DNA from: Elusimicrobiales bacterium
GTDB taxonomy: Bacteria; Elusimicrobiota; Elusimicrobia; Elusimicrobiales; UBA9959
NCBI GenBank assembly: GCA_028713125.1
Contig: JAQTOU010000009.1
Span: forward strand, 1-64,000
Direction of reading: 5' to 3'
DNA length: 64,000 nucleotides
Shown here: positions 1-64,000 of the stretch, piece after piece
How positions within the stretch are numbered: the first letter of the stretch is position 1
Layout of the letters: each line of letters starts with the position of its first letter
The notes under the pieces: model-generated
Told to the model about the DNA's origin: nothing
Databases searched by the model: none
The model's input: only the letters and a program-made list of their open reading frames with translations
Translations under genes and position numbers: made by a program

Positions 1-96
1 GCGGCGAAGAGCTCGGCCTGCTTGACCGTGTCGATGCCGAGGTCGGCTTCCATATCGAGGTCTAGCTCGAGCATGTCCTTGGGGTAGCCGGTCTTA
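1..96 (-). repeat. Tandem ACP-coding repeat, copy 2
   Basis: This stretch matches 364-459 with about five mismatches in 95 bases, at an offset of exactly 363 bases (121 codons). It encodes the core of the second carrier domain, including the LGIDTVKQ motif. The near identity points to recent duplication or gene conversion between ACP modules of the synthase. Confidence 0.9.
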
Positions 97-3000
97 TCGG
101 CGATCATGTTCAGTATCTCCGCCTGGACCGCCTCCTGGCTCAGACCTGAGGCCTGAGAGGCCGGCTGCGCCTTCGGGGTGGCTGCGGCTGCTTTCTGCGC
201 CGGCTGCGCCGCGGGCTGCCCGGGCGCTTCTGCGGCGGGCTGCGCGGCGGCTGCCGCTGAGCCGCCCTTTTCCTGCATGACGAACTTTATGCAGTGCCTT
301 ATCGTCGGGTAGTCTTTAAGGGAGATATTATCTTTGCGCGGTATATTGTAATGCTCGCGCAGTGCGGCGAAGAGCTCGGCCTGCTTGACCGTGTCGATGC
401 CGAGGTCGGCCTCCATGTCGAGGTCTAGCTCGAGCATGTCTTTCGGATAGCCGGTCTTGGCTGTTATCATATCGAGGATCTCGGCCTGTACCTTATCCTG
501 GTTCAGCCCGGAAAGCTGTGCGGCAGCGTGTACGGGCTGGGCAGCCGGGGCCGGAGCCGCGGCACGTGCGGGGGCGGCAACAGCGGCCGGCGCCGGCCTC
601 GGCGCGGGCGCGGCGGACACGCCTACGGGCTCCCTCGACGGGGGCGCCGTCCTGGTCCCGGCGGTCTTTTTGTCTTTTATCCTGAGGGTGTTCAGGACCA
701 CCTCAAGTTCGGCCGCGGGGTCGCCGGAGATCTCTTTAAGCCAGGCGTTATAGCGGGCCTGGTCGTAGCGGTTCTCACCTTCCTTCCAGACGCGCTCGGT
801 AAACGACATGGCCATATGCGAGCCGAAGCCCGCGGCGAAGCGCAGCGCGTACTTCAGGTCGTACTTCCCGCCCTTCGAAAGGTTTATGCCGGCCAGTTCC
901 GGGTCGGCTTCTTTGTAGTTGGCGATGGGCGGGATGATGCCGGTGTTCAGCGCGCGCACGACGATGACGTCCTCGAGGCCCGCGCCCATGGAGTGGCCGG
1001 TAAACCCTTTGACATTGCTGACTATCACCTTGTCGGTGCTTGCGCCGAAGGCCCTCTTGAGCGCCTTCACTTCCGCCGAGGCGCTGCCGCCGCGGGCCGG
1101 GGTGTAGGTCTCGTGGGACATGAACATGGTATACGGCGCGATCTCTTCTTTCTTGAGTCCGTAGATGCGCTCGACTTTCTGCACGAATTTTTCCATGACG
1201 GCGGCGACATGCTCCGTGTCCAGGCGGGTGGCGTGGAAGGCGGAGTTCGCGCACTCGGACAAAAGCATGCGCGCGAGCGGCTTCATGCCGCGCTCGAGCG
1301 CGAGGGTTTCGTCCTCTATAACCATGGCTACGGCGGCGGAGCCTACTATCAGGCCGTGGCGGCGGCGGTCGAAAGGCAGGGCGGCCTCGGAAACGTTAGC
1401 CGAGGTGGTGGCGGTGCCGGAGGCCAGGAAGCCCGGCAGGGTCCATTCCTGCACGATCTCGCTGGTGATATCGTCGGCGCCTATGATCACTACGCGTTTG
1501 CATTTTCCGGCGCGGATCCAGGTTTCGGCCACGTGCACGGCCTGGGTGGTGGAGGCGCAGGCGGCGCTTACGTGGACGGTCGGGCCCTTGGCCCCGACCC
1601 ACTGGGCGAACTGGCTGTCAGCTATCGGGATCACCTTCAGGAGGAAGTTCGAGCTGAAAGTGTACGGGTCCTTGCCGGCGCCCGGCTGGTAGTCCGCGAA
1701 GTTCTTCTGCAGCCATTCGCGGAGCCCCGCTTTGTCGGCCTCGGTGGGCAGTTTGTCCACTATCTGGTTGTAAACTTCCCAGAGCTGCTCGGCGGTGCGG
1801 CCGGCGTATTTATAATTGAAATAATGGGTTATCTCCTTGATCATCGATTCCGTGACAGGGAAGGCCGAGGCGAAGATCACTCCGGTCTCCGAAGCCAGCG
1901 GCTCGGGCAGGGCCCATTTCTCGGGCAGCCAGCTGCCGGTGGTGGTCTTCTTGTACTGGTGGATCAGCGGCAGGCCCGCGTCCTTCAGCGCAAGCACGCC
2001 GGCGCCTATCGCCATCTTGAAAGTAGTGTCGAGGGCTTTGGCCACGGTATGCGGCAGGCCGAACTCGGCCTCGATGTCCAGCTGGCCGGAGCGCGCGGAG
2101 AGCTTAATAGACTGGTCCACCGAGTCTATCTTCTCGATAGTGTGGTTGCCGGTGGGCGACTTCATCACGCGGATGATGTTCTTCTCCATTATCTGCTCGC
2201 GCCATTCCATCGGGATCGGCTCTATCATGTTCTTGCCGGCGAGGATCTCGTCGAGGTTATGCTCGCGGAAAAGCTTGTCCCAGGTCCCCGGCGTGCCGCC
2301 GGCTATGCCGGAGATCGCCAGCTGGTTGAAGTTGAAGCCGTAGCGCTCGGCGAAAGAAGCTTTGTCGTAAGGAAGGGGCGCCGGCTCCGAAACCTGTTCT
2401 GATCTGTTCATTGTCGTTTTTCCTTCGCCCTGCTGCAGGGCCCAGTTCTGGTAATAAGGGTTAAAGAACTTTCCGCCGGCCTGGGGAGCTTTGCCTTCCC
2501 ATTTCACCGGGATGCCGAGCGCCGTCATATTGGCGAGCAGGTCGTTGAATTCGGTTATGCCGCCGCGCTTCGGGTGGTTCGAGGCGAGGATAGTGACGTC
2601 GGGCTTGTCCTTCAGCGTGGAGGTGGCGAAAGCGCTGAGCACGCGCTTCGGGCCGCACTCTATGAAAGTCCGCACGCCCTCGGCGTACATCCGCTCCAGC
2701 TGTTTTATGAATTCCACGGGGCTGGTCATCTGCTTTATCAGCATGTCGTAGATGCCCTGCTTGTCTACCGGGAAGAAGTCCGCGGTGACATTGGAGAGGA
2801 TCTTCATGTCGGCGGCTTTTATCGGTATGTTCTGCAGGAACTTGCGGTACGGGCCCATGGCCGGGGCCACTATCTCCGAGTGGAAAGCGTGGGAGACCGG
2901 GATCACGCCCGCCTCCACGCCCAGCTCTTTGAATCTCTGCACGGCCTGGTCCACGGCGGCGGCTTCGCCGGCTATCACGGTCTGCAGGGGGCAGTTCTTG

Positions 3001-5303
3001 TTAGCGCAGATCACGTAGCCTTTTATCTTTTTCAGCTCCACTTCAACTTTATCGCAGCCCCAGGCTATGGAGGCCATCTTGCCGGGGTCGTCCACTTTCA
3101 CGGCGGACATTTCCTTGGCGCGGCTGGTGACGGCGCGCAGGCCGTCCTCGAAGGTGAAGATGCCGGCAGCGGTGGCCGCGGCGTATTCGCCCAGGCTGTG
3201 GCCGATGGCCATGTCGGGCTCTATGCCGAATTCTTTGAAGAGGCGGTACATCGCTATGTCGGCGGTCAGCATGGCGGGCTGGGTCAGCTGGGTCTGCTTT
3301 ATCGCATCCTCGCGCTTCGCCAGCTCTTCCTTGGTTTCGCCGGGCTTGGACCAGAGCGCTTCGGTCAGGCGCACGCCTATCATCTTTTCAAGGATGACGT
3401 CGGCCTCGTCGAAAGTGGCCTGCACGGTCTGGTACTTTGCCGCCAGGTCCCTCATCATGTCCACGTACTGCGAGCCCTGGCCGGGGAACAGCAGGCCTAC
3501 TTTCGCCTTGTTGGTCCCGGTCTTGAAGGTGTAGACGCCTTTCAGCTTGAAGTTGAGCGGCGGGTTGGTCCAGGTCTCTTCTTTGGCGTTAGCCGCCAGG
3601 AAGGCGACTTTCTCCATAAGATCTTTAGGCGACTTGGCCACTATGGCCACGCCCCAGGCGGCCTTTGCCTTTAGCTGGGTAGGCTGGGCGAAGGTCGACA
3701 TCGGGTAAGCTTCGGCCCATTTGGAAACGGCGCTTTCAGCGGCGGCTTTGGCATTGCTGATAACCTCGGCCGTGGTGGCGCCGGTGAAGGTAACGGCTTC
3801 GCCCTGTATGCCGGCGAAAGTAGTCTTTGGATTTTCCACGACCGCGGCTATTGCGCGGGGGGCGGGCGCCTGGATTTCCGCGGAGGCTTTCGCGTTCCGC
3901 TGATGGTTCGGGCCGGTGTACTCTTCCATGGTCACGTGGAAGTTAGTCCCGCCGAAACCGAAGGAAGAGACATTGGCGCGGCGTATCCCGGTCTTTTTCC
4001 AGTCTTCCGCTTTGGTGATAACGCGGAACAGGTCCAGGTTGATGCCGGGGTTGGGGTTCACGCAGTTGATGGAAGTGGGCAGGGTCTTATTGTAGAGCGC
4101 CAGGGCGGTCTTTACTATGCCCATAGCGCCGGCGGCCGCCTTGGAGTGGCCGATCTGCGATTTGATGGAGGTAAGTCCAAGTTTCTTGCCGCTGCTCATA
4201 TGCGGCCCGAACACTTCCTGGAGCACCTGCACTTCGGCGGCGTCCCCCACCTTGGTGGCGGTTCCGTGCGCTTCCACGAAGTCCACGTCGGCCGGGGAGT
4301 AGTCCACCTGGCTGAAAGCGTTCTCAATGGCTATTTTCTGGCCCTTGGGATTGGGGGCGGTGATGCCTTTGCCCTTGCCGTCCGAAGAAGCGCCCACGGA
4401 GTTCACCAGGGCGTAGATCTTGTCGCCGTCGCGGACCGCGTCCGACAGGCGCTTAAGGATGTAAATTGAGACCGCCTCGGCCATTACGAAGCCGTTCGCC
4501 CTTTCGTCGAAGGAATAGGAACCGTCCGCGGACAGGGCGCCTATTTTGCAGAACTTCACGAAGGCAGGGGGCGACATCATTTCGTCGGCTCCCCCCGCTA
4601 TCGCCATGTCGAACTTGTTCGCGCGCAGGCCCAGCACCGCGTAGTCCAGCGCCGCCATTGAGGAGGCGCAGGCCGCGTCCATGGTCATATTCGGGCCGTT
4701 CAGGTTGAAAATATTGGCTATGCGGCCGGCCGTCACATTGGACAGCTCGCCCGGCATGGTGTCTTCGGTTATGTTGAGTATGCCAGAGTCTATGCCCGCC
4801 TCGTACTCTTTGATCATCGCGTCGCGTTTTTCCTGGGGCAGGGAAGCGAAAGCGGGTGTCTTTTTAAGGATATCCTCATTGTAGAACTTGTAGACGCGCA
4901 GGTCGGTCATTTCCTTGCGCATCGCGCCCATCGCATTGCCGATCACGGCGGCGGCCATTTTGGGGTCGAAAGGCTTCTTGTCATAGCCGGAATCTTCCAG
5001 GGCCATGCGCACGGCTTCGATGGTCATTTGCTGCAGCCGGGAGATCTGCGTGGCGGTCTGGGGCGGTATCTTGTACTTGATGGAATCGAACTTGAAGCCC
5101 TCTATGAAGCCGCCTATCTTTGAATAGGTCTTGTCCGGGGCTTTATGGTCTTCCGAATAGTAGAGTCTCCAGTCCCAGCGGTCCGCGGGAACTTCGCTTA
5201 TGCAGTTGCGGCCTTCCAGCACGTTTTTCCAGAATTCTTCCTTATTAAGGGCTTTAGGGGCTATTATCCCGAGACCTACTATCGCTATTTTTTCATTGTT
5301 CAT
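1..5303 (-). CDS. Pfa-like multidomain polyketide/lipid synthase (KS-AT-KS-ACP-ACP...), 3' end outside window
   Basis: A giant synthase read leftward from ATG 5303; the frame stays open to the left edge, so at least 1,767 residues are visible and the C-terminus is missing. Domains in order: ketosynthase 1 (about 1-450; C212, H346 in EAHGTAT, H386 in GHSKAAAG), acyltransferase (about 620-900; S703 in GHSLGE, H808 in HAFH, the form usual for malonyl-CoA), ketosynthase 2 (about 965-1500; C1249, H1397, H1437), an Ala/Pro-rich linker, then two carrier domains (motif LGIDTVKQ at T1638 and T1759). KS-AT followed by tandem ACPs is typical of Pfa-type secondary-lipid synthases; the second KS in the same chain is not canonical PfaA. 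The usual phosphopantetheine Ser is Thr in both ACPs. Reductive domains, if any, lie outside the window, and the product cannot be told. Confidence 0.93.
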   Translation of the reverse strand, partial: MNNEKIAIVGLGIIAPKALNKEEFWKNVLEGRNCISEVPADRWDWRLYYSEDHKAPDKTYSKIGGFIEGFKFDSIKYKIPPQTATQISRLQQMTIEAVRMALEDSGYDKKPFDPKMAAAVIGNAMGAMRKEMTDLRVYKFYNEDILKKTPAFASLPQEKRDAMIKEYEAGIDSGILNITEDTMPGELSNVTAGRIANIFNLNGPNMTMDAACASSMAALDYAVLGLRANKFDMAIAGGADEMMSPPAFVKFCKIGALSADGSYSFDERANGFVMAEAVSIYILKRLSDAVRDGDKIYALVNSVGASSDGKGKGITAPNPKGQKIAIENAFSQVDYSPADVDFVEAHGTATKVGDAAEVQVLQEVFGPHMSSGKKLGLTSIKSQIGHSKAAAGAMGIVKTALALYNKTLPTSINCVNPNPGINLDLFRVITKAEDWKKTGIRRANVSSFGFGGTNFHVTMEEYTGPNHQRNAKASAEIQAPAPRAIAAVVENPKTTFAGIQGEAVTFTGATTAEVISNAKAAAESAVSKWAEAYPMSTFAQPTQLKAKAAWGVAIVAKSPKDLMEKVAFLAANAKEETWTNPPLNFKLKGVYTFKTGTNKAKVGLLFPGQGSQYVDMMRDLAAKYQTVQATFDEADVILEKMIGVRLTEALWSKPGETKEELAKREDAIKQTQLTQPAMLTADIAMYRLFKEFGIEPDMAIGHSLGEYAAATAAGIFTFEDGLRAVTSRAKEMSAVKVDDPGKMASIAWGCDKVEVELKKIKGYVICANKNCPLQTVIAGEAAAVDQAVQRFKELGVEAGVIPVSHAFHSEIVAPAMGPYRKFLQNIPIKAADMKILSNVTADFFPVDKQGIYDMLIKQMTSPVEFIKQLERMYAEGVRTFIECGPKRVLSAFATSTLKDKPDVTILASNHPKRGGITEFNDLLANMTALGIPVKWEGKAPQAGGKFFNPYYQNWALQQGEGKTTMNRSEQVSEPAPLPYDKASFAERYGFNFNQLAISGIAGGTPGTWDKLFREHNLDEILAGKNMIEPIPMEWREQIMEKNIIRVMKSPTGNHTIEKIDSVDQSIKLSARSGQLDIEAEFGLPHTVAKALDTTFKMAIGAGVLALKDAGLPLIHQYKKTTTGSWLPEKWALPEPLASETGVIFASAFPVTESMIKEITHYFNYKYAGRTAEQLWEVYNQIVDKLPTEADKAGLREWLQKNFADYQPGAGKDPYTFSSNFLLKVIPIADSQFAQWVGAKGPTVHVSAACASTTQAVHVAETWIRAGKCKRVVIIGADDITSEIVQEWTLPGFLASGTATTSANVSEAALPFDRRRHGLIVGSAAVAMVIEDETLALERGMKPLARMLLSECANSAFHATRLDTEHVAAVMEKFVQKVERIYGLKKEEIAPYTMFMSHETYTPARGGSASAEVKALKRAFGASTDKVIVSNVKGFTGHSMGAGLEDVIVVRALNTGIIPPIANYKEADPELAGINLSKGGKYDLKYALRFAAGFGSHMAMSFTERVWKEGENRYDQARYNAWLKEISGDPAAELEVVLNTLRIKDKKTAGTRTAPPSREPVGVSAAPAPRPAPAAVAAPARAAAPAPAAQPVHAAAQLSGLNQDKVQAEILDMITAKTGYPKDMLELDLDMEADLGIDTVKQAELFAALREHYNIPRKDNISLKDYPTIRHCIKFVMQEKGGSAAAAAQPAAEAPGQPAAQPAQKAAAATPKAQPASQASGLSQEAVQAEILNMIADKTGYPKDMLELDLDMEADLGIDTVKQAELFA
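364..459 (-). repeat. Tandem ACP-coding repeat, copy 1
   Basis: First visible copy of the 363-base-period repeat inside the synthase gene. It encodes the core of the first carrier domain. More copies may follow beyond the left edge, as Pfa-type synthases often carry several tandem ACPs. Confidence 0.9.
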
Positions 5304-5483
5304 AATCTTGTATGCCTCATTTTTGGCTAATCGTCATATTCCGCCCCGGCAAAGGGGTTCCCGGTAAGTTAAAATTGTATGGGGTAAACGGGTCAGAAAG
5401 GGCCGTTTAAGGATATCATATGTATATTTTATTAAAAATGTCCGCGGGTTGGCAACCGAGGAGGGCGTGCGCGGGCAGGTTGG

Positions 5484-7172
5484 CTATTGCTTTACCGACA
5501 TCAAGTATAGTACGCCTTTCCGGGAGGAAAGCGGGGTTGAGTATTCGATCTTGTCCAGCACCTTGAAGCGGGGGTCTGGGGTGAAAGATATGATAGCCTT
5601 GTAGTTTGTGCCTTTCTGCCATTCCCATTCCCCTATCATGTTGAGCGGTTTCATGCTCTTCAGGTAGGCCATGTTCTTCTCATAATTGAACCAGGCTTCA
5701 TAGTCGAAACCGTTTATTATCTCGCCCGGGGCGGTTTCGGCCCGCGGTTTCAGGGCAAGCTCCCATTTCGCCCCGTTCCAGGCCAGGTAATCTTTCATGC
5801 CGGCCCAGGCTAAAGCCGCGCAGAAAACCAGCGTCAGGCCGGCGGCCGGCTTAGAGAAGCGTACCCCCTTCGCCGCGAAGGCCGCGGCGAAAGCGAACCA
5901 GGGCAGCAGCGTAAGCAGGTAGCGGTCGAAGAACTTCGCGCCGGCGAGTGAAACGCCAAGCTGCAGAAGCGCCGCCGCGAAGATAAAGCGCAGCTCCGGT
6001 CCGCCGGCCCGCAGGGCCAGGCTGGAAGCGCACAGCAGCAAAACCGCGGAGACCAGGGAGGCAGCGGTGGCCAGCAGCCAGAAAACCTGGCTTGCGAAAA
6101 GGCCGGAGGGCTTCAGGCCGGCCCCGCCCAGGGTAAGCGCCCCCAGGCCCGAGCGCGAGATGGTGTTTTCAAGGTAAGGCAGCGGGCCGTAGAGGAAAGC
6201 GAAAACGGCCAGCGCGGCCAGGGCCAGCCAGGGACCGGCCGAAGTGACCTTGCGCTGCAGGCCGTTCTTGGAGGAAAAACCGCGCGCGCTGAAGAGAAAG
6301 CCGGCGGCCAGCGGCAGAAGCAGCAGCCCGCTTTCGAGGATGGCGGAAAAGACCCGGTAAACCGAGTCGCCGATAAAAAGGCCGGGCTTCGTTATATGGG
6401 CCAGGGTCGCGCCGACCACATAACTTCCCGAGACCCAGGTCGGTCCGTGTATCCTGGTGAACCAGAATTGATACCCCCCCATAGCGGCAAGAGGCAGGGC
6501 CCAGACCGCGGCGAGGGTGCGCCAGCCCGGGAATGACCGCCGGGGAGAGGGCTGGGCTTTATTTTTCCCTTTAACTTTCTCCACAGGCTGCTGCCCGGCC
6601 CGGCCTTCTAAAAACAGCATGATCGTGAAAGCCAGCGGCAGGGCCACGGCCAGCTGCCTTGTAAGGTAGGCGGCGGCGGCGCAGGCCCCGGCGAAGAAAA
6701 GGGCCCTGCCGTCCCCCGGGTCTTTCAGCCGCCTTACGTAGAAATAAACGGCGGAAAGCATCCAGAAGAGGTAATGGATATCGGTCATGAAGGAGTTCGC
6801 CAGCACCAGGTAGAGAGGGCTGAAAGCCAGCGTGAGGGCGGCGGCCGTTTTTTCAAAAGGCCCTATCTCGAATTCGTCCATGAGCCTGGCAAAAACGAAG
6901 AGGGCCGCGGCCGCGACAAGCAGGTTCGCGGCGCGTAAGACGGAAAAACTGAAGCCAAAGATTTTGGTGAAGAAGGCGCCGGTTATTATATGCGGCAGCT
7001 GCGTCGAAGCCCCCCAGTCCGAAAGGGTGAGCCGGCCGGTCGCGGCAAGCGCCCGCGCGGCCAGGGCGTAGGCCCAGTCGTCGTTCAGCGGAAAATTATA
7101 TTTCCAGGGAGAAAGCGTGGCGGCGAAGATCAGGAATATCGCGCTGGCCGCGTATTTTGCGTATTTGCCCAT
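5484..7172 (-). CDS. Polytopic GT-C-type glycosyltransferase (ArnT/PMT-like)
   Basis: A 562-residue membrane protein with about ten or more hydrophobic segments, an N-terminal anchor and the acidic loop PLNDDWAYA soon after the first helix. That loop resembles the Asp-rich first extracytoplasmic loop of GT-C enzymes, which transfer sugars from polyprenyl-phosphate donors to lipid A, protein or glycans. A short periplasmic-type C-terminal part (about 450-562) follows the last helix. Acceptor and donor cannot be named. The frame also opens at TTG 7181; I prefer ATG 7172, although no strong ribosome site is seen for either. The gene is divergent from the MBL-fold gene at 7278, and is followed leftward by the synthase gene after 180 bases that hold no gene. 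Confidence 0.75.
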   Translation of the reverse strand: MGKYAKYAASAIFLIFAATLSPWKYNFPLNDDWAYALAARALAATGRLTLSDWGASTQLPHIITGAFFTKIFGFSFSVLRAANLLVAAAALFVFARLMDEFEIGPFEKTAAALTLAFSPLYLVLANSFMTDIHYLFWMLSAVYFYVRRLKDPGDGRALFFAGACAAAAYLTRQLAVALPLAFTIMLFLEGRAGQQPVEKVKGKNKAQPSPRRSFPGWRTLAAVWALPLAAMGGYQFWFTRIHGPTWVSGSYVVGATLAHITKPGLFIGDSVYRVFSAILESGLLLLPLAAGFLFSARGFSSKNGLQRKVTSAGPWLALAALAVFAFLYGPLPYLENTISRSGLGALTLGGAGLKPSGLFASQVFWLLATAASLVSAVLLLCASSLALRAGGPELRFIFAAALLQLGVSLAGAKFFDRYLLTLLPWFAFAAAFAAKGVRFSKPAAGLTLVFCAALAWAGMKDYLAWNGAKWELALKPRAETAPGEIINGFDYEAWFNYEKNMAYLKSMKPLNMIGEWEWQKGTNYKAIISFTPDPRFKVLDKIEYSTPLSSRKGVLYLMSVKQ

Positions 7173-7177
7173 AACTT

Positions 7178-7198
7178 CCAAAGTTTACAATACTTTGG
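7178..7198. promoter_or_regulatory. Inverted repeat CCAAAGT-N7-ACTTTGG at a divergent start region
   Basis: A perfect 7-base inverted repeat lies just upstream of the leftward glycosyltransferase start, in the 105-base divergent gap. A third ACTTTGG copy occurs at 7222-7228. The placement suits an operator for the leftward gene, but no regulator can be assigned. Confidence 0.4.
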
Positions 7199-7265
7199 CC
7201 TGGAAGTCGCAGCCCAATGTGACTTTGGTAACTGCGCGTTCTATAATAGATAAGTTATTTGCTAA

Positions 7266-7271
7266 TATTAT
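7266..7271 (+). promoter_or_regulatory. -10 box TATTAT six bases before the start codon
   Basis: TATTAT ends six bases before ATG 7278, so transcription would start at or near the A of the start codon. No Shine-Dalgarno sequence is present. A second hexamer, TATAAT at 7242-7247, could give a conventional leader instead. Confidence 0.45.
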
Positions 7272-7277
7272 ACCGAT

Positions 7278-8117
7278 ATGAAAATAAAATTCTGGGGCGC
7301 GCGGGGGTCGATCCCCGTATCCGGCAAGAACTATGTTAAATACGGCGGCAGCACTACCTGCGTCGAGATCCGGTCAAAAAAAGACGAACTGACGATCATC
7401 GACGCGGGCTCCGGCATACGGCTGCTCGGCAAGGAACTCCTGAAGAAGAAACATCACGATTTCACCATGCTGTTCACCCATTCCCACTGGGACCACGTGC
7501 TGGGTTTCCCCTTTTTCGCCCCCATCTATAATAAGAAGACCCATATAAAAATAATGGGCTGCTCTTTTTCCTCCGATCCCGTCCGCGAGATCATAGCGAA
7601 GACCATGCAGCCCCCCGGCTTCCCTGTTAAGTTCGAGGAGATCTCGGCCCGCTTCGAGTTCGCTACTCTCTGCTCCGGCGGCTGCGAGATAGCCGGTCTC
7701 CAGGTGCAGCCCATAGAGCTCAGCCACCCCAATAACGCGCTGGGCTACAGGTTTTCCGAGGGCGGAAGAAGCTTCGCCTTCCTTACCGACAACGAGCTCG
7801 ACTTTGTCCATCCGGGCGGAAAGAGCTTCGACGATTACGCCGCTTTTTCTCGCGGCGCCGACCTGCTGGTTCACGACGCCGACTATACTCCGGAAGAATA
7901 TCACAGGCGCAGGACCTGGGGCCATTCCACCTGGGAGCAGGCGCTGAACCTCGCGCTTAAGGCCGAGGTCCGCGCGCTGGGGCTATTCCACCATAACCAG
8001 GACCGCTACGACTCTGAGCTGGACCGCATCCTGGCCGAGTGCGCCCGACGCATCAGGAAGGCCGGCTCGCGCCTGAAATGCTTTGCCGTCAAAGAGGGGC
8101 AGGAAGTAAAACTGTAG
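7278..8117 (+). CDS. Metallo-beta-lactamase-fold hydrolase
   Basis: A 279-residue cytoplasmic protein starting with the WGARGSIPVSG segment common in the MBL subgroup that includes cyclic phosphodiesterase-like proteins. The metal-binding motif is THSHWDHVLGF near residue 67, in the HxHxDH position with the first His kept in SHWDH. Further ligands are likely in the LSHPNNALGYRF region and in a LTDNE segment, with a late HH in GLFHHNQDRYDSE. The substrate is not evident; a phosphodiester is the best guess. It is the first gene of a rightward run with a membrane-anchored acidic protein and a barrel/CsgG-like protein. The start is ATG 7278 with no ribosome site. Confidence 0.85.
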   Translation: MKIKFWGARGSIPVSGKNYVKYGGSTTCVEIRSKKDELTIIDAGSGIRLLGKELLKKKHHDFTMLFTHSHWDHVLGFPFFAPIYNKKTHIKIMGCSFSSDPVREIIAKTMQPPGFPVKFEEISARFEFATLCSGGCEIAGLQVQPIELSHPNNALGYRFSEGGRSFAFLTDNELDFVHPGGKSFDDYAAFSRGADLLVHDADYTPEEYHRRRTWGHSTWEQALNLALKAEVRALGLFHHNQDRYDSELDRILAECARRIRKAGSRLKCFAVKEGQEVKL

Positions 8118-8128
8118 GAGATATCGCT

Positions 8129-8731
8129 ATGCCCGCTAAATTCAACCTTTATACCGCCTGGATGGACCCGTATTTTTACGTCCTGGCCGCGGTCTTCTTC
8201 GCCGCGCTCTTCGCGATGATCTATTCCATACGCAGGTACCTGGAGATCAAGAACGCCGCAGACGCGGATTTCGGCGAGGCCGCAGACGCCGGGGCCGAGG
8301 GTTCTTTGGCGCTGGCGGATGCCGGCCAAGGCGAGACGGCGGAACCGCCCGCGGAAATGAAAGAGGAGAAGACACTGGTCTTCACGGCGGAGCAGCCCGA
8401 GCTTCCCGAGCCGCAGCCCGAGCCGCAGCCCGAACCGCAGGCGCAGCCCCTGCCTGAGGAATGCGACTGCGCCGTGGAGGAGCCAGTCGCCGCGCCGGAG
8501 GAAAGCCCCGGCGGCCCGTCCCCCGCAGAAAATTTCGTGCACGGTATCTATGCCGGCATCTCCGACCTTGACGAAAGGATGAAGGGGATAGAGGCCGCTC
8601 TCTCTAAGAGCCACATCAATAACGATTTTACCGTGAAGTTCCTGGAGGATATCGTCCAGGATATCGATTCCCTGGACAAGGTAAAGATAAAAGCCAGGCT
8701 GGAATACCTCCTTACAGACCTTAAGAAGTAA
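8129..8731 (+). CDS. Single-span membrane protein with PEPQ repeats, unknown function
   Basis: A 200-residue protein not assigned to a family. One transmembrane segment lies near residues 14-32, followed by a long acidic, Ala/Glu/Pro-rich region containing the tandem repeat PEPQPEPQPEPQ around residues 93-105, and a helical C-terminal domain (about 135-200) rich in charged residues. The start ATG 8129 is chosen because AGGAG sits at the proper distance upstream; the frame is open farther upstream, but that part overlaps the MBL-fold gene. It is placed 11 bases after that gene and 7 bases before the barrel protein, so the three are probably co-transcribed. The Pro/Gln/Glu stretch may span the periplasm, as in TonB-like anchors. 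Orientation and role are unknown. Confidence 0.75.
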   Translation: MPAKFNLYTAWMDPYFYVLAAVFFAALFAMIYSIRRYLEIKNAADADFGEAADAGAEGSLALADAGQGETAEPPAEMKEEKTLVFTAEQPELPEPQPEPQPEPQAQPLPEECDCAVEEPVAAPEESPGGPSPAENFVHGIYAGISDLDERMKGIEAALSKSHINNDFTVKFLEDIVQDIDSLDKVKIKARLEYLLTDLKK

Positions 8732-8738
8732 ATCCTAA

Positions 8739-10118
8739 GTGAAAATATTCCCCGCCATTACGCTAGCACTGGCGCTTTGCGCCGGCAGGGCGCATGGAGG
8801 GCTTTTCCCTAAAAACGCCTTCAGCGACGATGCCAGGGGCCTGACCGGCGCCCAGTTCCTTAAAGTCCCCCCGTCCGCCAGGTTCTCGGCGCTCGCGGGC
8901 TCGGGCCTGGCGCTGGGCGGCGCCGACGCTTTCTTCCTTAATCCGGCCGGAACTATAGGGGCGGGCCGCTCCGTTAGGGTCTCCTATGAGTCGCTGCTGG
9001 AAGCCTCGTCGCGCACGGGCATGGTTTTCTCCAGGCCTTCGGGCCGGGGCGTACTTTCCGCCGGGCTGCTTTATAATAACTTTACACCCGGGCTTGAGAA
9101 GCTGGACGGTTCCGGCGGCGGGACGGGGGCTGAGATCACGGCTTATGACGCCGCGATGGGCGCGGGCTGGGCGAGCCGGCACGGCTGGGTGGATTTCGGC
9201 TTCGTGCTTAAAATTATAAAGTCCCGCCTGGCCGAGGCCTCCGGGACTTCTGCGGCGCTGGACGCGGGGCTCGTCTTCAGGGAGCCGCTTCCCTCGCGCA
9301 CCGAGATGGCCATTGCCGTCCGCAATTTCGGCCCACCGATCAAGGTCGGTTCGGAAAAGGCCCCGCTCCCGTTCGAGCTGGCCGGCGGGCTCAAGTGGAA
9401 GTACACCCCGGATTTCAGCATCCTCATCGAGGGCCGGGTGCCCTGCGACCATGCGCCTTACCTGTCCTTCGCCGGGGAATGGTTCCTGCCCTATTCGGCT
9501 TGGTCCGGCCTGTCCCTGCGCTCGGGTCTCAACTTCAAAAATTACGACGACCACGGCTTCATGGGCGCTTTCGCCGGAGGCTTCGGCCTCAAGCTCGGGG
9601 CGGCTTCTATCGATTACGCTTTCTCCCCCTACGGAGAACTTGGCGCCGCGCACCGTGTGACGGCCGGCCTGGCCTGGGGCGGCGGCGCGGCGGTAACGCC
9701 TCCCGACGTCCCGGCGCTTCCCGTGAAAGCCGGGCTCGCGGTGGCCGCTTTTACCGGGGAAGCCGGCGTGACGGAGACCGAGGCCGCGGTGGTGAGGAAC
9801 CTGCTGGAGGCCGAGCTCGGCAAGACCGGCAGCTTCAGGCTGGTAGAGCGGGCGAGGCTGGATTTTATACTCGAGGAAAACAAAATTTTATATTCCGGCC
9901 TTTCCGAAGAAAAATCGGCGGCTGAGCTCGGCAGGGTTTCCGGGGCGGACCTGGCCGTCTTCGGGTCCGTCGGCAGGGATAAGGACGGCTACCGGATCAC
10001 CGCGCGCCTGGTAGGCTCCTCTTCGGGGATCGTCCTGCGCACCGAGACCGCCGTCGCCGCGGAGGATTATTTATTCCGGGACGCCGCGCGCCGGCTGGCG
10101 GCGGCCATTTCAAAGTAA
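8739..10118 (+). CDS. Outer-membrane barrel (PorV/TraF-like) fused to a CsgG/LpoB-like domain
   Basis: A 459-residue secreted protein starting at GTG 8739, 7 bases after the preceding gene. It has an N-terminal signal peptide (about 1-20, ending near GRAHGG), then a region of alternating beta strands (about 25-310) that begins with the QFLKVPPSARFSALAGSG and FFLNPAG motifs typical of PorV/TraF-like outer-membrane proteins. From about 325 to the end comes a domain starting VAAFTG and containing LVERARLDFILEE and VFGSVGR, the pattern of CsgG/LpoB-type lipoprotein domains. The two families are usually separate proteins, so the fusion is notable. It could couple an outer-membrane channel or anchor to a periplasmic assembly factor; no client is visible. 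Confidence 0.8.
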   Translation: MKIFPAITLALALCAGRAHGGLFPKNAFSDDARGLTGAQFLKVPPSARFSALAGSGLALGGADAFFLNPAGTIGAGRSVRVSYESLLEASSRTGMVFSRPSGRGVLSAGLLYNNFTPGLEKLDGSGGGTGAEITAYDAAMGAGWASRHGWVDFGFVLKIIKSRLAEASGTSAALDAGLVFREPLPSRTEMAIAVRNFGPPIKVGSEKAPLPFELAGGLKWKYTPDFSILIEGRVPCDHAPYLSFAGEWFLPYSAWSGLSLRSGLNFKNYDDHGFMGAFAGGFGLKLGAASIDYAFSPYGELGAAHRVTAGLAWGGGAAVTPPDVPALPVKAGLAVAAFTGEAGVTETEAAVVRNLLEAELGKTGSFRLVERARLDFILEENKILYSGLSEEKSAAELGRVSGADLAVFGSVGRDKDGYRITARLVGSSSGIVLRTETAVAAEDYLFRDAARRLAAAISK

Positions 10119-10610
10119 CTACTTTTCCTCAAGCATCTTGACGCGCCACGCGTTCCTTACCGCCGGGTCCAGCTTGGCCGCCATCCTGGCCGCCGCGAGG
10201 GCCTTATCCTTTTCTCCCAGCTTCTCGTACACTTCGCTCAGGCGCTCGAAATAGGCCGCGTTCGCCGGGTCATTCGCCACATACCGCTCAAGCAGGCGGG
10301 CCTCGGCGCGCTGGCGGCGGCTGACCTTGGCCGCGCGGGCTTTATAGGCGGTTTCTTTGTATATCCCGAAGGTGCCCAGGCATGCCAGCAGGGCCAGGTC
10401 GTAGAACAAGGCGGAAGCGGGCCAGGCCATGATCACGATCGTATTAGTGAAGTAAACCATCATCCCCACCAGGGATGCGACGAGGAAGGCGTCGGTGAAA
10501 GAGAACGAGCCCTGTCCGTATTTCTTTTCTCTTCGCTCCAGTACCCACACCAGCGCCCAGGCATAAGCCAGCGCGAAAACGATGCAATAAACCGTTATCA
10601 ATATGACCAT
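10119..10610 (-). CDS. Membrane protein with a C-terminal TPR-like region
   Basis: A 163-residue protein with a hydrophobic N-terminal helix (MVILITVYC...), two more hydrophobic segments near 48-85, and a C-terminal TPR-like helical pair (about 115-155) with LLERYVANDPANAAYFERL followed by a basic-acidic helix. The frame is open to 10718, but ATG 10610 is chosen because it forms a TGATG junction with the inositol monophosphatase stop, the upstream part would lie inside that gene, and the TM helix starts right at this Met. It is the last gene of the leftward kinase-phosphatase-TPR operon. Function unknown; TPR regions usually mediate protein contacts. Confidence 0.75.
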   Translation of the reverse strand: MVILITVYCIVFALAYAWALVWVLERREKKYGQGSFSFTDAFLVASLVGMMVYFTNTIVIMAWPASALFYDLALLACLGTFGIYKETAYKARAAKVSRRQRAEARLLERYVANDPANAAYFERLSEVYEKLGEKDKALAAARMAAKLDPAVRNAWRVKMLEEK

Positions 10611-11404
10611 CAGCGGTTTTCCGCCGCCAGCCTTCTTTTTATCAGGCGCAGCATCGGGGCGTGCAGAAGGCCGTTGGTGGCCAGGGTCTGGGACCCCATG
10701 TCCGGGCCGACCGCCCATGGCCCGCCGGCGAAATCGGTCACGCGGCCGCCGGCCTCCTCGACGATAAGTTTGCCGGCCGCCACGTCCCAGGGCTTCAGGC
10801 CGAACTCCCAGTAGCCGTCGGTGCGGCCCGCCGCCAGCCAGCAGAAATCAAGCGAGGCCGCTCCCATGCGCCGCACGTCGTGTGACAGCTTCATGAATTC
10901 CGAAAAAAAGCCGCAGTAAAACCCGGCTTTTTCGGCGCGGTCGTAGCCGAAGCCGGTCACGAGCAGAGACTTTGAAAGTGAAGGGGTTTTTGAAACGGAC
11001 AGGCGCCTGCCGTTCACGAAGGCCCCGCGGCCTTTCCGCGCCAGGAAGAGTTCGCGCCTGAAGGGGTCGTAAACCCCCCCCGCTTTTATCTCCCCGTTCT
11101 CGGAAAAGCCTATCGAGACCGCGGCGACTGGGAAGCCGTGCGCGTAGTTGGTCGTCCCGTCGAGAGGATCGATTATCCAAAGGCGGCGGTTAGGCGTTTC
11201 TTTAACCGGGCTTTCCTCCGCCATGAAGCCGTCCGCCGGGAAGGCTTTGCTTATTATCCCTATGACCTTTTTCTGCGACGCCAGGTCCGCCTCGGTAAGC
11301 AGGTTGGCCCTGCCCTTCAGCCTGTAGGTGACCTTGCCGAATTTGGCCGCCAGCACGGCGCCGCCGGCCAGGGAGGCTTTTTTAAGGATCTCAAGTTCTT
11401 TCAT
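10610..11404 (-). CDS. Inositol monophosphatase family protein
   Basis: A 264-residue Mg-dependent phosphatase of the inositol monophosphatase/SuhB family. The two metal-binding signatures are seen: EES near residue 63 with IIDPLDGTTNYAHG (about 76-89), and KPWDVAAGKLIVEEAGG near 207-223. The substrate could be inositol phosphate, 3'-phosphoadenosine phosphate or another small phosphate ester; SuhB also acts in rRNA transcription in proteobacteria. Its start overlaps the stop of the upstream sugar-kinase-like gene by ATGA (11401-11404), and it overlaps the following TPR gene by one base, so the three genes form a tight leftward operon. The pairing with a sugar kinase hints at sugar phosphate metabolism. 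Confidence 0.93.
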   Translation of the reverse strand: MKELEILKKASLAGGAVLAAKFGKVTYRLKGRANLLTEADLASQKKVIGIISKAFPADGFMAEESPVKETPNRRLWIIDPLDGTTNYAHGFPVAAVSIGFSENGEIKAGGVYDPFRRELFLARKGRGAFVNGRRLSVSKTPSLSKSLLVTGFGYDRAEKAGFYCGFFSEFMKLSHDVRRMGAASLDFCWLAAGRTDGYWEFGLKPWDVAAGKLIVEEAGGRVTDFAGGPWAVGPDMGSQTLATNGLLHAPMLRLIKRRLAAENR

Positions 11405-12213
11405 ATTTTACGCAGGGCTATCCGCGCCGCCGCCTCTTCCGCCGGTATCTGAGCTTCTACGAAAACGACTTTGCGCCCGCCCAGCGCTCTCCGCGCCGCT
11501 TTTATAAAGCCGTTCCTGAAATGGAAATTAGCGATAAGCCCGCCGGCAAGCGCGACTTTTACAGCGCCTTTTCCCTTCCCCGCGGCGTCTTTCAGCAGGC
11601 CCGCAAGTTCCTCCTGGGCTTTGGCGGCGAGCTCTGAGGAAGGCCCGTGCCCGTCCAGGGCGAGGAGCAGCAGTTTTTTCGCGTAAGCGGCGGAGCGCCC
11701 GTGGCCCATTTTCCCGGCCTCGTGAAGTCGTCCGCGCATCTTCAGGTATTGCCGGCCCAGCCAGCGCCCGGAGCCCGGATCGCCGGAGGCGGGGTTGTGC
11801 CCGCCGGTTTTCTTAAAACACCCCGGCTTTCCTCTGAATACCACCGCGCCGGTCCCGGCTATCAGAAGCATACCCTCTTTGCCGCGGAAAGCGGCGTAAT
11901 GCGCGGCCTCGGCGTCGGAAATTACGTCTGCCAGGCCGAGCCTGCCTTTCAGCGCTTTGAAAAGGAAAGTCTTTTTCCAGGGGCGGCTGAAAGCGCCCCT
12001 GGTCGCTATCACCAGCGGAGCGGCGGCCCCCCCGGGCCAGCCCGAAACCAGGGGTATAAGTTTCTTTGGAAGGGAGCGCAGCGGGGCCGTGCGGAAGCGG
12101 GCCGCCTTAAGCGGGCGCAGGAGGGCGTCAAAAGCGGCCACTCGCGTCCAGGTTCCTCCCCTGTCCACGCCTATGCACGCTAGCCCTTTAGCTGATTTTG
12201 CCGGTTTTTTCAT
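11401..12213 (-). CDS. BadF/N-acetylglucosamine kinase-type ATPase
   Basis: A 270-residue ASKHA-fold protein. The first phosphate loop is GVDRGGTWTRVAAFD (about 15-29), the second is IAGTGAVVF, and GDPGSGRWLG matches the GDEGSG-type motif of N-acetylglucosamine kinase/BadF proteins with a Pro replacing the acidic residue. A late ALAGGLIANF segment is the adenosine-contact region. The likely reaction is ATP-dependent phosphorylation of an amino sugar, but BadF-type proteins also activate radical enzymes, and no such enzyme is nearby. It is the first gene of the leftward operon with an inositol monophosphatase and a TPR membrane protein, divergent from the EIIA gene. Confidence 0.8.
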   Translation of the reverse strand: MKKPAKSAKGLACIGVDRGGTWTRVAAFDALLRPLKAARFRTAPLRSLPKKLIPLVSGWPGGAAAPLVIATRGAFSRPWKKTFLFKALKGRLGLADVISDAEAAHYAAFRGKEGMLLIAGTGAVVFRGKPGCFKKTGGHNPASGDPGSGRWLGRQYLKMRGRLHEAGKMGHGRSAAYAKKLLLLALDGHGPSSELAAKAQEELAGLLKDAAGKGKGAVKVALAGGLIANFHFRNGFIKAARRALGGRKVVFVEAQIPAEEAAARIALRKI

Positions 12214-12227
12214 CGCGCTTTCGCTTC

Positions 12228-12257
12228 TTGACGACGGGAACTTTTAAATGATATCAT
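12228..12257 (+). promoter_or_regulatory. Sigma-70-type promoter TTGACG-N18-TATCAT for the EIIA gene
   Basis: TTGACG at 12228-12233 and TATCAT at 12252-12257 are separated by 18 bases. The -10 is embedded in the perfect palindrome ATGATATCAT at 12248-12257. Transcription would begin near 12264, just before GTG 12267, leaving almost no leader. Confidence 0.55.
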
Positions 12258-12266
12258 ATAAGCACA

Positions 12267-12749
12267 GTGACAGTCCTTATGATCAGACAGCCGGACGGCG
12301 TAAGCCTCGCAGCCCTAATTACCCAAGAAAACGTGGTTTTCCTGGAGGGAAAGCCCTCTAAAGAAGAAGCCGTGCGCCAGCTTACGGAGAGGATCCTGCC
12401 GCAGGTCAGCGAGATAATCCCCCGCAAGGCCCTTTTTGACAGGGTGGCCGAGGTCGAAAAGCTTAACCCGGTGCTTGAAAGCGGCTTTTACATCCCCCAC
12501 GCCAAGTTCCCGGACCTGGACACCTTCCATGCCGTGCTTGGGATACTGCCTGAGGGCTTTGTAGATCCTGGTACCGGGACCACCGTGAAAGCGGCGCTCC
12601 TGCTTCTTTCCCCTCATAAGCCCGCTTTTTTCCAGCGCCACCTTAATATACTTTCGCTCCTTTGCCAGACCTTCCAGCCTGAACTGGTAGAGAAACTCGC
12701 CGCCCTGAAAGACCCCGCCGCCGTCATCGCCCTCTTACAGGGAAAATAA
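12267..12749 (+). CDS. PTS EIIA type-2 (fructose/nitrogen type) domain protein
   Basis: A 160-residue stand-alone EIIA domain. The phosphorylatable His is H78 in GFYIPHAK, matching the G-x-AIPHA motif of EIIA-Fru/PtsN proteins; the rest of the fold (LTERILPQVSEI, LNILSLLCQ) also fits. No HPr, EI or membrane IIBC gene is in the window, so a regulatory role like PtsN is more likely than sugar import. GTG 12267 is annotated; ATG 12279 in the same frame is an alternative that removes four residues. Neither has a ribosome site. The gene is followed 78 bases later by an APC permease with a universal-stress-like cytoplasmic domain, which could be a regulatory target. Confidence 0.88.
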   Translation: MTVLMIRQPDGVSLAALITQENVVFLEGKPSKEEAVRQLTERILPQVSEIIPRKALFDRVAEVEKLNPVLESGFYIPHAKFPDLDTFHAVLGILPEGFVDPGTGTTVKAALLLLSPHKPAFFQRHLNILSLLCQTFQPELVEKLAALKDPAAVIALLQGK

Positions 12750-12815
12750 TCTTTTTATCCGCGGCCCCCGGCTTCCTTTTTGCCCCGGCCGTTTCCGTTG
12801 CTATCTTTAAACAGA

Positions 12816-12821
12816 TATAAT
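12816..12821 (+). promoter_or_regulatory. -10 box TATAAT six bases before the permease start
   Basis: A perfect TATAAT ends six bases before ATG 12828, with no Shine-Dalgarno sequence between. This geometry places the transcription start on the start codon and suggests a leaderless mRNA. No strong -35 is visible. Confidence 0.5.
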
Positions 12822-12827
12822 TAATAT

Positions 12828-14831
12828 ATGGTAGTAAATCCCAAATTCAAGCAGGTCTTCGTACTGAGCACCGCGATGCTCAGCTTCATCTCTTTCTGGA
12901 AGGCCGCCTCCATCGTGCTTTGCGACTTCGGTTCCAGCGCCTATTACGCGGGCGGCATAGCCATGAACGCCTTCGGCCCGGCTTTCCCCTGGTTCATAAT
13001 GGGAGTTATGCTTTTCTCCGGGCTGATGCTGGGGGTCTATACCGAGTCCTGCATAATGTTCGTGCGCGGCGGCGTCTATGTAGTAGTCCGCGAAGCCATG
13101 GGCAAGGTCATGGCCAAACTGTCCGTTTCAGCCCTCGTTTTCGACTATGCCCTGACCGGCCCTATCAGCTCGGTCACCGCGGGCCTGTATCTCGGCAGTT
13201 TGCTGGAGAACCTGCTCCCCCTGCTGCATATCAACTGGCATGTGCCGGGCAGGACTTTCGCCGTGGTTTTCGCCCTCCTGGTCACCGCCTATTTCTGGCT
13301 CGAGAATATCCGGGGCATCGAGGAATCGGCCGACAATAACCTGAAGATCATAAGTTTCGTGGCCGTCGTGGCCGTGATCCTTATCGCCTGGTCGGGCTTT
13401 ACTTTATATTCCAGGGGTTTTACCCTCCCCCCGTTCAGGCCTGTTTTCAGCGAGGCCGCTCTCGGTTGGACCGTTAATTTCCCCTGGCTGAGGACGGCCG
13501 GCCTGATAGGCCTCGTGATGGCTTTCGGTCATTCCATCCTGGCGCTGAGCGGCCTTGAAACCCTGGCCCAGGTCTACAGGGAAATAGAAGACCCTAAGGT
13601 GCAGAACCTTAAGAAAGCCGTCGTGGTGATCTTCCTTTTCAGCGTTTTCTTCACCGGCCTCCTCACTTTTATCTCCGCGCTGATAATTCCGGGAGACCTG
13701 ATAGCCGGCAAATACGCCGACAATCTCCTGAGCGGCCTCGCGCTGGAGCTTAACGGCCCTTACTGGGGGCGCCTCGGCATGCAGATCGCCGTCGTGGTTT
13801 CAGGCGTCCTGATGCTGGTCGGCGCGGTCAATACCTCATTCGTCGGCGCTAACGGCGTCCTGAACCGCGTGGCGGAGGACGGCATACTCCACGACTGGTT
13901 CCGCCACCTGCACAAGAAGTACGGGACCACCTACAGGATAGTCAATATAATCGCGCTGATACAGGCGCTGATAATCCTGGTCTCGGGCGGCAATATCTTC
14001 CTGCTGGGCGAGGCCTACGCTTTCGGCGTCCTCGTGAGCATGACCTTCAATACCGCCTCGATGATCATCCTCCGCTTCAAGCACAGGGAGGAGGAGCGCG
14101 AATGGATGTTCCCGCTTAATTTCAAGTATAACAACGTCTACGTCCCGGTGGGGATGATGCTGGTCCTGCTGGTTCTTATTTCAGCCACGGGCATGAACCT
14201 TCTCACAAAAAAGATCGCCACTATCGGAGGCCTGCTTTTTACCGCGGTCTTCTACACCATCTTCCATGTCTCGGAAAAGATGAACGAGAAGAAGACGCGG
14301 CTGTACGCCCACGACGAGGATAACGACGAGAAAATGAATCTCCGCAGGGAGGCGGACATCCACACCGTGGTCCCGGAGCTTACCAAGGCCCACCGGGTCC
14401 TGGTGCCGGTGCGGAACCCGAACAATCTGGTGCACCTGGCTTCGGTCCTTGAAACAGTGGAGGACGCGGATACCGATATCATAGTCCTCAGCGCCAAGAT
14501 CTCCAAAGGCATCCAGTCGGGCGGCGAGACCATGTCGGACGAGGACAGGGAGGTCTTCAGCGCGGTGGTCCTGCTGGCGGAAAAGTACGGCAAGACCGTG
14601 AAGCCTATCTTCGTTTTTTCCAACGACCCGTTCTACTCCATGGCCCAGGTGGCGCAGGCCGCCGCCGTCGACGAGATAGTGATGGGCGTGTCGGGCTCCA
14701 GCGGCGCCGAGATCCAGCTGGAGCGGCTGGCCATGGCCTGGGGCATGCTTAAGAAGGCCGACGCCCCCGCCAAACCGGTGCTGGCCAGGGTGGTCTGGGA
14801 AGGCCGGCAGATGACGTACCAGCTTTCGTAA
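12828..14831 (+). CDS. APC-superfamily amino-acid permease with C-terminal USP-like domain
   Basis: A 667-residue inner-membrane transporter. About twelve hydrophobic segments fill residues 10-490, with the early unwound-helix region and FGHSILALSGLETLAQVYREIEDP in the middle typical of APC-type amino-acid/polyamine transporters. The cytoplasmic tail (about 520-667) holds a universal-stress-protein-like alpha/beta domain starting HRVLVPVRNP and ending with VDEIVMGVSGSSGAE. Such tails are regulatory and may bind nucleotide in related APC and cation transporters. Substrate cannot be named. It follows the lone EIIA gene and precedes def by 21 bases, so read-through into the def-fmt operon is possible. 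The start is ATG 12828, with no ribosome site but a -10 box immediately upstream. Confidence 0.9.
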   Translation: MVVNPKFKQVFVLSTAMLSFISFWKAASIVLCDFGSSAYYAGGIAMNAFGPAFPWFIMGVMLFSGLMLGVYTESCIMFVRGGVYVVVREAMGKVMAKLSVSALVFDYALTGPISSVTAGLYLGSLLENLLPLLHINWHVPGRTFAVVFALLVTAYFWLENIRGIEESADNNLKIISFVAVVAVILIAWSGFTLYSRGFTLPPFRPVFSEAALGWTVNFPWLRTAGLIGLVMAFGHSILALSGLETLAQVYREIEDPKVQNLKKAVVVIFLFSVFFTGLLTFISALIIPGDLIAGKYADNLLSGLALELNGPYWGRLGMQIAVVVSGVLMLVGAVNTSFVGANGVLNRVAEDGILHDWFRHLHKKYGTTYRIVNIIALIQALIILVSGGNIFLLGEAYAFGVLVSMTFNTASMIILRFKHREEEREWMFPLNFKYNNVYVPVGMMLVLLVLISATGMNLLTKKIATIGGLLFTAVFYTIFHVSEKMNEKKTRLYAHDEDNDEKMNLRREADIHTVVPELTKAHRVLVPVRNPNNLVHLASVLETVEDADTDIIVLSAKISKGIQSGGETMSDEDREVFSAVVLLAEKYGKTVKPIFVFSNDPFYSMAQVAQAAAVDEIVMGVSGSSGAEIQLERLAMAWGMLKKADAPAKPVLARVVWEGRQMTYQLS

Positions 14832-14852
14832 AACAATGAACGTGAGGTTTAT

Positions 14853-15398
14853 ATGGCAATAAAAAGGATCTGCAAATACGGCGAAAAGATACTCGAGAAA
14901 AAAACCAGGAAGATCAATTTCGACGAACTTAAAAAAAATCTGCCTGCCATCCTGGTGGACATGTTCGATACCATGGACGCGGTGGGAGGCATAGGGCTTG
15001 CCGCGAACCAGATAGGCCTCGATCTGCGACTGGCCGTGATAAAGATAAAGCGCGAAGACGAGGAGCCGCTCAGCATAGTCATCATCAACCCGGAGATCGT
15101 GGAGAAGTCCGGCACGCTTTACGAGGAGGAGGGCTGCCTTTCCTTCCCGGGCCTCTTCGCCAGGATCCGCCGCACCGCCAAGGTCAAGATGCGCGCCATC
15201 AACGAGAAGGGCATGCCGATAGAGATAACCGCTGAAGGTCTTTTCGCGAAGGCCGTGCAGCACGAGCTCGACCACCTGGACGGGGAGGTCTTCATCAACC
15301 GCCTCCCGCTGATGTCCCGCCTCAAGCTCAAGCCCGCCCTCATAAAGCTTAAGTCCCAGTGGAAAAAAATAGACGAGAGCAAGATGAAGCCGATGTGA
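14853..15398 (+). CDS. def: Peptide deformylase
   Basis: A 181-residue enzyme that removes the formyl group from the N-terminal Met of new proteins. All three signature motifs are present: GIGLAANQ (about 47-53), EGCLS with the metal ligand C95, and HELDH with metal ligands H137 and H141 and catalytic E138. A positively charged C-terminal tail follows. It lies 4 bases before fmt, the usual partner that adds the formyl group to initiator tRNA, so the pair is co-expressed. A weak GTGAGG ribosome site precedes ATG 14853. Length and motifs are normal for the family. Confidence 0.97.
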   Translation: MAIKRICKYGEKILEKKTRKINFDELKKNLPAILVDMFDTMDAVGGIGLAANQIGLDLRLAVIKIKREDEEPLSIVIINPEIVEKSGTLYEEEGCLSFPGLFARIRRTAKVKMRAINEKGMPIEITAEGLFAKAVQHELDHLDGEVFINRLPLMSRLKLKPALIKLKSQWKKIDESKMKPM

Positions 15399-15402
15399 CA
15401 GA

Positions 15403-16350
15403 ATGGCCAAACTGAAAATAGTTTTTCTCGGCACGCCCGAGATCGCCTGCGGTTTCCTCAGGCGCCTCGCGGCCTCTGGCCAGGAGCTCGCCGGCGTCGT
15501 CTCGCAGCCGGACCGGCCCGTCGGGCGCGGCCTTAAGCTCTCCCGCGCGCCGGTCAGCGCGCTGGCGGAGGAGCTGGGTTACAGAACTTTCAGGCCCGCT
15601 ACGAAGCAGGAGCTTCACGCCGTCATCTCGGAGCTGAAACCGGACCTCTGCGTAGTGGTGGCTTACGGCCGCCTTATCCCCGCGGAGACCCTGGCTTTGG
15701 CGCGCTACGGGTTCCTTAACGTGCACTTTTCGCTGCTCCCTAAATACCGCGGCGCGGCCCCGGTGCAGTGGGCCCTTATTAAAGGCGAGAAAACCACCGG
15801 CGTCACGCTGTTCTGGCTGGACGAAGGCATGGACACCGGCCCGGTCTTTCTTCGCCGTGAAGAGCGGGTCCTGGAGTCCGACGACGCGGTCTCGCTTTTC
15901 GGGCGGCTTTCGGCCTGCGGGACAGGCCTTTTGGACGAGGGGCTGAGAAAGATCCTGGCGGGTGAGATCATACGCGAGCCGCAGACAGGCGAGGCTTCCG
16001 CGGCCCCCAAGCTTTCTTCGGATCTCGCCCTGCTCGATTTTTCCCTTCCCGCGGCGGAATTGCTCGGAAAAGTGCGGGGGCTGGCCTGCGGTCCCAAACC
16101 GCGCTTCAGCCTCGGGCAGTCCGGGCGCAAGCTCGCCGTGCAGGTGCTGTCCGCGGCGCTGCCGGAGGCTCCTTCCGGTGACGGCCCGGCCGGCGCGGTG
16201 CTTTCCGTTGAGCCCGGCGGCGGCTTTATTGTAAAATGTGGCGTCGGGAGCCTGCTTGTAAGAACGGTCAAGCCCGAGGGGAAAAAAGAAATGCGGGGCT
16301 CGGATTTTCTGAACGGGCTGCGCCTCAAGCCGGGAGACATGCTCCGCTGA
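15403..16350 (+). CDS. fmt: Methionyl-tRNA formyltransferase
   Basis: A 315-residue enzyme that transfers a formyl group from 10-formyl-tetrahydrofolate to Met-tRNA(fMet). The N-terminal Rossmann part begins KIVFLGTPEIA, and the catalytic signature SLLPKYRGAAPVQWAL is seen near residues 109-124, with DTGPV after it. The C-terminal oligonucleotide-binding-like domain covers about 205-310. Directly preceded by def (4-base gap) and followed by a PASTA-domain protein 29 bases on. In many Firmicutes this locus continues with rsmB, a phosphatase, the PASTA kinase prkC, rsgA and rpe; here only the PASTA part and rpe remain. Confidence 0.97.
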   Translation: MAKLKIVFLGTPEIACGFLRRLAASGQELAGVVSQPDRPVGRGLKLSRAPVSALAEELGYRTFRPATKQELHAVISELKPDLCVVVAYGRLIPAETLALARYGFLNVHFSLLPKYRGAAPVQWALIKGEKTTGVTLFWLDEGMDTGPVFLRREERVLESDDAVSLFGRLSACGTGLLDEGLRKILAGEIIREPQTGEASAAPKLSSDLALLDFSLPAAELLGKVRGLACGPKPRFSLGQSGRKLAVQVLSAALPEAPSGDGPAGAVLSVEPGGGFIVKCGVGSLLVRTVKPEGKKEMRGSDFLNGLRLKPGDMLR

Positions 16351-16379
16351 ACGCGGGGGGTTTATAAGGAGATACTTCT

Positions 16380-17384
16380 GTGGGACTTAAAGAATTTTAC
16401 CAGCGCCATTTTTCCTCTTCGGACGAGAAGATAATCAGCCCCGGTTTCGTCGCGCGCGTGGGCGGGGTCGGCTTCGCGCTCTTCTTCCTCACTTACTTCC
16501 TTTTCTCCTGGACCATGGAGACCGTCATCCACGACCGGAAAGAGGTTATCGTCCCCGATATCTCCGGGAAGTCCTCCGTAAACGCACTACAGGCGCTCTC
16601 GGTGATAAACCTGGCCATGAAGATAGGCGGCTACGAGTTCAACGAGGCCGTCCCCATAGGGACCGTCCTGCGCCAGGTGCCCGGCGCCGGCGCGACCGTG
16701 CGCGAGGGCAAGATAGTGCGCGTGGTCTTCAGCCAGGGCGGCGAGTCGGTTTTTACTCCCAACCTGATAGGCCTGCCGCTCAGGAACGCCGAGCTGCTGC
16801 TGCGGCAGCGCCAGCTGGTCCTTGGCGAGGTCTCCGAGGCTTATTCCCTTAAAGCGGAGAAGGGAACCGTCCTCTCCCAGGACCCCAAGCCCGAGCTCAG
16901 CGTTTCAAAAAATACCATGGTGCAGGTTACGGTCTCGAACGGCCTCCCCCCGGCCGGCATTATCATGATGCCCGACTTCCGGCAGAAGAAAAGCGACGAG
17001 GCCCAGCAGTGGGCGTCGGAGAACGGCCTGTCCCTCAACCTGATCGAGGACTCGAGTTCCCTTTTCCCCGGCGGGACGATCATCGACCAGGACCCCCAAT
17101 CGGACGCCGTCGTCGCCGCTGACGCGAAGATCACCCTTACCATAAGCTCGCGCAAGGCCGCCGCCGGCGGCGAGCGCGAATTCCGCGTCCATTACGAACT
17201 TCCCCAGGGCGGGGCCCAGCGCCATATCCGCGTAGTCGCTATCGGCAGGGCCGGGGACAGGGAGATCTTCAACGGCCTGCGCGATCCGGGCTCCAAGATC
17301 GACTTTTCCGTCCCCTACGCCGGCGCGGAAAAAGTGCGCATTTTCATGAACGGCATACTCGTCGAGGAGCGCCCCATAAAATGA
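16380..17384 (+). CDS. Membrane-anchored PASTA-repeat protein without a kinase domain
   Basis: A 334-residue protein starting at GTG 16380, set by AAGGAG about 9 bases upstream. A short cytoplasmic tail (1-27) precedes one transmembrane segment (about 28-48). The extracytoplasmic part has three PASTA domains (about 55-122, 125-192, 193-262), each beginning with a VPDISG, TPNLIG or MPDFRQ type segment, and then an unrelated beta-rich domain (about 265-334). PASTA domains bind peptidoglycan fragments and usually form the sensor of a PrkC-type Ser/Thr kinase or a penicillin-binding protein. There is no kinase domain here, although the neighbours (fmt before, rpe after with an ATGA overlap) match the prkC locus. 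Confidence 0.88.
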   Translation: MGLKEFYQRHFSSSDEKIISPGFVARVGGVGFALFFLTYFLFSWTMETVIHDRKEVIVPDISGKSSVNALQALSVINLAMKIGGYEFNEAVPIGTVLRQVPGAGATVREGKIVRVVFSQGGESVFTPNLIGLPLRNAELLLRQRQLVLGEVSEAYSLKAEKGTVLSQDPKPELSVSKNTMVQVTVSNGLPPAGIIMMPDFRQKKSDEAQQWASENGLSLNLIEDSSSLFPGGTIIDQDPQSDAVVAADAKITLTISSRKAAAGGEREFRVHYELPQGGAQRHIRVVAIGRAGDREIFNGLRDPGSKIDFSVPYAGAEKVRIFMNGILVEERPIK

Positions 17385-18058
17385 AGCCCCCTTTCTTCCC
17401 CCTCCCTACCGGCCGCGCCGCGCTGGTTCCCTCGGTGCTCGCGGCGGATTTTACCTGCCTCAGGGACAGCCTGGCCCCGGTAAAAAAGCTGGCGGACTGG
17501 GTACAGGTGGACGTGATGGACGGGCATTTCGTCCCGAACATAAGCTTCGGCCCCGGCATCGTCTCCGCCGTGGCGGCCGCCTCTTCCCTGCCCATAGACG
17601 CCCACCTGATGGTGGAGGACCCGGGCCGGTTCATCGGCGCTTTCGCCTCCGCCGGGTCGGGACTTATCACGGTGCACGCCGAGGCCCTGGCCCCCGGGCC
17701 CTGCCTTAAAAAAATTAAGGCCCTGGGCCTGAAAGCCGGGCTGGCGTTGCGGCCCAAAACCCCGCTGAAGCGGGTGCTCCCGTACCTGCCGCTGCTGGAC
17801 CTTATCCTTATAATGACGGTGGAGCCGGGTTTCGGCGGGCAGGCCTTCATGCCTGAAATGATGCCCAAGGTCGCGGCGGCCAGGAAACTGATCTCCGGGT
17901 CGGGGCGCGGGATCTGGCTGCAGGTCGACGGCGGCATCAATGCCGGCACGGCGGAGACCGCCGCCAGCGCCGGCGCCGATTCTCTGGTCATAGGCAGCGC
18001 GCTTTTCTCGGCCGCGGATCCTGCCGCGCTGCTGCGCGGGCTTAAAAAGAAAATTTGA
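17381..18058 (+). CDS. rpe: Ribulose-phosphate 3-epimerase
   Basis: A 225-residue TIM-barrel enzyme of the pentose phosphate pathway that interconverts ribulose 5-phosphate and xylulose 5-phosphate. Family signatures are visible: PSVLAADF near the N-terminus, DVMDGHFVPN (catalytic Asp and metal-binding His), HLMVEDP, MTVEPGFGGQ and VDGGI (second catalytic Asp). The start ATG overlaps the stop of the PASTA gene by ATGA, so the two are translationally coupled. A 22-base gap separates it from the receiver-domain gene. Length is normal. Confidence 0.96.
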   Translation: MKPPFFPLPTGRAALVPSVLAADFTCLRDSLAPVKKLADWVQVDVMDGHFVPNISFGPGIVSAVAAASSLPIDAHLMVEDPGRFIGAFASAGSGLITVHAEALAPGPCLKKIKALGLKAGLALRPKTPLKRVLPYLPLLDLILIMTVEPGFGGQAFMPEMMPKVAAARKLISGSGRGIWLQVDGGINAGTAETAASAGADSLVIGSALFSAADPAALLRGLKKKI

Positions 18059-18080
18059 CGGGGTACGGGGGAAACGGGAA

Positions 18081-18446
18081 ATGGCTAAAAAGATACTTAT
18101 AGTTGAAGACGAGGACCTTATCTGCAAGGTCCTTTCCATCCGCCTCGAGGGCCTCGGCTACAAGGTGGTTATCGCCCTCGACGGGGAAGAGGGGCTGGAC
18201 GCCGTAAAGAAGGAGAACCCTGACCTGGTCCTCCTGGACATCGGCCTGCCCAAGCTGGACGGCAATACTCTCTGCGAGCTGATAAAGAGCGGGAATGAGA
18301 CCAAGCACATAAAGGTCATAATGCTCACCGGCAAGAGGCTGGTGGGCGATATGGAAAACTCCTTCTCGGCCGGCGCGGATTTTTACATTAATAAGCCCTA
18401 CGAATGGCCGCGGCTGCTCGAGCATATTAAGAAACTTATAGGCTGA
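18081..18446 (+). CDS. Stand-alone response-regulator receiver domain
   Basis: A 121-residue CheY-like single-domain protein. The acidic pocket is E9-D10-E11-D12, the phosphoacceptor is D53 in LVLLDIGLP, followed by the conserved Thr in MLTGKR and Lys in NKPYEW. There is no output domain, so it acts by binding a partner, as relay or adaptor proteins do. The gene sits 22 bases after rpe, preceded by GGGGGAAACGGGAA as a weak ribosome site. No histidine kinase is found in the window; its cognate kinase and target are unknown. Confidence 0.92.
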   Translation: MAKKILIVEDEDLICKVLSIRLEGLGYKVVIALDGEEGLDAVKKENPDLVLLDIGLPKLDGNTLCELIKSGNETKHIKVIMLTGKRLVGDMENSFSAGADFYINKPYEWPRLLEHIKKLIG

Positions 18447-18458
18447 AGCGCATAGCCG

Positions 18459-18487
18459 TTCCAAAAACCGTTCAAATATAATATAAT
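18459..18487 (+). promoter_or_regulatory. Probable promoter of the rpsP operon
   Basis: Two overlapping TATAAT hexamers lie at 18477-18482 and 18482-18487. A weak -35 (TTCCAA, 18459-18464) is 17 bases before the second. The transcript would carry a leader of about 110 bases ahead of rpsP. Confidence 0.55.
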
Positions 18488-18494
18488 AGATAGG

Positions 18495-18605
18495 CACGGA
18501 GGTCTGCTCACAGCGGGCTCGTGTCCGATTTGTTCGGCCGCCTTTGATGGCATAGCCTTGATGGCGGCACTAGCATAGCTTCGTCGGCAACTTAAGGAGG
18601 ATACT
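18495..18605 (+). other. Structured 5' leader of the rpsP operon
   Basis: The leader contains a CCGA/TCGG hairpin (18525-18537) and a larger stem GCCGCC (18537-18542) with GGCGGC (18563-18568) enclosing an inner GGC-ATA-GCC hairpin. A strong AAGGAGG ribosome site follows just before ATG 18606. It may be a ribosomal-protein or processing leader; no known class was recognised. Confidence 0.4.
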
Positions 18606-18875
18606 ATGGCAGTTGTTCTTAGGCTTCAGAGAATTGGAAAACGCACTCAGCCGCATTACCGGATAGTCGCCATTGAAAAGGCGAGCGGGACGAAAGGCCA
18701 GCCGCTCGAGATCATAGGGCACTATAACCCCAAGGCTGACAAAGACAAAGAAAAGGTCACCTTTAACGCAGAGAAGCTCGACCGCTGGATAAAGACGGGC
18801 GCCAAGCCCTCCGAAACCCTCGGTTCCCTGATCACCCGCGCCCGCAAGGCAGAAAAGGCCGTTGAGAAGAAATAA
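18606..18875 (+). CDS. rpsP: 30S ribosomal protein S16
   Basis: An 89-residue ribosomal protein with the S16 signature start VVLRLQRIGK and PHYRIVAIEKAS, followed by EIIGHYNPK. It assembles early into the 30S 5' domain. The start ATG 18606 has the best ribosome site of the window (AAGGAGG, 5 bases upstream). It is the first gene of the rpsP-khpA-trmD-rplS operon, 12 bases before khpA, and its transcript has a structured leader of about 110 bases. The basic C-terminal tail is short, as is common outside Gammaproteobacteria. Confidence 0.97.
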   Translation: MAVVLRLQRIGKRTQPHYRIVAIEKASGTKGQPLEIIGHYNPKADKDKEKVTFNAEKLDRWIKTGAKPSETLGSLITRARKAEKAVEKK

Positions 18876-18887
18876 GCGGAGGTCAAA

Positions 18888-19115
18888 ATGAAAGAAGCTT
18901 TAATGTACATCATCGGCTCCCTGGTGGAAAACCCCCAGGCGGTCAAGGTCGGCGTCGCCGAAGACGGCGATATCGTCCGGTTCAAGCTTGAGCTGGCCTC
19001 CTCCGACCGCGGCAAAGTAATAGGCAAGGAAGGGCGCGTGGTGAAAGCCATCCGCACCGTCCTGCAGACGGCCGCCGCCAGGCAGAACAAGAAAGTTTAC
19101 CTGGACATAGACTGA
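18888..19115 (+). CDS. khpA: KH-domain RNA-binding protein KhpA
   Basis: A 75-residue single KH domain, with the RNA-binding loop GKVIGKEGRVVKAIR (GxxG as GKEG) near residues 42-56. KhpA, usually with KhpB/Jag, binds RNA and affects cell envelope growth and translation in Firmicutes; a partner KhpB is not in the window. The gene lies between rpsP and trmD as in many bacteria. Normally rimM follows, but here trmD begins 8 bases after the khpA stop. A GCGGAGG ribosome site precedes ATG 18888. Confidence 0.95.
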   Translation: MKEALMYIIGSLVENPQAVKVGVAEDGDIVRFKLELASSDRGKVIGKEGRVVKAIRTVLQTAAARQNKKVYLDID

Positions 19116-19122
19116 TCTTTAT

Positions 19123-19830
19123 ATGCGCGTAGACGCGGTCACGCTTTTCCCGGCAATGATCGACTCGCCGCTTTCGGAAAGCATCGTGGGCCGCGCGCGC
19201 GAGGAAGGTTTCCTGGAGCTGGGTTTCTTGAACCCGCGGGATTTTACCGAGGACCGCCACCGCACCGTGGACGACAAGCCTTACGGCGGCGGGACCGGGA
19301 TGGTGATGATGGCGGAGCCCGTTTACCGGGCGCTCAAGAAAGTCAGGAAGAAGAATTCTTTCGTTATTCTCCTGACGCCGAAGGGCCGCCGCTTCGACCA
19401 GCCGCTGGCGCTGGAGCTGGCGAAGAAGAAGCACCTGATCTTTATCTGCGGACATTACGAGGGCATAGACGAGCGCGTCACCCCTCTCGCCGACATGGAA
19501 CTTTCCATAGGCGATTATGTCCTGACCGGCGGCGAGCCGGCGGCGGTAGCGGTGATAGACGCGGTGACGCGGCTTATCCCCGGCGTGCTCAAGAAAGAGG
19601 ACGCCACCGTGAACGAGACTTTTACCGGCGGCCTGCTCGAAGCCCCGCATTACACCCGGCCGGGCGTCTGGCGCGGAGAGAAAGTTCCCGAGGCGCTTTT
19701 GAGCGGGAACCACAAGCTGATAGCCGAGTGGCGCAGCACGCAGGCGCGGGAACTTACCGGGAAAGCCAGGCCGGACCTGCCGGCCGGCGGGCAGGCGAAA
19801 AAACCGGCGCGCGGCAAAAAGAAAATTTAG
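19123..19830 (+). CDS. trmD: tRNA (guanine-N1-)-methyltransferase
   Basis: A 235-residue SPOUT methyltransferase that makes m1G37 in tRNAs next to the anticodon and prevents frameshifting. Knot motifs are clear: [13 protein letters not shown] (about 47-59), [12 protein letters not shown] and the SAM-binding [12 protein letters not shown], and the catalytic Asp region around PHYTRP follows. The C-terminal domain ends in a short basic tail (KKPARGKKK). It directly follows khpA and precedes rplS by 41 bases. The expected rimM gene between khpA and trmD is absent. Confidence 0.97.
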
Positions 19831-19871
19831 GAATTAAATCAGTCGGCTTTGCAAATAACTTAGGAGGCAGT

Positions 19872-20270
19872 ATGATCAACATCAACAAGTACCTGGGCAT
19901 CAAGAACGATAAATTTGACTTCAAGTCCGGCGACACGGTAAAAGTCTACACCAAAGTCGTGGAAGGCGACAGCGAGCGCGTCCAGATCTTCGACGGGGTA
20001 GTCCTTTCCCGCCGCGGGACCGGAGTTTCCGAGAGCTTCATCGTCCGCAAGATCTCCTACGGCGTGGGCGTGGAAAGGGTCTTCCCCCTGCATTCCCCCC
20101 GCATCGACAAGATCGAAGTCGTGAAGACCGGCAAGGTCCGCCGCTCCAAGATCTATTACCTCCGCGGCCTGTCAGGCAAATCCGCCAGGCTTAACGAGAC
20201 CGCCAAGGAGATCGAGGCCGAAGTTCCCGCGGCCGCGCCTGCCGCCGAGCAGTCTCCCGCCGGCAAATAG
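19872..20270 (+). CDS. rplS: 50S ribosomal protein L19
   Basis: A 132-residue protein located at the 30S-50S interface. The L19 core is seen in [27 protein letters not shown] and [18 protein letters not shown], ending in SKIYYLR (about 1-100). An Ala/Pro/Glu-rich tail of about 25 residues follows, unlike the short basic tail of most L19 proteins. The start ATG 19872 is set by TAGGAGG 6 bases upstream; the frame is open farther upstream inside trmD but without a suitable start. Last gene of the rpsP operon; a GC-rich hairpin lies just after it. Confidence 0.97.
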
Positions 20271-20280
20271 ACCGGTTGCT

Positions 20281-20305
20281 CCCCGTCCGCCCCCGGCGGG
20301 CGGGG
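20281..20305 (+). terminator. GC-rich hairpin after rplS
   Basis: An 11-base stem (one G-U pair) with a 3-base CCC loop begins 11 bases after the rplS stop. No T tract follows, so it may protect the mRNA 3' end or act with Rho rather than be an intrinsic terminator. Confidence 0.4.
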
Positions 20306-20368
20306 TATTCCTGGCCGCTTCCCGCGTCCAGGCTTGGCCGAGACGCCTAAAGCAAGCTAAACCATATC

Positions 20369-21022
20369 GTGCCCCTCAGCAGATTCGACCTGACGCTCCT
20401 GGAAAAAAGAAAGCCGGCTTTCCTCGCGGGCGTGGACGAGGCCGGCAGGGGACCTTTGGCCGGGCCCGTCACGGCCTGCGCCGCCTGGATCCCTCTTTCC
20501 GCCCACAGCGTTATTTCCCCCCTCGTAAACGACAGCAAGAAGCTGTCCCCCGCCCGCCGGGAGCGCGCTCTCAGGCTCATGCTCGACTCCGGCGTGCGCT
20601 TCGGCTTCGGCTTTTCGGGGCCGGGGGAGATAGACCGGGTGAACATACTTGAAGCCACCTTCAACGCCATGGGGGCCGCCGTAAGGCGGCTTCTTTTTTA
20701 TACCGGGACCTCCCCGGCCAGCGCGCTTATTCTGGTGGATGGCAACCACAGGATCAAGCGTCTCGACTCCTGCGTCCAGGAACCCGTAGTCGACGGCGAC
20801 GCGAAATCCCTTTCTATAGCCGCGGCCAGCATTTACGCCAAGGTTATCCGCGACCGCTGGATGGGCGTGCTTGACCGGCGGCACCCGGGCTACGGCCTGG
20901 CCGGGCATAAAGGCTACGGCACTGCCGCCCACCTGGAGGCCCTGCGCAGGCTGGGGCCTTCCTCCCAGCACCGCTTCAGTTTCGCGCCGGTCAGGGCCGC
21001 GGGGAGCGCGCGCCATGAATAA
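20369..21022 (+). CDS. rnhB: Ribonuclease HII
   Basis: A 217-residue endonuclease that cleaves RNA in RNA-DNA hybrids, including single ribonucleotides in DNA. The catalytic motif GVDEAGRGPLAGPV gives the first Asp-Glu pair (about residues 18-19), then NDSKKLS and the later ILVDGNH and VVDGDAKSLSIAAASIYAK regions supply further active-site residues. It starts at GTG 20369; no ribosome site is seen. The gene overlaps yraN by 8 bases. The rplS-rnhB-yraN order is common in many bacteria and supports the assignment. Confidence 0.95.
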   Translation: MPLSRFDLTLLEKRKPAFLAGVDEAGRGPLAGPVTACAAWIPLSAHSVISPLVNDSKKLSPARRERALRLMLDSGVRFGFGFSGPGEIDRVNILEATFNAMGAAVRRLLFYTGTSPASALILVDGNHRIKRLDSCVQEPVVDGDAKSLSIAAASIYAKVIRDRWMGVLDRRHPGYGLAGHKGYGTAAHLEALRRLGPSSQHRFSFAPVRAAGSARHE

Positions 21023-21371
21023 AAAAGGCGAGAAATACGAGGAGCAGGCCGCGCTTTTCCTGGAGGCGGCCGGCTTCGAGATCCTGGACCGCAACTGGGC
21101 CTGCCCCATGGGCGAGCTGGATATAATAGCGCGCAAGGACGGGACGGTGGCTTTTGTGGAAGTTCGCGCCCGCTCCAGCTCGGCGTACGGTCTTCCGGCT
21201 GAAACGGTCAACCGCGCCAAGCGCGCCAAAATAATAAAGTCCGCCATGGCCTATATCAAGGCGCGCGGCCTTGAGGCTGACTCTTTCAGGTTCGATTTTA
21301 TCGGAATAGTGCCCGGCCAGGCGCCGGAGCACATAGAGGACGCTTTCAGCGCCGACGGTTTCGGCTTCTAG
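21015..21371 (+). CDS. yraN: UPF0102 (YraN) family protein
   Basis: A 118-residue restriction-endonuclease-fold protein. Family features are NKKGEKYEEQAALFLEAAGF at the start, then GELDIIARKDG and VAFVEVRARSS, the nuclease-type D-ExK arrangement (about residues 36-58). Biochemical role is not established for the family; links with DNA repair and recombination have been proposed from context. The start ATG 21015 overlaps the end of rnhB by 8 bases, so translation is probably coupled. Typical length for the family. Confidence 0.93.
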   Translation: MNKKGEKYEEQAALFLEAAGFEILDRNWACPMGELDIIARKDGTVAFVEVRARSSSAYGLPAETVNRAKRAKIIKSAMAYIKARGLEADSFRFDFIGIVPGQAPEHIEDAFSADGFGF

Positions 21372-21390
21372 CAAGGAAGGAGATACAACA

Positions 21391-22227
21391 ATGGAATCCT
21401 CGGAAATACTCTCTAACGTGCAGAAAACGGCGGGCTGGCTTAAAAAGAAAGCTCCCGGCTTCAAGCCGGTCTCCGCGATCATCGCGGGCTCTGGCCTGGG
21501 CAACTCGCTTCCCCGCCTCGAGGACAGGGTTTCCATCCCCTACTCCGCCATTCCCGGCTTCCCCGTCACCACCGTCAAGGGCCACGCCGGCGAGCTCGTT
21601 TTCGGCCGCCTGGGCGGAAAAGACGTAGTGATGATGCGCGGGCGCTTTCATTATTACGAGGGCCGGCCTCTCAGCTTCATAGCGTTCCCCATCCGGGTGC
21701 TCGCCGCGCTGGGCGTAAAGAACCTCCTGCTCACCGCCGCCGTGGGCTCTTTGAAGCCTTCCATAAAGCCGGGCGACATGGTGATCCTCAAGGACCATAT
21801 AAACCTGATGGGCTCGAACCCGCTGATGGGCAACCACAACGACGCCTTCGGGGCGATGTTCCCGGATATGAACGACCCTTACGACGTGCCGCTCCGCCGG
21901 GAGGCCGTGAAGCTCGCCCGCGCTCTCAAGATCCGCGCCATAGAAGGCGTCTATACCGCCGTGACCGGACCCTCTTACGAGACCCCGGCCGAGGTAAAGA
22001 TGTACAGGATGCTCGGCGGCGATATCGCCGGGATGTCCGTGGTCCCGGAAACGATAACCGCCCGCCAGCTCAGGATCCGCGTCGCCGCCCTCTGCTGGGT
22101 CTCGAATTTCACCAGCGGGATCTCCAAGACCCTCCTCACCCACGACGAGGTTCTGGAGCTCGGCGAGAAGGTCTCCGAGAAAATGCGGGCCCTGCTGGAA
22201 GGCCTGCTGAAGTCTAAAGTGATTTAG
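21391..22227 (+). CDS. Purine nucleoside phosphorylase (inosine/guanosine type)
   Basis: A 278-residue trimeric-type enzyme that splits purine nucleosides with phosphate into base and (deoxy)ribose 1-phosphate. Seen motifs: IAGSGLG (phosphate loop, about 31-37), GRFHYYEG, TAAVGSLK, VTGPSYETPAE, and the substrate-binding GMSVVPE. The Asn in WVSNFTSG corresponds to the residue selective for 6-oxopurines. An AAGGAG site precedes ATG 21391. It begins the salvage block with pyrimidine nucleoside phosphorylase and upp, giving routes from purine and pyrimidine nucleosides to bases and UMP. Confidence 0.94.
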   Translation: MESSEILSNVQKTAGWLKKKAPGFKPVSAIIAGSGLGNSLPRLEDRVSIPYSAIPGFPVTTVKGHAGELVFGRLGGKDVVMMRGRFHYYEGRPLSFIAFPIRVLAALGVKNLLLTAAVGSLKPSIKPGDMVILKDHINLMGSNPLMGNHNDAFGAMFPDMNDPYDVPLRREAVKLARALKIRAIEGVYTAVTGPSYETPAEVKMYRMLGGDIAGMSVVPETITARQLRIRVAALCWVSNFTSGISKTLLTHDEVLELGEKVSEKMRALLEGLLKSKVI

Positions 22228-22286
22228 GCGGCCCGGCCCGCGGGGATGGCCGTAGAAACGAATAGAGTTTTTAAAAAGAGGCTTTT

Positions 22287-23597
22287 ATGAAAATGCTGGA
22301 TTTGCTGCTTAAGAAACGCTCCGGGCTGGAGATGACTCCCGCCGAGCTCGAATTCATCTCCGCCGGCGCGGCCGACGGGAGCATCCCCGACTACCAGCTT
22401 TCGTCCTGGCTCATGGCCGCTTTCCTCAACGGCCTCACCCCCGCCGAGACGGCCGCCCTTACCAGGGCCATGGCCCTTTCCGGGAAGAAACTCGACCTCT
22501 CCTCGATAAAAGGCATGAAGATCGACAAGCATTCCACCGGCGGCGTAGGCGACGGCGTCTCGATAGCCCTGGCCCCCGTCGTCGCGGCCTGCGGCGTGGT
22601 CGTGCCTATGATGAGCGGCCGCGGCCTCGGGCATACCGGCGGCACGCTGGACAAGCTCGAGGCGATGAAAGGCTTCAAGGTCCGGCTCGAGCCCTCCTAT
22701 ATAGTGAAGCAGCTTAAGGCCAGCGGCCTGTCCATGTTCGGCCAGACGGAACAGCTCGCGCCCAGTGACAAGAAGCTTTACGCCCTGCGCGACGCTTCCT
22801 GCACGGTGGAAGCCCTGCCGCTTATCGTCGCGAGCATCCTTTCCAAGAAGTACGCCGAGGACATCACCGGCCTGGTGATGGACGTGAAGTACGGTTCAGG
22901 CGCCTTCCTCAAGGATTTCAAGAAGAGCCGCGAGCTCGCAGTGGCGCTGATGAAGACGGCGAAGCTGCTCGGGATACGCTGCGTGGCCGTTATGACCGCG
23001 ATGAACGAGCCTCTCGGCCTGGCGGTCGGCAACGGCATCGAGGTCTCCCAGTCCATCAAGATCCTGGCCGGCGAGAAAGGCCCGGAGGACTTCATGCGCG
23101 TGCTCGAGGTCCTGTCCGGCTGGATGATCCACCTGGGCGGCAAAGCCCGCTCCGCCGCGGAGGGCGAAGAGAAGGCCCGCGCCGCGATAGCCGACGGCAG
23201 CGCCCTTGAAAAATTCCGCCTCATGGTTAAGTGGCAGGGCGGCGACGCGCGCGTCGTGGGCGACCCCGACCGTTTCATGCCGAAAGCGAAACTCTTCAAG
23301 GATATCAGGGCTTCCCGCGCCGGCTTCCTCACCGCGATGGAAGCGCGCACCGTAGGCTTCGCCAGCGTCGCGCTGGGCGCCGGCCGCGCCAAGGCCGAGG
23401 ACGCCGTAGATTTCGGCGCCGGCTTCATCCTGGAAAAAAAGCCCGGTGACAGAGTTAAGCCGGGCGACATTATCGCCAGGACCTACGCCTCCAGCCCCGC
23501 TAAGCTGGCCGAGGGCGTAAAGATGTTCGAGTCCTCGCTGGCCTACGGGCCCAAAGCGCCCCGCAAAGAGCCGCTCATCCGCGAGATCATAAAGTAG
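22287..23597 (+). CDS. Pyrimidine-nucleoside (thymidine) phosphorylase
   Basis: A 436-residue enzyme that phosphorolyses thymidine and/or uridine. The signature KHSTGGVGDGVS is near residues 75-87, and SGRGLGHTGGTLDKLEA follows, which forms the phosphate and nucleoside site. The alpha domain (1-65) and C-terminal alpha/beta domain (about 345-436) are complete, matching the Pyn/DeoA family length. Whether it prefers thymidine (DeoA) or both pyrimidines (Pdp) cannot be settled by eye. Placed 59 bases after PNP and 7 before upp, which would use the uracil it releases. Confidence 0.95.
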   Translation: MKMLDLLLKKRSGLEMTPAELEFISAGAADGSIPDYQLSSWLMAAFLNGLTPAETAALTRAMALSGKKLDLSSIKGMKIDKHSTGGVGDGVSIALAPVVAACGVVVPMMSGRGLGHTGGTLDKLEAMKGFKVRLEPSYIVKQLKASGLSMFGQTEQLAPSDKKLYALRDASCTVEALPLIVASILSKKYAEDITGLVMDVKYGSGAFLKDFKKSRELAVALMKTAKLLGIRCVAVMTAMNEPLGLAVGNGIEVSQSIKILAGEKGPEDFMRVLEVLSGWMIHLGGKARSAAEGEEKARAAIADGSALEKFRLMVKWQGGDARVVGDPDRFMPKAKLFKDIRASRAGFLTAMEARTVGFASVALGAGRAKAEDAVDFGAGFILEKKPGDRVKPGDIIARTYASSPAKLAEGVKMFESSLAYGPKAPRKEPLIREIIK

Positions 23598-23604
23598 GAG
23601 GCCT

Positions 23605-24231
23605 ATGAAAAACGTTCACGTCTCAAAGCACCCGCTGGTCATGGACAAGATCTCCCGCTTGCGGGATAAGCGGACAAGCGTGGCCGATTTCAGGCGCCTG
23701 ATGGGCGAAGTGACCATGTTCCTCTCCCACGACGCTTTCCTGCACGCTAAAGTAAAAAGCGCCAAGGTCCGCACGCCGGTCGGCACTGCGAACGTAATGA
23801 AGCTTTCGCACGACCTGGTCTTCGTGGCGATACTCCGGGCCGGCCTGGGCATGGTGGACGGCCTGCTTACGATGTACCCCGAGGCCAAGCTCGCCCATAT
23901 AGGCATTTACCGCGACGAGGAGACCCTTAAGCCGGTGAAATATTACGCGCGCATGCCCGAGGACGTGTCGGGCAGCCTGGTCGTCATAGCCGACCCGATG
24001 CTCGCCACCGGCGGCTCGGCCGTGGAGGCCGTAGAGATAATGAAGAGCCGCGGCGCGAAGAATATCTGCTTTATCTGCATGATAGCCGCTAAAGAGGGCC
24101 TCAGGCGCCTGGCCGCCGCCCACCCGGAGATGCCGATCTACGTCGGGACCGTGGACGAGAAATTGAACAATAAGGGCTATATAGTACCGGGCCTCGGCGA
24201 CGCCGGCGACAGGATGTTCGGGACGAATTGA
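23605..24231 (+). CDS. upp: Uracil phosphoribosyltransferase
   Basis: A 208-residue type I phosphoribosyltransferase that makes UMP from uracil and PRPP. The PRPP-binding loop VIADPMLATGGSAVEA is near residues 128-143, and the uracil-binding C-terminal GYIVPGLGDAGDRMFGT is intact. It starts HVSKHPLVMDKIS, as usual. A GTAGGAGG site precedes ATG 23605. It is the last gene of the salvage block and is followed by a long perfect bidirectional terminator shared with the convergent FNR-type gene. Confidence 0.97.
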   Translation: MKNVHVSKHPLVMDKISRLRDKRTSVADFRRLMGEVTMFLSHDAFLHAKVKSAKVRTPVGTANVMKLSHDLVFVAILRAGLGMVDGLLTMYPEAKLAHIGIYRDEETLKPVKYYARMPEDVSGSLVVIADPMLATGGSAVEAVEIMKSRGAKNICFICMIAAKEGLRRLAAAHPEMPIYVGTVDEKLNNKGYIVPGLGDAGDRMFGTN

Positions 24232-24236
24232 ATTCC

Positions 24237-24298
24237 CAGGCATAAAAAGGGACAGGCTGCTTTATTTTAATAAAGCAGCCTGTCCCTTTTTATGCCTG
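24237..24298. terminator. Bidirectional terminator with a perfect 30-base stem
   Basis: A perfect inverted repeat with 30-base arms (24237-24266 and 24269-24298) and a 2-base centre lies between the converging upp and FNR-type genes. The outer part gives A-runs on one side and T-runs on the other, so it can end transcripts from both directions. The arm length is far beyond the usual 7-12 bases. Confidence 0.9.
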
Positions 24299-24301
24299 CG
24301 G

Positions 24302-25021
24302 CTATTTCTTCGAGTGAGGGTCCGCTATCTTTGTCAGGATGGCGCAGTCAAGTATCCTGATCGCTTTCGGTTCGCGCTTTATAACGTGGCGCTTTTCCAT
24401 TTCCTGCAGGGTCCGCACTACGGTCTCGAGGGCCAGCCCCGTGATCTCGGCTATCTCCGTGCGTTTCAGCCCGTGTATGGCCGGGGTTGAAGTGTCCTTG
24501 GATTTATAGGAGATGGCGTTGATGAGGGCCCTGGCGACCTTGGAGCGGGCCGATTTGTAGGCCGTATCGTTGAGCCTTGCCTGCATCGCGTGCATCTCCG
24601 TGGCGATCTTGAAGAGGAACAGTTTGTACGTGGCGGGATGCTTGTCCAGGAACTCTTCCAGTTTTTTCTTGCTGACGAAAGAGAGTATCGTCTCTCCCAT
24701 GGTCCTGCCATTGCAGAAATAGTCGTTCCCCGAGAAAAGCGCTATGTGCCCGAAAGTTTCTCCGGGATGCCGTATCCAGGTGATCATCTGCTGGCCCTTG
24801 GCGTCGGTGGAGAAGATCTTGACGCGGCCTTTGCAGACCGTGAACAGACCCTGCGGCTGCTGCGACTGGGAATAGATCTCGTCCTCGTCCTTGAACTTGT
24901 GCGCGAGCCTGAGGCCGTTCCAGGCCTTCTGGCCCTCGGCGTCGAGGTGCACGTAGATGCAATTGGCTTTGAACCGGCATATGCCGCAGTCCGGTGCTTG
25001 TTCTTTTGTGAATCCTTCCAT
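24302..25021 (-). CDS. CRP/FNR-family regulator with N-terminal cysteine cluster
   Basis: A 239-residue transcription factor. The N-terminus has C-x2-C-x5-C at residues 12, 15 and 21, the same spacing as the Fe-S ligands of E. coli FNR. A cyclic-nucleotide-binding-type beta roll (about 35-140) and a winged-helix domain follow, with EIAEITGLALETVVRTLQEME as recognition region. At the place of the fourth FNR ligand a Ser appears, but another Cys lies about 20 residues earlier (YFCNGR), so a cluster is possible but not assured. ATG 25021 is chosen for its strong GGAGGGGG site; the frame opens earlier at 25084 inside the promoter. It likely senses oxygen or NO and may control itself. Confidence 0.88.
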   Translation of the reverse strand: MEGFTKEQAPDCGICRFKANCIYVHLDAEGQKAWNGLRLAHKFKDEDEIYSQSQQPQGLFTVCKGRVKIFSTDAKGQQMITWIRHPGETFGHIALFSGNDYFCNGRTMGETILSFVSKKKLEEFLDKHPATYKLFLFKIATEMHAMQARLNDTAYKSARSKVARALINAISYKSKDTSTPAIHGLKRTEIAEITGLALETVVRTLQEMEKRHVIKREPKAIRILDCAILTKIADPHSKK

Positions 25022-25054
25022 TATTTCCCCCTCCTGCCCTTGCAGGGATATATG

Positions 25055-25084
25055 ATTATACTTCATTTTATTGACCTTTGTCAT
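25055..25084 (-). promoter_or_regulatory. Promoter of the FNR-type gene with an overlapping FNR-like box
   Basis: Leftward promoter ATGACA (25084-25079)-N18-TATAAT (25060-25055). The sequence TTGAC-CTTT-GTCAT at 25071-25084 is a near-perfect FNR/FixK-type palindrome that covers the -35 box. This position fits autorepression by the encoded regulator. Confidence 0.65.
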
Positions 25085-25197
25085 TGCCGCGCCGGGCCTC
25101 CGGGTGGATGCCGCCGGGCGGCAGTCCTCCCCGTGCGGTCATGCGCTATGCGCGCCAAACGGCCATTTGCTAAACTATCAGCGTAAAGACGCACCCC

Positions 25198-26652
25198 ATG
25201 CTTAAAGACCTCAAAGCGCTCGGCAAAGAATCCCTTATCTACGGCCTCTCCACGGTAGGCGCCCGCCTGCTCAATTTCCTCCTGATGCCGTTCTATACCC
25301 ATTACCTGCTCCCCGCGGAGTACGGCGTGGTGGCCACCGTTTTCTCATATATAGCTTTCCTCAATATCCTCTACCAGTACGGCATGGACCAGGCTTATAT
25401 GCGCCACTATGCCGACAGGGAAAAGGCCTTCTCCACCGCCTACTCCTGCGTGCTCGTCACCTCCCTGTTCTTTTCCGCCGTCCTGGCCTGCTGTCCCTCT
25501 TTCTGGGCCGGCCTCGGCGGCATAGGCGCCGGGCACGGCGATCTGGTGCTTTACGCCGCCGCCATACTTTTCCTCGACAGCATAAACGTGCTGCCTTTCG
25601 CGGACCTGCGGATGGCGCATAAGCCGCTCTACTTCGCCGGCGTGCGAATGGCCTCCATAACCCTCAATGTCGTCCTTAATATTTATTTCCTGACCCGGCT
25701 GCATATGGGCATTGAGGGCGTCTTCCTCGCCAACCTTATTTCCTCGCTCTTCTCCGTAGCCGCGGTCCCCAAGCGCTTTACCTTCACTTTCGACAAGGAA
25801 CTTTTCGGCAAGCTCGCCGCTTACTCCCTGCCGCTGCTGCCGGCGGGCCTGGGCGCGATGGCCGTTCAGGTCATAGACCGCCCCATCCTGCTGCGCCTCG
25901 CCGGGGAGTCCGCCGTGGGCATCTACCAGGCCAACTACCGGCTGGGCATCTTCATGGTGCTGATAGTCAGCATGTTCGACCAGGCCTGGCGCCCTTTCTT
26001 CCTGGAGCGCGCCGACAAGCCGGGCGGGCCGGCGGTATTCGCCCGGGTTCTGACTTACTTCACCCTTGCCCTGGTCTGGCTCGGAATGGCGCTTTCCTTC
26101 TTCATCCCGGACCTGGCCCGGATGCAGGTGGCAGGCCGCGCGCTGATACATGAAAGCTATTGGCCGGGCCTGCCGATAATCCCGGTGGTTCTGTTCGCCT
26201 ACCTGGTCAACGGGATCTACGTCAACCTCCTCGCCCCCATTATAATTTCAAAAAAAACCAAGGCGATAATGTACGCCACGCTCGCCGGAGCGCTGGTGAA
26301 CGTCGCGGCCAATTTCGCGCTTATTCCCCGCTTCGGCATTTTCGGCCCGCCCTGGGCCGCCTTCGCCGCCTACTGCGTGATGGCGGCGGTGGTATATTTT
26401 CACGGGCGGAAGTATTTCCCAGTGCCCTATGAATTGAAGCGCCTTGCCACTATAGTCCTCGTCGCCCTGGCGCTCTCCCTCCCGGCGCTGGCCGGCTGGC
26501 TGCACGCGGGGTGGCAGTGGACCGCGTACCGGCTCATCGCCCTTTCCGCCTATCCCGTCGCCCTGCTGGCCCTCGGTTTCTTCCTCCCGGAAGAGAAGCG
26601 GAAAGCCTGCATCATGGTAGGCCGCACCCCGGTCTGCCTGTTCAAGGAATAG
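25198..26652 (+). CDS. Polysaccharide flippase (Wzx/MATE-type)
   Basis: A 484-residue membrane protein with about 12-14 hydrophobic segments, starting with the amphipathic LKDLKALGKESLIYGLSTVGARLLNF stretch (shortened here as LKDLKALGKESLIYG) typical of the polysaccharide-export family. Such proteins flip lipid-linked oligosaccharides across the inner membrane for O-antigen, capsule or other glycans. An O-antigen-ligase-type gene occurs at 44099-45598, but no wzy or glycosyltransferase cluster is adjacent. The gene stands alone, divergent from the FNR-type gene, and is followed 62 bases later by a secreted protease gene. No clear ribosome site precedes ATG 25198. Confidence 0.88.
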   Translation: MLKDLKALGKESLIYGLSTVGARLLNFLLMPFYTHYLLPAEYGVVATVFSYIAFLNILYQYGMDQAYMRHYADREKAFSTAYSCVLVTSLFFSAVLACCPSFWAGLGGIGAGHGDLVLYAAAILFLDSINVLPFADLRMAHKPLYFAGVRMASITLNVVLNIYFLTRLHMGIEGVFLANLISSLFSVAAVPKRFTFTFDKELFGKLAAYSLPLLPAGLGAMAVQVIDRPILLRLAGESAVGIYQANYRLGIFMVLIVSMFDQAWRPFFLERADKPGGPAVFARVLTYFTLALVWLGMALSFFIPDLARMQVAGRALIHESYWPGLPIIPVVLFAYLVNGIYVNLLAPIIISKKTKAIMYATLAGALVNVAANFALIPRFGIFGPPWAAFAAYCVMAAVVYFHGRKYFPVPYELKRLATIVLVALALSLPALAGWLHAGWQWTAYRLIALSAYPVALLALGFFLPEEKRKACIMVGRTPVCLFKE

Positions 26653-26705
26653 GGCCCAGCTCCCGCCTGGGCCTTTGGACACTCCCGCCCTCCGGCGGCA
26701 GCCCG

Positions 26706-26711
26706 TATAAT
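26706..26711 (+). promoter_or_regulatory. -10 box TATAAT just before the protease start
   Basis: TATAAT ends three bases before ATG 26715 and six before ATG 26718. The six-base spacing to the second ATG is the same as for two other genes in the window and points to a leaderless mRNA beginning at 26718. No good -35 lies 16-18 bases upstream. Confidence 0.45.
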
Positions 26712-26714
26712 CTA

Positions 26715-28022
26715 ATGATGTATTTTAAAAGATCCACGCGTCTCGCCTCCGCCTTTTTCTGCGCGGCCCTTTCCTCGCCGGTTTTCTCCGCCGGGTTCAG
26801 CCCTGACCTCGGGCCCCTGCCGGAGCTTCCTGCCCTGCCGGCCGCCCGCCCCGCCGCGCTCCGCGACTGGACCGTGATGTATTTCGTCAACGGAAAGAAC
26901 AATTTGGAAGCCTACGCGATGATAGATATGAACCAGATGGAACTGGCCGGCAGCACGGACAGGGTAGCCATAACGGCGGAGCTGGGCCGCATGAACGGGC
27001 AGCCTGACGGGGACGACCACACAGAGGCGAACTGGACCGGCGCGCGCCGCTACCTGGTAAAGAAGGACGCGGACACTTCCAGGATAGCTTCCCCTGTACT
27101 GCAGAACCTCGGCAAGACTGACATGGGCTCCTGGAGGGAGCTGGTTTCCTTCATTAACTGGAGCAAGGCTAATTTCCCCGCCCGCCGCTACGCGCTGGTC
27201 CTCTGGGACCACGGCAACGGCTGGAAGGCCGTGGACCCCGCCAACTCCGTCCATTTCAACGATAAAGGCTTTTCTCTCGACGAGGAGACCGGGAACGAGA
27301 TCTCTACGCCGCAGATCGCGCTGGCCCTAAGGGCCGCCGGCGGCGTGAATTTCCTGATGCTGGACGGCTGCAATATGGCCATGGCCTCGGTCGCCTACGA
27401 AGTGAAGGACCTGGCCGAGACTTTTACCGCTTCCGAAGAGTCTGAGCCGGGCATGATCGTGCGCTACGCCCAGTTCCTGGGCCTGCTCAACGCGAAGCCC
27501 TCCATGGGCGCGGCCGAGTTCGCCGTCAATACCGTGCGCACTTACAGGGACTATTTCGTTTTAGCGGGCGGCGACAGCGAGGGGACCCCGGCGACGCAGT
27601 CGGCGCTGCGCCTTGCAAAGCTGGTCCCGTTCCGGACCAGGCTGGACGCCTGGGCCGCGGCCGCAATGAAAGCGGAGCCGGAGGCCCTTAAGCAGGCCAA
27701 GAAGAAAGCCAAGATCTTCGGCGAGGACCCGGAGTACAAGGACCTTTATGATTTTGTGGAGCTTACAGGGGCAGCGACCGCCGACGCTAACCTTAAGGCG
27801 CTGGGGCAGGAAGTTCTGCGCTTCATGAAGTCGGAGCTGGTCCTGGAGAACTGGTCCGAGGACGCCGTAAGCCACGGCCTTTCAATTTACGTGCCGGATG
27901 TGTACGACCCGCTTTACGACGGGCTGGCCTGGTCCCGCGAGGGCGCCTGGGACGACTTCGCCAGGTTCATGGCGAAGAATTACGGCGACCCCGCCGCGGT
28001 CAAACCCCACAAACATAAATAA
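26715..28022 (+). CDS. Clostripain-family (C11) cysteine protease, secreted
   Basis: A 435-residue protein with an N-terminal signal peptide (about 1-27, ending near FSAGF). The C11/gingipain-like caspase fold is recognised by DWTVMYFVNGKNNLE, the catalytic His H166 in LWDHGNGW, and the catalytic Cys C219 in MLDGCNMA. These proteases cut after Arg or Lys and often mature autocatalytically. It probably acts in the periplasm or outside. ATG 26715 and ATG 26718 are adjacent starts; the promoter spacing favours the second. The frame is open upstream to 26511, but that part lies inside the flippase gene. The protein ends in a His/Lys-rich tail. Confidence 0.9.
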   Translation: MMYFKRSTRLASAFFCAALSSPVFSAGFSPDLGPLPELPALPAARPAALRDWTVMYFVNGKNNLEAYAMIDMNQMELAGSTDRVAITAELGRMNGQPDGDDHTEANWTGARRYLVKKDADTSRIASPVLQNLGKTDMGSWRELVSFINWSKANFPARRYALVLWDHGNGWKAVDPANSVHFNDKGFSLDEETGNEISTPQIALALRAAGGVNFLMLDGCNMAMASVAYEVKDLAETFTASEESEPGMIVRYAQFLGLLNAKPSMGAAEFAVNTVRTYRDYFVLAGGDSEGTPATQSALRLAKLVPFRTRLDAWAAAAMKAEPEALKQAKKKAKIFGEDPEYKDLYDFVELTGAATADANLKALGQEVLRFMKSELVLENWSEDAVSHGLSIYVPDVYDPLYDGLAWSREGAWDDFARFMAKNYGDPAAVKPHKHK

Positions 28023-28024
28023 GT

Positions 28025-28780
28025 TTATTTTTCCTGCTGCAGCTTTCCGAAAGCGCTGACGCCGAAGACGGTCGTGGCCAGGCAGAAAACGGCTATCGCC
28101 CCCAGGTCGGCCCAGATAGAAAAAGCGCCCTGGCCGAGCATGATGATGCGCAGCAGGTCCACGCAGTAGGTGACCGGGTCGAAAAGGCTGATAATCTTTA
28201 TGTAATGCGCGGCCGTGCCAAGATCGAACAGCGCGCCGCTGAAAAAGAAAAGCGGCCAGGTCAGGAAGCTCATAACCAGCCCGAAACCCTCCATCGATTT
28301 CATCTTCGCGCCTATCGTGAGCCCGACATTGGTTATCATGTAGGAAATAGGGAAGGCCGCCGCCAGGGAAAGCAGTATCTTTACCGGATCCAGCGGCAGG
28401 ATGAAGAGCGCCCCTATAATGACCAGGAGAAGCGTCTCGACGATAGCCCCGAGCATCCCCCCCAGCGACTTCCCGACGAAAAGCGTGGTCCGCGAGATCG
28501 GCGCGGCCAGGACTTCTTTCAGGAAATCCAGGCGCTTGTCCCAGATGATGTACAGCCCGTAGGTTATCGAGGTGAAAAGTATGGTCATCGCCACGATGCC
28601 GGGGAAGATGAACTGCTGGTAGGTATAGCCCGCCACGGGGCTGGTCCCCGAGGCCATGCCCTTGCCCATCACGAAAAGGAACAGGAGCGGCGAGATAAGG
28701 ATGGAGATGATCCTCTCTTTCTCGCGGAAGAAGATCTTGGCTTCGCGGAAGAGGAGGGCGTAGACGGCGTTGATGTTCAT
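28025..28780 (-). CDS. ABC-2 type transporter permease
   Basis: A 251-residue membrane protein with six hydrophobic segments in the ABC-2 pattern, beginning with AVYALLFREAKIFFREKERI and the first helix SILISPLLFLFVMG. It is the membrane half of an exporter in the DrrB/NodJ group; the substrate could be a drug, lipid or polysaccharide. It overlaps the upstream ATPase gene by ATGA (28777-28780), so the two subunits are translationally coupled. It converges with the C11 protease gene, leaving just two bases between the stops. Confidence 0.92.
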   Translation of the reverse strand: MNINAVYALLFREAKIFFREKERIISILISPLLFLFVMGKGMASGTSPVAGYTYQQFIFPGIVAMTILFTSITYGLYIIWDKRLDFLKEVLAAPISRTTLFVGKSLGGMLGAIVETLLLVIIGALFILPLDPVKILLSLAAAFPISYMITNVGLTIGAKMKSMEGFGLVMSFLTWPLFFFSGALFDLGTAAHYIKIISLFDPVTYCVDLLRIIMLGQGAFSIWADLGAIAVFCLATTVFGVSAFGKLQQEK

Positions 28781-29751
28781 TTCCTCGCGCTCCTGTTGAC
28801 CGCGATCCGCTCGAAGATGCTTTCGGCGTGCTCGTCGGCGTCCTCCGAGATCTGCTGCCCCGCGAACTTGAGGAAGACGTCGTCCAGCGTTACCCGGCGC
28901 ACCTCTACTTCCTCTATCTTTCCCCCCGCGTTGAGCAAAGCCTGCAAATTGGCGCCTGAATTCACGAGGCCTATCTTATACCGGCCGTTCTCCCGTTCCA
29001 CGCTGTTCACGAAGGGGAGCGCTTTCAGCGCCGCCTCGTCTATCTCCCCCTTCAGAAAGACCAGGTCCTGGCCCACTTTTTTCTTGAGCGCGGCCGGGGT
29101 GTCCAGCTCTATTATCTTTCCCTGGTTGATTATGCCTATGCGGTCGGCCAGGCTGTCGGCCTCTTCCATATAATGCGTGGTCAGGATGATGGTCGTATTG
29201 TGGGTCTCTTTCAGTTCGCGGATATGGCTCCAGACGGCTTTGCGGCTGGAAGGGTCCAGGCCAAGGGTAGGCTCGTCGAGGAAAAGTATCTTCGGGCCGT
29301 GGATCAGGCCGCGGGCTATTTCAAGGCGGCGGCGCATCCCGCCGGAGAAAGTTTTCACGAAACTGCCGGCTCTTTCAGTCAGGCTTACGAGGGCGAGCAT
29401 CTTGTCTATCTTCGGGTTGATCTCATGGCGCGGCATGCCGTAGAGCATAGAGTGCAGGTAAAGGTTCTCGCGCGCGGTAAGGAGGTCGTCCACGCTGGGC
29501 TCCTGGAAGACTATCCCTATGTTCTTCCTCACCTCGAGCGAGTGCGTGTTTATATCGTGCCCGGCCACCAGCGCGGTTCCGGAGGTGGGGCTCACCAGGG
29601 TGGCCAGCATGCTTATCAGCGTGGTTTTGCCTGCGCCGTTGGGGCCCAGCAGGCCGAAGACCTCGCCCTCGGGTATTTCCAGCGACACGCCGTTCACGGC
29701 GGTAACTTCTGAATAGCGCTTTACAAGGTTTTCTGTTTTGATCGCGGCCAT
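28777..29751 (-). CDS. ABC transporter ATP-binding protein (DrrA-like)
   Basis: A 324-residue ATPase with Walker A GPNGAGKTT (about 36-44), signature FSGGMRRRLEIARG (about 135-148), Walker B ILFLDEPTLGLD and the switch His in TTHYMEEA. A C-terminal extension (about 220-324) resembles that of DrrA-type exporters. It drives the ABC-2 permease encoded downstream with a 4-base overlap. No accessory membrane-fusion protein is adjacent. The upstream region holds the terminator of the neighbouring barrel gene, so the pair likely has its own promoter in the 25 bases left, or depends on read-through. Confidence 0.94.
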   Translation of the reverse strand: MAAIKTENLVKRYSEVTAVNGVSLEIPEGEVFGLLGPNGAGKTTLISMLATLVSPTSGTALVAGHDINTHSLEVRKNIGIVFQEPSVDDLLTARENLYLHSMLYGMPRHEINPKIDKMLALVSLTERAGSFVKTFSGGMRRRLEIARGLIHGPKILFLDEPTLGLDPSSRKAVWSHIRELKETHNTTIILTTHYMEEADSLADRIGIINQGKIIELDTPAALKKKVGQDLVFLKGEIDEAALKALPFVNSVERENGRYKIGLVNSGANLQALLNAGGKIEEVEVRRVTLDDVFLKFAGQQISEDADEHAESIFERIAVNRSARK

Positions 29752-29776
29752 AGGTAAATTCTAGCAAAAACAAAAA

Positions 29777-29803
29777 CGATCCCCGCCTTTCGGGCGGGGA
29801 TCG
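29777..29803. terminator. Intrinsic terminator after the TraF-like barrel gene
   Basis: An 11-base perfect stem (CGATCCCCGCC and its complement) with a 5-base loop. Read leftward it is followed by a T-rich run, so it ends transcription from the gene at 29825-31369. The T run on the other side is shorter. Confidence 0.85.
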
Positions 29804-29824
29804 CTTTTGCCGCGGCTCGCGCTT

Positions 29825-31369
29825 CTAGAACAGCAGGCCGAAGCTTGCGGCGACGCCGAGCTTGGTCGGTATGTCCTTGTCGTCAAGCTTGGTCCTTTCG
29901 CTGCTGACCACGCCCGAGACGTCGAAGTGCATGAACAGCAGGTTCAGGCCGGTGCCCACGGTGTAGGCCATCTTCGAATCCTTCTCGGCGATATTGCTCA
30001 TGATGCCGGCGCGGAGCGGGATATTGAAGGCCTTGCGGTTCACCAGGTTTATCTCGGTGCCCAGGCAGAGCTGGCGTGAATCGAAGCCCCTCACCGGGGT
30101 TTTGTTCTTGGTCACGTCCATGTCCATGGCCAGGGTCCAGAACTTCGCAGGGTTGAGGGCGAAGCCCAGGCGGACCTGGCGGTCCAGGTCATAGTTCCCG
30201 CCGCCGTTGACCTTGAACGAGGGGCTGTTGATATTGCGTATCACAAGTCCCATCCTGGGGCTGAGCGGGGCGTTGGGGTACTTGGCCCTGACATTCCAGA
30301 GGAAGCCCAGGTCGGCGGCCGGCTGCCAGCTTGATTTCATATCCGACATCTTGAAAGCGTCCTGGGTGTCGGACTCCGAGAGGAAGCGGAAGGACGTTAC
30401 GGCGGTCCTGCCGTTTATGGCTTTAAGGTTGGCGCCGAAGGAAAGGCCCTGGAGCCAGTTATCCTTGTACCAGGCGTAACCGGCGGCTACTTCCATGAAG
30501 GAAGCCCCGACTACGGTCAGGTTGGAGTTATTGTTGGTGTAGGCGGCGCCCGAGCTGGCCGACGCGATCATGGGCGCGACGGTAGGGGCGTACTGGGCCA
30601 TCTGATTGGCCGCTTCCGTTATCTGCGCCGGGGTCTGTCCCGAAGCCAGGGCCTGGTTATACAAGGCGTTGGCGAGCGTGGTGGCATTAGTAATGCCTCC
30701 GTTCTGCCCGGTTAGACAGCCGCCCGTAGTGCAGATAAGGGCTTCCAGGTTAGCATAGCCGATGGTCGTGATGGCGCCCGCGATAGTGTCGCGAGTAGCG
30801 ATATCAGAAGGAGCTGTAACGACTGCGGAGCCCATGTTGATGCCAGATACCCCGGCCCCGCCGCTGGCCAGCCCTATATTGGTGGTGTCTATGAACGGGT
30901 TCAGACCCACTGAAGTGTAGTTATTCACGGATAGCGCCACTTTCGAGAACTTGAAGTTGGCGCCGCCGGCTACCTGGAAAAGAGCGCCCTTCCCGGGTTT
31001 GTTCATGTCGCTCATCAGCGTAATAGTCTTTGCGAAAGCGGCCATCTGTTGCGCGTCCATAGCGCTGCCGCCTCTCTGGTCGGCCTGCGTGCCTTTGAAC
31101 GTATTGGCCATGTCGCCTATTTCGCTTGCGTTCTTTATTATATTCCCGGTGAATTCGGCGGTTATGCCGACCGGGATCTCCATGCCTGAAACATTGGCGC
31201 TGCTCTTTACGAGGCCGGCCGGGTTCCAGTATTGGGCTATCGGGCCCTGGGCTACGGCCACGAAAGCGCCGCCCATACCCATGGGGCGGGTTCCGAGCAC
31301 CTGCCACTGTTCGGCGAACAGCGAAGCGGGCATTGCCGCGCAAGCTATAAGGATAAGTAATTTTTTCAT
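29825..31369 (-). CDS. TraF/PorV-like outer-membrane barrel protein
   Basis: A 514-residue secreted protein with a clear signal peptide (1-19, ending SLFAEQ). After it comes RPMGMGGAFVAVAQGPIAQYWNPAGL, cited here only as the pattern G-MGGAFVA and YWNPAGL, which is the hallmark start of TraF-like/UPF0164 barrel proteins. Beta-strand-rich sequence covers the rest, ending in an aromatic residue (GLLF) as outer-membrane proteins do. An insertion rich in Gly, Asn, Thr and Ala (about 190-280) probably forms a large loop. A GGGAGG site precedes ATG 31369. Function within the family is uncertain; lipid or small-molecule transport is possible. Confidence 0.82.
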   Translation of the reverse strand: MKKLLILIACAAMPASLFAEQWQVLGTRPMGMGGAFVAVAQGPIAQYWNPAGLVKSSANVSGMEIPVGITAEFTGNIIKNASEIGDMANTFKGTQADQRGGSAMDAQQMAAFAKTITLMSDMNKPGKGALFQVAGGANFKFSKVALSVNNYTSVGLNPFIDTTNIGLASGGAGVSGINMGSAVVTAPSDIATRDTIAGAITTIGYANLEALICTTGGCLTGQNGGITNATTLANALYNQALASGQTPAQITEAANQMAQYAPTVAPMIASASSGAAYTNNNSNLTVVGASFMEVAAGYAWYKDNWLQGLSFGANLKAINGRTAVTSFRFLSESDTQDAFKMSDMKSSWQPAADLGFLWNVRAKYPNAPLSPRMGLVIRNINSPSFKVNGGGNYDLDRQVRLGFALNPAKFWTLAMDMDVTKNKTPVRGFDSRQLCLGTEINLVNRKAFNIPLRAGIMSNIAEKDSKMAYTVGTGLNLLFMHFDVSGVVSSERTKLDDKDIPTKLGVAASFGLLF

Positions 31370-31401
31370 ATGCCTCCCTTTAGTAAGTACTTCGATATTC
31401 T

Positions 31402-31428
31402 AGTATATGGCGGCAGATTTACGCCATA
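31402..31428 (-). promoter_or_regulatory. Promoter of the barrel gene with an inverted repeat in the spacer
   Basis: Leftward -10 TATACT (31407-31402) lies directly beside an inverted repeat ATGGCG (31407-31412) / CGCCAT (31422-31427), extended by a TA pair. The repeat sits where RNA polymerase would bind the spacer, so it is a candidate operator. No clear -35 was found. Confidence 0.4.
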
Positions 31429-31473
31429 GTATTTACGTCACACTTGCGAAAAGTCACAAGTATCCTAAATCAC

Positions 31474-32340
31474 TCAAATATTATTTTTGAAAAATTCGGT
31501 AAGGCGCCGCTCGTATTCTTTGCCGGCGCGGCCCCAGTTCTCGCCGTGCCCCGCCCCCTTTACTATCCACAGCTCGGCGGAAGGGTACTCGGCTTTTATT
31601 GCCAGCGAATTCGAGGGAGGAACCTGCAGGTCCGCGTCGCCATGCACCAGAAGCACCGGCCTGATGAAGGCCGCCGCGTTATCTATCGGGTTTACAGAAT
31701 TGATATTAATTCCCAGGAGGACAAAGTTCCAGACCTTCATCAGCGCAAGCAGCGGTTTGCGCCAGGGCCCCCAGGGCAGGAAGATATGGTCGAGCTCCGG
31801 GGCCAGCCTGGCGAAGGGCGAGTCCAGCGCCCTGGCCTTTATCGCCGGATTGCGGGAAAGAAGCGCGGTGGCTCCGCCGAGGGAAAAACCGAACAGGCCC
31901 ACCCCGTCCTTGAAGCCCCTGTCTTCCAGGAATTTAACCGCGGCGTCTATGTCCCGGACTTCCCTGGCGCCGCCTGTGGAAAAGAAGCCCCCGCTCCGGC
32001 CGGTGGCCCTGAAGTCGAAGTAAAGCAGATTGAACTCCCGGGCCAGGAAGACCGTTATCCCCAGGATGTCGCCTTTATCCATGGGGTAGCCGTGGCAGAG
32101 TATGACGGTTTTCTTAGAGGTCTTGTGGGGGATGAACCAGGCGTCCAGCTTTATGCCGTCCGCGGTGGTCAGTTCGACCTGTTCCGCCGGCAGCCTGAAA
32201 CTTTCCGGGCGGGAGGCGCTGACCGTCCTTTTCGGATGCACGTACATCCAGAAGACTATAAAGGAAAGGACGGCGCTTATCAGCGCCGAGTAGAAAAGAA
32301 GGCGCCACAGGATCTTGAAGGCCAGCGAGTCCGCTACCAC
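31474..32340 (-). CDS. Alpha/beta hydrolase, membrane-anchored
   Basis: A 288-residue protein starting at GTG 32340. One hydrophobic anchor (about 10-30) is followed by an alpha/beta hydrolase domain with the nucleophile Ser in GFSLGGA, the oxyanion-type LCHGYPM, an acid in LLVHGDADLQVP, and the catalytic His in KGAGHGEN. It resembles the BEM46/YfhR type of serine hydrolases; substrate unknown. It overlaps the preceding CoA-binding gene by 7 bases and is the last gene of a leftward run that starts with surE. The signal-anchor topology would place the hydrolase domain in the periplasm. Confidence 0.87.
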   Translation of the reverse strand: MVADSLAFKILWRLLFYSALISAVLSFIVFWMYVHPKRTVSASRPESFRLPAEQVELTTADGIKLDAWFIPHKTSKKTVILCHGYPMDKGDILGITVFLAREFNLLYFDFRATGRSGGFFSTGGAREVRDIDAAVKFLEDRGFKDGVGLFGFSLGGATALLSRNPAIKARALDSPFARLAPELDHIFLPWGPWRKPLLALMKVWNFVLLGININSVNPIDNAAAFIRPVLLVHGDADLQVPPSNSLAIKAEYPSAELWIVKGAGHGENWGRAGKEYERRLTEFFKNNI

Positions 32341-32705
32341 AGGCCTTTTACCGCCATGAAGCAGGCCGAGACGGTCTTTATCCCGTAGGTCTTGGCTTTC
32401 TCGAGCGCGGCGCCCGATTCGGAGCCGGGCTGCATCCAGATGTTCTTTATCCCGAGCTTATTGCATTCCTCCACCAGCTTCAGGGTGGCGTCGGGCGGGA
32501 CCACGGTTATCACCAGGTCCGGCTTCTTCTCCATCTCCGTCAGGCTTCTGTAAAGATTGTTCCCGAGGACAAAGCCGCCCTTCGGGTTAACCCCCATGAC
32601 CGGGTAGCCGAAGCGGAGCAGGTCCCTGAAGATCCTGTGCCCGTACTTCGACGCGTCTTCCGAGACTCCTACCACCGCGATAAGTTTATATTCTTTAGGG
32701 TTCAT
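32334..32705 (-). CDS. CoA-binding domain protein
   Basis: A 123-residue Rossmann-fold protein of the YccU-like CoA-binding family. Features are IAVVGVSEDASKYGHRI, the PVMGVNPKGG segment, a TVVPPDATLKLVEEC segment, and IKNIWMQPGSES. ATG 32705 is chosen because it overlaps the previous gene by ATGA, and because the family begins right before this Rossmann strand; the frame is open to 32741. Family members bind CoA or its derivatives, but their role is not defined. It sits between a 4-TM protein and the alpha/beta hydrolase in a tight operon. Confidence 0.88.
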   Translation of the reverse strand: MNPKEYKLIAVVGVSEDASKYGHRIFRDLLRFGYPVMGVNPKGGFVLGNNLYRSLTEMEKKPDLVITVVPPDATLKLVEECNKLGIKNIWMQPGSESGAALEKAKTYGIKTVSACFMAVKGLW

Positions 32706-33157
32706 AATTGTCCAAAGTCTCCCCGTATTCTTTCTTCCCATTGCGCGAGGCGCGGGAAATTGTAGATCTCGAGCGCGAGCGCAAAAACTATAAGCAGGTA
32801 AAAGTCGGCGCGGCCGCCGGTCAGCAGGAAGATCAGCAGGCCCGCCACGGCGGGAACTTCGCAGAGCGCGGCGCGTACTATGGCTAAAGTCGTAAGGGCC
32901 TTTATGGTTTCCTCCGGCGTGCCCTTTTTCCCCCCAAGCTTAAGGCCCGCCATTTTCAGAACGGCCAGTCCGGATAAAGCGAGGAAGTAAAGAGCGTATT
33001 TAGCGCCGCCGGCGTCGGCGGCCTGCAGCGGGGGCTTGTACCCGGTCTTGTTCAGCAGCTCAACTATCACGGTGTAAAAAAATATCCCCCCGATTATCCC
33101 CGCGGCGGCGATCGCCGCGGCCTGGTAGGATCTTTTCAGCTTTTCCCGGTCCATCAC
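32702..33157 (-). CDS. Four-TM membrane protein, unknown
   Basis: A 151-residue protein with four predicted hydrophobic segments (about 13-36, 50-66, 88-110 and 117-135) and short charged termini. I do not recognise the family. Its start overlaps the end of the metallopeptidase gene by ATGA (33154-33157), and its end overlaps the CoA-binding gene by ATGA, so it is clearly part of the operon. No conserved catalytic motif is seen. Confidence 0.75.
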   Translation of the reverse strand: MMDREKLKRSYQAAAIAAAGIIGGIFFYTVIVELLNKTGYKPPLQAADAGGAKYALYFLALSGLAVLKMAGLKLGGKKGTPEETIKALTTLAIVRAALCEVPAVAGLLIFLLTGGRADFYLLIVFALALEIYNFPRLAQWEERIRGDFGQL

Positions 33158-35106
33158 TGTTTCCCCTTTTTAAACGCTTTAAGCGCCTTTGCCGCCGCTC
33201 TCAGCATCGGTTCCGGGGAGATGTCCGCTCCGACGGCGCGGCGCATCCATTCTTTGGGCGTTATCGCGCCCTGCACGCACATCCGCTCCATCTCGGCGGC
33301 CAGGCTGTGCTTCTTGAAATATTCCTCTATCTGGAAAGCGATGATATGGCCGAGCGGGTAATCCGGCAGGTAAAGCGCGTAGTTTATCATGTGGGAATAG
33401 ATGCCCAGCAGCGTGCAGCCCCTGGTCCCGAAAAGCGGCGCAAAATGCCGGTCCCAGACGCTTTTGGAGATCTCCACCACGGCCTGGCGCAGGTCGGCGG
33501 GCTCGGCGTCCTTGTTCTTGTAAAGCCAGCGCCAGACGTTCATGTCCACCAGGGCGACCCCGGCGATCTCCCGCGTGGCCCAGAAAGTGTCAAGGCTCTT
33601 CGCGTGCTCCGCGGCCTCGTCCGGAGCGGAGCGGCCGAGTATTTCCATGTCGCGGTCCTGGAACACGAAAGCGAAGCCCTCCGTAAAGGCGGTGTTAGGA
33701 ACCCCGGCGAGCAGGGTGTGGTCGATCTTGTAAAGCGAGAAAACCTGCTCGGCGCAGTGGCCCAGCTCGTGCATCGCTATATTGAAGCCATGGTAGTCCA
33801 GGCCGGTTTCAGGTATCCTGGTGCGGAGGCGCGCTTTTTCAGTGCGCATGGCCGGGCCCCAGGCGTGGCCCGCTCCCCTGGCCGGGTCCACCTGAACCCG
33901 CTCGGCGACGAAGCGCGCCGTCTCTTTCCCGAAGCCGAGCTTCTCGAGTATCTCCGGTATCCCTTTCTGGAAGGACGCGGCGTCCGGATATTTGGCCGAG
34001 ACCGCGCTGTCAAGGTCGCCCCGGGCGACGCCGGAGCGCGGTTTGAAGCCGTCGTACCAGATATCGAAAGGCTCGAGGGGCCTGCCCAGCCTGGAAGCTA
34101 TGAGCTCGGCGGCCTCGGCTCCTTCCACGGACTCAAGCAGGTCCGTGAACATCTTCTCCACTTCCGCTTCCGGTATTTCCCGCTCCAGTTTGAACTTGCG
34201 GTCCATGTGGGTGGGCTCGGAGGGATAATATTTGTCCTCTTTGAGATGCGCGCGGAAGATCTGGATGAATTTGTCGTAGCGCGTGTCCGGCTCTCTCTCC
34301 GCCTTCGCGCCGTCGAGGGTGTTTTCCACGGGGTCCCAGCGGTGCTTTTCGGAATTGATGAATTTGCGGGGGATCTCCTGGGCGATTATTCTTTCCATCA
34401 CCGCCTGGATGGCCCGCTGCCCGGGCAGGCCGTTCGCGTCGGAATAGAGCCCTTTGAGGAAATCGCGCAGGCCCCAGTGGGAGATAAGCTTCGGACCGCC
34501 GGGAAAGATCTCCTCTCCCGAAGGGCCGGTAAGCCGGCCCAGGAAGATATTATAGGAGCTGATATAGTTTCCGGCCTCGGCGTAGGCGGACTCGCAGCCC
34601 TGTTTTACCTCGGCCGGCACGCGGTGCGAAAAGCGCTGCGCCAGGCGGGTCCCGGCCCATTCCCGGCGGCTCCAGCCGGGGCCTTCCGCCAGGCAGTCTT
34701 CCAGCGTTCTCGCCGGGAAGTTAAGCAGGGCCATGAAAGCCAGCTTTACCTGGAACATGTCCTCGGCGAAGTGGGCCGAGGGCGAGTAGGCCGCGAACAG
34801 TTTTTCGGCCTGGCCAAGGGGGCCGGTATCTTCGTCCACTTCGCGCCGCAGCTTTAGCATAAGCGCGGAAGCGTGCCCGCTCGTCTGCTCGAGCTTGTTT
34901 TCAAATACCCCGAGCAGGTTCTCCAGTTCAGGGCCGCTGAAAAAGTGATTGCAGCAGAAGCGCTGGAAGACGGCCGCCCCGCCGTCCTTCCTGGTATTCC
35001 AGAGGCCTGCCGCCTGGCGCACGCCCACGGCTATCCGGGCGGCTTCGGACGGGTGCTTCTTGATCAGCTTCTCGCAGGTCCGGTCTATAAATTCTTCTTT
35101 GAGCAT
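33154..35106 (-). CDS. Gluzincin-type zinc metallopeptidase (M3/M2-like)
   Basis: A 650-residue, mostly helical protein without signal peptide. The zinc motif HELGH is at residues 446-450, with E476 in FTEGFAF as likely third ligand 26 residues later, the arrangement of M2/M3-type gluzincins (HExxH...E). These are oligopeptidases or carboxypeptidases in the cytoplasm. ATG 35106 is chosen because the upstream part (to 35235) lies inside the preceding gene; it starts one base after that gene's stop codon. It overlaps the 4-TM gene downstream by ATGA. Subfamily cannot be fixed by eye, and the N-terminal half shows little recognisable similarity. Confidence 0.85.
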   Translation of the reverse strand: MLKEEFIDRTCEKLIKKHPSEAARIAVGVRQAAGLWNTRKDGGAAVFQRFCCNHFFSGPELENLLGVFENKLEQTSGHASALMLKLRREVDEDTGPLGQAEKLFAAYSPSAHFAEDMFQVKLAFMALLNFPARTLEDCLAEGPGWSRREWAGTRLAQRFSHRVPAEVKQGCESAYAEAGNYISSYNIFLGRLTGPSGEEIFPGGPKLISHWGLRDFLKGLYSDANGLPGQRAIQAVMERIIAQEIPRKFINSEKHRWDPVENTLDGAKAEREPDTRYDKFIQIFRAHLKEDKYYPSEPTHMDRKFKLEREIPEAEVEKMFTDLLESVEGAEAAELIASRLGRPLEPFDIWYDGFKPRSGVARGDLDSAVSAKYPDAASFQKGIPEILEKLGFGKETARFVAERVQVDPARGAGHAWGPAMRTEKARLRTRIPETGLDYHGFNIAMHELGHCAEQVFSLYKIDHTLLAGVPNTAFTEGFAFVFQDRDMEILGRSAPDEAAEHAKSLDTFWATREIAGVALVDMNVWRWLYKNKDAEPADLRQAVVEISKSVWDRHFAPLFGTRGCTLLGIYSHMINYALYLPDYPLGHIIAFQIEEYFKKHSLAAEMERMCVQGAITPKEWMRRAVGADISPEPMLRAAAKALKAFKKGKQ

Positions 35107-35107
35107 A

Positions 35108-35752
35108 TCAGTACCTGAAAAATTCCGAGCCGCCGGTTTCCAGGTGGGAGCAGTCCAGGACCAGCAGACCGTAATTGTCGGAGCCCGGATCGGAGAAATA
35201 AAGCCAGCCACCCGTATCCTCCACCGCGCGGCCAAGGTCTTTATCGTATTTTTTTGAATCTATTACCGTCACCCTGGCGGTCCTTTCGTGCCCGGGCAGG
35301 TGGAGCTCCGGAACTTCCGTGATGATGTCCGGGACCAGGAGCCCGGGGTTCTTGGGATAGACGGCGCCTTTGTCCCCGTAATAGACCTGCAGCGCGGCGC
35401 GGAAAGCCTGCAGGGTCTTTTTCGCGGCGGCGGAGCGCTCCCTGTCGTCGAGCTCCTTTTCCCTGCGGGCGATGTCCTCCAGGATCTCTTTGCCCAGAGC
35501 GGTCCTGACTTTGGCGTTGAAAGGGGAGAGCTCCGGGGCGAGGGCGTCTATCCTGCCCTGGGGGATCTCGGCCCCCCGCTCAAGCAGCGCGGAGAGGTTC
35601 TTTATCGCAAGGAGTATCTCGGGGGCGTATTTGCTGACCGGGGGCTTCTGTACGGCGGCCGTTTCCGGGGCGGCTGTGCCGGGTTTCACTTCATACTGCG
35701 CGCTGGCCGTGGCTCCAAGAAAGAAAAAAACGGGAAAAAAAAGGTTCTTCAT
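35108..35752 (-). CDS. Secreted GspG/pseudopilin-like protein with a Sec signal instead of a prepilin leader
   Basis: A 214-residue protein with a Sec-type signal peptide (1-19, ending TASAQ). A helical region (about 45-110) leads into AFRAALQVYYGDKGAVYPKNPGLL, quoted here only as the core YYGDKGAVYP, which matches the helix-loop of GspG-type pseudopilins. The end, with GGWLYF, LLVLDCSH and a final aromatic residue, also resembles pseudopilin C-termini. But the prepilin peptidase site and long N-terminal pilin helix are missing. So it looks like a soluble periplasmic version of the pseudopilin head. It is one base upstream of the metallopeptidase gene and 18 bases after surE in the same operon. 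Confidence 0.75.
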   Translation of the reverse strand: MKNLFFPVFFFLGATASAQYEVKPGTAAPETAAVQKPPVSKYAPEILLAIKNLSALLERGAEIPQGRIDALAPELSPFNAKVRTALGKEILEDIARREKELDDRERSAAAKKTLQAFRAALQVYYGDKGAVYPKNPGLLVPDIITEVPELHLPGHERTARVTVIDSKKYDKDLGRAVEDTGGWLYFSDPGSDNYGLLVLDCSHLETGGSEFFRY

Positions 35753-35770
35753 ATTCCCCTGCCTTATAGG

Positions 35771-36529
35771 TTAAAGCTTTACCGCCCAGTTTTCCAGTTC
35801 CGTTATGAACTTGTAGTTGGTCAGGTCGAACTGTATCGGCGTCACCGAGACGTAGCCGGCCCTGAGCGCGTTAAGATCGCTGGCCAGGTCCGCGTCCTTG
35901 GGCTTGAAGTCGCCCGTCATCCAGTAATAGGTATTGCCGTGCGGGTCGGTGCGCTTGTCGAACCAGTCGTTGAAGGAGGTCCTGCTCTGGTTGGTTATCC
36001 TTACGCCTTTCAGTTTCGCGGCCGGGACGTTCGGGAGGTTCACGTTAAGCAGCGTTCCCGGAGGCAGTTTGCGTTTTTTCGTCATGCCGGCCAGCTTCAC
36101 GGAGAAGGCCGCGGCGGCGCTGAAATCCGGCTTCCTGAAAGTGTCCAGCGAGATGGCCAGCGAGGGAATGCCGAGCAGCGCGCCTTCGGTGGCCCCGGAG
36201 ACGGTGCCCGAGTAGAGCACATTGTAGCCAAGGTTCCCGCCGAGATTTATCCCGGAGACCACGAGGTCCGGGGCTTTCTTCATTATTGATTTGATCCCGA
36301 GCTTCACGCAGTCCGCCGGGGTTCCGCTGGCCGCGTAGCCGAAGAACTTGCCGTTGCGGTTTGCGGGCACCACGCGCAGCGGGTCGGTGATGGTTATCGC
36401 GTGGCCCACCGCGCTGCGCTGGGTGTCCGGGGCCACCACGGTGACATTGCCGACCTTCCTGAGCGCGGTAGCCAGGGCGTAAATGCCCTCCGCGTAAATT
36501 CCGTCGTCGTTGGTTACAAGTATTTCCAT
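35771..36529 (-). CDS. surE: 5'/3'-nucleotidase SurE
   Basis: A 252-residue metal-dependent phosphatase that dephosphorylates nucleoside monophosphates and short polyphosphate. The N-terminal motif VTNDDGI gives metal ligands D8 and D9; APDTQRSAVGHAIT supplies the catalytic Ser region, and VSGINLGGNLG the Asn ligand. ATG 36529 is chosen because SurE proteins begin directly with the MxILVTNDDG strand; the frame is open to 36619. It is the first gene of the leftward operon ending with the alpha/beta hydrolase, and is divergent from the REC-Hpt gene across 245 bases. Confidence 0.95.
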   Translation of the reverse strand: MEILVTNDDGIYAEGIYALATALRKVGNVTVVAPDTQRSAVGHAITITDPLRVVPANRNGKFFGYAASGTPADCVKLGIKSIMKKAPDLVVSGINLGGNLGYNVLYSGTVSGATEGALLGIPSLAISLDTFRKPDFSAAAAFSVKLAGMTKKRKLPPGTLLNVNLPNVPAAKLKGVRITNQSRTSFNDWFDKRTDPHGNTYYWMTGDFKPKDADLASDLNALRAGYVSVTPIQFDLTNYKFITELENWAVKL

Positions 36530-36704
36530 AGGGATCTTTAACTGGGGCTCTGGTCCGGAAAATTGAGCGAAACTCCCATTCCGCTTATAATTAGGATATC
36601 TTGCATAAAATTCTATCATATATGCGCCAAAGGGTAAAAAAGCGTGATTTTAGGTAAGTTTCCTCCCTGTGCGCTATTTTCCGAAGGCCCGTCTTTTTAA
36701 GAGG

Positions 36705-36733
36705 TTGACGGGGCATGGGCCGTGTGATAAAAT
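36705..36733 (+). promoter_or_regulatory. Strong sigma-70-type promoter TTGACG-N17-TAAAAT
   Basis: -35 TTGACG (36705-36710) and -10 TAAAAT (36728-36733), spacing 17. Transcription would begin near 36740. This rules out the in-frame ATG at 36715 as the start of the REC-Hpt gene and supports ATG 36775. Confidence 0.75.
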
Positions 36734-36774
36734 TAGGGACATTCAAGCCGCAGACTTTTCAGAGAGAAATTCCT

Positions 36775-37536
36775 ATGCTGCCATCCCCGGAACCGAAAGA
36801 CGAGGCCAGGATCATAAATAAATATTTCAGGGTATTGCTGGCCGAACACAACGCCGCCGACCGGAAAGCCGCTCTTGAAAAGCTTGGGAAAATAGGTTAT
36901 GAGGCCGATGTTGCGGCGAACGGGCTGGAGGTTCTGGAGGCCCTGAAAAGCGGCCCTTATGACCTGGTGCTGATGGACTGCCAGATGCCGGAGATGGACG
37001 GCTTCCAGGCCACCGCCGAGATCCGCAAGCTGGAGGAGAACCAGCGCCGCACCCCGATAATAGCCATGACGGCTAACGCTATGGAGGGAGACCGGGAGCG
37101 GTGCGCGGCCGCGGGGATGGACGATTATATCTCCAAGCCGGTGCGCACCGAAAAACTGGCGGAGGCGATGGGCAAATGGGACGCTTCGCTCGCGCCCTGC
37201 ACCATAGCTTACCTGCGGGAGATGGCGGGGCCGGAAAATCCGGAGTTCCTGGCCGAGCTGGCGGAAACCTATCTCGCCGATATCCCTTCGCGGATGGAAG
37301 CGATAAGGGCGGCTATCCGGTCCGGAAAGGCGAAGGAACTGCAGGAGGCCGCCCACGCGCTTAAAGGAAGCAGCGGGAATATGGGCGTTCAGCGCGTAGA
37401 GAAACTCTGCCGCCTGCTGGAGGGCGTCGGCAAGGCAGGCGCCGTGGAAGGAGCGGGCGAGCTGATGGCCGACCTGGAGAAAGAGATCCCCGCCGCCGCG
37501 GCGGCCATGGAAGCTCTGCGCCGCGGCAAGCCCTGA
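36775..37536 (+). CDS. Receiver-Hpt phosphorelay protein
   Basis: A 253-residue protein with a receiver domain (about 17-135) and a C-terminal Hpt domain (about 150-245). The phosphoacceptor is D68 in LVLMDCQMPEMDG, with T99 and K121 conserved. The Hpt His is H194 in AAHALKGSSGNMG. The acidic pocket, usually ED or DD, reads E24-H25, so one Mg-binding acid is replaced. The domain pair is the tail of a hybrid histidine kinase without the kinase; it could pass phosphate between other proteins. The start follows from the promoter at 36705-36733. A second stand-alone receiver lies 36 bases downstream and may be its partner. Confidence 0.9.
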   Translation: MLPSPEPKDEARIINKYFRVLLAEHNAADRKAALEKLGKIGYEADVAANGLEVLEALKSGPYDLVLMDCQMPEMDGFQATAEIRKLEENQRRTPIIAMTANAMEGDRERCAAAGMDDYISKPVRTEKLAEAMGKWDASLAPCTIAYLREMAGPENPEFLAELAETYLADIPSRMEAIRAAIRSGKAKELQEAAHALKGSSGNMGVQRVEKLCRLLEGVGKAGAVEGAGELMADLEKEIPAAAAAMEALRRGKP

Positions 37537-37558
37537 CGGGGCCGCGCGGAAAATTTGA

Positions 37559-37564
37559 TATCAT
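37559..37564 (+). promoter_or_regulatory. -10 box TATCAT seven bases before the receiver gene
   Basis: TATCAT ends seven bases before ATG 37572, with no Shine-Dalgarno sequence between. It repeats the start-proximal -10 geometry seen at 7266, 12816 and 26706 and suggests a leaderless transcript of the second signalling gene. Confidence 0.4.
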
Positions 37565-37571
37565 TTACAAC

Positions 37572-37949
37572 ATGACAGGCGCCGCCAAGAAAGTTCTTAT
37601 AATAGATGACGATAAGATCATCCATTCCATCCTGAGGCTCGCTTTCACCAAGGCCGGCTACCAGGTTTTTCCGGCGCTGGACGCTATGCAGGGGATGATG
37701 ATGGCGAAGCAGATTAAGCCCGACCTGATCGTCCTCGACATCATGATGCCCGCCGGCGGCGGCTTCGTCGTTTATGACCGGCTCCAGATGATGTCAGGGT
37801 CCTTCCAGGTCCCCTTCCTTATCTTCTCTTCCGTGAACCGCGACGAGATCCTGAAAAGAATACCTGAGGGCCCGCAGGTCATAGTCCTCGCAAAGACGGC
37901 CTCAATGGAAAGCGTCATAGAGTCCGCCGGGCGGCTCCTCGGCGCCTGA
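37572..37949 (+). CDS. Stand-alone response-regulator receiver domain
   Basis: A 125-residue single receiver domain. The acidic pocket is D12-D13-D14, the phosphoacceptor D56 in LIVLDIMMP, followed by FSSV in the Thr/Ser switch position and a Lys in LAKTAS. A Met-rich helix (QGMMMAKQ) is unusual but harmless. No output domain is present. It lies 36 bases after the REC-Hpt gene, which may donate or accept its phosphate. Its own -10 box just before the start suggests separate, perhaps leaderless, transcription. The next 90 bases to the AsmA gene hold no feature I can support. Confidence 0.9.
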   Translation: MTGAAKKVLIIDDDKIIHSILRLAFTKAGYQVFPALDAMQGMMMAKQIKPDLIVLDIMMPAGGGFVVYDRLQMMSGSFQVPFLIFSSVNRDEILKRIPEGPQVIVLAKTASMESVIESAGRLLGA

Positions 37950-38039
37950 CAGTCCCCTCCGCTTAACGCAGGCTTTGCTTATTCTAAACCGCTAAGGCCG
38001 CTTTTCCCGGCTCCGCCAATAATTTAAAATAAAAAACTA

Positions 38040-39863
38040 TTATTTCTCCGGCTGGGGGATAGAGCCGGAATAGAAAGGCTTGCACTCCATCCCCGGGACC
38101 AGCTTTTCTATCGTGCCCAGCACGGAAAGAACCGGGCCGGCCAGTGATTCCAGCATGCTGAGTTTGCCCATCTTCGGATGGGCAAGCGTTCCGTTTATTT
38201 TCTGGCTGTAGGCGGCGCAGCCGCGCTTGTCCAGGATGGCGGCGGTCATACCGTCGAAGCGGAGCCCGGCGAAATCCAGCCGGCCTTCCATGGCCAGCCG
38301 GTAATGCAGGGTGGCCATGGCCACGTCTTCGGTCACGGCGCTCCCGTTCTCCAGTTTCCAGACCGAGGCCAGCCGGCTTATCTTCCCGTCCTTCCCGCGC
38401 GAGAAGCCGAGGTCCACGAAGTTGTAGCTTTTCGTCACGGCCGGCCCCAGCGGGCCTGCCAGCAGGAAAGCTCCGGCGTCAAGCAGGTTGAAATTCTGGC
38501 TGCGTTCCAGTTTTGAAATGACGGCGTCCAGGTCCATATTATGGAGCACCAGGTCTTTTCCCGTCAGGGCGACCCTGCCTTTCATCGAGCCGAACAGTTC
38601 CCCGGCGCCGCTGCCGCGCGCGGTGATGTCCGCCGACCAGTCGGCCAGGCCTTCCATAGGCTCGGGCCCGTTCCTGCTTTTCGCGAAAGACCCGAGGAGG
38701 ACCTCCAGCCTGGTTCCCGTCAGGGTATAGTTCGCCGCGTAAACCGGGACCGCGGAAGAGAGGTCCGCCTTCAGGTCGCCGCTCCCGCGCCCGCCGAGGA
38801 AGTCGGCCTGAAGCGCGCCGGCGGAGAATATCCCCTTTTCGGCCGAGGCTTTCATGTCGACGCCGGTAAAGTCCAGCCCGCCGGCTTTTACTTCACCGAA
38901 TTTCAGGCTTCCTCGAAGGGAGAGGTTCCTGTACGGCTTCCCGGCGGGGTCGAACGAGTAAGAGATCTCCCCTTCGGCCAGCCCTGCGCCGGACGCCTGC
39001 GTTTTCACTCCGGCTTTTATGGAGGCGAACTTAAGGTCCCCTTTGTAAAATAGTATCCTGCCGGTTTTAACCCCGGGACGGAAAGTATAAGAAAGGTTTT
39101 TCGCGGCCGCCTCGATGCCGTCCGCCTCGAAATCGCCGCCGAGGGCGAAGGTTCGGCACTTTATCTCCCCCTTGAGGAACAGCGTCCTGGACTCGGAGCC
39201 GGCGGGGTCCAGATAGGAAAAATCGGAGATGGCCGCCTTGAGGCCCGCCGCTTTCACCCCGCTCCCTACACTTAACGACTCGCACTTCAGGTCGCCGTTA
39301 AAGAATAATTTCCTGCCCTGAGCTTCTCCCGGCGGGGTTCCGTAATAGAGATCTTTTGCCGTCAGCTCTATCCCGGAGGCCTTGACGTCGCGCCCTGGCT
39401 CTAGCCCGGCGTAAGCGACGGAGCCGCGGCTGATCCGCAGTTCCTTGACGGTAAAAGGCCTGCCGGCCGGCTGAACGCCGGGCTTTCCCGTCCCGGGCCG
39501 CGGCGCATGCACCAGCTGCAGCGACAAACCGTCGAGCTCGGCCCTGGCTATCCGTACTTCGCGCCTCAGGAGGGGCCTGAGTTCCAGCCAGATCCTGGCC
39601 TTCTCAATTTTTATTATTTTAATGAAACGGGGCTCGGCCGCTTTGACGGTGATATCCCCAAGGGTAAGCTGCGCCCGCGGGAAGAGGCCCAAGCGGATCT
39701 TCCCTCCGACCGTCACCTCCATATGCAAAGCGGCGGAAACTTCCGCCTCTACCCGGCGCTTAAGCGCGGCTTCCCCGGGGACAAGAGACAGGCGGGCCCA
39801 GGCCAAAGCAAGCAGGACGAGGACGGCCGCGCCCGATAATATTATCTTCCTATGGGGTGTCAT
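38040..39863 (-). CDS. AsmA-family inner-membrane protein
   Basis: A 607-residue protein with one N-terminal membrane anchor (about 8-26) and a long beta-rich periplasmic part. The AsmA pattern is seen at the N-terminus (a basic-hydrophobic anchor, then LGLFPRAQLTLGDI) and at the C-terminus (a domain from about 400 to 590). The middle contains internal repeats of about 50 residues with the motif LFLKGEIKC or LFYKGDLKF (about 165-320), likely beta rungs. AsmA-like proteins are thought to help lipid transfer or outer-membrane biogenesis. It lies leftward of, and 42 bases downstream of, the anti-sigma gene and may belong to the same transcript. Confidence 0.85.
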   Translation of the reverse strand: MTPHRKIILSGAAVLVLLALAWARLSLVPGEAALKRRVEAEVSAALHMEVTVGGKIRLGLFPRAQLTLGDITVKAAEPRFIKIIKIEKARIWLELRPLLRREVRIARAELDGLSLQLVHAPRPGTGKPGVQPAGRPFTVKELRISRGSVAYAGLEPGRDVKASGIELTAKDLYYGTPPGEAQGRKLFFNGDLKCESLSVGSGVKAAGLKAAISDFSYLDPAGSESRTLFLKGEIKCRTFALGGDFEADGIEAAAKNLSYTFRPGVKTGRILFYKGDLKFASIKAGVKTQASGAGLAEGEISYSFDPAGKPYRNLSLRGSLKFGEVKAGGLDFTGVDMKASAEKGIFSAGALQADFLGGRGSGDLKADLSSAVPVYAANYTLTGTRLEVLLGSFAKSRNGPEPMEGLADWSADITARGSGAGELFGSMKGRVALTGKDLVLHNMDLDAVISKLERSQNFNLLDAGAFLLAGPLGPAVTKSYNFVDLGFSRGKDGKISRLASVWKLENGSAVTEDVAMATLHYRLAMEGRLDFAGLRFDGMTAAILDKRGCAAYSQKINGTLAHPKMGKLSMLESLAGPVLSVLGTIEKLVPGMECKPFYSGSIPQPEK

Positions 39864-39905
39864 TATGGTTAGAAACCGCTTCCCGCCCCGGCCGGGCGTA
39901 CATCT

Positions 39906-40871
39906 TCAGCGCGGCAGTGTTTCGGCTTTGCGCGTCCGGGTGTCCAGGCTGTAGCGGCTGCCTCTCTCGTCGGAGATCTCAAGGAACCCGCCTTTCAGGG
40001 CAAGCGAAGAGATATGAACCTGCTGAACGTCGGCTTCCAGGTTCGGGTCTTCGGGGACTTCGTAAACGCGCGTTTCCCAAAGGAGTTCGCTCGTTCGCGC
40101 GTCGAAAGCTTTAATGGAACCGCCGTTGCGGAGCCGGCCGGTTTCCCTCCAGTGCGAGGCCGAAAAACGGACCCCGTCCGCGACGATATCGGGGATGGTC
40201 TTGGGGGCGGCGCGTTTTGCCATATTCCCTTCGGCGAAGAAAGCGGCGAGGGCCGGGTCGCCGGTAAGGGGGACAGAGGAGGCCGAAGCCTTTACCGCTT
40301 CTTTTGAACGGAGGCTGCCTGCGAATTTAGCCTGGCCATAAGCTCCGCGGGCCGCCGCCGGAGCCGCATAGCGCTGCCCGCTCCCGCCGCCCCCGCCCGA
40401 GGCTAAGGACCCGGCTGAAAAGGAAGAGGCCTCTTTTGCGTCTGCCCCATCGTCAGCGGAAGGCGACTGGAAAGCTTCTTCTTTATAGGCGGCCGGAAGA
40501 CTCTCAATTGAGGCCGGAGAGGCGGCCTGGAAAACTTCTGGCGAAGCCTGCTGTTTCCTTTCCCCGGTTTTAGGCAGGGCGAGAATTATAAGCAGACCCG
40601 CCGCTGCGGCCGCGAAGGCGGCGGCCGGCTTGAGCCAGGAAGAAAAGAAAGGCGCCGAGGGCTTTTCGGCGAATACAGCCTCTTTTAAGGAAAGAGGGGC
40701 CGGCTCCATCGCGTGTTTCCTGAAAACGGCCGAAACCCGCTTCAGCTCCGCAAGTTCGCGGCGGCAGCCGGGGCAGGCAGCCAGGTGGCTTTCGAGCGAA
40801 AGTTTTTCTTCCCGGGGCAGTTCGCCGTCCAGGAAGGAGGATAAGTTTTCCCTGCAGGTATTATGTTCCAT
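39906..40871 (-). CDS. Transmembrane anti-sigma factor with ZAS zinc finger
   Basis: A 321-residue anti-sigma protein. The cytoplasmic N-terminus carries the zinc anti-sigma motif H29-x3-C33-x2-C36 with a further Cys at 6; a transmembrane segment lies near 83-100. The periplasmic part has an Ala/Ser-rich region, a Gly run (about 159-164), the motif RGAYGQAKFA (175-184), and a beta-rich C-terminal domain (about 215-321). The zinc motif binds and inhibits the ECF sigma encoded just upstream, which overlaps it by 11 bases. The RG-YGQAK motif recurs in the divergently encoded VIT-vWA protein, suggesting a common partner or protease. Confidence 0.9.
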   Translation of the reverse strand: MEHNTCRENLSSFLDGELPREEKLSLESHLAACPGCRRELAELKRVSAVFRKHAMEPAPLSLKEAVFAEKPSAPFFSSWLKPAAAFAAAAAGLLIILALPKTGERKQQASPEVFQAASPASIESLPAAYKEEAFQSPSADDGADAKEASSFSAGSLASGGGGGSGQRYAAPAAARGAYGQAKFAGSLRSKEAVKASASSVPLTGDPALAAFFAEGNMAKRAAPKTIPDIVADGVRFSASHWRETGRLRNGGSIKAFDARTSELLWETRVYEVPEDPNLEADVQQVHISSLALKGGFLEISDERGSRYSLDTRTRKAETLPR

Positions 40872-41403
40872 TGTCTTTCAGCAGCGAGCCCATTTTCTGC
40901 CTCAGGGCTTCGCGCGACCTCGAGATCCGGGATTTAACTGTTCCCAGCGGTATCTCCGTTATCCCCGCTATCTCCTCGTAGGAGCGGCCGTCTATTTCCC
41001 GCAGGACCAGTATCGCCCGGTCTTCGGGGTCCAGGGCGGCGAGGGCTTTTTCCAGCGCTTCTTTCTCGTCCCTTTCTTCTATCGCGGCGTCCGCCGGCGG
41101 CTCCGGGGAGGCTATCTGCAAAGCGTTCTGGTCATTCTCGTCTTCTTTCTCCCGGTCAAGCGAGAAGGTTTTCCAGAATGACCTTCTCTTTTCGCTCCTG
41201 ACCCGGTTCTTCCAGACATTCATGGTTATCCGGTACAGCCAGGTTCCCGCTATCGAACCGTCCCTCAGGCCGCCCAGCCCGCGTATAGCCCTTATGAACG
41301 CGTCCTGGGAAATATCCTGGGCGTCGGCGGCATTGCCGCTCAGGCGCAGGGCCAGGTTATAGACCATGGCCGCATGCTTGTCAAAAAGTTCTTTCGCGTC
41401 CAA
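40861..41403 (-). CDS. ECF (RpoE-like) RNA polymerase sigma factor
   Basis: A 180-residue sigma factor with region 2 (about 3-70; DAQDISQDAFIRAIRG binds the -10 and core) and region 4 (about 118-172; SYEEIAGITEIPLGTVKSRI, the -35 reader), joined by an acidic linker. TTG 41403 is chosen as start because GGAGGGG lies just upstream and the ECF promoter at 41424-41451 would start RNA near 41417; the ATG at 41472 lies upstream of that promoter. The gene overlaps the anti-sigma gene by 11 bases. It likely activates its own operon and the VIT-vWA gene, whose promoters share -35 GGAACTT and -10 GTCTAA. Confidence 0.93.
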   Translation of the reverse strand: MDAKELFDKHAAMVYNLALRLSGNAADAQDISQDAFIRAIRGLGGLRDGSIAGTWLYRITMNVWKNRVRSEKRRSFWKTFSLDREKEDENDQNALQIASPEPPADAAIEERDEKEALEKALAALDPEDRAILVLREIDGRSYEEIAGITEIPLGTVKSRISRSREALRQKMGSLLKDNGT

Positions 41404-41423
41404 AACCCCTCCGGGCCCGCTTA

Positions 41424-41451
41424 TTAGACACCGTTCCGCGCAATAAGTTCC
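41424..41451 (-). promoter_or_regulatory. ECF-type promoter of the sigma/anti-sigma operon
   Basis: Leftward GGAACTT (41451-41445)-N15-GTCTAA (41429-41424). The -35 matches the GGAAC core of ECF promoters. The flanks TTAT before -35 and CGGT before -10 are the same as in the divergent promoter at 41482-41509, indicating that one sigma factor reads both. Confidence 0.8.
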
Positions 41452-41481
41452 ATAAAAGTTTACCAATTGCAAAAGAGTTAT

Positions 41482-41509
41482 GGAACTTTTTCCGGCTTCC
41501 GGTGTCTAA
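41482..41509 (+). promoter_or_regulatory. ECF-type promoter of the VIT-vWA gene
   Basis: Rightward GGAACTT (41482-41488)-N15-GTCTAA (41504-41509), a mirror of the leftward promoter with 30 bases between the two -35 boxes. Transcription would start near 41516, ahead of AAAGGAGG and ATG 41534. Confidence 0.8.
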
Positions 41510-41533
41510 CCGTGGACAGTAAAGGAGGCGGTT

Positions 41534-44032
41534 ATGAAACTCATCTCACAGTTCCGTAAAGTTCTGGCTCCGGTAATAGTTCTCGCCCTGTCCTGCGCGG
41601 CTTCGGCCCGGCCGCAGGATCCGGGCGAAGGCTGCCTGCAGGTGGTGTCAGCGGGGACCGATACCTTAAGGATACTTCCTCTTAAGCATACGGAGGTGAA
41701 AGCCGCCATTTCGGGCTTCGTCGCCGAAGTCAGCGTCACGCAGGTGTTCGGCAACCCTTCCGAGGACCCCATCGAAGCGGTTTACGTCTTCCCCCTGCCC
41801 GAGAACGCGGCGGTGAACGAGATGACGCTCGCCGTAGGCGACAGGCTCATAAAGGGACAGATAAAGAAGAGGGAGGAAGCGCGGCAGGTCTACGAGAAAG
41901 CCAAAGCCGAGGGCCGGACCGCGGCGCTCCTGGACCAGGAGCGGCCGAACATCTTCACCCAGTCAGTGGCCAATATCCCCCCCGGCCGCGAAATAAGGGT
42001 CACGCTTAAATATATCCAGGACCTGGCCTACGACCACGGCGAATATAAATTCGTCTTCCCGATGACCGTCGGGCCGCGCTATATCCCCGGGAAAACCACG
42101 GGCAAGGCAGGTACCGGCTGGTCGGACGATACCGACCAGGTCAGGGACGCCTCCCGGATCTCTCCTCCCGTCGTAAAACCCGGGCAGAGGTCGGGCCGCG
42201 ACATCTCGGTGCAGGTCAGCCTGGACGCGGGCGTGGCGGTCAGGAACCTGCGCAGCTCTTCGCATGCGGTGACGATAAACAGCATCGCCCCGGCTAAGGC
42301 GGAGATAACTATATCGCCGGAGGACAGCATCCCTAATAAGGACTTCCTCCTGACCTATGAGCCGGCGGTGAAGATGGTGAGCGCCGCCGTCCTCGCTCAC
42401 AAGGAGGGCAAGGAAGGCTACCTGACGCTGATGGTGCAGCCCAACGCGGATTTCCCCCTTACCCAGGTCACCCCAAAAGAACTGGTCATCGCTATAGACG
42501 TCTCCGGCTCGATGAGCGGTTTCCCGCTGCAGACCGCCAAGGAAACGGCCCTGCGCTGCCTCGACGGGATGAACCCCGGAGACACGTTCCAGATAATGAG
42601 CTTCGCTTCAGGCAATGAGCTCCACTTCGAGAGACCGCTTGAAAACACTCCGCTGAACGTGGCGCGCGGCCGCGCCGTGATAAACGGCCTCAGCGAAGGC
42701 GGCGGCACAGAGATGCTGGCCGCCCTGCAAAAAGTGCTCGAGTTCCGGAAGGACCCGGAGCGCCTTCGCATAGTGCTCTTTATGACGGACGGCTTCATCG
42801 GCAATGATCCTGAGATACTTGCTTTCACTAAAGAGCATCTGAATAATTCCCGCATTTTCCCGCTCGGCGTGGGCTCATCCACCAACCGGTACCTGCTGGA
42901 GGAAATGGCGGTGCTGGGCAAAGGCACAGTGCAGTACGTCCGGTACAATGAGAAGGCGGAAAAACTCGAGAAGGTCATAGAGCGGTTCTACGAGAGGATC
43001 TCCCGGCCCGTCCTTACGGACCTGTCGGTGGACTGGAACGGTCTCGACGTTGCCGACCTTTCTCCCTCCTTCATCCCGGACCTCTTCGCCGGCCAGCCGC
43101 TGCTCCTTCACGCCAGGTATAATAAAGGCGGCAGCGCGCCCGTGCTGATCAGGGGCAAACTTATGGGCAAGCCCTGGAAGATGTCGGTAAGCGTCAACCT
43201 CCCGGAAAAGGAAATGGCCAATGGCGCTATGGGGACGCTGTGGGCCAGGTCGAGCATAACCGACCTTGAGCGCCTGAACCTCCGGGGCGAGAACGCGGAT
43301 GCGAAGGCGCGGATCATAGAACTGGCCCTCGCGCATAAGCTTGTAACCGGCTACACTTCCTTCGTGGCCGTGGACGAGAGCCCCGTCGACCCGAAAGGGA
43401 AGAAGCCGCTGTTGATCCCGGTAGAATCGGAACTGCCGGAGGGAACTCAGTATGAGGGTTTCTTCGGGCGCGCCGGCGGCGGCGGGTCGCTCTCCGGCGC
43501 CTCTTTCGGGGCGGCAGCGGTGCGCGGCTCTTTCGGCCAGGCGAAATACGCGAGAATGGCCAGCCCCGCTTCCAGCGCTATGCTGTCCATGGAAAGCGCG
43601 GATGGAGCCTCGTCGCTCCATGAAGCGAAGGCCGCGGGTTCGGGCAATAGAGTCAAGGCTCTCCCGGAGAGGGAAGACATCGTGGCCGGGCTTGCGCTGA
43701 AACTTCTGGAGAACCCGACGCCCAGGCTGCTGCGGCAGCTGGTTTCCCGCCAGGAAGCTTCGGGCTCTTTCAGCGGGTCCGAAGGCAGGAAAACCTCTCC
43801 CGCGGACCAGGCCCTTGCGCTCCTCGCCCTGGCCAAGGCCAAGACCGTGCTCGAGGGAGACGCTGACGCCGCTATACAGCTGGCCTGGAGTTCCCTGCGC
43901 CGCGCTTACCCCGCGGGAACGAACGGCCGTGAAGCGGTGGTCAAAGCGCTGAAAGGCAGCCCCCACTGGAGTTCCGTCTCGGTACAGCGCGAGCTGGCGG
44001 CCCTCGGCGCGACTCTTGAAGCGTTGAAGTAG
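41534..44032 (+). CDS. Secreted VIT-domain / von Willebrand A-domain protein
   Basis: An 832-residue protein with a signal peptide (about 1-26, ending ASARPQ). A VIT domain (about 35-165) contains the family features ISGFVAEVSVTQVFGN and EAVYVFPLPENAAV. The vWA domain (about 315-490) has the metal-ion site D322-x-S324-x-S326 in DVSGSMSG, plus the later Thr in GGGTEM and Asp in MTDGF. A Gly/Ala/Ser-rich segment (about 650-700) carries RGSFGQAKYA at 664-673, close to a motif in the anti-sigma factor. A helical C-terminal domain follows. VIT-vWA proteins are thought to mediate adhesion or protein contact in the envelope. The ECF promoter and AAGGAGG site upstream make it a likely sigma target. 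Confidence 0.92.
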   Translation: MKLISQFRKVLAPVIVLALSCAASARPQDPGEGCLQVVSAGTDTLRILPLKHTEVKAAISGFVAEVSVTQVFGNPSEDPIEAVYVFPLPENAAVNEMTLAVGDRLIKGQIKKREEARQVYEKAKAEGRTAALLDQERPNIFTQSVANIPPGREIRVTLKYIQDLAYDHGEYKFVFPMTVGPRYIPGKTTGKAGTGWSDDTDQVRDASRISPPVVKPGQRSGRDISVQVSLDAGVAVRNLRSSSHAVTINSIAPAKAEITISPEDSIPNKDFLLTYEPAVKMVSAAVLAHKEGKEGYLTLMVQPNADFPLTQVTPKELVIAIDVSGSMSGFPLQTAKETALRCLDGMNPGDTFQIMSFASGNELHFERPLENTPLNVARGRAVINGLSEGGGTEMLAALQKVLEFRKDPERLRIVLFMTDGFIGNDPEILAFTKEHLNNSRIFPLGVGSSTNRYLLEEMAVLGKGTVQYVRYNEKAEKLEKVIERFYERISRPVLTDLSVDWNGLDVADLSPSFIPDLFAGQPLLLHARYNKGGSAPVLIRGKLMGKPWKMSVSVNLPEKEMANGAMGTLWARSSITDLERLNLRGENADAKARIIELALAHKLVTGYTSFVAVDESPVDPKGKKPLLIPVESELPEGTQYEGFFGRAGGGGSLSGASFGAAAVRGSFGQAKYARMASPASSAMLSMESADGASSLHEAKAAGSGNRVKALPEREDIVAGLALKLLENPTPRLLRQLVSRQEASGSFSGSEGRKTSPADQALALLALAKAKTVLEGDADAAIQLAWSSLRRAYPAGTNGREAVVKALKGSPHWSSVSVQRELAALGATLEALK

Positions 44033-44047
44033 TCGGAAGGTTCAAAT

Positions 44048-44087
44048 AAAAGCAGTGCCCGCAAGAGTAATTGCGGGCACTGCTTTT
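44048..44087. terminator. Bidirectional intrinsic terminator
   Basis: A perfect 17-base inverted repeat (44048-44064 and 44071-44087) with a 6-base loop, flanked by A and T runs, between the converging VIT-vWA and O-antigen-ligase genes. It can serve both. Confidence 0.88.
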
Positions 44088-44098
44088 TGACGGGCGGT

Positions 44099-45598
44099 TT
44101 ACCTCTGCTGCAGGGCCGCCCGCGCGCGGATCTTATCGCTGCCGGGGTCCAGCCAGCCGGCATGCCTGAACTGCGCGGCCGTATGCGCCCGGCTGAAGAG
44201 CGCCATAGCGGCGATCTGCCCCGCGCTCCGCAGCACCGCCGCGCAACCGAGAAGCGCAGCCGTCAGCACGAGCCGGCGCCGGAGCCGCGGCGTGAGCGCC
44301 ACCGAACGGAGCGCCGGCGCGGGCGGCGCGAGCGCGCCGAAGAGCGTCCACGCTATCAGGGAGGCCGCCGGGAGCAGCAGGACGGCGTCGAAACTGGCGA
44401 CTACGGCGGTCACCGCCAGCGCGGAAGCCAGGGCCAGCCCTTCCATGTATTCGCCGATGTCGGCCGCCTGGCCGGCCCGCTTCCAGGCTGCGGCCAGCAG
44501 GCCGAGAAGCGCAAGCAGGATAGCGGCCAGTGCCGGGAAGCCGCGCTCCGAGACTATCGCCACCCAATCGCTGCTCGGCCAGGGGTTTATAGTCCTCCCG
44601 GTATTGTAGTTGATAGAGGGATCGTAGTCCGCGACGAACTTCGGGTAAGCGACCGCCCAATTGCCCGGGCCCGCGCCGAGCAGCGGATGCGCGGCCGCGA
44701 TGCGGAGCGTCCGCCCGTACTGTACGAGGCGCCCGTGGCCGCTCCCTTTGTGGTAATTCACTATTCCGGAAACAGTGTCCAGGTACGGCGAGCCGCTGCG
44801 CCATTCCAGGGTGTTCGGCAGAAGCAGCGCGGCGAGGATACCCAGCGCGGCGGCGAGCACGAGGGATTTTATCCGGAGCATGGTTTCCGGCGCGCTCCGG
44901 AACCTGCCGGCGCGCCATAGACCGAAACCGATCACCGCCGCCCCCGCCGCCAGGCCGAGGTAGGCGGCGCGCGAGCGCGAAAGCACCAGCGCGCAAGTAA
45001 TGATAGCCAGCCCGGCGCTGCCGCAGACGGCGGCCCAGTTGCGGCGGGCCGTGATCGCCGCGAGGATAAGCGCCGGAGCGCCGAGGGCCGCGAGGTGAGC
45101 CATGAAGTTGCGATTCCCCAGCGTTCCGCCGGGGATGCGGTTGAGGCTGAAGAGCTCGCTGCTTACGCCGTAAGCCTGGGCCAGCGAGGCCGCCGCGCCG
45201 GCTACGGCCGCCGCGGCCGCGGCCGCGACTATGGTCCGGCGAGCCCCGGTTTCCGCGGCGGCGCGGGAGGCCCAGAACATTACCGCGCCGGAGAGGGTGA
45301 CCGCCAGCGCGCGCGTGGAGAGCCAGCGGTCGGCCGCGAACAGGGCGCTGGCGAAGGTTAGCGCCAGGTAAAGGGCGAGCGGCAGGTCGACCCGGCTCAG
45401 TTCGAGCGTCTTCGCCCGGCGCAGGCCCAGCAGCGCCAGCGCCAGCGCTGTCGCGTGCAGGACCAGTTCTTTGGGCGCGAAGAAGCGGTCCAGGTCGAAC
45501 AGCCGATAAGGCGTCGCCGCCAGCACCACCGCGACGGCGCCCGCGACGAACAGCGCGCGGACCGGGAAACTATAGTTCAGATCGGGATCTTTGTTCAT
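44099..45598 (-). CDS. O-antigen ligase / polymerase family (Wzy_C) membrane protein
   Basis: A 499-residue polytopic protein with about eleven or more hydrophobic segments. The Wzy_C signature lies in GGTLGNRNFMAHLAALG and, after a periplasmic loop, HPLLGAGPGNWAVAYPKF (shown in part as LLGAGPGNWAVAYP). Such enzymes join polysaccharide to lipid A core or polymerise glycans on the periplasmic side. ATG 45598 is chosen because it starts right before the first membrane segment; the frame is open to 45715. The gene has no glycan neighbours; the flippase at 25198 is the only related gene in the window. A 12-base palindrome (45633-45644) lies upstream. Confidence 0.87.
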   Translation of the reverse strand: MNKDPDLNYSFPVRALFVAGAVAVVLAATPYRLFDLDRFFAPKELVLHATALALALLGLRRAKTLELSRVDLPLALYLALTFASALFAADRWLSTRALAVTLSGAVMFWASRAAAETGARRTIVAAAAAAAVAGAAASLAQAYGVSSELFSLNRIPGGTLGNRNFMAHLAALGAPALILAAITARRNWAAVCGSAGLAIITCALVLSRSRAAYLGLAAGAAVIGFGLWRAGRFRSAPETMLRIKSLVLAAALGILAALLLPNTLEWRSGSPYLDTVSGIVNYHKGSGHGRLVQYGRTLRIAAAHPLLGAGPGNWAVAYPKFVADYDPSINYNTGRTINPWPSSDWVAIVSERGFPALAAILLALLGLLAAAWKRAGQAADIGEYMEGLALASALAVTAVVASFDAVLLLPAASLIAWTLFGALAPPAPALRSVALTPRLRRRLVLTAALLGCAAVLRSAGQIAAMALFSRAHTAAQFRHAGWLDPGSDKIRARAALQQR

Positions 45599-45712
45599 GC
45601 TCCTGTGCGCCGCTCCGGCGGCGATATGGCCAAGAATTAATTCTATAAAACTATGGCTGCCTCGTGGGACATTGGTAGCTATTAATTGTCGCCAGCGTCG
45701 TTCCCGGCGCCG

Positions 45713-45756
45713 CAAAAAAAGAGCAGCAGCACGACCTTGGCCATGCTGCTGCTCTG
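45713..45756 (-). terminator. Intrinsic terminator of the leftward gene at 45811-47541
   Basis: Arms GAGCAGCAGCA (45721-45731) and its complement (45744-45754) enclose a 12-base loop. Read leftward the stem is followed by seven T, a good intrinsic terminator just after the secreted-protein gene. Confidence 0.82.
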
Positions 45757-45810
45757 GTTTCCCGCGCCGCCTGCCGCGGGCGCCGTATAAAGAACGGCTA
45801 TGCTATCGGA

Positions 45811-47541
45811 CTAATTTTGAAGGTCCCAATAGGTTACATAATCCGTATTGGCCTTTTCTTTATCGTGTATCTCTTTCAAGCCTTTGCGGAACTCGGCTAA
45901 AAGATCCGATCTGCGCACTATCTTCTCCAGCTCTTCCGGGGTTATCGTGCCGGCGGTGTGATAGACTTTGTCGTTCTTCGTAGTGCCGCCGTCCATAACG
46001 CCTTTTTCCTCGCCGTAGGATATTTTAAGGCCGATATTTTCGCTGGGGACGCCTTTGCCTGTTACCGTGCCGGTATAGTACTTGGTATTAGTATTGGTCC
46101 CGTTGGTCTTTCCCTCAAGTTCGAAAGTCAGCTTCGGCACCATGACGCCGTAGTCTCCTTCCTGTTCAATCTGGAAGTCCAGCTTTACGGTCATGAGCGC
46201 GTCGGCGCCGGCTTCGTTCATTATCTTCTGGTTAGGCGCGTTGATCCCGTACCCCAGCGCCTGGCTGCCGCCCTGGGTAGCGAGAAGCTTCGTGCCCTTA
46301 TAAGCCCTGGAGAAGTTCGCGTCAGTGTTCGTGTCGGGCGTAGCCAGCGCTTCGATGGACTTGTACGCGGCTGTCTGTGAAACGGCTTCGACAGGGAGCA
46401 CCGGCGCGCCGAGTTCGGTCTGCACGGCCTCTACAAGCTCCGGGTACATCTTTTCGAGGACCGCGTCCCAGGCTTCGTCGGACTGCTTCGGGAAGGTGAC
46501 GGTCGTCGTCTTAGTTTTCCTGTTGTCGCCGTTATGCATGACTTCATCCTGCGTGATCACGCTTTTTTCGTCGAAGGTCTTGCCGCCGATGGCGAAGGAC
46601 AGGAGGCCTATCTTCTTGAGCTGCCCGGCAGGGCGGCTGCGCGCCGCGTTCGGCTTGAAGAAATCGTAGCTGATCTCCCCGTCGGCCGGCTTATCGGTCC
46701 CTTTAGCGGTCAGCCCGTAATTGAACTCGGGCTCCGTCTTAACTTCCACCATCTTGCCATCCGAGTAGACGCTGGTGTATTGAAAAGAGGGAAGGGTTTC
46801 GGAGAGAACCGCCGCGGTCTCGAGGCTTTCGAAGCCTACGGCCAGGAAGCTCTTTTTAAAGTTGAACAGCGCGCCGCCCGCGGGCGTGAAGTTCAGGTTG
46901 CGGAAGGCGGCCGCCGGAACGACTATCTTGGACCCGGACCGGAGATAGCAGACGTCGATCAGGGATTTTATGCCGACCTGGTTGACCGCCATGGCGACTT
47001 TCAGCATGGTCCCGTCGGGAATATTCCCGTCCAGTTCTATGGTGACGTCCTTCGTGAGGTCGAGCGTGATGTTTTTCTTTTCCCCGTTGATGGAAACCAT
47101 TTTAAGCTTGTTCTTATTCGGCGCGATGGTGAAGCTGGCTTTTTCGCCGGTCGTGGTTACGATCTCGATTTTCCTGGGCGAGGACTTTTCGTCAGTGATC
47201 AGCGTGTAATTGGCCAGCGCCAAGTATTCCACGGGTTTCCCGTCCACGGAAAAGGTCCCGTCGATCTTGTAATAGCCGGAGCCGCCCTTCTTGGAAACGA
47301 GGAAAGAGATCAGATCGCCGCCGGTTTTCCAGCCGCTGAACAGCGACTGGTTTATCGTGCCCAGTTCGGCAGGGGGCAGGTTCCTTTCGATGCCGCCGGT
47401 GATGACGACATCCTTTAAAGAATCGGTCGTCGGGCCCGCGGGGGCCATTTTTTTCGCCGCCGCGGCGATCATTTTGTCGAACATGCCGGCATGAGCTGTC
47501 TGCGCGGCAAGAAACATTGCCACGAACAATATCGATTTCAT
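45811..47541 (-). CDS. Secreted protein of unknown function
   Basis: A 576-residue protein with a signal peptide (1-18, ending TAHAG). I do not recognise the family. The sequence is rich in beta-type stretches and Thr/Lys, with an acidic-basic N-terminal helix (MFDKMIAAAAKKMAP), a segment GSQALGYGINAPNQ and a late region with NGTNTNTKYYTGTV. There are few cysteines. ATG 47541 is set by AAGGGGACACAA upstream; the frame is open to 47607. It stands alone between a terminator and a 153-base gap with AT-rich promoter-like sequence. A periplasmic or outer-membrane location is the best inference. Confidence 0.72.
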   Translation of the reverse strand: MKSILFVAMFLAAQTAHAGMFDKMIAAAAKKMAPAGPTTDSLKDVVITGGIERNLPPAELGTINQSLFSGWKTGGDLISFLVSKKGGSGYYKIDGTFSVDGKPVEYLALANYTLITDEKSSPRKIEIVTTTGEKASFTIAPNKNKLKMVSINGEKKNITLDLTKDVTIELDGNIPDGTMLKVAMAVNQVGIKSLIDVCYLRSGSKIVVPAAAFRNLNFTPAGGALFNFKKSFLAVGFESLETAAVLSETLPSFQYTSVYSDGKMVEVKTEPEFNYGLTAKGTDKPADGEISYDFFKPNAARSRPAGQLKKIGLLSFAIGGKTFDEKSVITQDEVMHNGDNRKTKTTTVTFPKQSDEAWDAVLEKMYPELVEAVQTELGAPVLPVEAVSQTAAYKSIEALATPDTNTDANFSRAYKGTKLLATQGGSQALGYGINAPNQKIMNEAGADALMTVKLDFQIEQEGDYGVMVPKLTFELEGKTNGTNTNTKYYTGTVTGKGVPSENIGLKISYGEEKGVMDGGTTKNDKVYHTAGTITPEELEKIVRRSDLLAEFRKGLKEIHDKEKANTDYVTYWDLQN

Positions 47542-47694
47542 TTGTGTCCCCTTATAACCCGTTCCTGAATATTGATATAAAGCAGATATATTATTGCATA
47601 TTCTCAATATGAATGGTCCCGATACGTGTTAAGGACCCGTATGCCTTGTATATATTTTGAAGGGGTGCGCCTTACACGGGGAAGAGCACAGATA

Positions 47695-48390
47695 TTAAAT
47701 TCGGGACTGGCAGCCTTTAAGGCACAGGTCTAAAAGGTGTTTGATTTCCCCGGGTTCGTACGGGGAGCCCCGTTTAACGAATTCCGCGCGCATTTCGCCG
47801 CCGGAGATTTTCAGCAGCCGAAGCTCTCCGACCGGGAGAGCCCCTGAAACCGCCCGCCACAGCCTTTCCGCCGCGGCCCCGGCCGCCGCCTCAGGCCTGC
47901 CCCGTACGACAAGGCGGTTCTGTTCAGCCCATCCCGGTCTTGCCGGGAGCGCCGGAGGGAAAAGACCGAAAGGCCGCCGGAAAAACCCCTCCGGGAATAT
48001 AGCCAGCGAAAAACCGGCTTCAGCCCGGCCGGTTATAGTAAATACGAGTTCCGAAGTATAACCGCGCTTGCTGGCCCCGTTGGTCCTGCGCAGGGCGACT
48101 TTGTTCCCCTCGCGCTCCCCCTCCAGTTCCAGGGAGCTGAACATGAGCATGAAATAGTTCTTTTTGAAGCGAAGGCCTGTGGCCAGTTCTATCGCGAGGG
48201 CTTCGGCTCCCCTGAAATTAGCGAAGGCGGCGGCAAGGAACCAAAGTCCGGAAGCGGCAAGCGCCATGCCCAGCCAAAAAATCGCGCCGGGGTAATTTAC
48301 GTGGACCCGGATAAGGACTATCCCCCCGGCGGCCATTGCGGCGGGGATCAGCGCGGAGCGCAGAACTGAAAGTAATGAATGTCTTTCCAT
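47695..48390 (-). CDS. Two-TM membrane protein, unknown
   Basis: A 231-residue protein with two adjacent hydrophobic segments (about 12-30 and 36-54) joined by a short loop, then a soluble domain (about 60-231) of mixed alpha/beta character rich in Arg and Gly. I do not recognise the family. ATG 48390 lies one base after the stop of the pseudouridine synthase gene, so the two are coupled. The frame opens earlier at 48414, inside that gene. Two N-terminal spans put the domain on the cytoplasmic side. Confidence 0.68.
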   Translation of the reverse strand: MERHSLLSVLRSALIPAAMAAGGIVLIRVHVNYPGAIFWLGMALAASGLWFLAAAFANFRGAEALAIELATGLRFKKNYFMLMFSSLELEGEREGNKVALRRTNGASKRGYTSELVFTITGRAEAGFSLAIFPEGFFRRPFGLFPPALPARPGWAEQNRLVVRGRPEAAAGAAAERLWRAVSGALPVGELRLLKISGGEMRAEFVKRGSPYEPGEIKHLLDLCLKGCQSRI

Positions 48391-48391
48391 G

Positions 48392-49210
48392 TTAAAGCCC
48401 CGCCGGAACCGCAAGGCCGCGGGCTTCGCAGAAAGCGCGCAGGTCGGCGGGCAGCGGGACGGAGAACACGCTTTCCAGCCCAGCTTTGCGCAGGTCTATT
48501 TCGGCGCAATGCAGCGCCTGCCGCGGCAGCAGGAGCTTTTCTTCCAGGGCGGGCGTCCAGCCGTCGTCGAGGAAGTTAAGGTAGCAGCGGGCGTCCGGCC
48601 CGTATATCTTGTCCCCCACCAGGGAGTGACCAAGCCACTGCGCATGGGCCCGGATCTGGTGCATCCGGCCGGTTTCTGTGACCACGCGCGCCAGGGTAAA
48701 ACCGCCGCCGGCGGAAAGCGGGGTGAAGCGCGTCACCGCGGACTTCCCGTCCGGCCTTACGCCGGCTTTGGCGTACACCGGGCTGTCTTCATCGGGGCCC
48801 AGGGGCTGGTCCACCGTCACAGGCCCGGAAAATTCGCCGGTCATTATCGCGAGGTAGGTTTTCCCCGCCTGCCGCTTCTGCATCGCGGTCTGCAGGCGGC
48901 TTGCCACAGCCGGGCTCTTGGCGAACACGACCACGCCGCTCGTCTCGCGGTCGAGCCTGAAGACCAGGTGTGCGGCTGCAAGGCCGAAGCGCTCGCGCAC
49001 CGCGCCGGCAAGGCTTGACCAGGGCCCGTCCTTGGACGGGTGGCAGATAATGTCCCCCGGCTTGTTCACGACTATAACTTTCTCGTCGTGGTGTATCACC
49101 CAGCTGTCGAGCTCGGCCGGGGCTATCTGGCCCACGTTCACCAGCCTCGGTTTGCGCGGCCAGGGGCAGGCGAGCCGGGGATTGAATGCTGGGCGGTCTT
49201 TTTCGTTCAT
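48392..49210 (-). CDS. RluA-family RNA pseudouridine synthase
   Basis: A 272-residue enzyme that isomerises uridine to pseudouridine in rRNA or tRNA. The catalytic Asp lies in FRLDRETSGVVVFAKS, where most family members have HRLD; the downstream GKTYLAI, GRMHQIRAHAQWLGHSLVGDKIYG (shown as HQIRAH and GDKIYG) motifs are intact. There is no S4 domain, and the N-terminus is a short extension, so it resembles RluA/RluC-like single-domain enzymes. ATG 49210 is chosen as the start near the family beginning; the frame opens earlier at 49255. A hairpin (CGGAAGG/CCTTCCG) lies in the leader just upstream. Target site unknown. Confidence 0.9.
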   Translation of the reverse strand: MNEKDRPAFNPRLACPWPRKPRLVNVGQIAPAELDSWVIHHDEKVIVVNKPGDIICHPSKDGPWSSLAGAVRERFGLAAAHLVFRLDRETSGVVVFAKSPAVASRLQTAMQKRQAGKTYLAIMTGEFSGPVTVDQPLGPDEDSPVYAKAGVRPDGKSAVTRFTPLSAGGGFTLARVVTETGRMHQIRAHAQWLGHSLVGDKIYGPDARCYLNFLDDGWTPALEEKLLLPRQALHCAEIDLRKAGLESVFSVPLPADLRAFCEARGLAVPAGL

Positions 49211-49350
49211 GGAAATATTCCGGAAGGAGCTTTCCTTCCGTTTCCTATGATACAAAGATTCCGGACATTTTTATGAATTTTTGCAAAGCTCCGGCGGACC
49301 GGGGCGGCATTGTCGCGCCCCGCGCCGAGATCTAAATACACTTTTGGCGG

Positions 49351-50817
49351 TCAGCGCTGCAGTTTCTCTATGGGGGTCAGCAGGTCGTTGCTGACGCTGA
49401 AAGCTTCGGGGCGGTCGCGGGGCCCTTCCATGCCGGGCCTCACGATATGCGGCGTCAGGTAAAAGAATACCTCCTGCCCGCTCTGGTCCTCTTCATGCGC
49501 GGCCGTCAGCAGGTTAAGCAGAGGTATGCGCCTCAGCCAGGGGATTCCGGAGTTAGCGGTAGAGACGCTCTTCATCTTCAGTCCGCCGATGATGGCCGTC
49601 TGCCCGTCCTCCAGAGTCAGGATCGTCCTGGCGCTGCTGTTCTCTATTATCTGGTCGACATTTCCCTGGGTAGGCAGGAACTGCCTGTTGGTCATGTCGA
49701 TGTTGAGGCGGATCATGTTCTCGCCGAGGACCATCGGCGTGATCTTAAAGCCGACCCCGGACTCTATGGCCTGCGTCCCGTACACCGCGGCGCCTGAAGC
49801 GACCTGCTGGACCACGACATAGCGGTTCTGCCCTATTTTCATCTCGGCCTCTTCGCCGCTCATCGCCGTAATGAACGGGCGGGCGATGACCCGCGCTTTC
49901 TGCTGCTGGAAGAGCATGTTCATAAGCGCCGTGAAGGCGAGCGGGTTCTTTACGGCCGGGCTCTGGTTATAGGTGAACTCAAGCGAGGTATCCTGCAGGG
50001 CCCAGACATTGATCTTCCCGCCCGAGATCCTGCCCTTGGTAATGCCGCTGAACTGGGAATTGAACTCCTCGTAAGCGCCGGCGTTGACGCTTACGATGAT
50101 AGCCTCTATCTGCACCGCGCCGGGGTCCCTGTCCGCGCGCATGAGAAGGTCTATAGCCCTTTGTACCGCGCCCTCTGGCCCGGACATATAGATGCTGCGC
50201 AGGTCAGTCACCTTGGTAAAGTTCAGCGGCTTCGGGGCCGGGAACAGTTCGTTAAGAAGGTTCAAAGCCGAGTCCGGGGTCAGATACCGGAGCACGAAAC
50301 TCCTTGTCACGGTCTGCGTCGAGGCTTCCGCCGGATCCGCCAGCGGGGTAGGAGCGTAGTTAAGGAACAGGGTGTCCCCCCGCATCTGAGGCGCGACGCC
50401 GAGGGGTTCGGTCACCAGCCTGACGGCGTCCAGAAGCGGGACCTCGTCCGCCTTGACGCTGACGCGCCCCGGAAGAGTTACATCTCCCATCCTGAAGGGC
50501 GTCCCGGCTTCGCTCATCAGGCGCAGGAAAGCAACGTCCGCTGGAGCGTCCACCAGGTCCATGCTGACTTTGATGCCGGCTCCGGAGCGGGTTACCCGGA
50601 AGGCCCTGAATTCCTTCTCCTGACGCTCTCGCTTCCCCGCCAGTATCTCCTGGTTCCGCTTCGTAAGGTCGGATAAAAGGGCTGTCAGTTCTTTGTCTTC
50701 CTTAAGCGTGCCGGTCCTGCAGCCGGCGGGGAACAGCAGTATCAACAGGAGCAGCGCCGTACGCTGGCCGCGCCGCAGGCCTGTTTGAAAATCTCCCTTA
50801 TATAAGTTTTGCGCCAT
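49351..50817 (-). CDS. Secretin-like outer-membrane lipoprotein (GspD/PilQ group)
   Basis: A 488-residue protein with a lipoprotein-type signal peptide; the lipobox Cys is in LLFPAGC near residue 33. An STN-like N-terminal domain (about 70-150; DVAFLRLMSEAGTPF) and a short N-domain (about 165-235) precede the secretin core (about 240-470). The core ends with AIIGGLKMK, PWLRRIPLLNLL and FFYLTPHIV, the standard secretin signature. No other type II secretion or pilus gene is adjacent, although the pseudopilin-like protein at 35108 is in the window. It lies 61 bases after the Cys-rich secreted protein gene, and the two could be co-transcribed. It would form a ring channel in the outer membrane. 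Confidence 0.9.
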   Translation of the reverse strand: MAQNLYKGDFQTGLRRGQRTALLLLILLFPAGCRTGTLKEDKELTALLSDLTKRNQEILAGKRERQEKEFRAFRVTRSGAGIKVSMDLVDAPADVAFLRLMSEAGTPFRMGDVTLPGRVSVKADEVPLLDAVRLVTEPLGVAPQMRGDTLFLNYAPTPLADPAEASTQTVTRSFVLRYLTPDSALNLLNELFPAPKPLNFTKVTDLRSIYMSGPEGAVQRAIDLLMRADRDPGAVQIEAIIVSVNAGAYEEFNSQFSGITKGRISGGKINVWALQDTSLEFTYNQSPAVKNPLAFTALMNMLFQQQKARVIARPFITAMSGEEAEMKIGQNRYVVVQQVASGAAVYGTQAIESGVGFKITPMVLGENMIRLNIDMTNRQFLPTQGNVDQIIENSSARTILTLEDGQTAIIGGLKMKSVSTANSGIPWLRRIPLLNLLTAAHEEDQSGQEVFFYLTPHIVRPGMEGPRDRPEAFSVSNDLLTPIEKLQR

Positions 50818-50878
50818 TAATCCCGACTCCTATGCGCGGATAAGCTTCTCAGTATCCCGGGCCGCTATCCGCGCCGGC

Positions 50879-52648
50879 TTATTTCAAAAACTTCACTGCC
50901 GGAAACTTTTCATCCTCGACGCAGACGGGATGCGAATAAGCGGAAATTACTCCGGCTACACCGGTCGGCTCGAAGTTGGAGACCGTTGCCAGCGTGTTCT
51001 TTGCGGTATCGCCTATATCTTTCGCCAGCATCAGGCTCAGGCTCTGCAGGGCGTACTGCTCCTTCAGCCATTTTTCGGCCGCGGCATGGCCCCTGCAGCC
51101 GGCAGCCAGCGCCGCCGCTATCCCGGGGGTAGTCAGCTGCGCGAAGTCCTCCGAATACCTGTTGACCCAGACCTCTACGCTCTTCCTTGTATCGTTCGCA
51201 GAGGACCCGGCATAGAACGCCGCCTTGACCGCCGGATAAGCGACTGCGGATACGGTGCCTGCGCTGGCTATATTCATCGCGAGCGTTACCGGGGAAACTA
51301 CCATCTGGGCAGTGTTGGAAACACAAGAGACCTTGCTGTCGGCGCAGCCGGCCCCGCAGTTGGTCTTGCCTTTGGGACAGTTCATCCAGCATACGGGCCC
51401 GACGCCGCTGAACCCGCTCTCGCAGGGTTTGTAACATAGCCCGGCGTCCTCCTGCTGTCCCGCTTTGCAGTCCATCGGCGAGCCTGCGCCCCGGCCATAA
51501 GAGGCCTTTGCGAGATCCAGCCCGGAAGGGCCCTTATAGCCGGCCGGGACCGCAGGCGCTTTAAGCGCGCAGAACAGCCCTGCCTTGGCGTATCCGCCCG
51601 GGCAGGTCAGCTTCTTCATCATGCAGGTTTTTCCCACCTTCCAGCTGCACTTCCAGGTTCCTTTTTTTGTCAGGGGCTTGTTGATGTGGCAGTAGGCCCC
51701 GGTGCTGAAATAGCCGGACGGGCATTTCTGCCAGCAGACCGGGCCGGCGCCGTCGTAGCCGTTCTTGCATTTTGGGTAGCAGAGCAGGCCGCTCTTGTCT
51801 TTATCCGAGGGGCAGGAGCTCAGCGGAGCTCCGGCGCCGCGCCCGTAACTGTCTTTGTAGCAGTAGGGCTGCCGCGCTGAAGCGACCCCCTTGGCTATCC
51901 ATTTCATCACCGCCCGAGTGTCGCTCCTCGACAAAGGATCCGAAGCTTTTCCTGAAGTACCCGCTTTTTTTTCTTCCTCTTCTTCCTTCTTCTTCAGCGC
52001 CTCTTCCTCCTTCTGCCTTTCCTGCAGTTCTTTCAAAGCCTGGGCTTCGTTCTTTGCGGTCTCGGCCAGGGCTAATTGCTGAGCTTTCTCTTTCTCCTGC
52101 GCCTCCGCCAATTGCCTTGAGAGATCCGCGTCCAGTCCGCTTCCCGCCGAAGGAACCGGTGCCGCCGCGGGGATGTCTCCCGCCTCATCCCCTCCTTTGA
52201 GGAAGTATTCAAGTATGGACTTTCCGATATAGGGCTGGATGCCGTCGTTAGCGGAGAGTGCATCCAGAGATTGTTCAAGCTTCTCTTTTGCCTCTTCGTA
52301 TTTGTTGACCGCGTCTCCTGCTTTTTCCGCTTCCTGTTCGGTTAGTTTAGCGCTTTCGAGTTTTTCCAGGAAGGTCTCTGAATCTTCGAGCGCGGCTTTA
52401 TAATTTCTGCCGCATTCCTCCAGCCGGCCGGATCTTTCAGCCATTTGTCTTATGAATTGGTCGCCGGCGGGCTCTCCCGGGACAAGGCCTTCAGGCGCTT
52501 TAACGGCCGCTATTTCATCCGCGATCCTGGCGCAGTCGCCCATGATCTTCGTGGCGCGGTTAACCGCCGTCATGTCTGGCGGCGCCGACCAGGCGAGCGA
52601 TGGAGCCAGTAAACCGGTAAAAATAGCGGCTTTCAGTAATGATTTCAT
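50879..52648 (-). CDS. Secreted coiled-coil protein with two Cys-rich repeats
   Basis: A 589-residue protein with a signal peptide (about 1-22). A helical region (25-150) and a strongly charged coiled coil (about 172-228) precede two Cys-rich repeats (267-320 and 383-435). Both repeats share SYGRGAG-P, then GL-CY-KC or GLCYKPC, and GPVCWQKCP or GPVCWMNCP. A C-terminal helical domain (about 445-589) ends in PTGVAGVISAYSHPVC. From memory, the second repeat and C-terminal domain look like those of secreted proteins of eukaryotic microbes, but that needs a search. An AGGGGG site precedes ATG 52648. The mRNA has a structured leader of about 145 bases. The protein is followed by the secretin-like lipoprotein gene. 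Confidence 0.82.
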   Translation of the reverse strand: MKSLLKAAIFTGLLAPSLAWSAPPDMTAVNRATKIMGDCARIADEIAAVKAPEGLVPGEPAGDQFIRQMAERSGRLEECGRNYKAALEDSETFLEKLESAKLTEQEAEKAGDAVNKYEEAKEKLEQSLDALSANDGIQPYIGKSILEYFLKGGDEAGDIPAAAPVPSAGSGLDADLSRQLAEAQEKEKAQQLALAETAKNEAQALKELQERQKEEEALKKKEEEEEKKAGTSGKASDPLSRSDTRAVMKWIAKGVASARQPYCYKDSYGRGAGAPLSSCPSDKDKSGLLCYPKCKNGYDGAGPVCWQKCPSGYFSTGAYCHINKPLTKKGTWKCSWKVGKTCMMKKLTCPGGYAKAGLFCALKAPAVPAGYKGPSGLDLAKASYGRGAGSPMDCKAGQQEDAGLCYKPCESGFSGVGPVCWMNCPKGKTNCGAGCADSKVSCVSNTAQMVVSPVTLAMNIASAGTVSAVAYPAVKAAFYAGSSANDTRKSVEVWVNRYSEDFAQLTTPGIAAALAAGCRGHAAAEKWLKEQYALQSLSLMLAKDIGDTAKNTLATVSNFEPTGVAGVISAYSHPVCVEDEKFPAVKFLK

Positions 52649-52795
52649 GATACCCCCTAATGTATACGGGCCCTAAAATCCGCAGGAAAAGGCACAGATT
52701 CCCTGCGGGCCGGTCCGGGTGTAATTAGATTTTGTAGCGCATGCGCGGGTCTCCGCGCAGTTTCGTAAGCCCCCCAGCTCACGAACTCGTCTTTC
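52649..52795 (-). other. Long structured 5' leader of the Cys-rich protein gene
   Basis: Between promoter and start are about 145 bases with two stem-loops: CCGCAGG/CCTGCGG (52680-52686 with 52702-52708) and GCGCGG/CCGCGC (52743-52748 with 52753-52758), the latter beside the palindrome GCGCATGCGC. The first stem is followed by ATTTTA and might act as an attenuator. No known riboswitch class was recognised. Confidence 0.4.
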
Positions 52796-52801
52796 AAGGT
52801 T

Positions 52802-52831
52802 ATCCTAGATAATGTAAAAAGAGATAGTCAA
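52802..52831 (-). promoter_or_regulatory. Sigma-70-type promoter TTGACT-N18-TAGGAT
   Basis: Leftward -35 TTGACT (52831-52826) and -10 TAGGAT (52807-52802) with 18 bases between. It lies just after the DUF2975-like gene and would drive the Cys-rich protein gene. Confidence 0.55.
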
Positions 52832-52839
52832 GAAAATAA

Positions 52840-53340
52840 TTACAGGGTATAAAAATGGGATTTTCCTGCTGACAAGCCGTTCCCGGGCTTTGTCTTTATG
52901 GCGTTTTGCCGAACCCGCTCAAACCTCGCCGCCGCGGCGGCGAGGATGAACGAGCCGAGGGTGATAAGGATTCCCATGAAAACCCCGCCTGCCCGGTCAT
53001 CCGAGTCGCCCAGCATTATGAAGACTTCTCCTAATGCGACAAAACCGATAATAGCCATCGCGCAATATTTTATCGTTCGCAAAGCTTTCACCTCCGCTTG
53101 AGTGAATGCCTTGTTTTCTCCGGCATATCCCAAGACCTTGAACGCTTTATAGAGCGCCACAAAAAAAGGAATAGACCCTATATAAGCATACGCCAAAAAA
53201 GGATCCTTGAAGTAGATCTCAAAGAGCGTGGCGTGCGCGTTCCTGCCCTCCAGGTGGGGCTCCCAAAGCAGGAAGGCCAGAGCGCCGATGCCGATGAGAA
53301 CAGTGACTGCCTGGAGAAATATCGCCGAGCTTTTTTTCAT
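52840..53340 (-). CDS. DUF2975-like four-TM membrane protein
   Basis: A 166-residue protein with four hydrophobic segments (about 8-26, 44-64, 90-110 and 120-140). The cytoplasmic loop reads AFTQAEVKALRTIKYCA, matching the FT-x-x-A-LR-IKY pattern of DUF2975 proteins, which in other bacteria are encoded beside small HTH regulators. No such regulator is adjacent here. Function of the family is unknown. ATG 53340 follows an AGCTACCT-like weak ribosome site on the leftward strand. Neighbours are the TIM-barrel protein upstream and the Cys-rich protein downstream. Confidence 0.75.
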   Translation of the reverse strand: MKKSSAIFLQAVTVLIGIGALAFLLWEPHLEGRNAHATLFEIYFKDPFLAYAYIGSIPFFVALYKAFKVLGYAGENKAFTQAEVKALRTIKYCAMAIIGFVALGEVFIMLGDSDDRAGGVFMGILITLGSFILAAAAARFERVRQNAIKTKPGNGLSAGKSHFYTL

Positions 53341-53402
53341 AGGTAGCTCTTTCAGGTCTGTAAATTCCCTCTCACTGGCCGAATCAGGTTAGAGCTGAGT
53401 TA

Positions 53403-54359
53403 TTACTTTAACCACGGGGAGGCCGGGCTCCAGAAAATTATATCGGCGCCCAGATAATTCTGCGCGAAATCCCGGAACTGTTCCCGCTTAAAGGGTTTGT
53501 TAGTCTCCGGGTCGGTATATGTAAGCGTGGGTTCCTGCACGGCGAACGCCGCGAGGGAGAGCTTCCCTTTGTAGCGGTTGAAGAAAGGATAGGAGTTTTT
53601 CATCTGGGCTTTTTTGTAGGGGACGATGTCCGGCCCCCCCAGCCCTATCCGGTTCTTAGCCGCGAACGCGAACATCCTTCCCATGTAATTATGGTCGTTC
53701 TCCCACTCGCAGGGCCAGAAATTAACATACTGCACTACGGGCGACTTCTTAAAGGCCGCCGCCGCCGTTTTAAGGTTCTCCATCTCCGCGGCGAAATACT
53801 TGTCGCAGGTGAAGCCGGTCTTGTCTTTTTTCAGGTCTATGTCCGCCGCCGTCTCGGGGAGGTTAATGCCGTAAATCCTGCCGTCGAAGCTCTTGCCCAG
53901 GGCCTGTATCAGTTTCTGGAAACGCTTGCGCACCGCCGGGTTCCATTGCTGAGCCACCCAGCCGGAACCCTCGCCCGCGTTCTCCCCCGGATTATCCGCC
54001 TGCGGCGCCAGGCCGCCGCCGTAAGCCGGGTCCGTCAGAAGGTAGCCGGGAACATTCCGCGCCTCGGGCTGGAAGAAACGGTCCTGGACCTGGATGAAAA
54101 GTTTTTTATTCAGCTTCCCAAGTATGGACAGGTCCCGTTCTATGCGGCTGAAATCGTATTTGTCTTTTTCCGGTTCAAGTGATTTCCAGGTGTAGACTAT
54201 CTGCGCCCCGGAGATATCCGGCCGCGCTAACAGCTTCTGGCGCTCCTGCGCTGCATCCCCGCCCAGGAACAGGAAGCTAAGCGGCTCCGCAGCCGTGACC
54301 GGGCCGGCGGCGGCCTGGAGCATATGTGCGAGAAAAAGCACCTTCAACAGATCATGCAT
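53403..54359 (-). CDS. Secreted TIM-barrel (glycoside-hydrolase-like) protein
   Basis: A 318-residue protein with a signal peptide (about 1-22, ending VTAAEP). The barrel starts with IVYTWKSLEPEKDKYDF (strand and helix typical of clan-A glycoside hydrolases: a Trp-x-x-LEP-x-x-x-YDF segment), followed by KKLFIQVQD. Candidate catalytic acids are the Glu in GINLPETA and the Glu in WPCEWEND, but the family and substrate cannot be assigned. The end is FWSPASPWLK. ATG 54359 is chosen over the earlier frame opening at 54422; a -10 TATACT lies 8 bases before it, with no ribosome site. It follows the tRNA-His gene and its terminator. Confidence 0.72.
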   Translation of the reverse strand: MHDLLKVLFLAHMLQAAAGPVTAAEPLSFLFLGGDAAQERQKLLARPDISGAQIVYTWKSLEPEKDKYDFSRIERDLSILGKLNKKLFIQVQDRFFQPEARNVPGYLLTDPAYGGGLAPQADNPGENAGEGSGWVAQQWNPAVRKRFQKLIQALGKSFDGRIYGINLPETAADIDLKKDKTGFTCDKYFAAEMENLKTAAAAFKKSPVVQYVNFWPCEWENDHNYMGRMFAFAAKNRIGLGGPDIVPYKKAQMKNSYPFFNRYKGKLSLAAFAVQEPTLTYTDPETNKPFKREQFRDFAQNYLGADIIFWSPASPWLK

Positions 54360-54473
54360 CTTGTTGAAGTATAAAATAATAAACCCCCGACGACAAGTCG
54401 GGTGCGAAGCTGAGGGGTCCAACCGAGGGGAACCGTATCGGCGGCATCGGGCGGGTTGGTAAGCGTCCCCCGG

Positions 54474-54505
54474 ATAAAAAAACAGGCCCTGCGTTCAAGC
54501 AGGGC
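54474..54505 (-). terminator. Intrinsic terminator of the tRNA-His gene
   Basis: Stem GCCCTGC (54486-54492 with 54499-54505) and a 6-base loop; read leftward it is followed by CTG and seven T. It lies 27 bases after the tRNA 3' end. A second hairpin (54386-54402, CCCGAC/GTCGGG) is closer to the next gene. Confidence 0.82.
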
Positions 54506-54531
54506 GGTCCTTAGGGCTACTAACTGAAATT

Positions 54532-54608
54532 TGGGGTGGCTGAGGGGACTTGAACCCCCGACCTCTCGGGCCACAGCCGAGCGCTCTAACCACTGAGCTA
54601 CAACCACC
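54532..54608 (-). tRNA. tRNA-His (GTG anticodon), CCA encoded
   Basis: A full cloverleaf read leftward. The acceptor stem pairs GTGGTTG with CAGCCAC, and an extra G at position -1 (54608) faces C73, the identity feature of tRNA-His. The anticodon stem CTCGG/CCGAG encloses the loop CTGTGGC with anticodon GTG. The T arm carries GGTTCAA. The 3' CCA is encoded at 54534-54532. It has no neighbouring tRNA and ends with its own terminator. Confidence 0.96.
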
Positions 54609-54673
54609 GTGATATCTATTTTAGTTTTTTATGACGGGGAAAACAAATGTATAATTCCCGGGGAGGGCAATTT

Positions 54674-56092
54674 ATGATAAGAAAACCGGCTGTCGCGGGC
54701 AAGTTTTACGAGGCGCGCCCAGAGAAACTGCGCGCGGAGGTTAAAAGCTTTCTTAAGCCAGGGATCGTCCCGGCCGGCCGCGCCGTCGGCTTCCTTTCCC
54801 CCCATGCCGGGTATACTTACTCCGGAGCGGCTGCCGGAGTCGCTTTCGCTCCCTTTAAGAATTTTGACTTCGATACGCTGGTGATAATGGCCACAGGGCA
54901 TACGATGGGCCTTTTAAAGGGCGCGCTGCTGGCCAAAGGCTCTTTTGAGACCCCGCTCGGTGTGGTGGAAATCGATTCTGATTTTTGCTCCGAGCTTCTC
55001 AAAGAAAAAAAACTTTTCGAGGATATTCCCCAAGCGCACGAGGACGAGCATGCTGTCGAGGTGCAGCTGCCTTTCCTGCAGGCGCTAAAGGGAAACGCGG
55101 TTAAAATAGTCCCCCTCCTTTTTAATTCATCCGACGTTCCCCTGCTTGAAGAAACCGGGCGCGCTATAGGGCGCGCTATGAAAGGCCGCAAGGCGCTTTT
55201 CTGCGTTTCCTCCGACCTCTCGCATTACCCGCCCGGCAAGATCGCCGAGATCTCTGACCGTTCCGTGCTTCTGGCCCTGCGGCAGGCAATGCGCAATTCA
55301 AGTCCGGCATATTTTGAAATGGCTAATTCCCTGCTGCTCTCTAAAACTTCTCAATACCTGGATACCACCGCCTGCGGGCAGGCCGCTATGACGGTGGGCG
55401 CCGCCGCGGCGCTTGAGCTGGGCTGCAATGATTTCGAACTTGCCCTTTACACTCATTCCGGCAAGGTCTCCGGAGACGAAAGCGCGGTAGTCGGCTATGG
55501 CGCGGGGTATTTTACCGAAGCTTCGCCGAAGCCCGCCGGGGCTCTCGACCTGTCCCCGGAGATGAAGAACGAACTTCTCGCGCTCGCTCGGAAAAGCATA
55601 AGCGCAGGCATGAAAACAGTCAAGGCCCCGCAGCAGCCGCTAAGCCCAAGGCCGGAATTCAACCAGCCCGCCGCCATCTTCGTTACTCTTACGCTGGATG
55701 GTGACCTGCGCGGCTGCATAGGCAGTCTTGAGCCGCGCGCCGCGCTTTCAGACATGGTCGCTTCCTATGCCTGCTCGGCGGCTTTTGAGGACCCCAGGTT
55801 CGAACGCGTCTCGGAGGCCGAATTAAAGAAGATAAATATAGAGATCTCCGTGCTTTCGCCGCTGGAGCGTATTAAATCGGCCGACGCCGTAAAACCGGGC
55901 GTCCACGGTGTTTATGTCAGGAGCGGCCGACGCTCCGGAACTTATCTCCCCCAGGTCTGGGAGCATTTCAAGAAGAAGGAAGATTTCCTCTCCTCTCTCT
56001 GCATGGAGAAAGCCGGCCTGGCCGCCGACGCCTGGAAAGGTAAAGATATAGAGCTTTACACTTACACGGTAAACCCTTTTACCGAGAAATAA
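54674..56092 (+). CDS. Memo-AMMECR1 fusion (AmmeMemoRadiSam system proteins B and A)
   Basis: A 472-residue two-domain protein. The Memo domain (about 1-275) has SPHAGYTYSG, HEDEHAVEVQLPFL, SSDLSHYPP and TACGQAAM, which hold the metal-binding His and Cys positions of Memo. The AMMECR1 domain (about 300-470) has the hallmark LRGCIGSLEPR. The third component in this conserved trio is a dedicated radical SAM enzyme, which is not adjacent; the only radical SAM protein in the window (61646) is of another type. ATG 54674 is chosen for its GGGGAGGG site; the frame opens earlier at 54647. It precedes the CoA operon by 53 bases, which carry that operon's probable promoter. Confidence 0.93.
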   Translation: MIRKPAVAGKFYEARPEKLRAEVKSFLKPGIVPAGRAVGFLSPHAGYTYSGAAAGVAFAPFKNFDFDTLVIMATGHTMGLLKGALLAKGSFETPLGVVEIDSDFCSELLKEKKLFEDIPQAHEDEHAVEVQLPFLQALKGNAVKIVPLLFNSSDVPLLEETGRAIGRAMKGRKALFCVSSDLSHYPPGKIAEISDRSVLLALRQAMRNSSPAYFEMANSLLLSKTSQYLDTTACGQAAMTVGAAAALELGCNDFELALYTHSGKVSGDESAVVGYGAGYFTEASPKPAGALDLSPEMKNELLALARKSISAGMKTVKAPQQPLSPRPEFNQPAAIFVTLTLDGDLRGCIGSLEPRAALSDMVASYACSAAFEDPRFERVSEAELKKINIEISVLSPLERIKSADAVKPGVHGVYVRSGRRSGTYLPQVWEHFKKKEDFLSSLCMEKAGLAADAWKGKDIELYTYTVNPFTEK

Positions 56093-56104
56093 GTTTGGTA
56101 TAAT
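56077..56104 (+). promoter_or_regulatory. Probable promoter of the pantothenate/CoA operon
   Basis: TATAAT at 56099-56104 with a weak -35 (TTTTAC, 56077-56082, spacing 16) overlapping the end of the Memo-AMMECR1 gene. The leader to ATG 56146 contains AAAGGA, somewhat far from the start. Confidence 0.5.
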
Positions 56105-56145
56105 TACTTAGCGGACTTGATCCCCAAAGGACAGGTACCCACGGT

Positions 56146-56835
56146 ATGAAAAGATCTTACGGCATCGCCGGCAACGGCCGCGCTTCCACCCATCTCCAGG
56201 CCTATTTCAGGCTTCTTAAAATCCCGTATAAACTTTGGCACAGGTGCTCAGGGCTCAGGCCCGAAGCCGCCCTCGGCGGCTGCTCCGTGGTCTTCGTGCT
56301 TATTAAAGACGAGGCCATCGCCCCGTTCATCGCCGCCAACCCTTTCCTTAAAGGCAAAACGCTTATCCATTTCTCCGGCAGCCTGGACGTGGAAGGCGCT
56401 TATACGATGCACCCTTTCATGCCGCTGTCGGAAAGCCCGCTCTCGCTTACGGAATACCGCCGGCTCGCTTTCGCGCTGGAGCCCGGCGTTTCGCTGAGAA
56501 GGCTCGTGCCGGAATTCCCCAACCCCGTCATAAGAATAAAGAAAGGCGAGAAAAAACTTTACCACGCTCTCTGCGCTCTCGGGGCCAATCTGCCCGTGAT
56601 CCTCTGGCAGAAAGCGATGCGGGACCTGAGCGGGAAATTCGGCATACCGCGCGAGCAGATACAGAATTATTTCCAGGCTTCCCTCGATAATTTCGGGAGG
56701 GACCCGGCCCGCGCCCTGAGCGGCCCTATCGCCCGGCGCGACGCGCAGACGGTAGCTGCCGATATAAAAGCGCTTGGCAAAGACTCTTACGGGAAAATAT
56801 ATTCGGCGTTCGCTAAAACCTATGAAAATAACTGA
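56146..56835 (+). CDS. panG: Rossmann-like/DUF2520 protein, probable PanG-type ketopantoate reductase
   Basis: A 229-residue protein with a degenerate N-terminal Rossmann motif (GIAGNGRAS) and a helical C-terminal DUF2520-like domain (about 130-225). The central part contains MHPFMPLS, a segment typical of the group. Proteins of this kind, separate from PanE and IlvC, act as ketopantoate reductase (PanG) in Francisella, converting ketopantoate to pantoate. Here the gene directly precedes panB with a 14-base overlap and starts a complete pantothenate operon with no panE, so this role is likely. The identity rests on context and weak family resemblance. Confidence 0.7.
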   Translation: MKRSYGIAGNGRASTHLQAYFRLLKIPYKLWHRCSGLRPEAALGGCSVVFVLIKDEAIAPFIAANPFLKGKTLIHFSGSLDVEGAYTMHPFMPLSESPLSLTEYRRLAFALEPGVSLRRLVPEFPNPVIRIKKGEKKLYHALCALGANLPVILWQKAMRDLSGKFGIPREQIQNYFQASLDNFGRDPARALSGPIARRDAQTVAADIKALGKDSYGKIYSAFAKTYENN

Positions 56836-57658
56836 CTTCTACGGCTACAAAAAAACCGGGCGCAAGATCTCGATGATAACGGCTTATGACTCGACCATGG
56901 CCGCGCTCGCCGCGGAATCGGCGGTGGACTGTGTCCTCGTCGGGGACAGTTTGGCCATGGTCATGCACGGGCAGGACTCGACGATAGCGGCCACGGTGGA
57001 GATGATGGCGCTACATACCGCGGCGGTGGCGCGCGCGGTAAAAGGGAAACTGATAGTCGCCGATATGCCTTTCCTTTCGGTGCGCAAAGGACTGCAGCCG
57101 GCGATGGAGGCTGTTGAAAAACTGGCCAGGGCGGGCGCGCAGGCCGTTAAAATAGAAGGACTGGAAGGTCATGAAGAAATAATCTCGCACATAGTTAAGT
57201 CGGATATGCCGGTGATGGGGCATCTCGGCCTTACGCCGCAGTCGATAAATAAATTCGGCGGCTACAAAGCCCAGGGAAAAGACCAGGCTTCGGCCGAACG
57301 GCTTGTCGCCCAGGCGCAGGAGCTCGAGCGGCTCGGCTGCTTCGCTCTGGTGCTTGAATGCGTGCCGGAGCGGCTGGCCGGGCGGATAACGAATCTCCTT
57401 AAGATCCCTGTAATCGGCATCGGCGCCGGGCCCGCCACGGACGGCCAGGTTCTTGTGATGCAGGATATGCTGGGCCTTTACGGCGAGCCCCCCTCCTTCG
57501 TGAAGAAATACCTCGACGGGCGCCGGCTGGTCGTGGACGCTCTTAATAATTTTGACAGCGAAGTTAAAAATTCGGTATTCCCGGAGACGAAACATGGTGA
57601 TAGTGAAAGAAACGGCGAAGTGGCGGAAGCTCCGTACAAGTCCGCTCTTCGCCGGTAA
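56822..57658 (+). CDS. panB: 3-methyl-2-oxobutanoate hydroxymethyltransferase
   Basis: A 278-residue TIM-barrel enzyme that adds a hydroxymethyl group from methylene-tetrahydrofolate to 2-ketoisovalerate, giving ketopantoate. The signatures ITAYDSTMA, VLVGDSLAMVMHG, ADMPFLS, KIEG, MGHLGLTPQS and GIGAGPATDGQVLV are intact. ATG 56822 is chosen; it overlaps the panG-like gene by 14 bases. The C-terminus runs 65 bases into panC, an unusually long overlap. Length is near the family norm, with an extra hydrophilic tail of about 15 residues encoded by the overlap. Confidence 0.96.
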   Translation: MKITDFYGYKKTGRKISMITAYDSTMAALAAESAVDCVLVGDSLAMVMHGQDSTIAATVEMMALHTAAVARAVKGKLIVADMPFLSVRKGLQPAMEAVEKLARAGAQAVKIEGLEGHEEIISHIVKSDMPVMGHLGLTPQSINKFGGYKAQGKDQASAERLVAQAQELERLGCFALVLECVPERLAGRITNLLKIPVIGIGAGPATDGQVLVMQDMLGLYGEPPSFVKKYLDGRRLVVDALNNFDSEVKNSVFPETKHGDSERNGEVAEAPYKSALRR

Positions 57659-58367
57659 AAGCATAGGTTTTGTTCCTACTATGGGAGCCCTGCACGAGGG
57701 GCATCTCTCGCTTTTTCGGCGGGCTAAAGAAGAGAATGAACTGGCCGTGGCCAGTATTTTCGTGAATCCCGCCCAGTTCAACGACAAGCGCGATCTTAAG
57801 ATCTACCCCCGGACTCTTGAGGCGGATATTGAAAAACTCGAGTCCGAAAATACGGATTTCATTCTGCTCCCATCGGCCAGGGAGATGTACCCGGACGGCT
57901 ACAGGTACAGGGTCAATGAAACGGCTGAAAGCGGCGTCCTCTGCGGCGCTCACAGGCCGGGACATTTCGAAGGCGTTCTTACCGTGGTGATGAAACTGCT
58001 TAATCTGGTCCGCGCAGACAGGGCTTACTTCGGTGAGAAAGACTATCAGCAGCTGCATCTGATCAGGGGCATGGCCGAGGCTTTCTTCGTCGATACGGAA
58101 ATCGTCCCCTGCGCGACCCTTCGCGAGAAGGACGGCCTGGCTATGAGCTCGCGCAATCTGCTTCTCGAGCCGGAACACAGGAAGCTGGCCCCCGCTCTTT
58201 ATAAAGCGCTGCGCTCTAAAGCGCGTCCCGCCGCGATAAAGAAAGATCTGGCCGCTCTCGGTTTCAGCCCGGATTACGTCGAGGAGCGCTGGGGCCGCAG
58301 GTTCGCCGCCGCCAAACTCGGGAAAGTGAGGCTTATAGACAATGTCAAACTTGCGTTTGTGCCGTAA
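57594..58367 (+). CDS. panC: Pantothenate synthetase
   Basis: A 257-residue ligase joining pantoate and beta-alanine with ATP. The nucleotidyltransferase motif VPTMGALHEGHLSL (HEGH as the HxGH signature) is near residues 27-40; VNPAQF, the GEKDYQQ segment and a KMS-like SSRN follow. The start ATG 57594 has GGAG 8 bases upstream and fits the family N-terminus, so the 65-base overlap with panB seems real. The C-terminal domain is shorter than in E. coli PanC (about 283 residues). The gene overlaps coaC by 26 bases. Confidence 0.95.
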   Translation: MVIVKETAKWRKLRTSPLFAGKSIGFVPTMGALHEGHLSLFRRAKEENELAVASIFVNPAQFNDKRDLKIYPRTLEADIEKLESENTDFILLPSAREMYPDGYRYRVNETAESGVLCGAHRPGHFEGVLTVVMKLLNLVRADRAYFGEKDYQQLHLIRGMAEAFFVDTEIVPCATLREKDGLAMSSRNLLLEPEHRKLAPALYKALRSKARPAAIKKDLAALGFSPDYVEERWGRRFAAAKLGKVRLIDNVKLAFVP

Positions 58368-58929
58368 CAAACACGGTGTGCTCGGACGGCCAAGATCTAA
58401 AGGAAATATCCTGTTCCAGCTGACCGGCTCCATCGCATGTTATAAAGCCTGCAATGTGATCTCGAAGCTCGTGCAGGAAGGCTGCGACGTTAAGACCGTC
58501 TGCTCCGTGAACGCGCTGAAGTTCATAGGAAAGTCGACGCTGGAAGGGCTTACCCATAATGCCGTTTACGTCGACACTTTCGAGGACAGATCGGCGCTCG
58601 AGCATATAGAGCTCACTAAATGGATGGACCTGGCCATAATCTGCCCCGCTACCGCGAATATCATCAACAAGATGGCAGCCGGCATAGGCGACGATTATAT
58701 TTCAACTATCTTCCTTGCTTTCGATTTCAAGAAGCCCTATCTTGTCGCCCCGGCTATGAACCAGAATATGTGGGCCCATCCGGCCACAAAGCGCTCGGTC
58801 GACATACTTGAGGGCTGGGGCGTGAAAATGATCGGCCCGGGAACCGGCTACCAGGCCTGCGGAGACAAAGGCGCCGGCCGGCTGTCCGAGCCCGACGCTA
58901 TCTATAAGGAAATAAAGAAAAACTTATGA
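58342..58929 (+). CDS. coaC: Phosphopantothenoylcysteine decarboxylase (stand-alone CoaC)
   Basis: A 195-residue flavoprotein of the HFCD family that decarboxylates 4'-phosphopantothenoylcysteine. Seen motifs are the FMN-binding LTGSIACYKA, the active-site His in EHIELTKWMD, PAMNQNMW and the Cys in GYQACGDKGAGRL. In most bacteria CoaC is fused to CoaB; here it is separate. The N-terminus carries about 22 residues more than expected before the first strand; GTG 58378 would be a shorter start. It overlaps panC by 26 bases and coaB by ATGA. Confidence 0.93.
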   Translation: MSNLRLCRNKHGVLGRPRSKGNILFQLTGSIACYKACNVISKLVQEGCDVKTVCSVNALKFIGKSTLEGLTHNAVYVDTFEDRSALEHIELTKWMDLAIICPATANIINKMAAGIGDDYISTIFLAFDFKKPYLVAPAMNQNMWAHPATKRSVDILEGWGVKMIGPGTGYQACGDKGAGRLSEPDAIYKEIKKNL

Positions 58930-59606
58930 AAGTTCTTCTTACCTTCGGCGGGACGCGTGAATATATAGACGCCGCCCGCTTTATAACCAATATGAGCACC
59001 GGCAGGACCGGGCGAATAATAGCGGAGCGCTTCGCCGCGTCCGGCTGCAAAACTGTCTGTCTTTGCGCGCAGGGCGCCGCGCGGCCCTCCGGCGCTAATA
59101 TCGCCGTAAAAGAATTTACGACCTTCAAGGACCTCGACCTCTTGCTTAGGCTGGTTCTAAAAGAGCAGGCCTTCGACGCCGTAGTGCATTTGGCGGCTGT
59201 AAGCGATTATTCCCCCGCCACTATAGAGGCCGGCGGGAAAACGTTCAAGCCCGGCCGGACGGCAAAGCTGGATTCGAAAGCGCCGGAGCTTAAGCTGGTC
59301 CTGAAAAAGAATTTCAAGATCATAGACCGGATCAAGAAATACGCGGCCGCCGGCGGCGGAACGGAACCGCTGCTTATAGGCTTCAAGCTCACTTCGGGCG
59401 CCGCTCCGGCGCGCGTCCTTGAAAAAGTCCGTGCCCTGGCTTCTGCCGACCTGGTAGCGCACAATGACCTGGAGGAGATGAAGAAGAAGCACGTTTTCCA
59501 TCTCTACAGGGACGGCGGCAGGCTGGCCGACTGCGGCGGGCCTGAAGAACTGGCCGACCGGCTGCTTTCTGAAATTAAAAACAAGGCGGAGGCGATATGC
59601 TCTTAG
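58926..59606 (+). CDS. coaB: Phosphopantothenate-cysteine ligase (stand-alone CoaB)
   Basis: A 226-residue ligase that joins phosphopantothenate and cysteine. The motifs GGTREYIDAARFITN-STG, HLAAVSDY, KLDSKAPELKLVL and GFKL are seen; the last two regions bind nucleotide and the acyl intermediate. In most bacteria this domain follows CoaC in one chain; here the coding sequences are split by an ATGA overlap (58926-58929), leaving the order coaC-coaB. It overlaps coaX by 10 bases. Confidence 0.93.
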   Translation: MKVLLTFGGTREYIDAARFITNMSTGRTGRIIAERFAASGCKTVCLCAQGAARPSGANIAVKEFTTFKDLDLLLRLVLKEQAFDAVVHLAAVSDYSPATIEAGGKTFKPGRTAKLDSKAPELKLVLKKNFKIIDRIKKYAAAGGGTEPLLIGFKLTSGAAPARVLEKVRALASADLVAHNDLEEMKKKHVFHLYRDGGRLADCGGPEELADRLLSEIKNKAEAICS

Positions 59607-60376
59607 CTCTAGACGTAGGCAATACCCAGATATACGGCGGCGTCTTCAAGGACGATAAATTGCTGGCCAGGTTCCGCGCGACGTCCGGAAGTTCCACCTC
59701 CGACGAGTTCGGAACCTTCTTCAAAAGCGCGCTGCGGGAGAACGGTATCGATCCTAAAGATATAAAAGAACTGGCTATCTGCTCCGTGGTCCCCGACCTG
59801 ATCTACGCGCTCCACCAGGCTTCGCTTAAATATTTCGGGCTCGAGCCTTTTCTGCTCCAGGGCGGGATCAAGACCGGGTTGAACATCAAATACAAGAACC
59901 CTCTTGAGGTCGGCGCCGACAGGATAGCGAACGCGATAGCGGCCTCCGGGATGTTCCCCGACAAGGACCTCGTGATAGTGGACCTTGGGACGGCCACGAC
60001 TTTCTGCGCCGTTTCCAAAAAGAAGGAATACCTGGGCGGCGTGATAATGCCCGGCCTGCGCATTTCGATGGAAGCGCTTGCTTCCCGCACGGCCAAGCTG
60101 CCCCGGGTCGAAATAGCCAAACCCGCCGAGCTGGTCGGCAAGACCACGATAGACTCGATCCAGTCCGGCCTGTATTATTCCAGCCTGCTTGCCATAACCG
60201 GTATCTCGGCGAAGATAAAGAGCGATTACTTTTCCGACGAAGCGCTTGTGATAGGCACCGGCGGTTTCTCGAAACTGTTCGAGGACGCCGGTATTTTCGA
60301 CCGCGTGATCCCCGACCTGGTGCTGCTTGGCATAGCCGCCGCCGTGCGGCTCAATAAAGAAAGGAGCTTGAAATGA
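59597..60376 (+). CDS. coaX: Type III pantothenate kinase
   Basis: A 259-residue kinase phosphorylating pantothenate, of the type not inhibited by CoA. The family motifs DVGNTQIYGG (about 6-15), NPLEVGADRIAN (about 99-110) and DLGTATTF are present. In the last one, GTATTFD usually follows; here the residue is Cys (GTATTFCAV), an unusual change. The enzyme acts between panC and coaB in the pathway. It overlaps coaB by 10 bases and panD by ATGA (60373-60376). ATG 59597 follows AGGCGGAGGCG as ribosome site. Confidence 0.94.
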   Translation: MLLALDVGNTQIYGGVFKDDKLLARFRATSGSSTSDEFGTFFKSALRENGIDPKDIKELAICSVVPDLIYALHQASLKYFGLEPFLLQGGIKTGLNIKYKNPLEVGADRIANAIAASGMFPDKDLVIVDLGTATTFCAVSKKKEYLGGVIMPGLRISMEALASRTAKLPRVEIAKPAELVGKTTIDSIQSGLYYSSLLAITGISAKIKSDYFSDEALVIGTGGFSKLFEDAGIFDRVIPDLVLLGIAAAVRLNKERSLK

Positions 60377-60750
60377 TCAGGACATTGATGAAGTCTAAAA
60401 TCCACCGCGCGGCGGTGACGCAGACGGATATAAACTATAACGGCTCCATTACCATAGACCGGGAGCTTTGCCTTAAGGCCGACCTGCTCGAGAACGAGAA
60501 GGTGGACATCTATAATGTGAACACCGGAGCAAGGTTCTCCACTTATGTGCTGTACGGCAGGAAGGGCATCATAGGCGTGAACGGCGCGGCGGCCCGCCTG
60601 GTGCAGAAAGGCGACCTGGTAATAATAGTTTCCTATGCGCAATACGCGCCGGAGGAATGCGTAGGACACGTTCCTACCGTAGTCTGCATGCAGAAAAGCG
60701 CACCGGGAAAGACCGGTCACGCTGAAACCCTTATAGGCGCCGCGGCATGA
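60373..60750 (+). CDS. panD: Aspartate 1-decarboxylase
   Basis: A 125-residue pyruvoyl enzyme that makes beta-alanine from aspartate. The self-cleavage site is the Gly-Ser in INYNGSITID (about residues 21-30), where the Ser becomes the pyruvoyl group. Other conserved parts are SKIHRAAVT, the Arg in GARFSTY, and NGAAARLVQKGD. It provides the beta-alanine used by PanC, closing the local pathway. It overlaps coaX by ATGA and the flavoprotein gene by 4 bases. Confidence 0.97.
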   Translation: MIRTLMKSKIHRAAVTQTDINYNGSITIDRELCLKADLLENEKVDIYNVNTGARFSTYVLYGRKGIIGVNGAAARLVQKGDLVIIVSYAQYAPEECVGHVPTVVCMQKSAPGKTGHAETLIGAAA

Positions 60751-61649
60751 AACGGGCAGAGACCGGGAAAGCCGGCGCCGCCCCGCTTGACGCCGTAGTG
60801 ATAGGCGGCGGACCTTCTGGTCTGGCCGCAGGGACCCATCTCGCCAGGGCGGGCTATACAACAATACTAATAGAGAGAAAGGCCCTCGGCGGCCAGGCGC
60901 GCGGCCTGGAGCGGATAGAGAATTATCCCGGTTTCCCCCGCGGCGTTTCCGGCTTAAAACTGATGGAGCTTTGGCTCGAGCAGGCCTGGCGCTGGGGGCT
61001 GAAGACCAAAATAGACGAGGCTGTAACAGTATCCCGCGGAACCGACGGGATCTTCCTCGTCCGTCTAAGGAAGGGCGGCGTAATACGCTCCCGCTCGGTT
61101 CTCTGGTGCGCCGGGGCCGGGTTCCGCAAGCTGGGCGTGCCGGGAGAGGACAGGCTGCTTGGCAAAGGGGTCTGGAACACCTGCGACGAGGCGCCTTCCT
61201 GCGCCGGCCTGGACGCGGCCGTGGTGGGCTCGGGAGAGACCGCCGTGCAGCAGGCGGAACTGCTCTCGCGGAAAGCCGCGAGGGTTTACCTTATAAGCAG
61301 GACGGAGAAGCTCAAGGCCCATAAGCTTCTGCTGGAGAGGTTCGCCCGCAGCTCCGCGGCGGCGCTCCCTGGCTACAGGGTCAACCGCCTACTCGGCAAG
61401 AATAAACTCGAGGCTTTGGAATTGATTTCAGTGTCGGGGCCGCGCGAAGTAAAAAAGATAAAGGTGGACGCTCTTTTTACTCTTATAGGCAAAGAGCCGG
61501 CGGAAGTTCCGGCCGGGTGGCGGCGCAAGCCCGCGGGTTTCTATGAAGCGGGAGACTTCTCTGCCGGGATCTTCAGGCAGGTAGCAGTGGCGGGCGGGGA
61601 CGGTATTCGGGCGGCGATGCGCTGCATAAGATATCTGGAGGCAATGTGA
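60747..61649 (+). CDS. Thioredoxin-reductase-like flavoprotein lacking the CxxC pair
   Basis: A 300-residue FAD/NAD(P)H enzyme. The FAD loop GGGPSGLAAG is near 20-29, GGQARGLERIENYPGFP follows (core GGQARG and IENYPGF), and the NADPH loop is VGSGETAVQQA (about 160-170). In thioredoxin reductase the sequence before that loop reads CATCDG; here it is NTCDEAPSC, with C146 in the position of the second Cys, and another Cys at 152. So it cannot do the usual dithiol exchange. Related TrxR-like enzymes reduce ferredoxin or flavodoxin. The overlaps with panD and the following radical SAM gene suggest that it supplies electrons to that enzyme. Confidence 0.85.
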   Translation: MKRAETGKAGAAPLDAVVIGGGPSGLAAGTHLARAGYTTILIERKALGGQARGLERIENYPGFPRGVSGLKLMELWLEQAWRWGLKTKIDEAVTVSRGTDGIFLVRLRKGGVIRSRSVLWCAGAGFRKLGVPGEDRLLGKGVWNTCDEAPSCAGLDAAVVGSGETAVQQAELLSRKAARVYLISRTEKLKAHKLLLERFARSSAAALPGYRVNRLLGKNKLEALELISVSGPREVKKIKVDALFTLIGKEPAEVPAGWRRKPAGFYEAGDFSAGIFRQVAVAGGDGIRAAMRCIRYLEAM

Positions 61650-63184
61650 AAGAGCTGAAGATAATAGAACGGCGCGAGGTTCCGGGCCTGGCCGGGCTTT
61701 ACCTGGCCGAGCTCCCCGGCGAAGGGATGCGGATGATAGAGTTCGTGGATACCGTTGAGCCGGGCGTGCGCAAAGAAGATAAATGGGTCCTCATGATCTC
61801 AACGCAGTTCGGCTGCGCCGTCGGCTGCCGGATGTGCGACGCCGGGGCGATGGGCTTCCACGGCAATCTTACGGCCGGCGAGATGCTGGCCCAGGTGCGC
61901 AAAGTGATTTCCGAAAATCCCGGCCTCGATCCCCGCGCCCATCCTAAATTCAAGATCCACTTCGCCCGGATGGGCGAGCCCGCGCTCAATCCGGCCGTCC
62001 TTGAAGCGCTCGAGCGCCTTCCTTCGGAAATGCCTTTCCCCGGCCTTATGCCCAGCCTTTCCACGGTCGCGCCGAAGACGCCGGAAGCGGAAGCTTTCCT
62101 CGAGCGGCTTATAGGGATAAAGGACGCCCATTTCTCCGGCGGGAAATTCCAGCTTCAGTTCTCCGTGCATTCCACCGAAGCCGCGCTTAGAAAAAAGATA
62201 GTTCCGGTCCCGGTGTGGAGCCCCGCTGAAATAGCGGCTTACGGAAAACGTTTCGTCCGCCCCGGCGACAGGAAGATAACTCTTAACTTCGCTCTTCCCG
62301 AGGGGGAGCGGCTGGACGTTGAAGAACTTAGGAGCGTTTTTAACCCGGCTTTGTTCCTTGTCAAAGTAACCCCGGTCAATCCTACCTATACGGCCGACCT
62401 GAGCGGCTCTTCCTATGTCTGGAGCAATCCCCCCGCCGGTCTCTCGGAAGACGCGGCCGCCCTCGAGAAAGGCGGCTTCACCGTAATAATCTCGCCCAGC
62501 TCAAGGGAAGAAATAGAAGGCGAGACCTCCTGCGGCCAGCTCTGGGCCTCGCGAATGAAGAAGCGCGCCGCGGACGGTACGCGGGCGGCGGCAAGGCGCG
62601 CCAGAGCTCTGCCCTTCAATTGGGAGCGCTCGGCCCTCCTCGTGGTGGATATGCAGGAGTTCTTCCTGAGCCCCGGCTCACCGGCTCATATGCCGCAGGC
62701 TTTACCGGCGCTGGCCAATGCCGCGCGGCTGGCAGCTTCTTTCAGGGAAGCTGGGCGGCCGGTGCTTTTTACTTCGCACGCGCACGAAGACCCCGCCCTG
62801 GACGGTGGGCTGATGATGCAGTGGTGGAAAAAAGTCTGCCTGGCCGGCACGCCGGAGGCGGAGGTTTCCCCCGCCCTTGCGCCGCTCGGCGGAGAAGTCT
62901 TCAGGAAATGCCGCTACAGCGCTTTCGCCGACGGGAAGCTGGCTGAAAGGCTGAAGGAGCTGGGCGTGGATTCGCTGGTGGTAGCCGGGCTTAAGACCAA
63001 TTTGTGCGTGGAGTCCACCGTGCGGGACGCTTTCGACCTGGGTTTTATGTGCATCGCCGCCCGGGACGCCATGGCCGCGCGTACTGAAGAACTGCACATG
63101 GCTTCGCTCGCCGGCATGGCCGACGGTTTTGCTATGGTGCGGTGTACAGCAGAGATACTCGCCGAGGCCAAAGTTCCGGTATAA
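61646..63184 (+). CDS. RlmN-like radical SAM domain fused to an isochorismatase-like cysteine hydrolase
   Basis: A 512-residue fusion, starting at GTG 61646 with a 4-base overlap. The N-terminal domain (about 1-320) has the radical SAM cluster motif C57-x3-C61-x2-C64 and the following NLTAGEML and ARMGEPALNP segments of RlmN/Cfr proteins. The methyl-carrying Cys of RlmN is matched by C296 in SCGQL, but the second essential Cys (before the cluster) is Met 50. The C-terminal domain (about 328-510) has the isochorismatase triad D335, K421 and C454 (VVDMQ, FRKCRYSAF and NLCVEST). This suggests a two-step modification or hydrolysis enzyme. The upstream flavoprotein may be its electron donor. The substrate is unknown. 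Confidence 0.85.
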   Translation: MKELKIIERREVPGLAGLYLAELPGEGMRMIEFVDTVEPGVRKEDKWVLMISTQFGCAVGCRMCDAGAMGFHGNLTAGEMLAQVRKVISENPGLDPRAHPKFKIHFARMGEPALNPAVLEALERLPSEMPFPGLMPSLSTVAPKTPEAEAFLERLIGIKDAHFSGGKFQLQFSVHSTEAALRKKIVPVPVWSPAEIAAYGKRFVRPGDRKITLNFALPEGERLDVEELRSVFNPALFLVKVTPVNPTYTADLSGSSYVWSNPPAGLSEDAAALEKGGFTVIISPSSREEIEGETSCGQLWASRMKKRAADGTRAAARRARALPFNWERSALLVVDMQEFFLSPGSPAHMPQALPALANAARLAASFREAGRPVLFTSHAHEDPALDGGLMMQWWKKVCLAGTPEAEVSPALAPLGGEVFRKCRYSAFADGKLAERLKELGVDSLVVAGLKTNLCVESTVRDAFDLGFMCIAARDAMAARTEELHMASLAGMADGFAMVRCTAEILAEAKVPV

Positions 63185-63256
63185 GGCGGCCTACCGTGCC
63201 GGCCGGAACACAAAACGCGTTCGGCCAGTCACGGATAAACCGCATAGCGGTTACTT

Positions 63257-64000
63257 CTAATTGAATGTACACCCCAGGGAAACCCTGAGCCACCGCCCGG
63301 GGGCGCCGGCGCCGGGTATTTCCTCGTAGTCGGCGTTCAAAAGGTTAGTCACCCCGGCCGTCGCTTCGAAAGCCCCGTATTTTTTGCTGAATTCAGTGTC
63401 CGCAAGTACATAGCCCTTTTCCTTCACTCTCTTCACCGCCGAGAAGTTAAGCGCGAGCGCCGCCCCGCGCGGGAACAGGTATTTCAGCCAAAGCGCGCCT
63501 TTATGCCTGGCATAGCGCATTGAATATTTCGACAGGTAGTTGTCGCCCGGGCTGTCTTTGTAGATATAGGAATAATTCAGAGAGGCGCGAAGCGCGCCTA
63601 TCGCGCTTACAAGGGTCTCCTCGGCGCCCCACACTTTCACTTTCCCGATATTGTTCGCTGTCCAGGGCCCGGAGGCGCCCGGCCTCGTCCAGTCAAGAAG
63701 GTTCGATTCGTTCCTCCGGTAAACGGCGGCGCGCAAGCTGAAGGTCTTGGCCGGCTTCCAGTCCAGCCCTGTTTCGTACGCTGCGCTTTTCTCGGGCTTA
63801 AGGGCTGAATTGCCGATATTCGACGGGTCGTGGTAATAAAGCTCGGTAAAGGAGGGCGCGCGGAACGACTTGCCCGCCGCCGCCCAGAGCCTGGCTCCTT
63901 CCGACAGGGCGAGCCCGAGCCGCAGGCCCGGAGAGGTCTGCCAGCCCCAGGAGGAATGCCTGTCATTGCGGATGCCGGCGTCGAGATCCAGCCCGAGGGG
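63257..64000 (-). CDS. TonB-dependent outer-membrane receptor, C-terminal part
   Basis: The frame is open from the right edge to the stop at 63257, giving about 248 residues of the C-terminal barrel; the start, plug and TonB box lie outside. The segment SFRAPSFTELYY followed by NSALKPEKS and YETGL is the classic TonB-dependent receptor pattern (F-APS-ELY, N-LKPE-S). The end has LLNADYEEI and the final strand RWLRVSLGCTFN, closing with an aromatic-Asn end. Receptors of the BtuB/FecA type import cobalamin, siderophores or glycans; the ligand cannot be named from this part. It converges with the radical SAM fusion gene. Confidence 0.9.
   Translation of the reverse strand, partial: PLGLDLDAGIRNDRHSSWGWQTSPGLRLGLALSEGARLWAAAGKSFRAPSFTELYYHDPSNIGNSALKPEKSAAYETGLDWKPAKTFSLRAAVYRRNESNLLDWTRPGASGPWTANNIGKVKVWGAEETLVSAIGALRASLNYSYIYKDSPGDNYLSKYSMRYARHKGALWLKYLFPRGAALALNFSAVKRVKEKGYVLADTEFSKKYGAFEATAGVTNLLNADYEEIPGAGAPGRWLRVSLGCTFN

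Follow-up and report, generated by a model that had tools for sequence, protein, structure and literature searches.

A divergent promoter pair points to a self-activating ECF sigma factor switch with one dedicated VIT-vWA target in an Elusimicrobiales bacterium

Which sigma factor reads the two promoters that lie between a sigma/anti-sigma operon and a divergent VIT-vWA gene, and how far does its regulon extend beyond them? The locus is in the 64,000-nucleotide stretch of an Elusimicrobiales genome analysed here (hereafter the window; contig JAQTOU010000009.1, positions 1 to 64,000). A sequence-only reading had described mirror-image ECF promoters between the divergent genes, and had proposed that the sigma factor drives its own operon and, as its main target, the VIT-vWA gene. 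We found the sequence GGAACTT-N15-GTCTAA exactly as described, once per strand and in mirror orientation (TTTATGGAACTTATTGCGCGGAACGGTGTCTAA as read on the minus strand, GTTATGGAACTTTTTCCGGCTTCCGGTGTCTAA on the plus strand). Both copies have a 15-base spacer, TTAT 5' of the −35 box and CGGT 5' of the −10 box, and exactly 30 bases (41452-41481) separate the two −35 boxes. A scan of the window for the motif returned 2 matches against 0.02 expected, and two copies were recovered in 0 of 100 shuffles. Transcription is predicted to start at about 41417 on the sigma side and about 41516 on the VIT side, which gives leaders of 14-18 nt, just long enough for ribosome sites. The sigma-side leader has GGAGG at about 41406-41412 (minus strand) followed by TTG at 41403; on the VIT side, AGGAGG is followed by ATG at 41534. 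Predicted starts, leaders, ribosome sites and start codons all fit the view that each promoter leads to one of the divergent genes (Table 1).

The sigma factor contains regions 2 and 4 only (Pfam Sigma70_r2 at residues 6-74 and Sigma70_r4_2 at residues 115-167 of 180), the architecture of ECF (group IV) sigma factors, and scores above the cut-off of TIGR02937. Two other ECF characters are present: at the sequence level, the AAC of the −35 box is found as GGAAC before the sigma gene in 16 of 16 loci, and a zf-HC2 anti-sigma gene, with which cognate pairing is predicted, overlaps the sigma gene in 15 of 15 aligned loci (by 11 bp in the window). Relatives start the sigma gene with GTG, TTG or similar. 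A 203-aa open reading frame from 41472 is an unlikely start for the gene, since it would begin upstream of the promoter. The region 4 helix aligns closely with those of AlgU/SigE-type sigma factors (PLGTVKSRISRSREAL versus PVGTVRSRIFRAREAI); against the RpoE equivalog TIGR02939, the protein scores 114.7 bits, below the cut-off of 236.15. In RpoE structure work the −35 box used is GGAACTT (PMC8103513).

The anti-sigma factor keeps the ZAS zinc motif HX3CX2C, as HLAACPGC, throughout the alignment (zf-HC2 E-value 6.9e-11), and seems to be anchored in the membrane, with a long part outside. It does not match the RseA profile and scores under the RsrA and ChrR cut-offs. Its C-terminal domain differs by species, being DUF6970 in G008 and G018 and other domains, as yet unassigned, elsewhere. 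Across L109-L121 and L190 this outer domain has been exchanged (DUF6970, a PQQ-repeat-like scrap, others), and the zinc finger, the membrane segment and the short peptide described below stay despite the exchange. The genes downstream of the anti-sigma gene are not conserved in relatives; hence, the operon probably consists of the sigma and anti-sigma genes only. We rejected an AsmA-like gene (38040-39863) as a third member on the same ground.

Table 1. Coordinates of the features of the sigma/VIT locus in the window.
Feature	Position	Strand	Basis
Anti-sigma factor, 321 aa; zf-HC2 zinc finger, hydrophobic stretch at about residues 82-99, long linker, C-terminal domain	39906..40871	-	
Peptide RGAYGQAKFA, anti-sigma extracytoplasmic linker, residues 175-184	40320..40349	-	alignment, pattern search
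ECF sigma factor, 180 aa, TTG start, GGAGG ahead	40861..41403	-	Pfam Sigma70_r2 and r4_2; start alignment, 15 loci
Putative ECF-type promoter of the sigma/anti-sigma operon, GGAACTT-N15-GTCTAA, extended −10 CGGTGTCTAA	41424..41451	-	sequence, scans, 16-locus footprint
Third element TTGGTAAACTT (TTGNTAAACTT), probable housekeeping extended −10 reading into the sigma gene	41456..41466	-	16/16 loci
Putative ECF-type promoter of the VIT-vWA gene, GGAACTTTTT-N8-CGGTGTCTAAC	41482..41509	+	sequence, scans, 16/16 loci in footprint
Ribosome-binding site AGGAGG of the VIT-vWA gene, just within the predicted leader	41523..41528	+	sequence; ATG 41534 follows
Exported VIT-vWA protein, 832 aa; VIT, vWA, disordered linker 617-714, helical C-terminal domain 715-832	41534..44032	+	signal-peptide-like N-terminus, domains
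Peptide RGSFGQAKYA, VIT-vWA disordered linker, residues 664-673	43523..43552	+	alignment, pattern search, model

We searched the whole source genome (3.48 Mb in 39 contigs, 100% complete) for further members of the regulon, as the sequence-only reading had suggested. Far from occurring everywhere, exact GGAACTT-N14..16-GTCTAA is present only as the two window copies. With up to two mismatches allowed, there were 53 sites versus 93 for the reversed control, so the relaxed matches are background, and we discarded a wider regulon on this basis. The single one-mismatch match (C11:5986) lies within or at the edge of the reading frames of an electron-transfer-flavoprotein-like pair (identified by eye), and an extra match to the core (G000:C15:670492) is within a long reading frame; both were set aside.

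We then compared 32 genomes of the genus. Fourteen encode both the sigma factor (at least 69% identical to the one in the window) and a close VIT-vWA relative (62-81% identity over the best segment); the next-nearest sigma factor in the genus genomes has at most 50% identity to that of the window. All 22 exact copies of the motif are at the sigma/VIT locus, and they occur in 13 of the 14 genomes with the system versus 0 of the 18 without it (Fisher p=4e-8, a test that takes these related genomes to be independent). The remaining genome with the system, G020, has the same layout, with −10 boxes GTCTAT on the VIT side and GTCATT on the sigma side. The reversed motif had no match in the same 32 genomes. 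For the core GGAACNT-N11-CGGTGTC, the locus accounts for 27 of 32 matches in the genus genomes; of the five off-locus matches we inspected four, and all four are within long reading frames. Since the motif is restricted to the locus, co-occurs with the sigma factor and is conserved, we conclude that both the sigma/anti-sigma operon and the VIT-vWA gene are very probably under the control of this sigma factor. The proposed role of the VIT-vWA gene as main target can be sharpened: it appears to be the only detectable target besides the sigma factor itself, making this locus the only detectable regulon.

Recognition by the adjoining sigma factor is deduced from these distributions. Could the boxes be real ECF promoters that another sigma factor of the cell reads, with the adjoining sigma gene merely one of its targets? 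In the source genome, 10 proteins exceed the Sigma70_r4_2 cut-off. Several are ECF-like and could include a sigma factor of overlapping specificity, and RpoE-type ECF promoters do overlap in sequence. However, the 18 genus genomes that lack this sigma factor have no copy of the motif, though several carry other ECF-like sigma factors (lower-scoring matches), and the motif follows this sigma factor across families, including one genome, G337, in which the genes are co-directional. We consider reading by another sigma factor very unlikely. The source genome contains a second ECF-like promoter family, GAAACTTTT-N11-GCATCTAA, at G000:C11:346448-346475(-), C15:15470-15497(-) and C15:35595-35622(+) (L014, L025, L027). 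These sites precede a gene for a small CxxC-containing protein, a gene resembling rhodanese and a unit that immediately precedes a thioredoxin gene (names by eye), and the family looks like a redox regulon.

To see which bases are kept at the sigma/VIT locus, we aligned 16 loci on the boxes, from the 14 genus genomes and two others of the same family (G155 and G152). Because the footprint finder accepted only sites with GGAAC, GTC and C/TGGT, these letters are in part invariant by construction; an unconstrained best-match search returned the same sigma-side sites in 14 loci, also in G152, and the exact-motif search had yielded the same VIT-side sites. The boxes and CGGT are kept, and most of the spacer drifts. 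Information per column on the VIT side is 2.0 bits in the −35 box and 1.9 bits in the −10 box; over the first 11 bases of the spacer it is 0.9 bits, chiefly from a T-run behind the −35 box, and CGGT is seen in 15 of 16 loci. The corresponding values for the sigma side are 1.9, 1.6 and 0.8 bits. The sigma-side −35 box reads GGAAC(T/C/A)T, and CGGTGTC is present in 16 of 16 loci; the final three bases drift, giving a −10 box of GTCTTT or GTCATT in some species. This drift, together with the higher conservation of the VIT side, indicates that the VIT promoter is the nearer to consensus in most species. Of the identical flanks noted from the sequence, CGGT was borne out in relatives and TTAT was not. 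Like TTAT, the 30-base gap, exact in the window, is confined to the source genome and its near kin. Hence, we did not retain TTAT or the gap as functional features.

The footprint also bears on a different reading of the mirror-image boxes, as one bipartite operator for a dimeric regulator rather than two promoters. An inverted arrangement of identical cores between divergent genes would suit such an operator, but the spacing between halves ranges from 30 bp to almost 5 kb, the genes in G337 are co-directional, and each half keeps N15 and a short distance to its start codon (11-27 nt from the −10 end on the sigma side). These properties make a bipartite operator extremely improbable, and favour two promoters. 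The sigma and VIT genes are separated by about 1 kb, with one gene between them, in G010 and by about 5 kb in G026; in both genomes each unit keeps its own promoter copy, as the proposed control of both units by the sigma factor would predict. A decayed VIT promoter copy remains beside the sigma gene in G026. At L109, upstream of 7497, this decayed copy reads GGAACTTTTTCGGCGCTCCGGTGCCAAAC (reverse strand), and the VIT gene is now about 5 kb off.

Beyond the genus, G337, from another family of the phylum, has the sigma, anti-sigma and VIT genes co-directional, with exact promoters before the sigma and VIT genes. In ten genomes of families f14 and f15, a single row of genes encodes a sigma factor, an anti-sigma factor and a VIT protein (about 30% identity), with GGAAC-N17..18-GTC boxes before the VIT and sigma genes in most of these genomes. 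Being weaker, and with a score of 10 of 13 also reached by about 4% of random segments, these boxes count as support rather than proof. The box is absent from VIT homologues without a nearby sigma gene (G182, the second copy in G209, G180 and Pseudanabaena). G230 and G189 keep weak boxes and have related sigma factors elsewhere in the genome. On a tree of sigma factors, linkage to VIT is clustered and does not form a single clade, suggesting repeated loss or gain of the linkage, or misplacement of some rows. The tree forces at least five changes, a count that is too high, since three VIT-linked rows (L202, L203 and L210) were left unlabelled. Further exact GGAACTT-N15-GTCTAA sites occur in the phylum (L129-L140; G166, G168, G177, G178, G181, G191, G332, G333 and others), and those in G166:C24, G191, G332 and G337, at least, precede related sigma genes.

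A third conserved element, TTGNTAAACTT, lies between the two promoters in the window. It occurs exactly once per locus in all 16 loci (220 kb in total), always upstream of the sigma gene and directed towards it, never antisense. Its distance to the sigma −35 box is 14-15 or 42-45 bases, and 152 bases in G030. In that genome, an insertion of about 140 bp (L119, approximately 5200-5340) parts the TTGATAAACTT element from the sigma promoter; the insertion is rich in short inverted repeats and looks like a small mobile repeat. Extended −10 elements for sigma-70 have a TGN extension and the bases −12T, −11A and −7T. The third element resembles these (TGN plus TAAACT), and is probably a basal housekeeping promoter of the sigma operon. 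Its conservation is very strict, beyond that of many −10 elements, as might be expected if some separate regulator of this operon bound there instead. We regard a regulator site as possible, though clearly the less likely of the two, given the TGN extension, the three matching bases and the constant direction towards the sigma gene.

The predicted target contains a VIT domain followed by a vWA domain (PF08487, 9.7e-40; PF13768, 4.7e-13). The vWA metal site is intact, with the sequence DVSGS and with D322, S324, S326, T392 and D419 invariant in the comparison. The AlphaFold model has a mean pLDDT of 64.6, so only its VIT-vWA core is trustworthy. The best solved-structure match is ITIH1, an inter-alpha-trypsin inhibitor heavy chain (6fpy; E-value 1e-32, TM-score 0.72 on the target, 18% identity). 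The order of domains, the metal site and the fold are thus ITIH-like; unlike ITIH1, the window protein is bacterial and exported, and carries a disordered linker and a helical C-terminal domain of its own. We suggest that the product is an adhesin- or matrix-like exported protein. Its VIT and vWA architecture is shared with the marine proteobacterial sortase target family TIGR03788, but its score of 526.5 bits is below the cut-off of 551.65, no sortase (PF04203) was found in the source genome by a search that was positive in control genomes, and no sorting signal was seen at its C-terminus. Hence, we rejected it as a sortase target. The VIT-vWA proteins of G018 and G030 (L117:4399-6705 and L119:2752-5196) lack the helical C-terminal domain; their C-termini consist of a hydrophobic segment and then arginines, resembling a membrane anchor.

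The anti-sigma factor and the VIT-vWA protein have a short peptide in common (Table 1). A clear or degenerate copy is present in 15 of 15 anti-sigma factors and 14 of 15 VIT proteins, the VIT copy in G020 being doubtful. A degenerate DNA pattern for G(A/S..)(Y/F)xQAK(F/Y) has 39 matches in the 32 genomes, and the reversed control has 0. We could place 37 of the 39: all fall in the anti-sigma gene, the VIT gene or the gene for one conserved membrane protein, of 501 aa in the source genome (L187:9294-10799). This third carrier belongs to a cluster of low-complexity membrane proteins, and is also found in genomes without the switch. The cluster (L187, G000:C15:366000-385900; for example 6982-12320 and 14084-19862) encodes membrane proteins with long low-complexity linkers, for which we found no Pfam or NCBIfam family; the protein with GAYGQAKFA is kept in almost the whole genus. 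We rejected homology between the whole anti-sigma tail and the cluster protein: most of the BLAST similarity is low-complexity sequence, and what stands up is confined to the motif with the flank next to it (SPKYAxP...KKGAFGQAKFA). Peptides that share a genome agree better than shuffled pairs do (6.9 versus 6.1 of 10 positions, p=0.0002, with genome relatedness only partly controlled).

The simplest reading of the shared peptide is a common binding partner or protease, as its presence in both the anti-sigma factor and the VIT-vWA protein suggests. It could also be a by-product of similar low-complexity linkers: all three carriers have linkers rich in Ala, Ser and Gly, and the motif region of the VIT-vWA protein is modelled as disordered (pLDDT of about 20). 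However, the reversed pattern, with the same bases, finds nothing, the placed matches converge on three protein families, and the linker around the peptide drifts even as same-genome pairs stay alike. A by-product is thus conceivable but unlikely. Since inhibitor, target and cluster membrane protein carry the same peptide, the switch might even read the state of an L187-type cluster, with the VIT-vWA product and the cluster protein competing with the anti-sigma factor for one partner (receptor or protease). We offer this only as speculation, and rate it slightly below the linker by-product; if true, a product-sensing loop would be closed through a common short peptide on the outer face.

Taken together, the locus is most likely a self-activating switch, based on an ECF sigma factor of the envelope-stress type, with one dedicated target, and we propose the following circuit. 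The sigma factor and its membrane-bound zinc-finger anti-sigma factor would be made at a low level, probably from a basal promoter at the third element, and the anti-sigma factor would retain the sigma factor at the membrane. An envelope signal acting on the outer part of the anti-sigma factor would free the sigma factor from the membrane, and its complex with RNA polymerase would read both divergent promoters. The sigma-side promoter would amplify the sigma/anti-sigma operon, providing positive feedback together with its own brake; the VIT-side promoter would yield the exported VIT-vWA protein with its intact metal site. More tentatively, the same envelope partner may bind or cut the peptide of both the anti-sigma factor and the VIT-vWA protein, coupling inhibitor to target.

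The full RpoE consensus is GGAACTT-N15/16-GTCTAA, and the system resembles E. coli rpoE (RpoE/AlgU type) in its −35 box, its sigma factor of regions 2 and 4 only and its co-operonic membrane anti-sigma factor. It differs in that the sigma factor falls outside the NCBIfam RpoE equivalog, the anti-sigma factor is of the zf-HC2 type and the regulon appears to be one locus rather than many genes. The anti-sigma factor shares its zf-HC2 domain and HX3CX2C motif with the ZAS proteins (RsrA, ChrR and zf-HC2 proteins); it scores too low for RsrA or ChrR, and differs in its apparent membrane anchor and in a long outer part whose C-terminal domain is swapped between species. The rpoE operon is autoregulated and has additional promoters before it (PMC8103513), an arrangement that the window locus would share.

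Our literature search found no account of an ECF/VIT-vWA pair or of ECF sigma factors in Elusimicrobiota, a phylum with very few cultured members. The autoregulated ECF switch is a known class; what would be new here is a regulon of one locus whose effector is a VIT-vWA protein, and the peptide common to inhibitor and effector. ECF sigma factors have mostly been studied as controllers of broad stress regulons. The switch proposed here would be a minimal closed circuit of one sigma factor, one inhibitor and one effector, kept in the genus and found in diverged form in several families of the phylum. Its defined promoter pair, GGAACTTTT-N8-CGGTGTCTAA, is testable in E. coli. The circuit would offer a first way into the regulation of bacterial VIT-vWA proteins, and its short peptide links the inhibitor, the effector and an uncharacterised envelope cluster.

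Follow-up and report, generated by a model that had tools for sequence, protein, structure and literature searches.

A thioredoxin reductase-like flavoprotein and an RlmN-derived radical SAM–hydrolase fusion as part of an uncharacterised three-enzyme set

What do a thioredoxin reductase-like flavoprotein and a fusion of an RNA methylase-like radical SAM domain with a hydrolase do at the end of a pan/coa operon? The question arises from a 64,000-nucleotide stretch of an Elusimicrobiales genome (contig JAQTOU010000009.1, positions 1 to 64,000; hereafter the window), in which all features discussed lie on the forward strand. The upstream operon (54647..60750), as judged from ORFs and profiles, encodes a MEMO1-AMMECR1 fusion, DUF2520, PanB, PanC, CoaC-like, CoaB-like, CoaX and PanD proteins. 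Next come a 300-residue TrxR-like FAD/NAD(P)H flavoprotein without a CxxC motif, designated TrxR* (60747..61649; ORF call, TIGR01292 and AlphaFold2), and a 512-residue radical SAM–isochorismatase fusion (61646..63184; ORF call and AlphaFold2) whose GTG start overlaps the TrxR* stop. Read from the window sequence, the PanD, flavoprotein and fusion ORFs overlap by ATGA/GTGA, so the three look translationally coupled. AlphaFold2 models of TrxR* and the fusion had pLDDT values of 94.7 and 94.5, respectively. Both ORFs, and in the fusion M50, C57/C61/C64, C296, D335, K421 and C454, are present as the original prediction had described them.

The radical SAM domain and its relation to RlmN and Cfr

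RlmN and Cfr are the textbook example of two cysteines sharing one radical methylation. In RlmN, Glu105 activates Cys355 while Cys118 acts as the resolving base, and Cys118 (Cys105 in Cfr) is essential (PMC9692996; PMC13001441). These enzymes bind RNA through a positively charged N-terminal domain (PMC13001441). The radical SAM domain of the fusion (residues 1-310; 61646..62575), delimited by profile, fold match and alignment, shares with these class A radical SAM methylases the fold, the CxxxCxxC motif, the Glu105 and Cys355 equivalents and an MGEP motif; its best solved fold match was 6fz6 (26% identity), together with E. coli RlmN. C57, C61 and C64 (61814..61837), the [4Fe-4S] cluster ligands, are kept in 86/86 family members. 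Profile–profile alignment with RlmN (hhalign) paired E32 (61739..61741) with Glu105, the base that activates the methyl-carrying cysteine, and C296 (62531..62533) with Cys355, the methyl carrier. E32 is invariant in 23 diverse members (A1 alignment) and C296 is kept in 84/84 complete sequences; by homology, C296 would be methylated here as well.

The same alignment placed M50 (61793..61795) opposite Cys118, bearing out the earlier claim that a methionine holds an essential-cysteine site in the window. Cysteine occurs at this site in 0/86 relatives, with no member in which it is restored, versus 16/16 RlmN controls. Met itself is not a conserved catalytic residue, a role we considered and rejected, since the site varies (M, I, L, T, R, H, W); among the 86 relatives it is Met in 49, Ile in 15, Leu in 15, Thr in 4 and Arg in 1, with others in the remainder. 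The conserved feature of position 50 is the absence of cysteine.

Other properties also set the family apart from RlmN and Cfr. The N-terminal RNA-binding domain is missing, with 53 residues preceding CxxxCxxC in the family compared to at least 106 in RlmN, and the net charge per 100 residues is −0.15 rather than the +2.8 of RlmN. The pocket residues R108, Q171, N214 and K240 are new in the family, which has a hydrolase and a flavoprotein as fused or linked partners and forms a clade apart from RlmN/Cfr (support 100/100, branch 2.3). The domain scored 64.8 against TIGR00048 (cut-off 290) and 68.4 against PRK14464 (cut-off 422), below threshold in both cases. Thus, the radical enzyme descends from RNA methylases of the RlmN/Cfr lineage and has lost half of the catalytic cysteine pair, but it is not RlmN; the family-wide loss of Cys118, the absent RNA-binding N-terminus and the near-neutral charge uphold the prediction that its reaction differs from that of RlmN. 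Because RlmN and Cfr use a long N-terminus and positive charge for RNA, the short N-terminus and near-neutral charge point to a small-molecule substrate.

The partner enzymes and the three-gene module

TrxR* resembles low-Mr thioredoxin reductase in overall fold and in both GxGxxG sites, with 32% identity to D. radiodurans TrxR, and the FAD and NAD(P)H motifs are kept in the family (G20/G22/G25, 75/75; G161/G163, 80/80). Unlike that enzyme it has no CxxC, and its TIGR01292 score, 186.5 bits, falls below the cut-off of 343. It had been described as having lost the first cysteine of the motif; the absence of CxxC holds, but the entire motif is missing family-wide (79/80 flavoproteins, the sole match being a genuine TrxR paralogue). 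A functional role for the residual Cys146 was discarded because this position is His, Tyr, Ala or Ser in the nearest relatives. TrxR* is not a thioredoxin reductase. Its model matched the flavin-reducing TrxR form 5mh4 (TM 0.87) better than the flavin-oxidising form 5mjk (TM 0.56). Absence of CxxC is shared with the TrxR-like ferredoxin-NADP reductases (FNRs). However, TrxR-like ferredoxin/flavodoxin-NADP reductases are defined by a C-terminal FAD-stacking extension (PMC10294844), which TrxR* does not have, the modelled chain ending in helix 279-299.

The hydrolase domain of the fusion (residues 329-503; 62630..63154) matched PF00857 with an E value of 3e-45, meeting the Pfam threshold, and its catalytic triad D335, K421 and C454 (62648..63007) is highly conserved (D in 72/72, K in 76/77, C in 75/76). 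Its nearest folds were NicF, RutB, biuret hydrolase and triuret hydrolase, the best being the maleamate amidohydrolase NicF (TM 0.90, 31% identity). The domain shares the D-K-C triad and isochorismatase-superfamily fold with NicF, RutB, BiuH, TrtA and YecD, and differs from them in a conserved WW motif and in being fused to, or in an operon with, a radical SAM enzyme. The hydrolase part is not a nicotinamidase: the DxH metal motif is missing, with no DxHP in the sequence near H378, and the domain scored 33.6 bits against a cut-off of 174 in the nicotinamidase model PRK11609. A lead towards the isochorismatase linked to orphan SelD (PMC5029168) was also dropped, as it matched no neighbour in the loci examined.

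The fusion is genuine and extends beyond the window. Among 40 Elusimicrobiota loci, the ORF runs open through both domains in 29, which rules out a sequencing error at the domain joint, and in six the two parts are split but adjacent. Outside Elusimicrobiota the same domains occur as three adjacent genes, for isochorismatase, TrxR-like flavoprotein and radical SAM enzyme, in Chloroflexota, Aminicenantes, Acetothermia, Thermoplasmata, Heimdallarchaeota and others, indicating that a three-gene module, conserved and self-contained, gave rise to the fusion. Of 48 loci outside Elusimicrobiota, TrxR* is adjacent in 46, so that the flavoprotein gene travels with the radical SAM gene, and the isochorismatase lies within 3 kb in 41. 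The three proteins co-diverge: their pairwise distances correlate, with r of 0.88-0.91 across all loci and 0.72-0.79 when Elusimicrobiota are left out (Mantel p 0.001). The functional link between the three parts, proposed from the window, is supported by this conservation in bacteria and archaea. A comparison of neighbours across the module loci found no common gene besides the trio. TrxR* was undetectable at four loci (L060, L072, L073 and L074) and the isochorismatase at three (L110, L113 and L126), suggesting that partners may be replaceable or located elsewhere. The module is also sparse, as only 3 of 249 genomes in one Chloroflexota class carry it.

The two window genes are therefore part of an uncharacterised, widespread three-enzyme set in scattered bacteria and archaea. 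Literature searches, which did not extend to subscription papers or most preprints, returned no paper joining RlmN, isochorismatase and radical SAM, and the available parts of papers combining radical SAM, isochorismatase and operon described no such module. With moderate confidence, we regard the window as holding the fused Elusimicrobiota form of a module of an NAD(P)H flavoprotein, an RlmN/Cfr-derived radical SAM enzyme and an amide/ureide-type hydrolase that would act by the mechanism outlined below.

Alternative readings and a possible chemistry

A substrate resembling nicotinamide had been suggested for the pair, and phage relatives bear on this idea. The window protein matches phrog_24834 (E 7e-32), a PHROG group of uncharacterised phage proteins, and 80 phage relatives hold the same signature (D65, A107-R108, Q171, N214, K240 and C296); their Cys118 site is Thr in 80/80 and Cys in 0/80. 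They differ from the cellular enzymes in being stand-alone, in having Asn in place of Gln after CG, and in lying near NAD-salvage genes rather than trio partners. NAD-salvage genes (NAPRTase, NadE or PncA) are carried by 13 of 50 phage records with a family member, in 8 of these within 5 kb of it, where 1.3 are expected; random placements reached 8 in 0/20,000 trials, and the ribonucleotide reductase control gave 0/9. Phage copies directly adjoin NadE, PncA-like or FMN-reductase-like genes. The radical SAM protein could accordingly modify or repair a nicotinamide-type compound, with the isochorismatase as an amidase of the same route, which the cellular partnership of such a hydrolase with an NAD(P)H flavoprotein would fit. 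We nevertheless consider this pyridine/NAD role somewhat unlikely: cellular modules have no NAD genes nearby, the hydrolase domain is not of the nicotinamidase type (see above), and the phage relatives sit on a distant branch (2.3), not all of their copies being independent. NAPRTase is found in 12 of 295 genomes overall but in 0 of about 41 Elusimicrobiota module carriers, which eliminates nicotinate salvage (Preiss-Handler) through NAPRTase in these carriers. The tie to NAD salvage hence holds for the phage branch and not for the cellular module. An antiphage defence role was likewise set aside, PADLOC giving marginal generic matches only.

In other clades the module stands beside other radical SAM genes, molybdopterin genes or Wood-Ljungdahl genes. 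The trio of one Chloroflexota clade lies among DUF3786, AcsE/MetV-like, CooC-like and CODH/ACS-like genes, that of Elusimicrobia lies beside MoaA, MoeA, AhbD-like and B12-binding radical SAM genes, and DHPS adjoins the module at one locus (L144). Radical SAM genes account for 15 of 72 neighbours in Elusimicrobia, compared with about 1.6% of genes as estimated from genome counts, although six of them belong to one orthologous family. Maintenance or maturation of cofactors for anaerobic metalloenzyme and pterin systems is nonetheless an unlikely role, since contexts vary from clade to clade and a strong acetyl-CoA synthase (ACS) match was found in 25/47 other carriers but in no Elusimicrobiota carrier (G151 reaching only 1.4e-14). 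The ACS survey ruled out a strict Wood-Ljungdahl accessory.

Clear homology to RlmN/Cfr and retention of the Glu105 and Cys355 equivalents would also suit a tRNA or rRNA adenosine methylase, or another RNA modifier, that resolves its crosslink without Cys118. This is improbable given that the cysteine essential in RlmN/Cfr (PMC9692996, PMC13001441) is absent from all 86 family and 80 phage members, the RNA-binding domain and basic charge are gone, the pocket residues are altered and the partners are metabolic enzymes; the window genome additionally has three other RlmN-like genes, all with Cys118. A pantetheine/CoA-pathway enzyme is highly improbable. Such a substrate was originally read from the position of the module, which in the window and close relatives of it forms a translationally coupled end to the pan/coa operon. 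However, pan/coa genes travel with the module in no group beyond the genus and family of the window (L048, L049 and L051-L054) and are not among shared neighbours elsewhere, and many genomes of the same genus lack the module; the operon is a context of the window's clade, outside the module.

We therefore return to the three-enzyme module as most likely comprising an NAD(P)H-fed radical enzyme that performs cysteine-bound methylene chemistry on a small molecule also handled by an amidase. From the anatomy, conserved residues and losses, linkage and co-divergence, we infer the following scheme. TrxR* would take a hydride from NAD(P)H and, having no disulfide, pass electrons directly or via ferredoxin to the [4Fe-4S] cluster of the radical SAM domain; alternatively, it may itself reduce the substrate. 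E32 would deprotonate C296, which would receive a methyl from a first SAM, and a second SAM would yield a 5'-dA radical and then a Cys-CH2 radical. Residues such as R108, Q171, N214 and K240 would hold a small molecule, heteroaromatic or unsaturated in some other way, and this radical would add to one of its sp2 carbons. In place of Cys118, another base, the acidity of the substrate itself or outside electrons could resolve the adduct. The isochorismatase domain would act on the product, or on the precursor, by hydrolysing an amide, imide or ureide bond, and the fusion may channel the intermediate between the two domains. The order in which the flavoprotein feeds and hydrolysis follows is plausible. 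Counting against the mechanism, TrxR* differs from known TrxR-like ferredoxin reductases at its C-terminus, genomic contexts point in several directions, and some loci have no detectable partner.

More tentatively, the module could represent a new class of Cys-methylene radical chemistry on a metabolite, in which the methyl loaded on Cys296 is finished by a non-RlmN route (one-carbon transfer, ring expansion or opening), flavoprotein and amidase complete a path to a cofactor or salvage product, and phages have borrowed the radical enzyme.

The module matters because it probably acts on a small molecule by a new chemical reaction. As a natural experiment, a broad family that has the methyl-carrying Cys and the Glu base but never the resolving Cys bears on how such adducts can be resolved. 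Names assigned by homology ('RNA methyltransferase', 'thioredoxin reductase', 'hydrolase') would mislead for these genes, which point to an undescribed pathway of three enzymes that occurs sparsely across phyla of bacteria and archaea and whose radical enzyme has phage relatives.

The RlmN-like fusion and its flavoprotein partner

Downstream of the pantothenate/CoA operon, where ATGA or GTGA overlaps join neighbouring ORFs, lie two genes encoding a 300-aa protein related to thioredoxin reductase (60747-61649; TIGR01292, 186.5 bits against a cut-off of 343) and, from a GTG start, a 512-aa protein (61646-63184) that joins an RlmN-like part (64.8 bits to TIGR00048, below the cut-off of 290) to an isochorismatase domain (PF00857 at E 3e-45). 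AlphaFold2 models of both were confident (pLDDT 94.5 for the fusion and 94.7 for the flavoprotein). Structural matches were Sphaerobacter 6fz6 and E. coli RlmN for the RlmN-like part, the maleamate amidohydrolase NicF as the best (TM 0.90) for the hydrolase part, and TrxR for the flavoprotein. At the operon head is a MEMO1-AMMECR1-like fusion protein (54647-56092; named from sequence appearance), kept in the window's relatives. Convergent with the module, on the minus strand (63257-64000), is the C-terminal part of what by sequence appearance only resembles a TonB-dependent outer-membrane receptor.

Profile-profile alignment with RlmN paired E32 of the fusion with Glu105, M50 with Cys118, C296 with Cys355 and C57/C61/C64 with the cluster ligands, confirming the Met at an essential Cys site and the cysteine matches of the original prediction. 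The ligands are kept in 86 of 86 family members and C296 in all 84 complete sequences; Cys at position 50 occurs in none of the 86. Cys118 is present in 16/16 RlmN-type controls (these genomes and E. coli), among them the window genome's other three RlmN-type copies. In RlmN and Cfr, the Cys118/Cys105 thiolate is the essential base resolving the covalent RNA adduct, and Cys355 is activated by Glu105 (PMC9692996, PMC13001441). Because E32 and C296 are kept and Cys118 is absent, the family retains the methyl-loading half of the RlmN machinery and lacks the resolving half. Ala107 occupies the site of RlmN Met176, a proposed stabiliser of the thiyl radical. The pocket differs throughout from that of RlmN: where RlmN has Gly, Ala, Glu and Asn, the family has R108, Q171, N214 and K240, respectively. 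The N-terminal RNA-binding domain is absent, and net charge per 100 residues is -0.15 versus +2.8 in RlmN. Together, these losses and changes argue for a small-molecule substrate. In the tree, the family split from RlmN with full support on a branch of 2.33.

Distribution of the three-gene module

A close radical-SAM relative (genome-search match better than 1e-45) occurs in about 41 of 295 Elusimicrobiota genomes. Among 40 Elusimicrobiota loci, the hydrolase is fused in 29, bearing out the predicted fusion, and split but adjacent in 6; TrxR*, the CxxC-less TrxR-like flavoprotein, is no more than 3 kb away in 32, and a number of the remaining loci are at contig ends. Scanning one genome per species yielded 545 or more encoded relatives; Chloroflexota, Aminicenantes, Acidobacteriota, Planctomycetota, Acetothermia, Zixibacteria, Krumholzibacteriota, Hydrothermus, Thermoplasmata and Heimdallarchaeota are all represented among the best 80. 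Outside Elusimicrobiota the genes are separate, ordered isochorismatase, TrxR*, radical SAM, with TrxR* adjacent in 46/48 loci and isochorismatase within 3 kb in 41/48. The window protein is a family member, not an oddity, and the fused form is best supported as a derived state of Elusimicrobiota. Distances of the three proteins correlate (r 0.88-0.91; 0.72-0.79 with Elusimicrobiota excluded), and neighbour comparison found no fourth gene common to module loci. Two observations point to possible transfer between lineages: phyla are intermixed in the radical-SAM tree, which places two Elusimicrobiota members (L045 and L046) in the wide group, and prevalence outside Elusimicrobiota is low, at 3/249 genomes in a single Chloroflexota class. 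Locus L047 (G089) carries two divergent radical-SAM domain copies close together (4711-5949 and 8776-10446), the first on a very long branch and without hydrolase.

Genomic context and the phage branch

The CoA-operon setting, originally read as a clue to function, is not general: pan/coa linkage is limited to the window's genus and family. In one Chloroflexota clade the trio sits inside a Wood-Ljungdahl/CODH-like cluster (names partly from sequence appearance); six of its loci (L154, L132, L138, L128, L147, L126) have DUF3786 upstream and CooC-like ATPases downstream. A strict tie to that pathway was ruled out, since acetyl-CoA synthase is present in 25/47 carriers outside Elusimicrobiota and does not co-occur in Elusimicrobiota carriers (a single weak match, G151). 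Elusimicrobia modules adjoin MoaA/MoeA, AhbD-like and B12-binding radical-SAM genes, radical-SAM genes making up 15 of 72 module neighbours versus about 50 per 3.2-Mb genome. One B12-binding family (cluster 4) lies just downstream in six loci (L092:8635-10596, L095, L097, L099, L104, L106).

The neighbour survey saw no NAD genes beside cellular modules, and Elusimicrobiota carriers have no NAPRTase. Relatives on 80 IMG/VR phage contigs (L160-L239; phrog_24834, function not annotated; for example Bacteroides phage Versailles, ON453897 15696-16703) keep the signature residues; all 80 have Thr at the Cys118 site, and each of the 78 complete sequences has C296. Among 50 whole phage records, 13 carry NAD-salvage genes; in 8 of these such a gene is 5 kb or less from the radical-SAM gene, against 1.3 expected (0/20,000 simulations reached 8), and the ribonucleotide reductase control gave 0/9. 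For the phage branch, NAD salvage offers a real lead, but the branch is distant and some of its copies are near relatives.

Flavoprotein, hydrolase and the proposed pathway

The CxxC motif is indeed broken in TrxR*, and the loss goes beyond the first Cys originally noted: CxxC is missing in 79/80 proteins, and the leftover Cys146 of the window protein is not conserved. The exception is a true TrxR adjoining the module in L139. In L055, which is the same locus, this CxxC-bearing enzyme directly precedes the CxxC-less TrxR* (5632-6558 and 6423-7451). Known TrxR-like ferredoxin reductases share the lack of CxxC, but their C-terminal extension stacks on FAD (PMC10294844); the TrxR* chain stops before it. 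In its model, TrxR* is similar to TrxR in the flavin-reducing form (5mh4, TM 0.87) and not in the flavin-oxidising one (5mjk, 0.56), as expected with no disulfide to serve. TrxR* may act as an electron donor.

The hydrolase triad, predicted to be complete, is conserved (D 72/72, K 76/77, C 75/76). In the fused protein of L074 (G270), with no TrxR* nearby, the catalytic Cys is Gly (THLGVE), a probable natural loss of hydrolase activity. The nearest folds, NicF, RutB, BiuH and TrtA, cleave linear amides and ureides, and the nicotinamidase metal motif is absent.

We found no earlier description of this three-enzyme module in the literature searched. The best-supported reading is that the three genes form a self-contained, NAD(P)H-fed pathway around an RlmN-derived, single-cysteine radical-SAM enzyme that would act on a small-molecule substrate.
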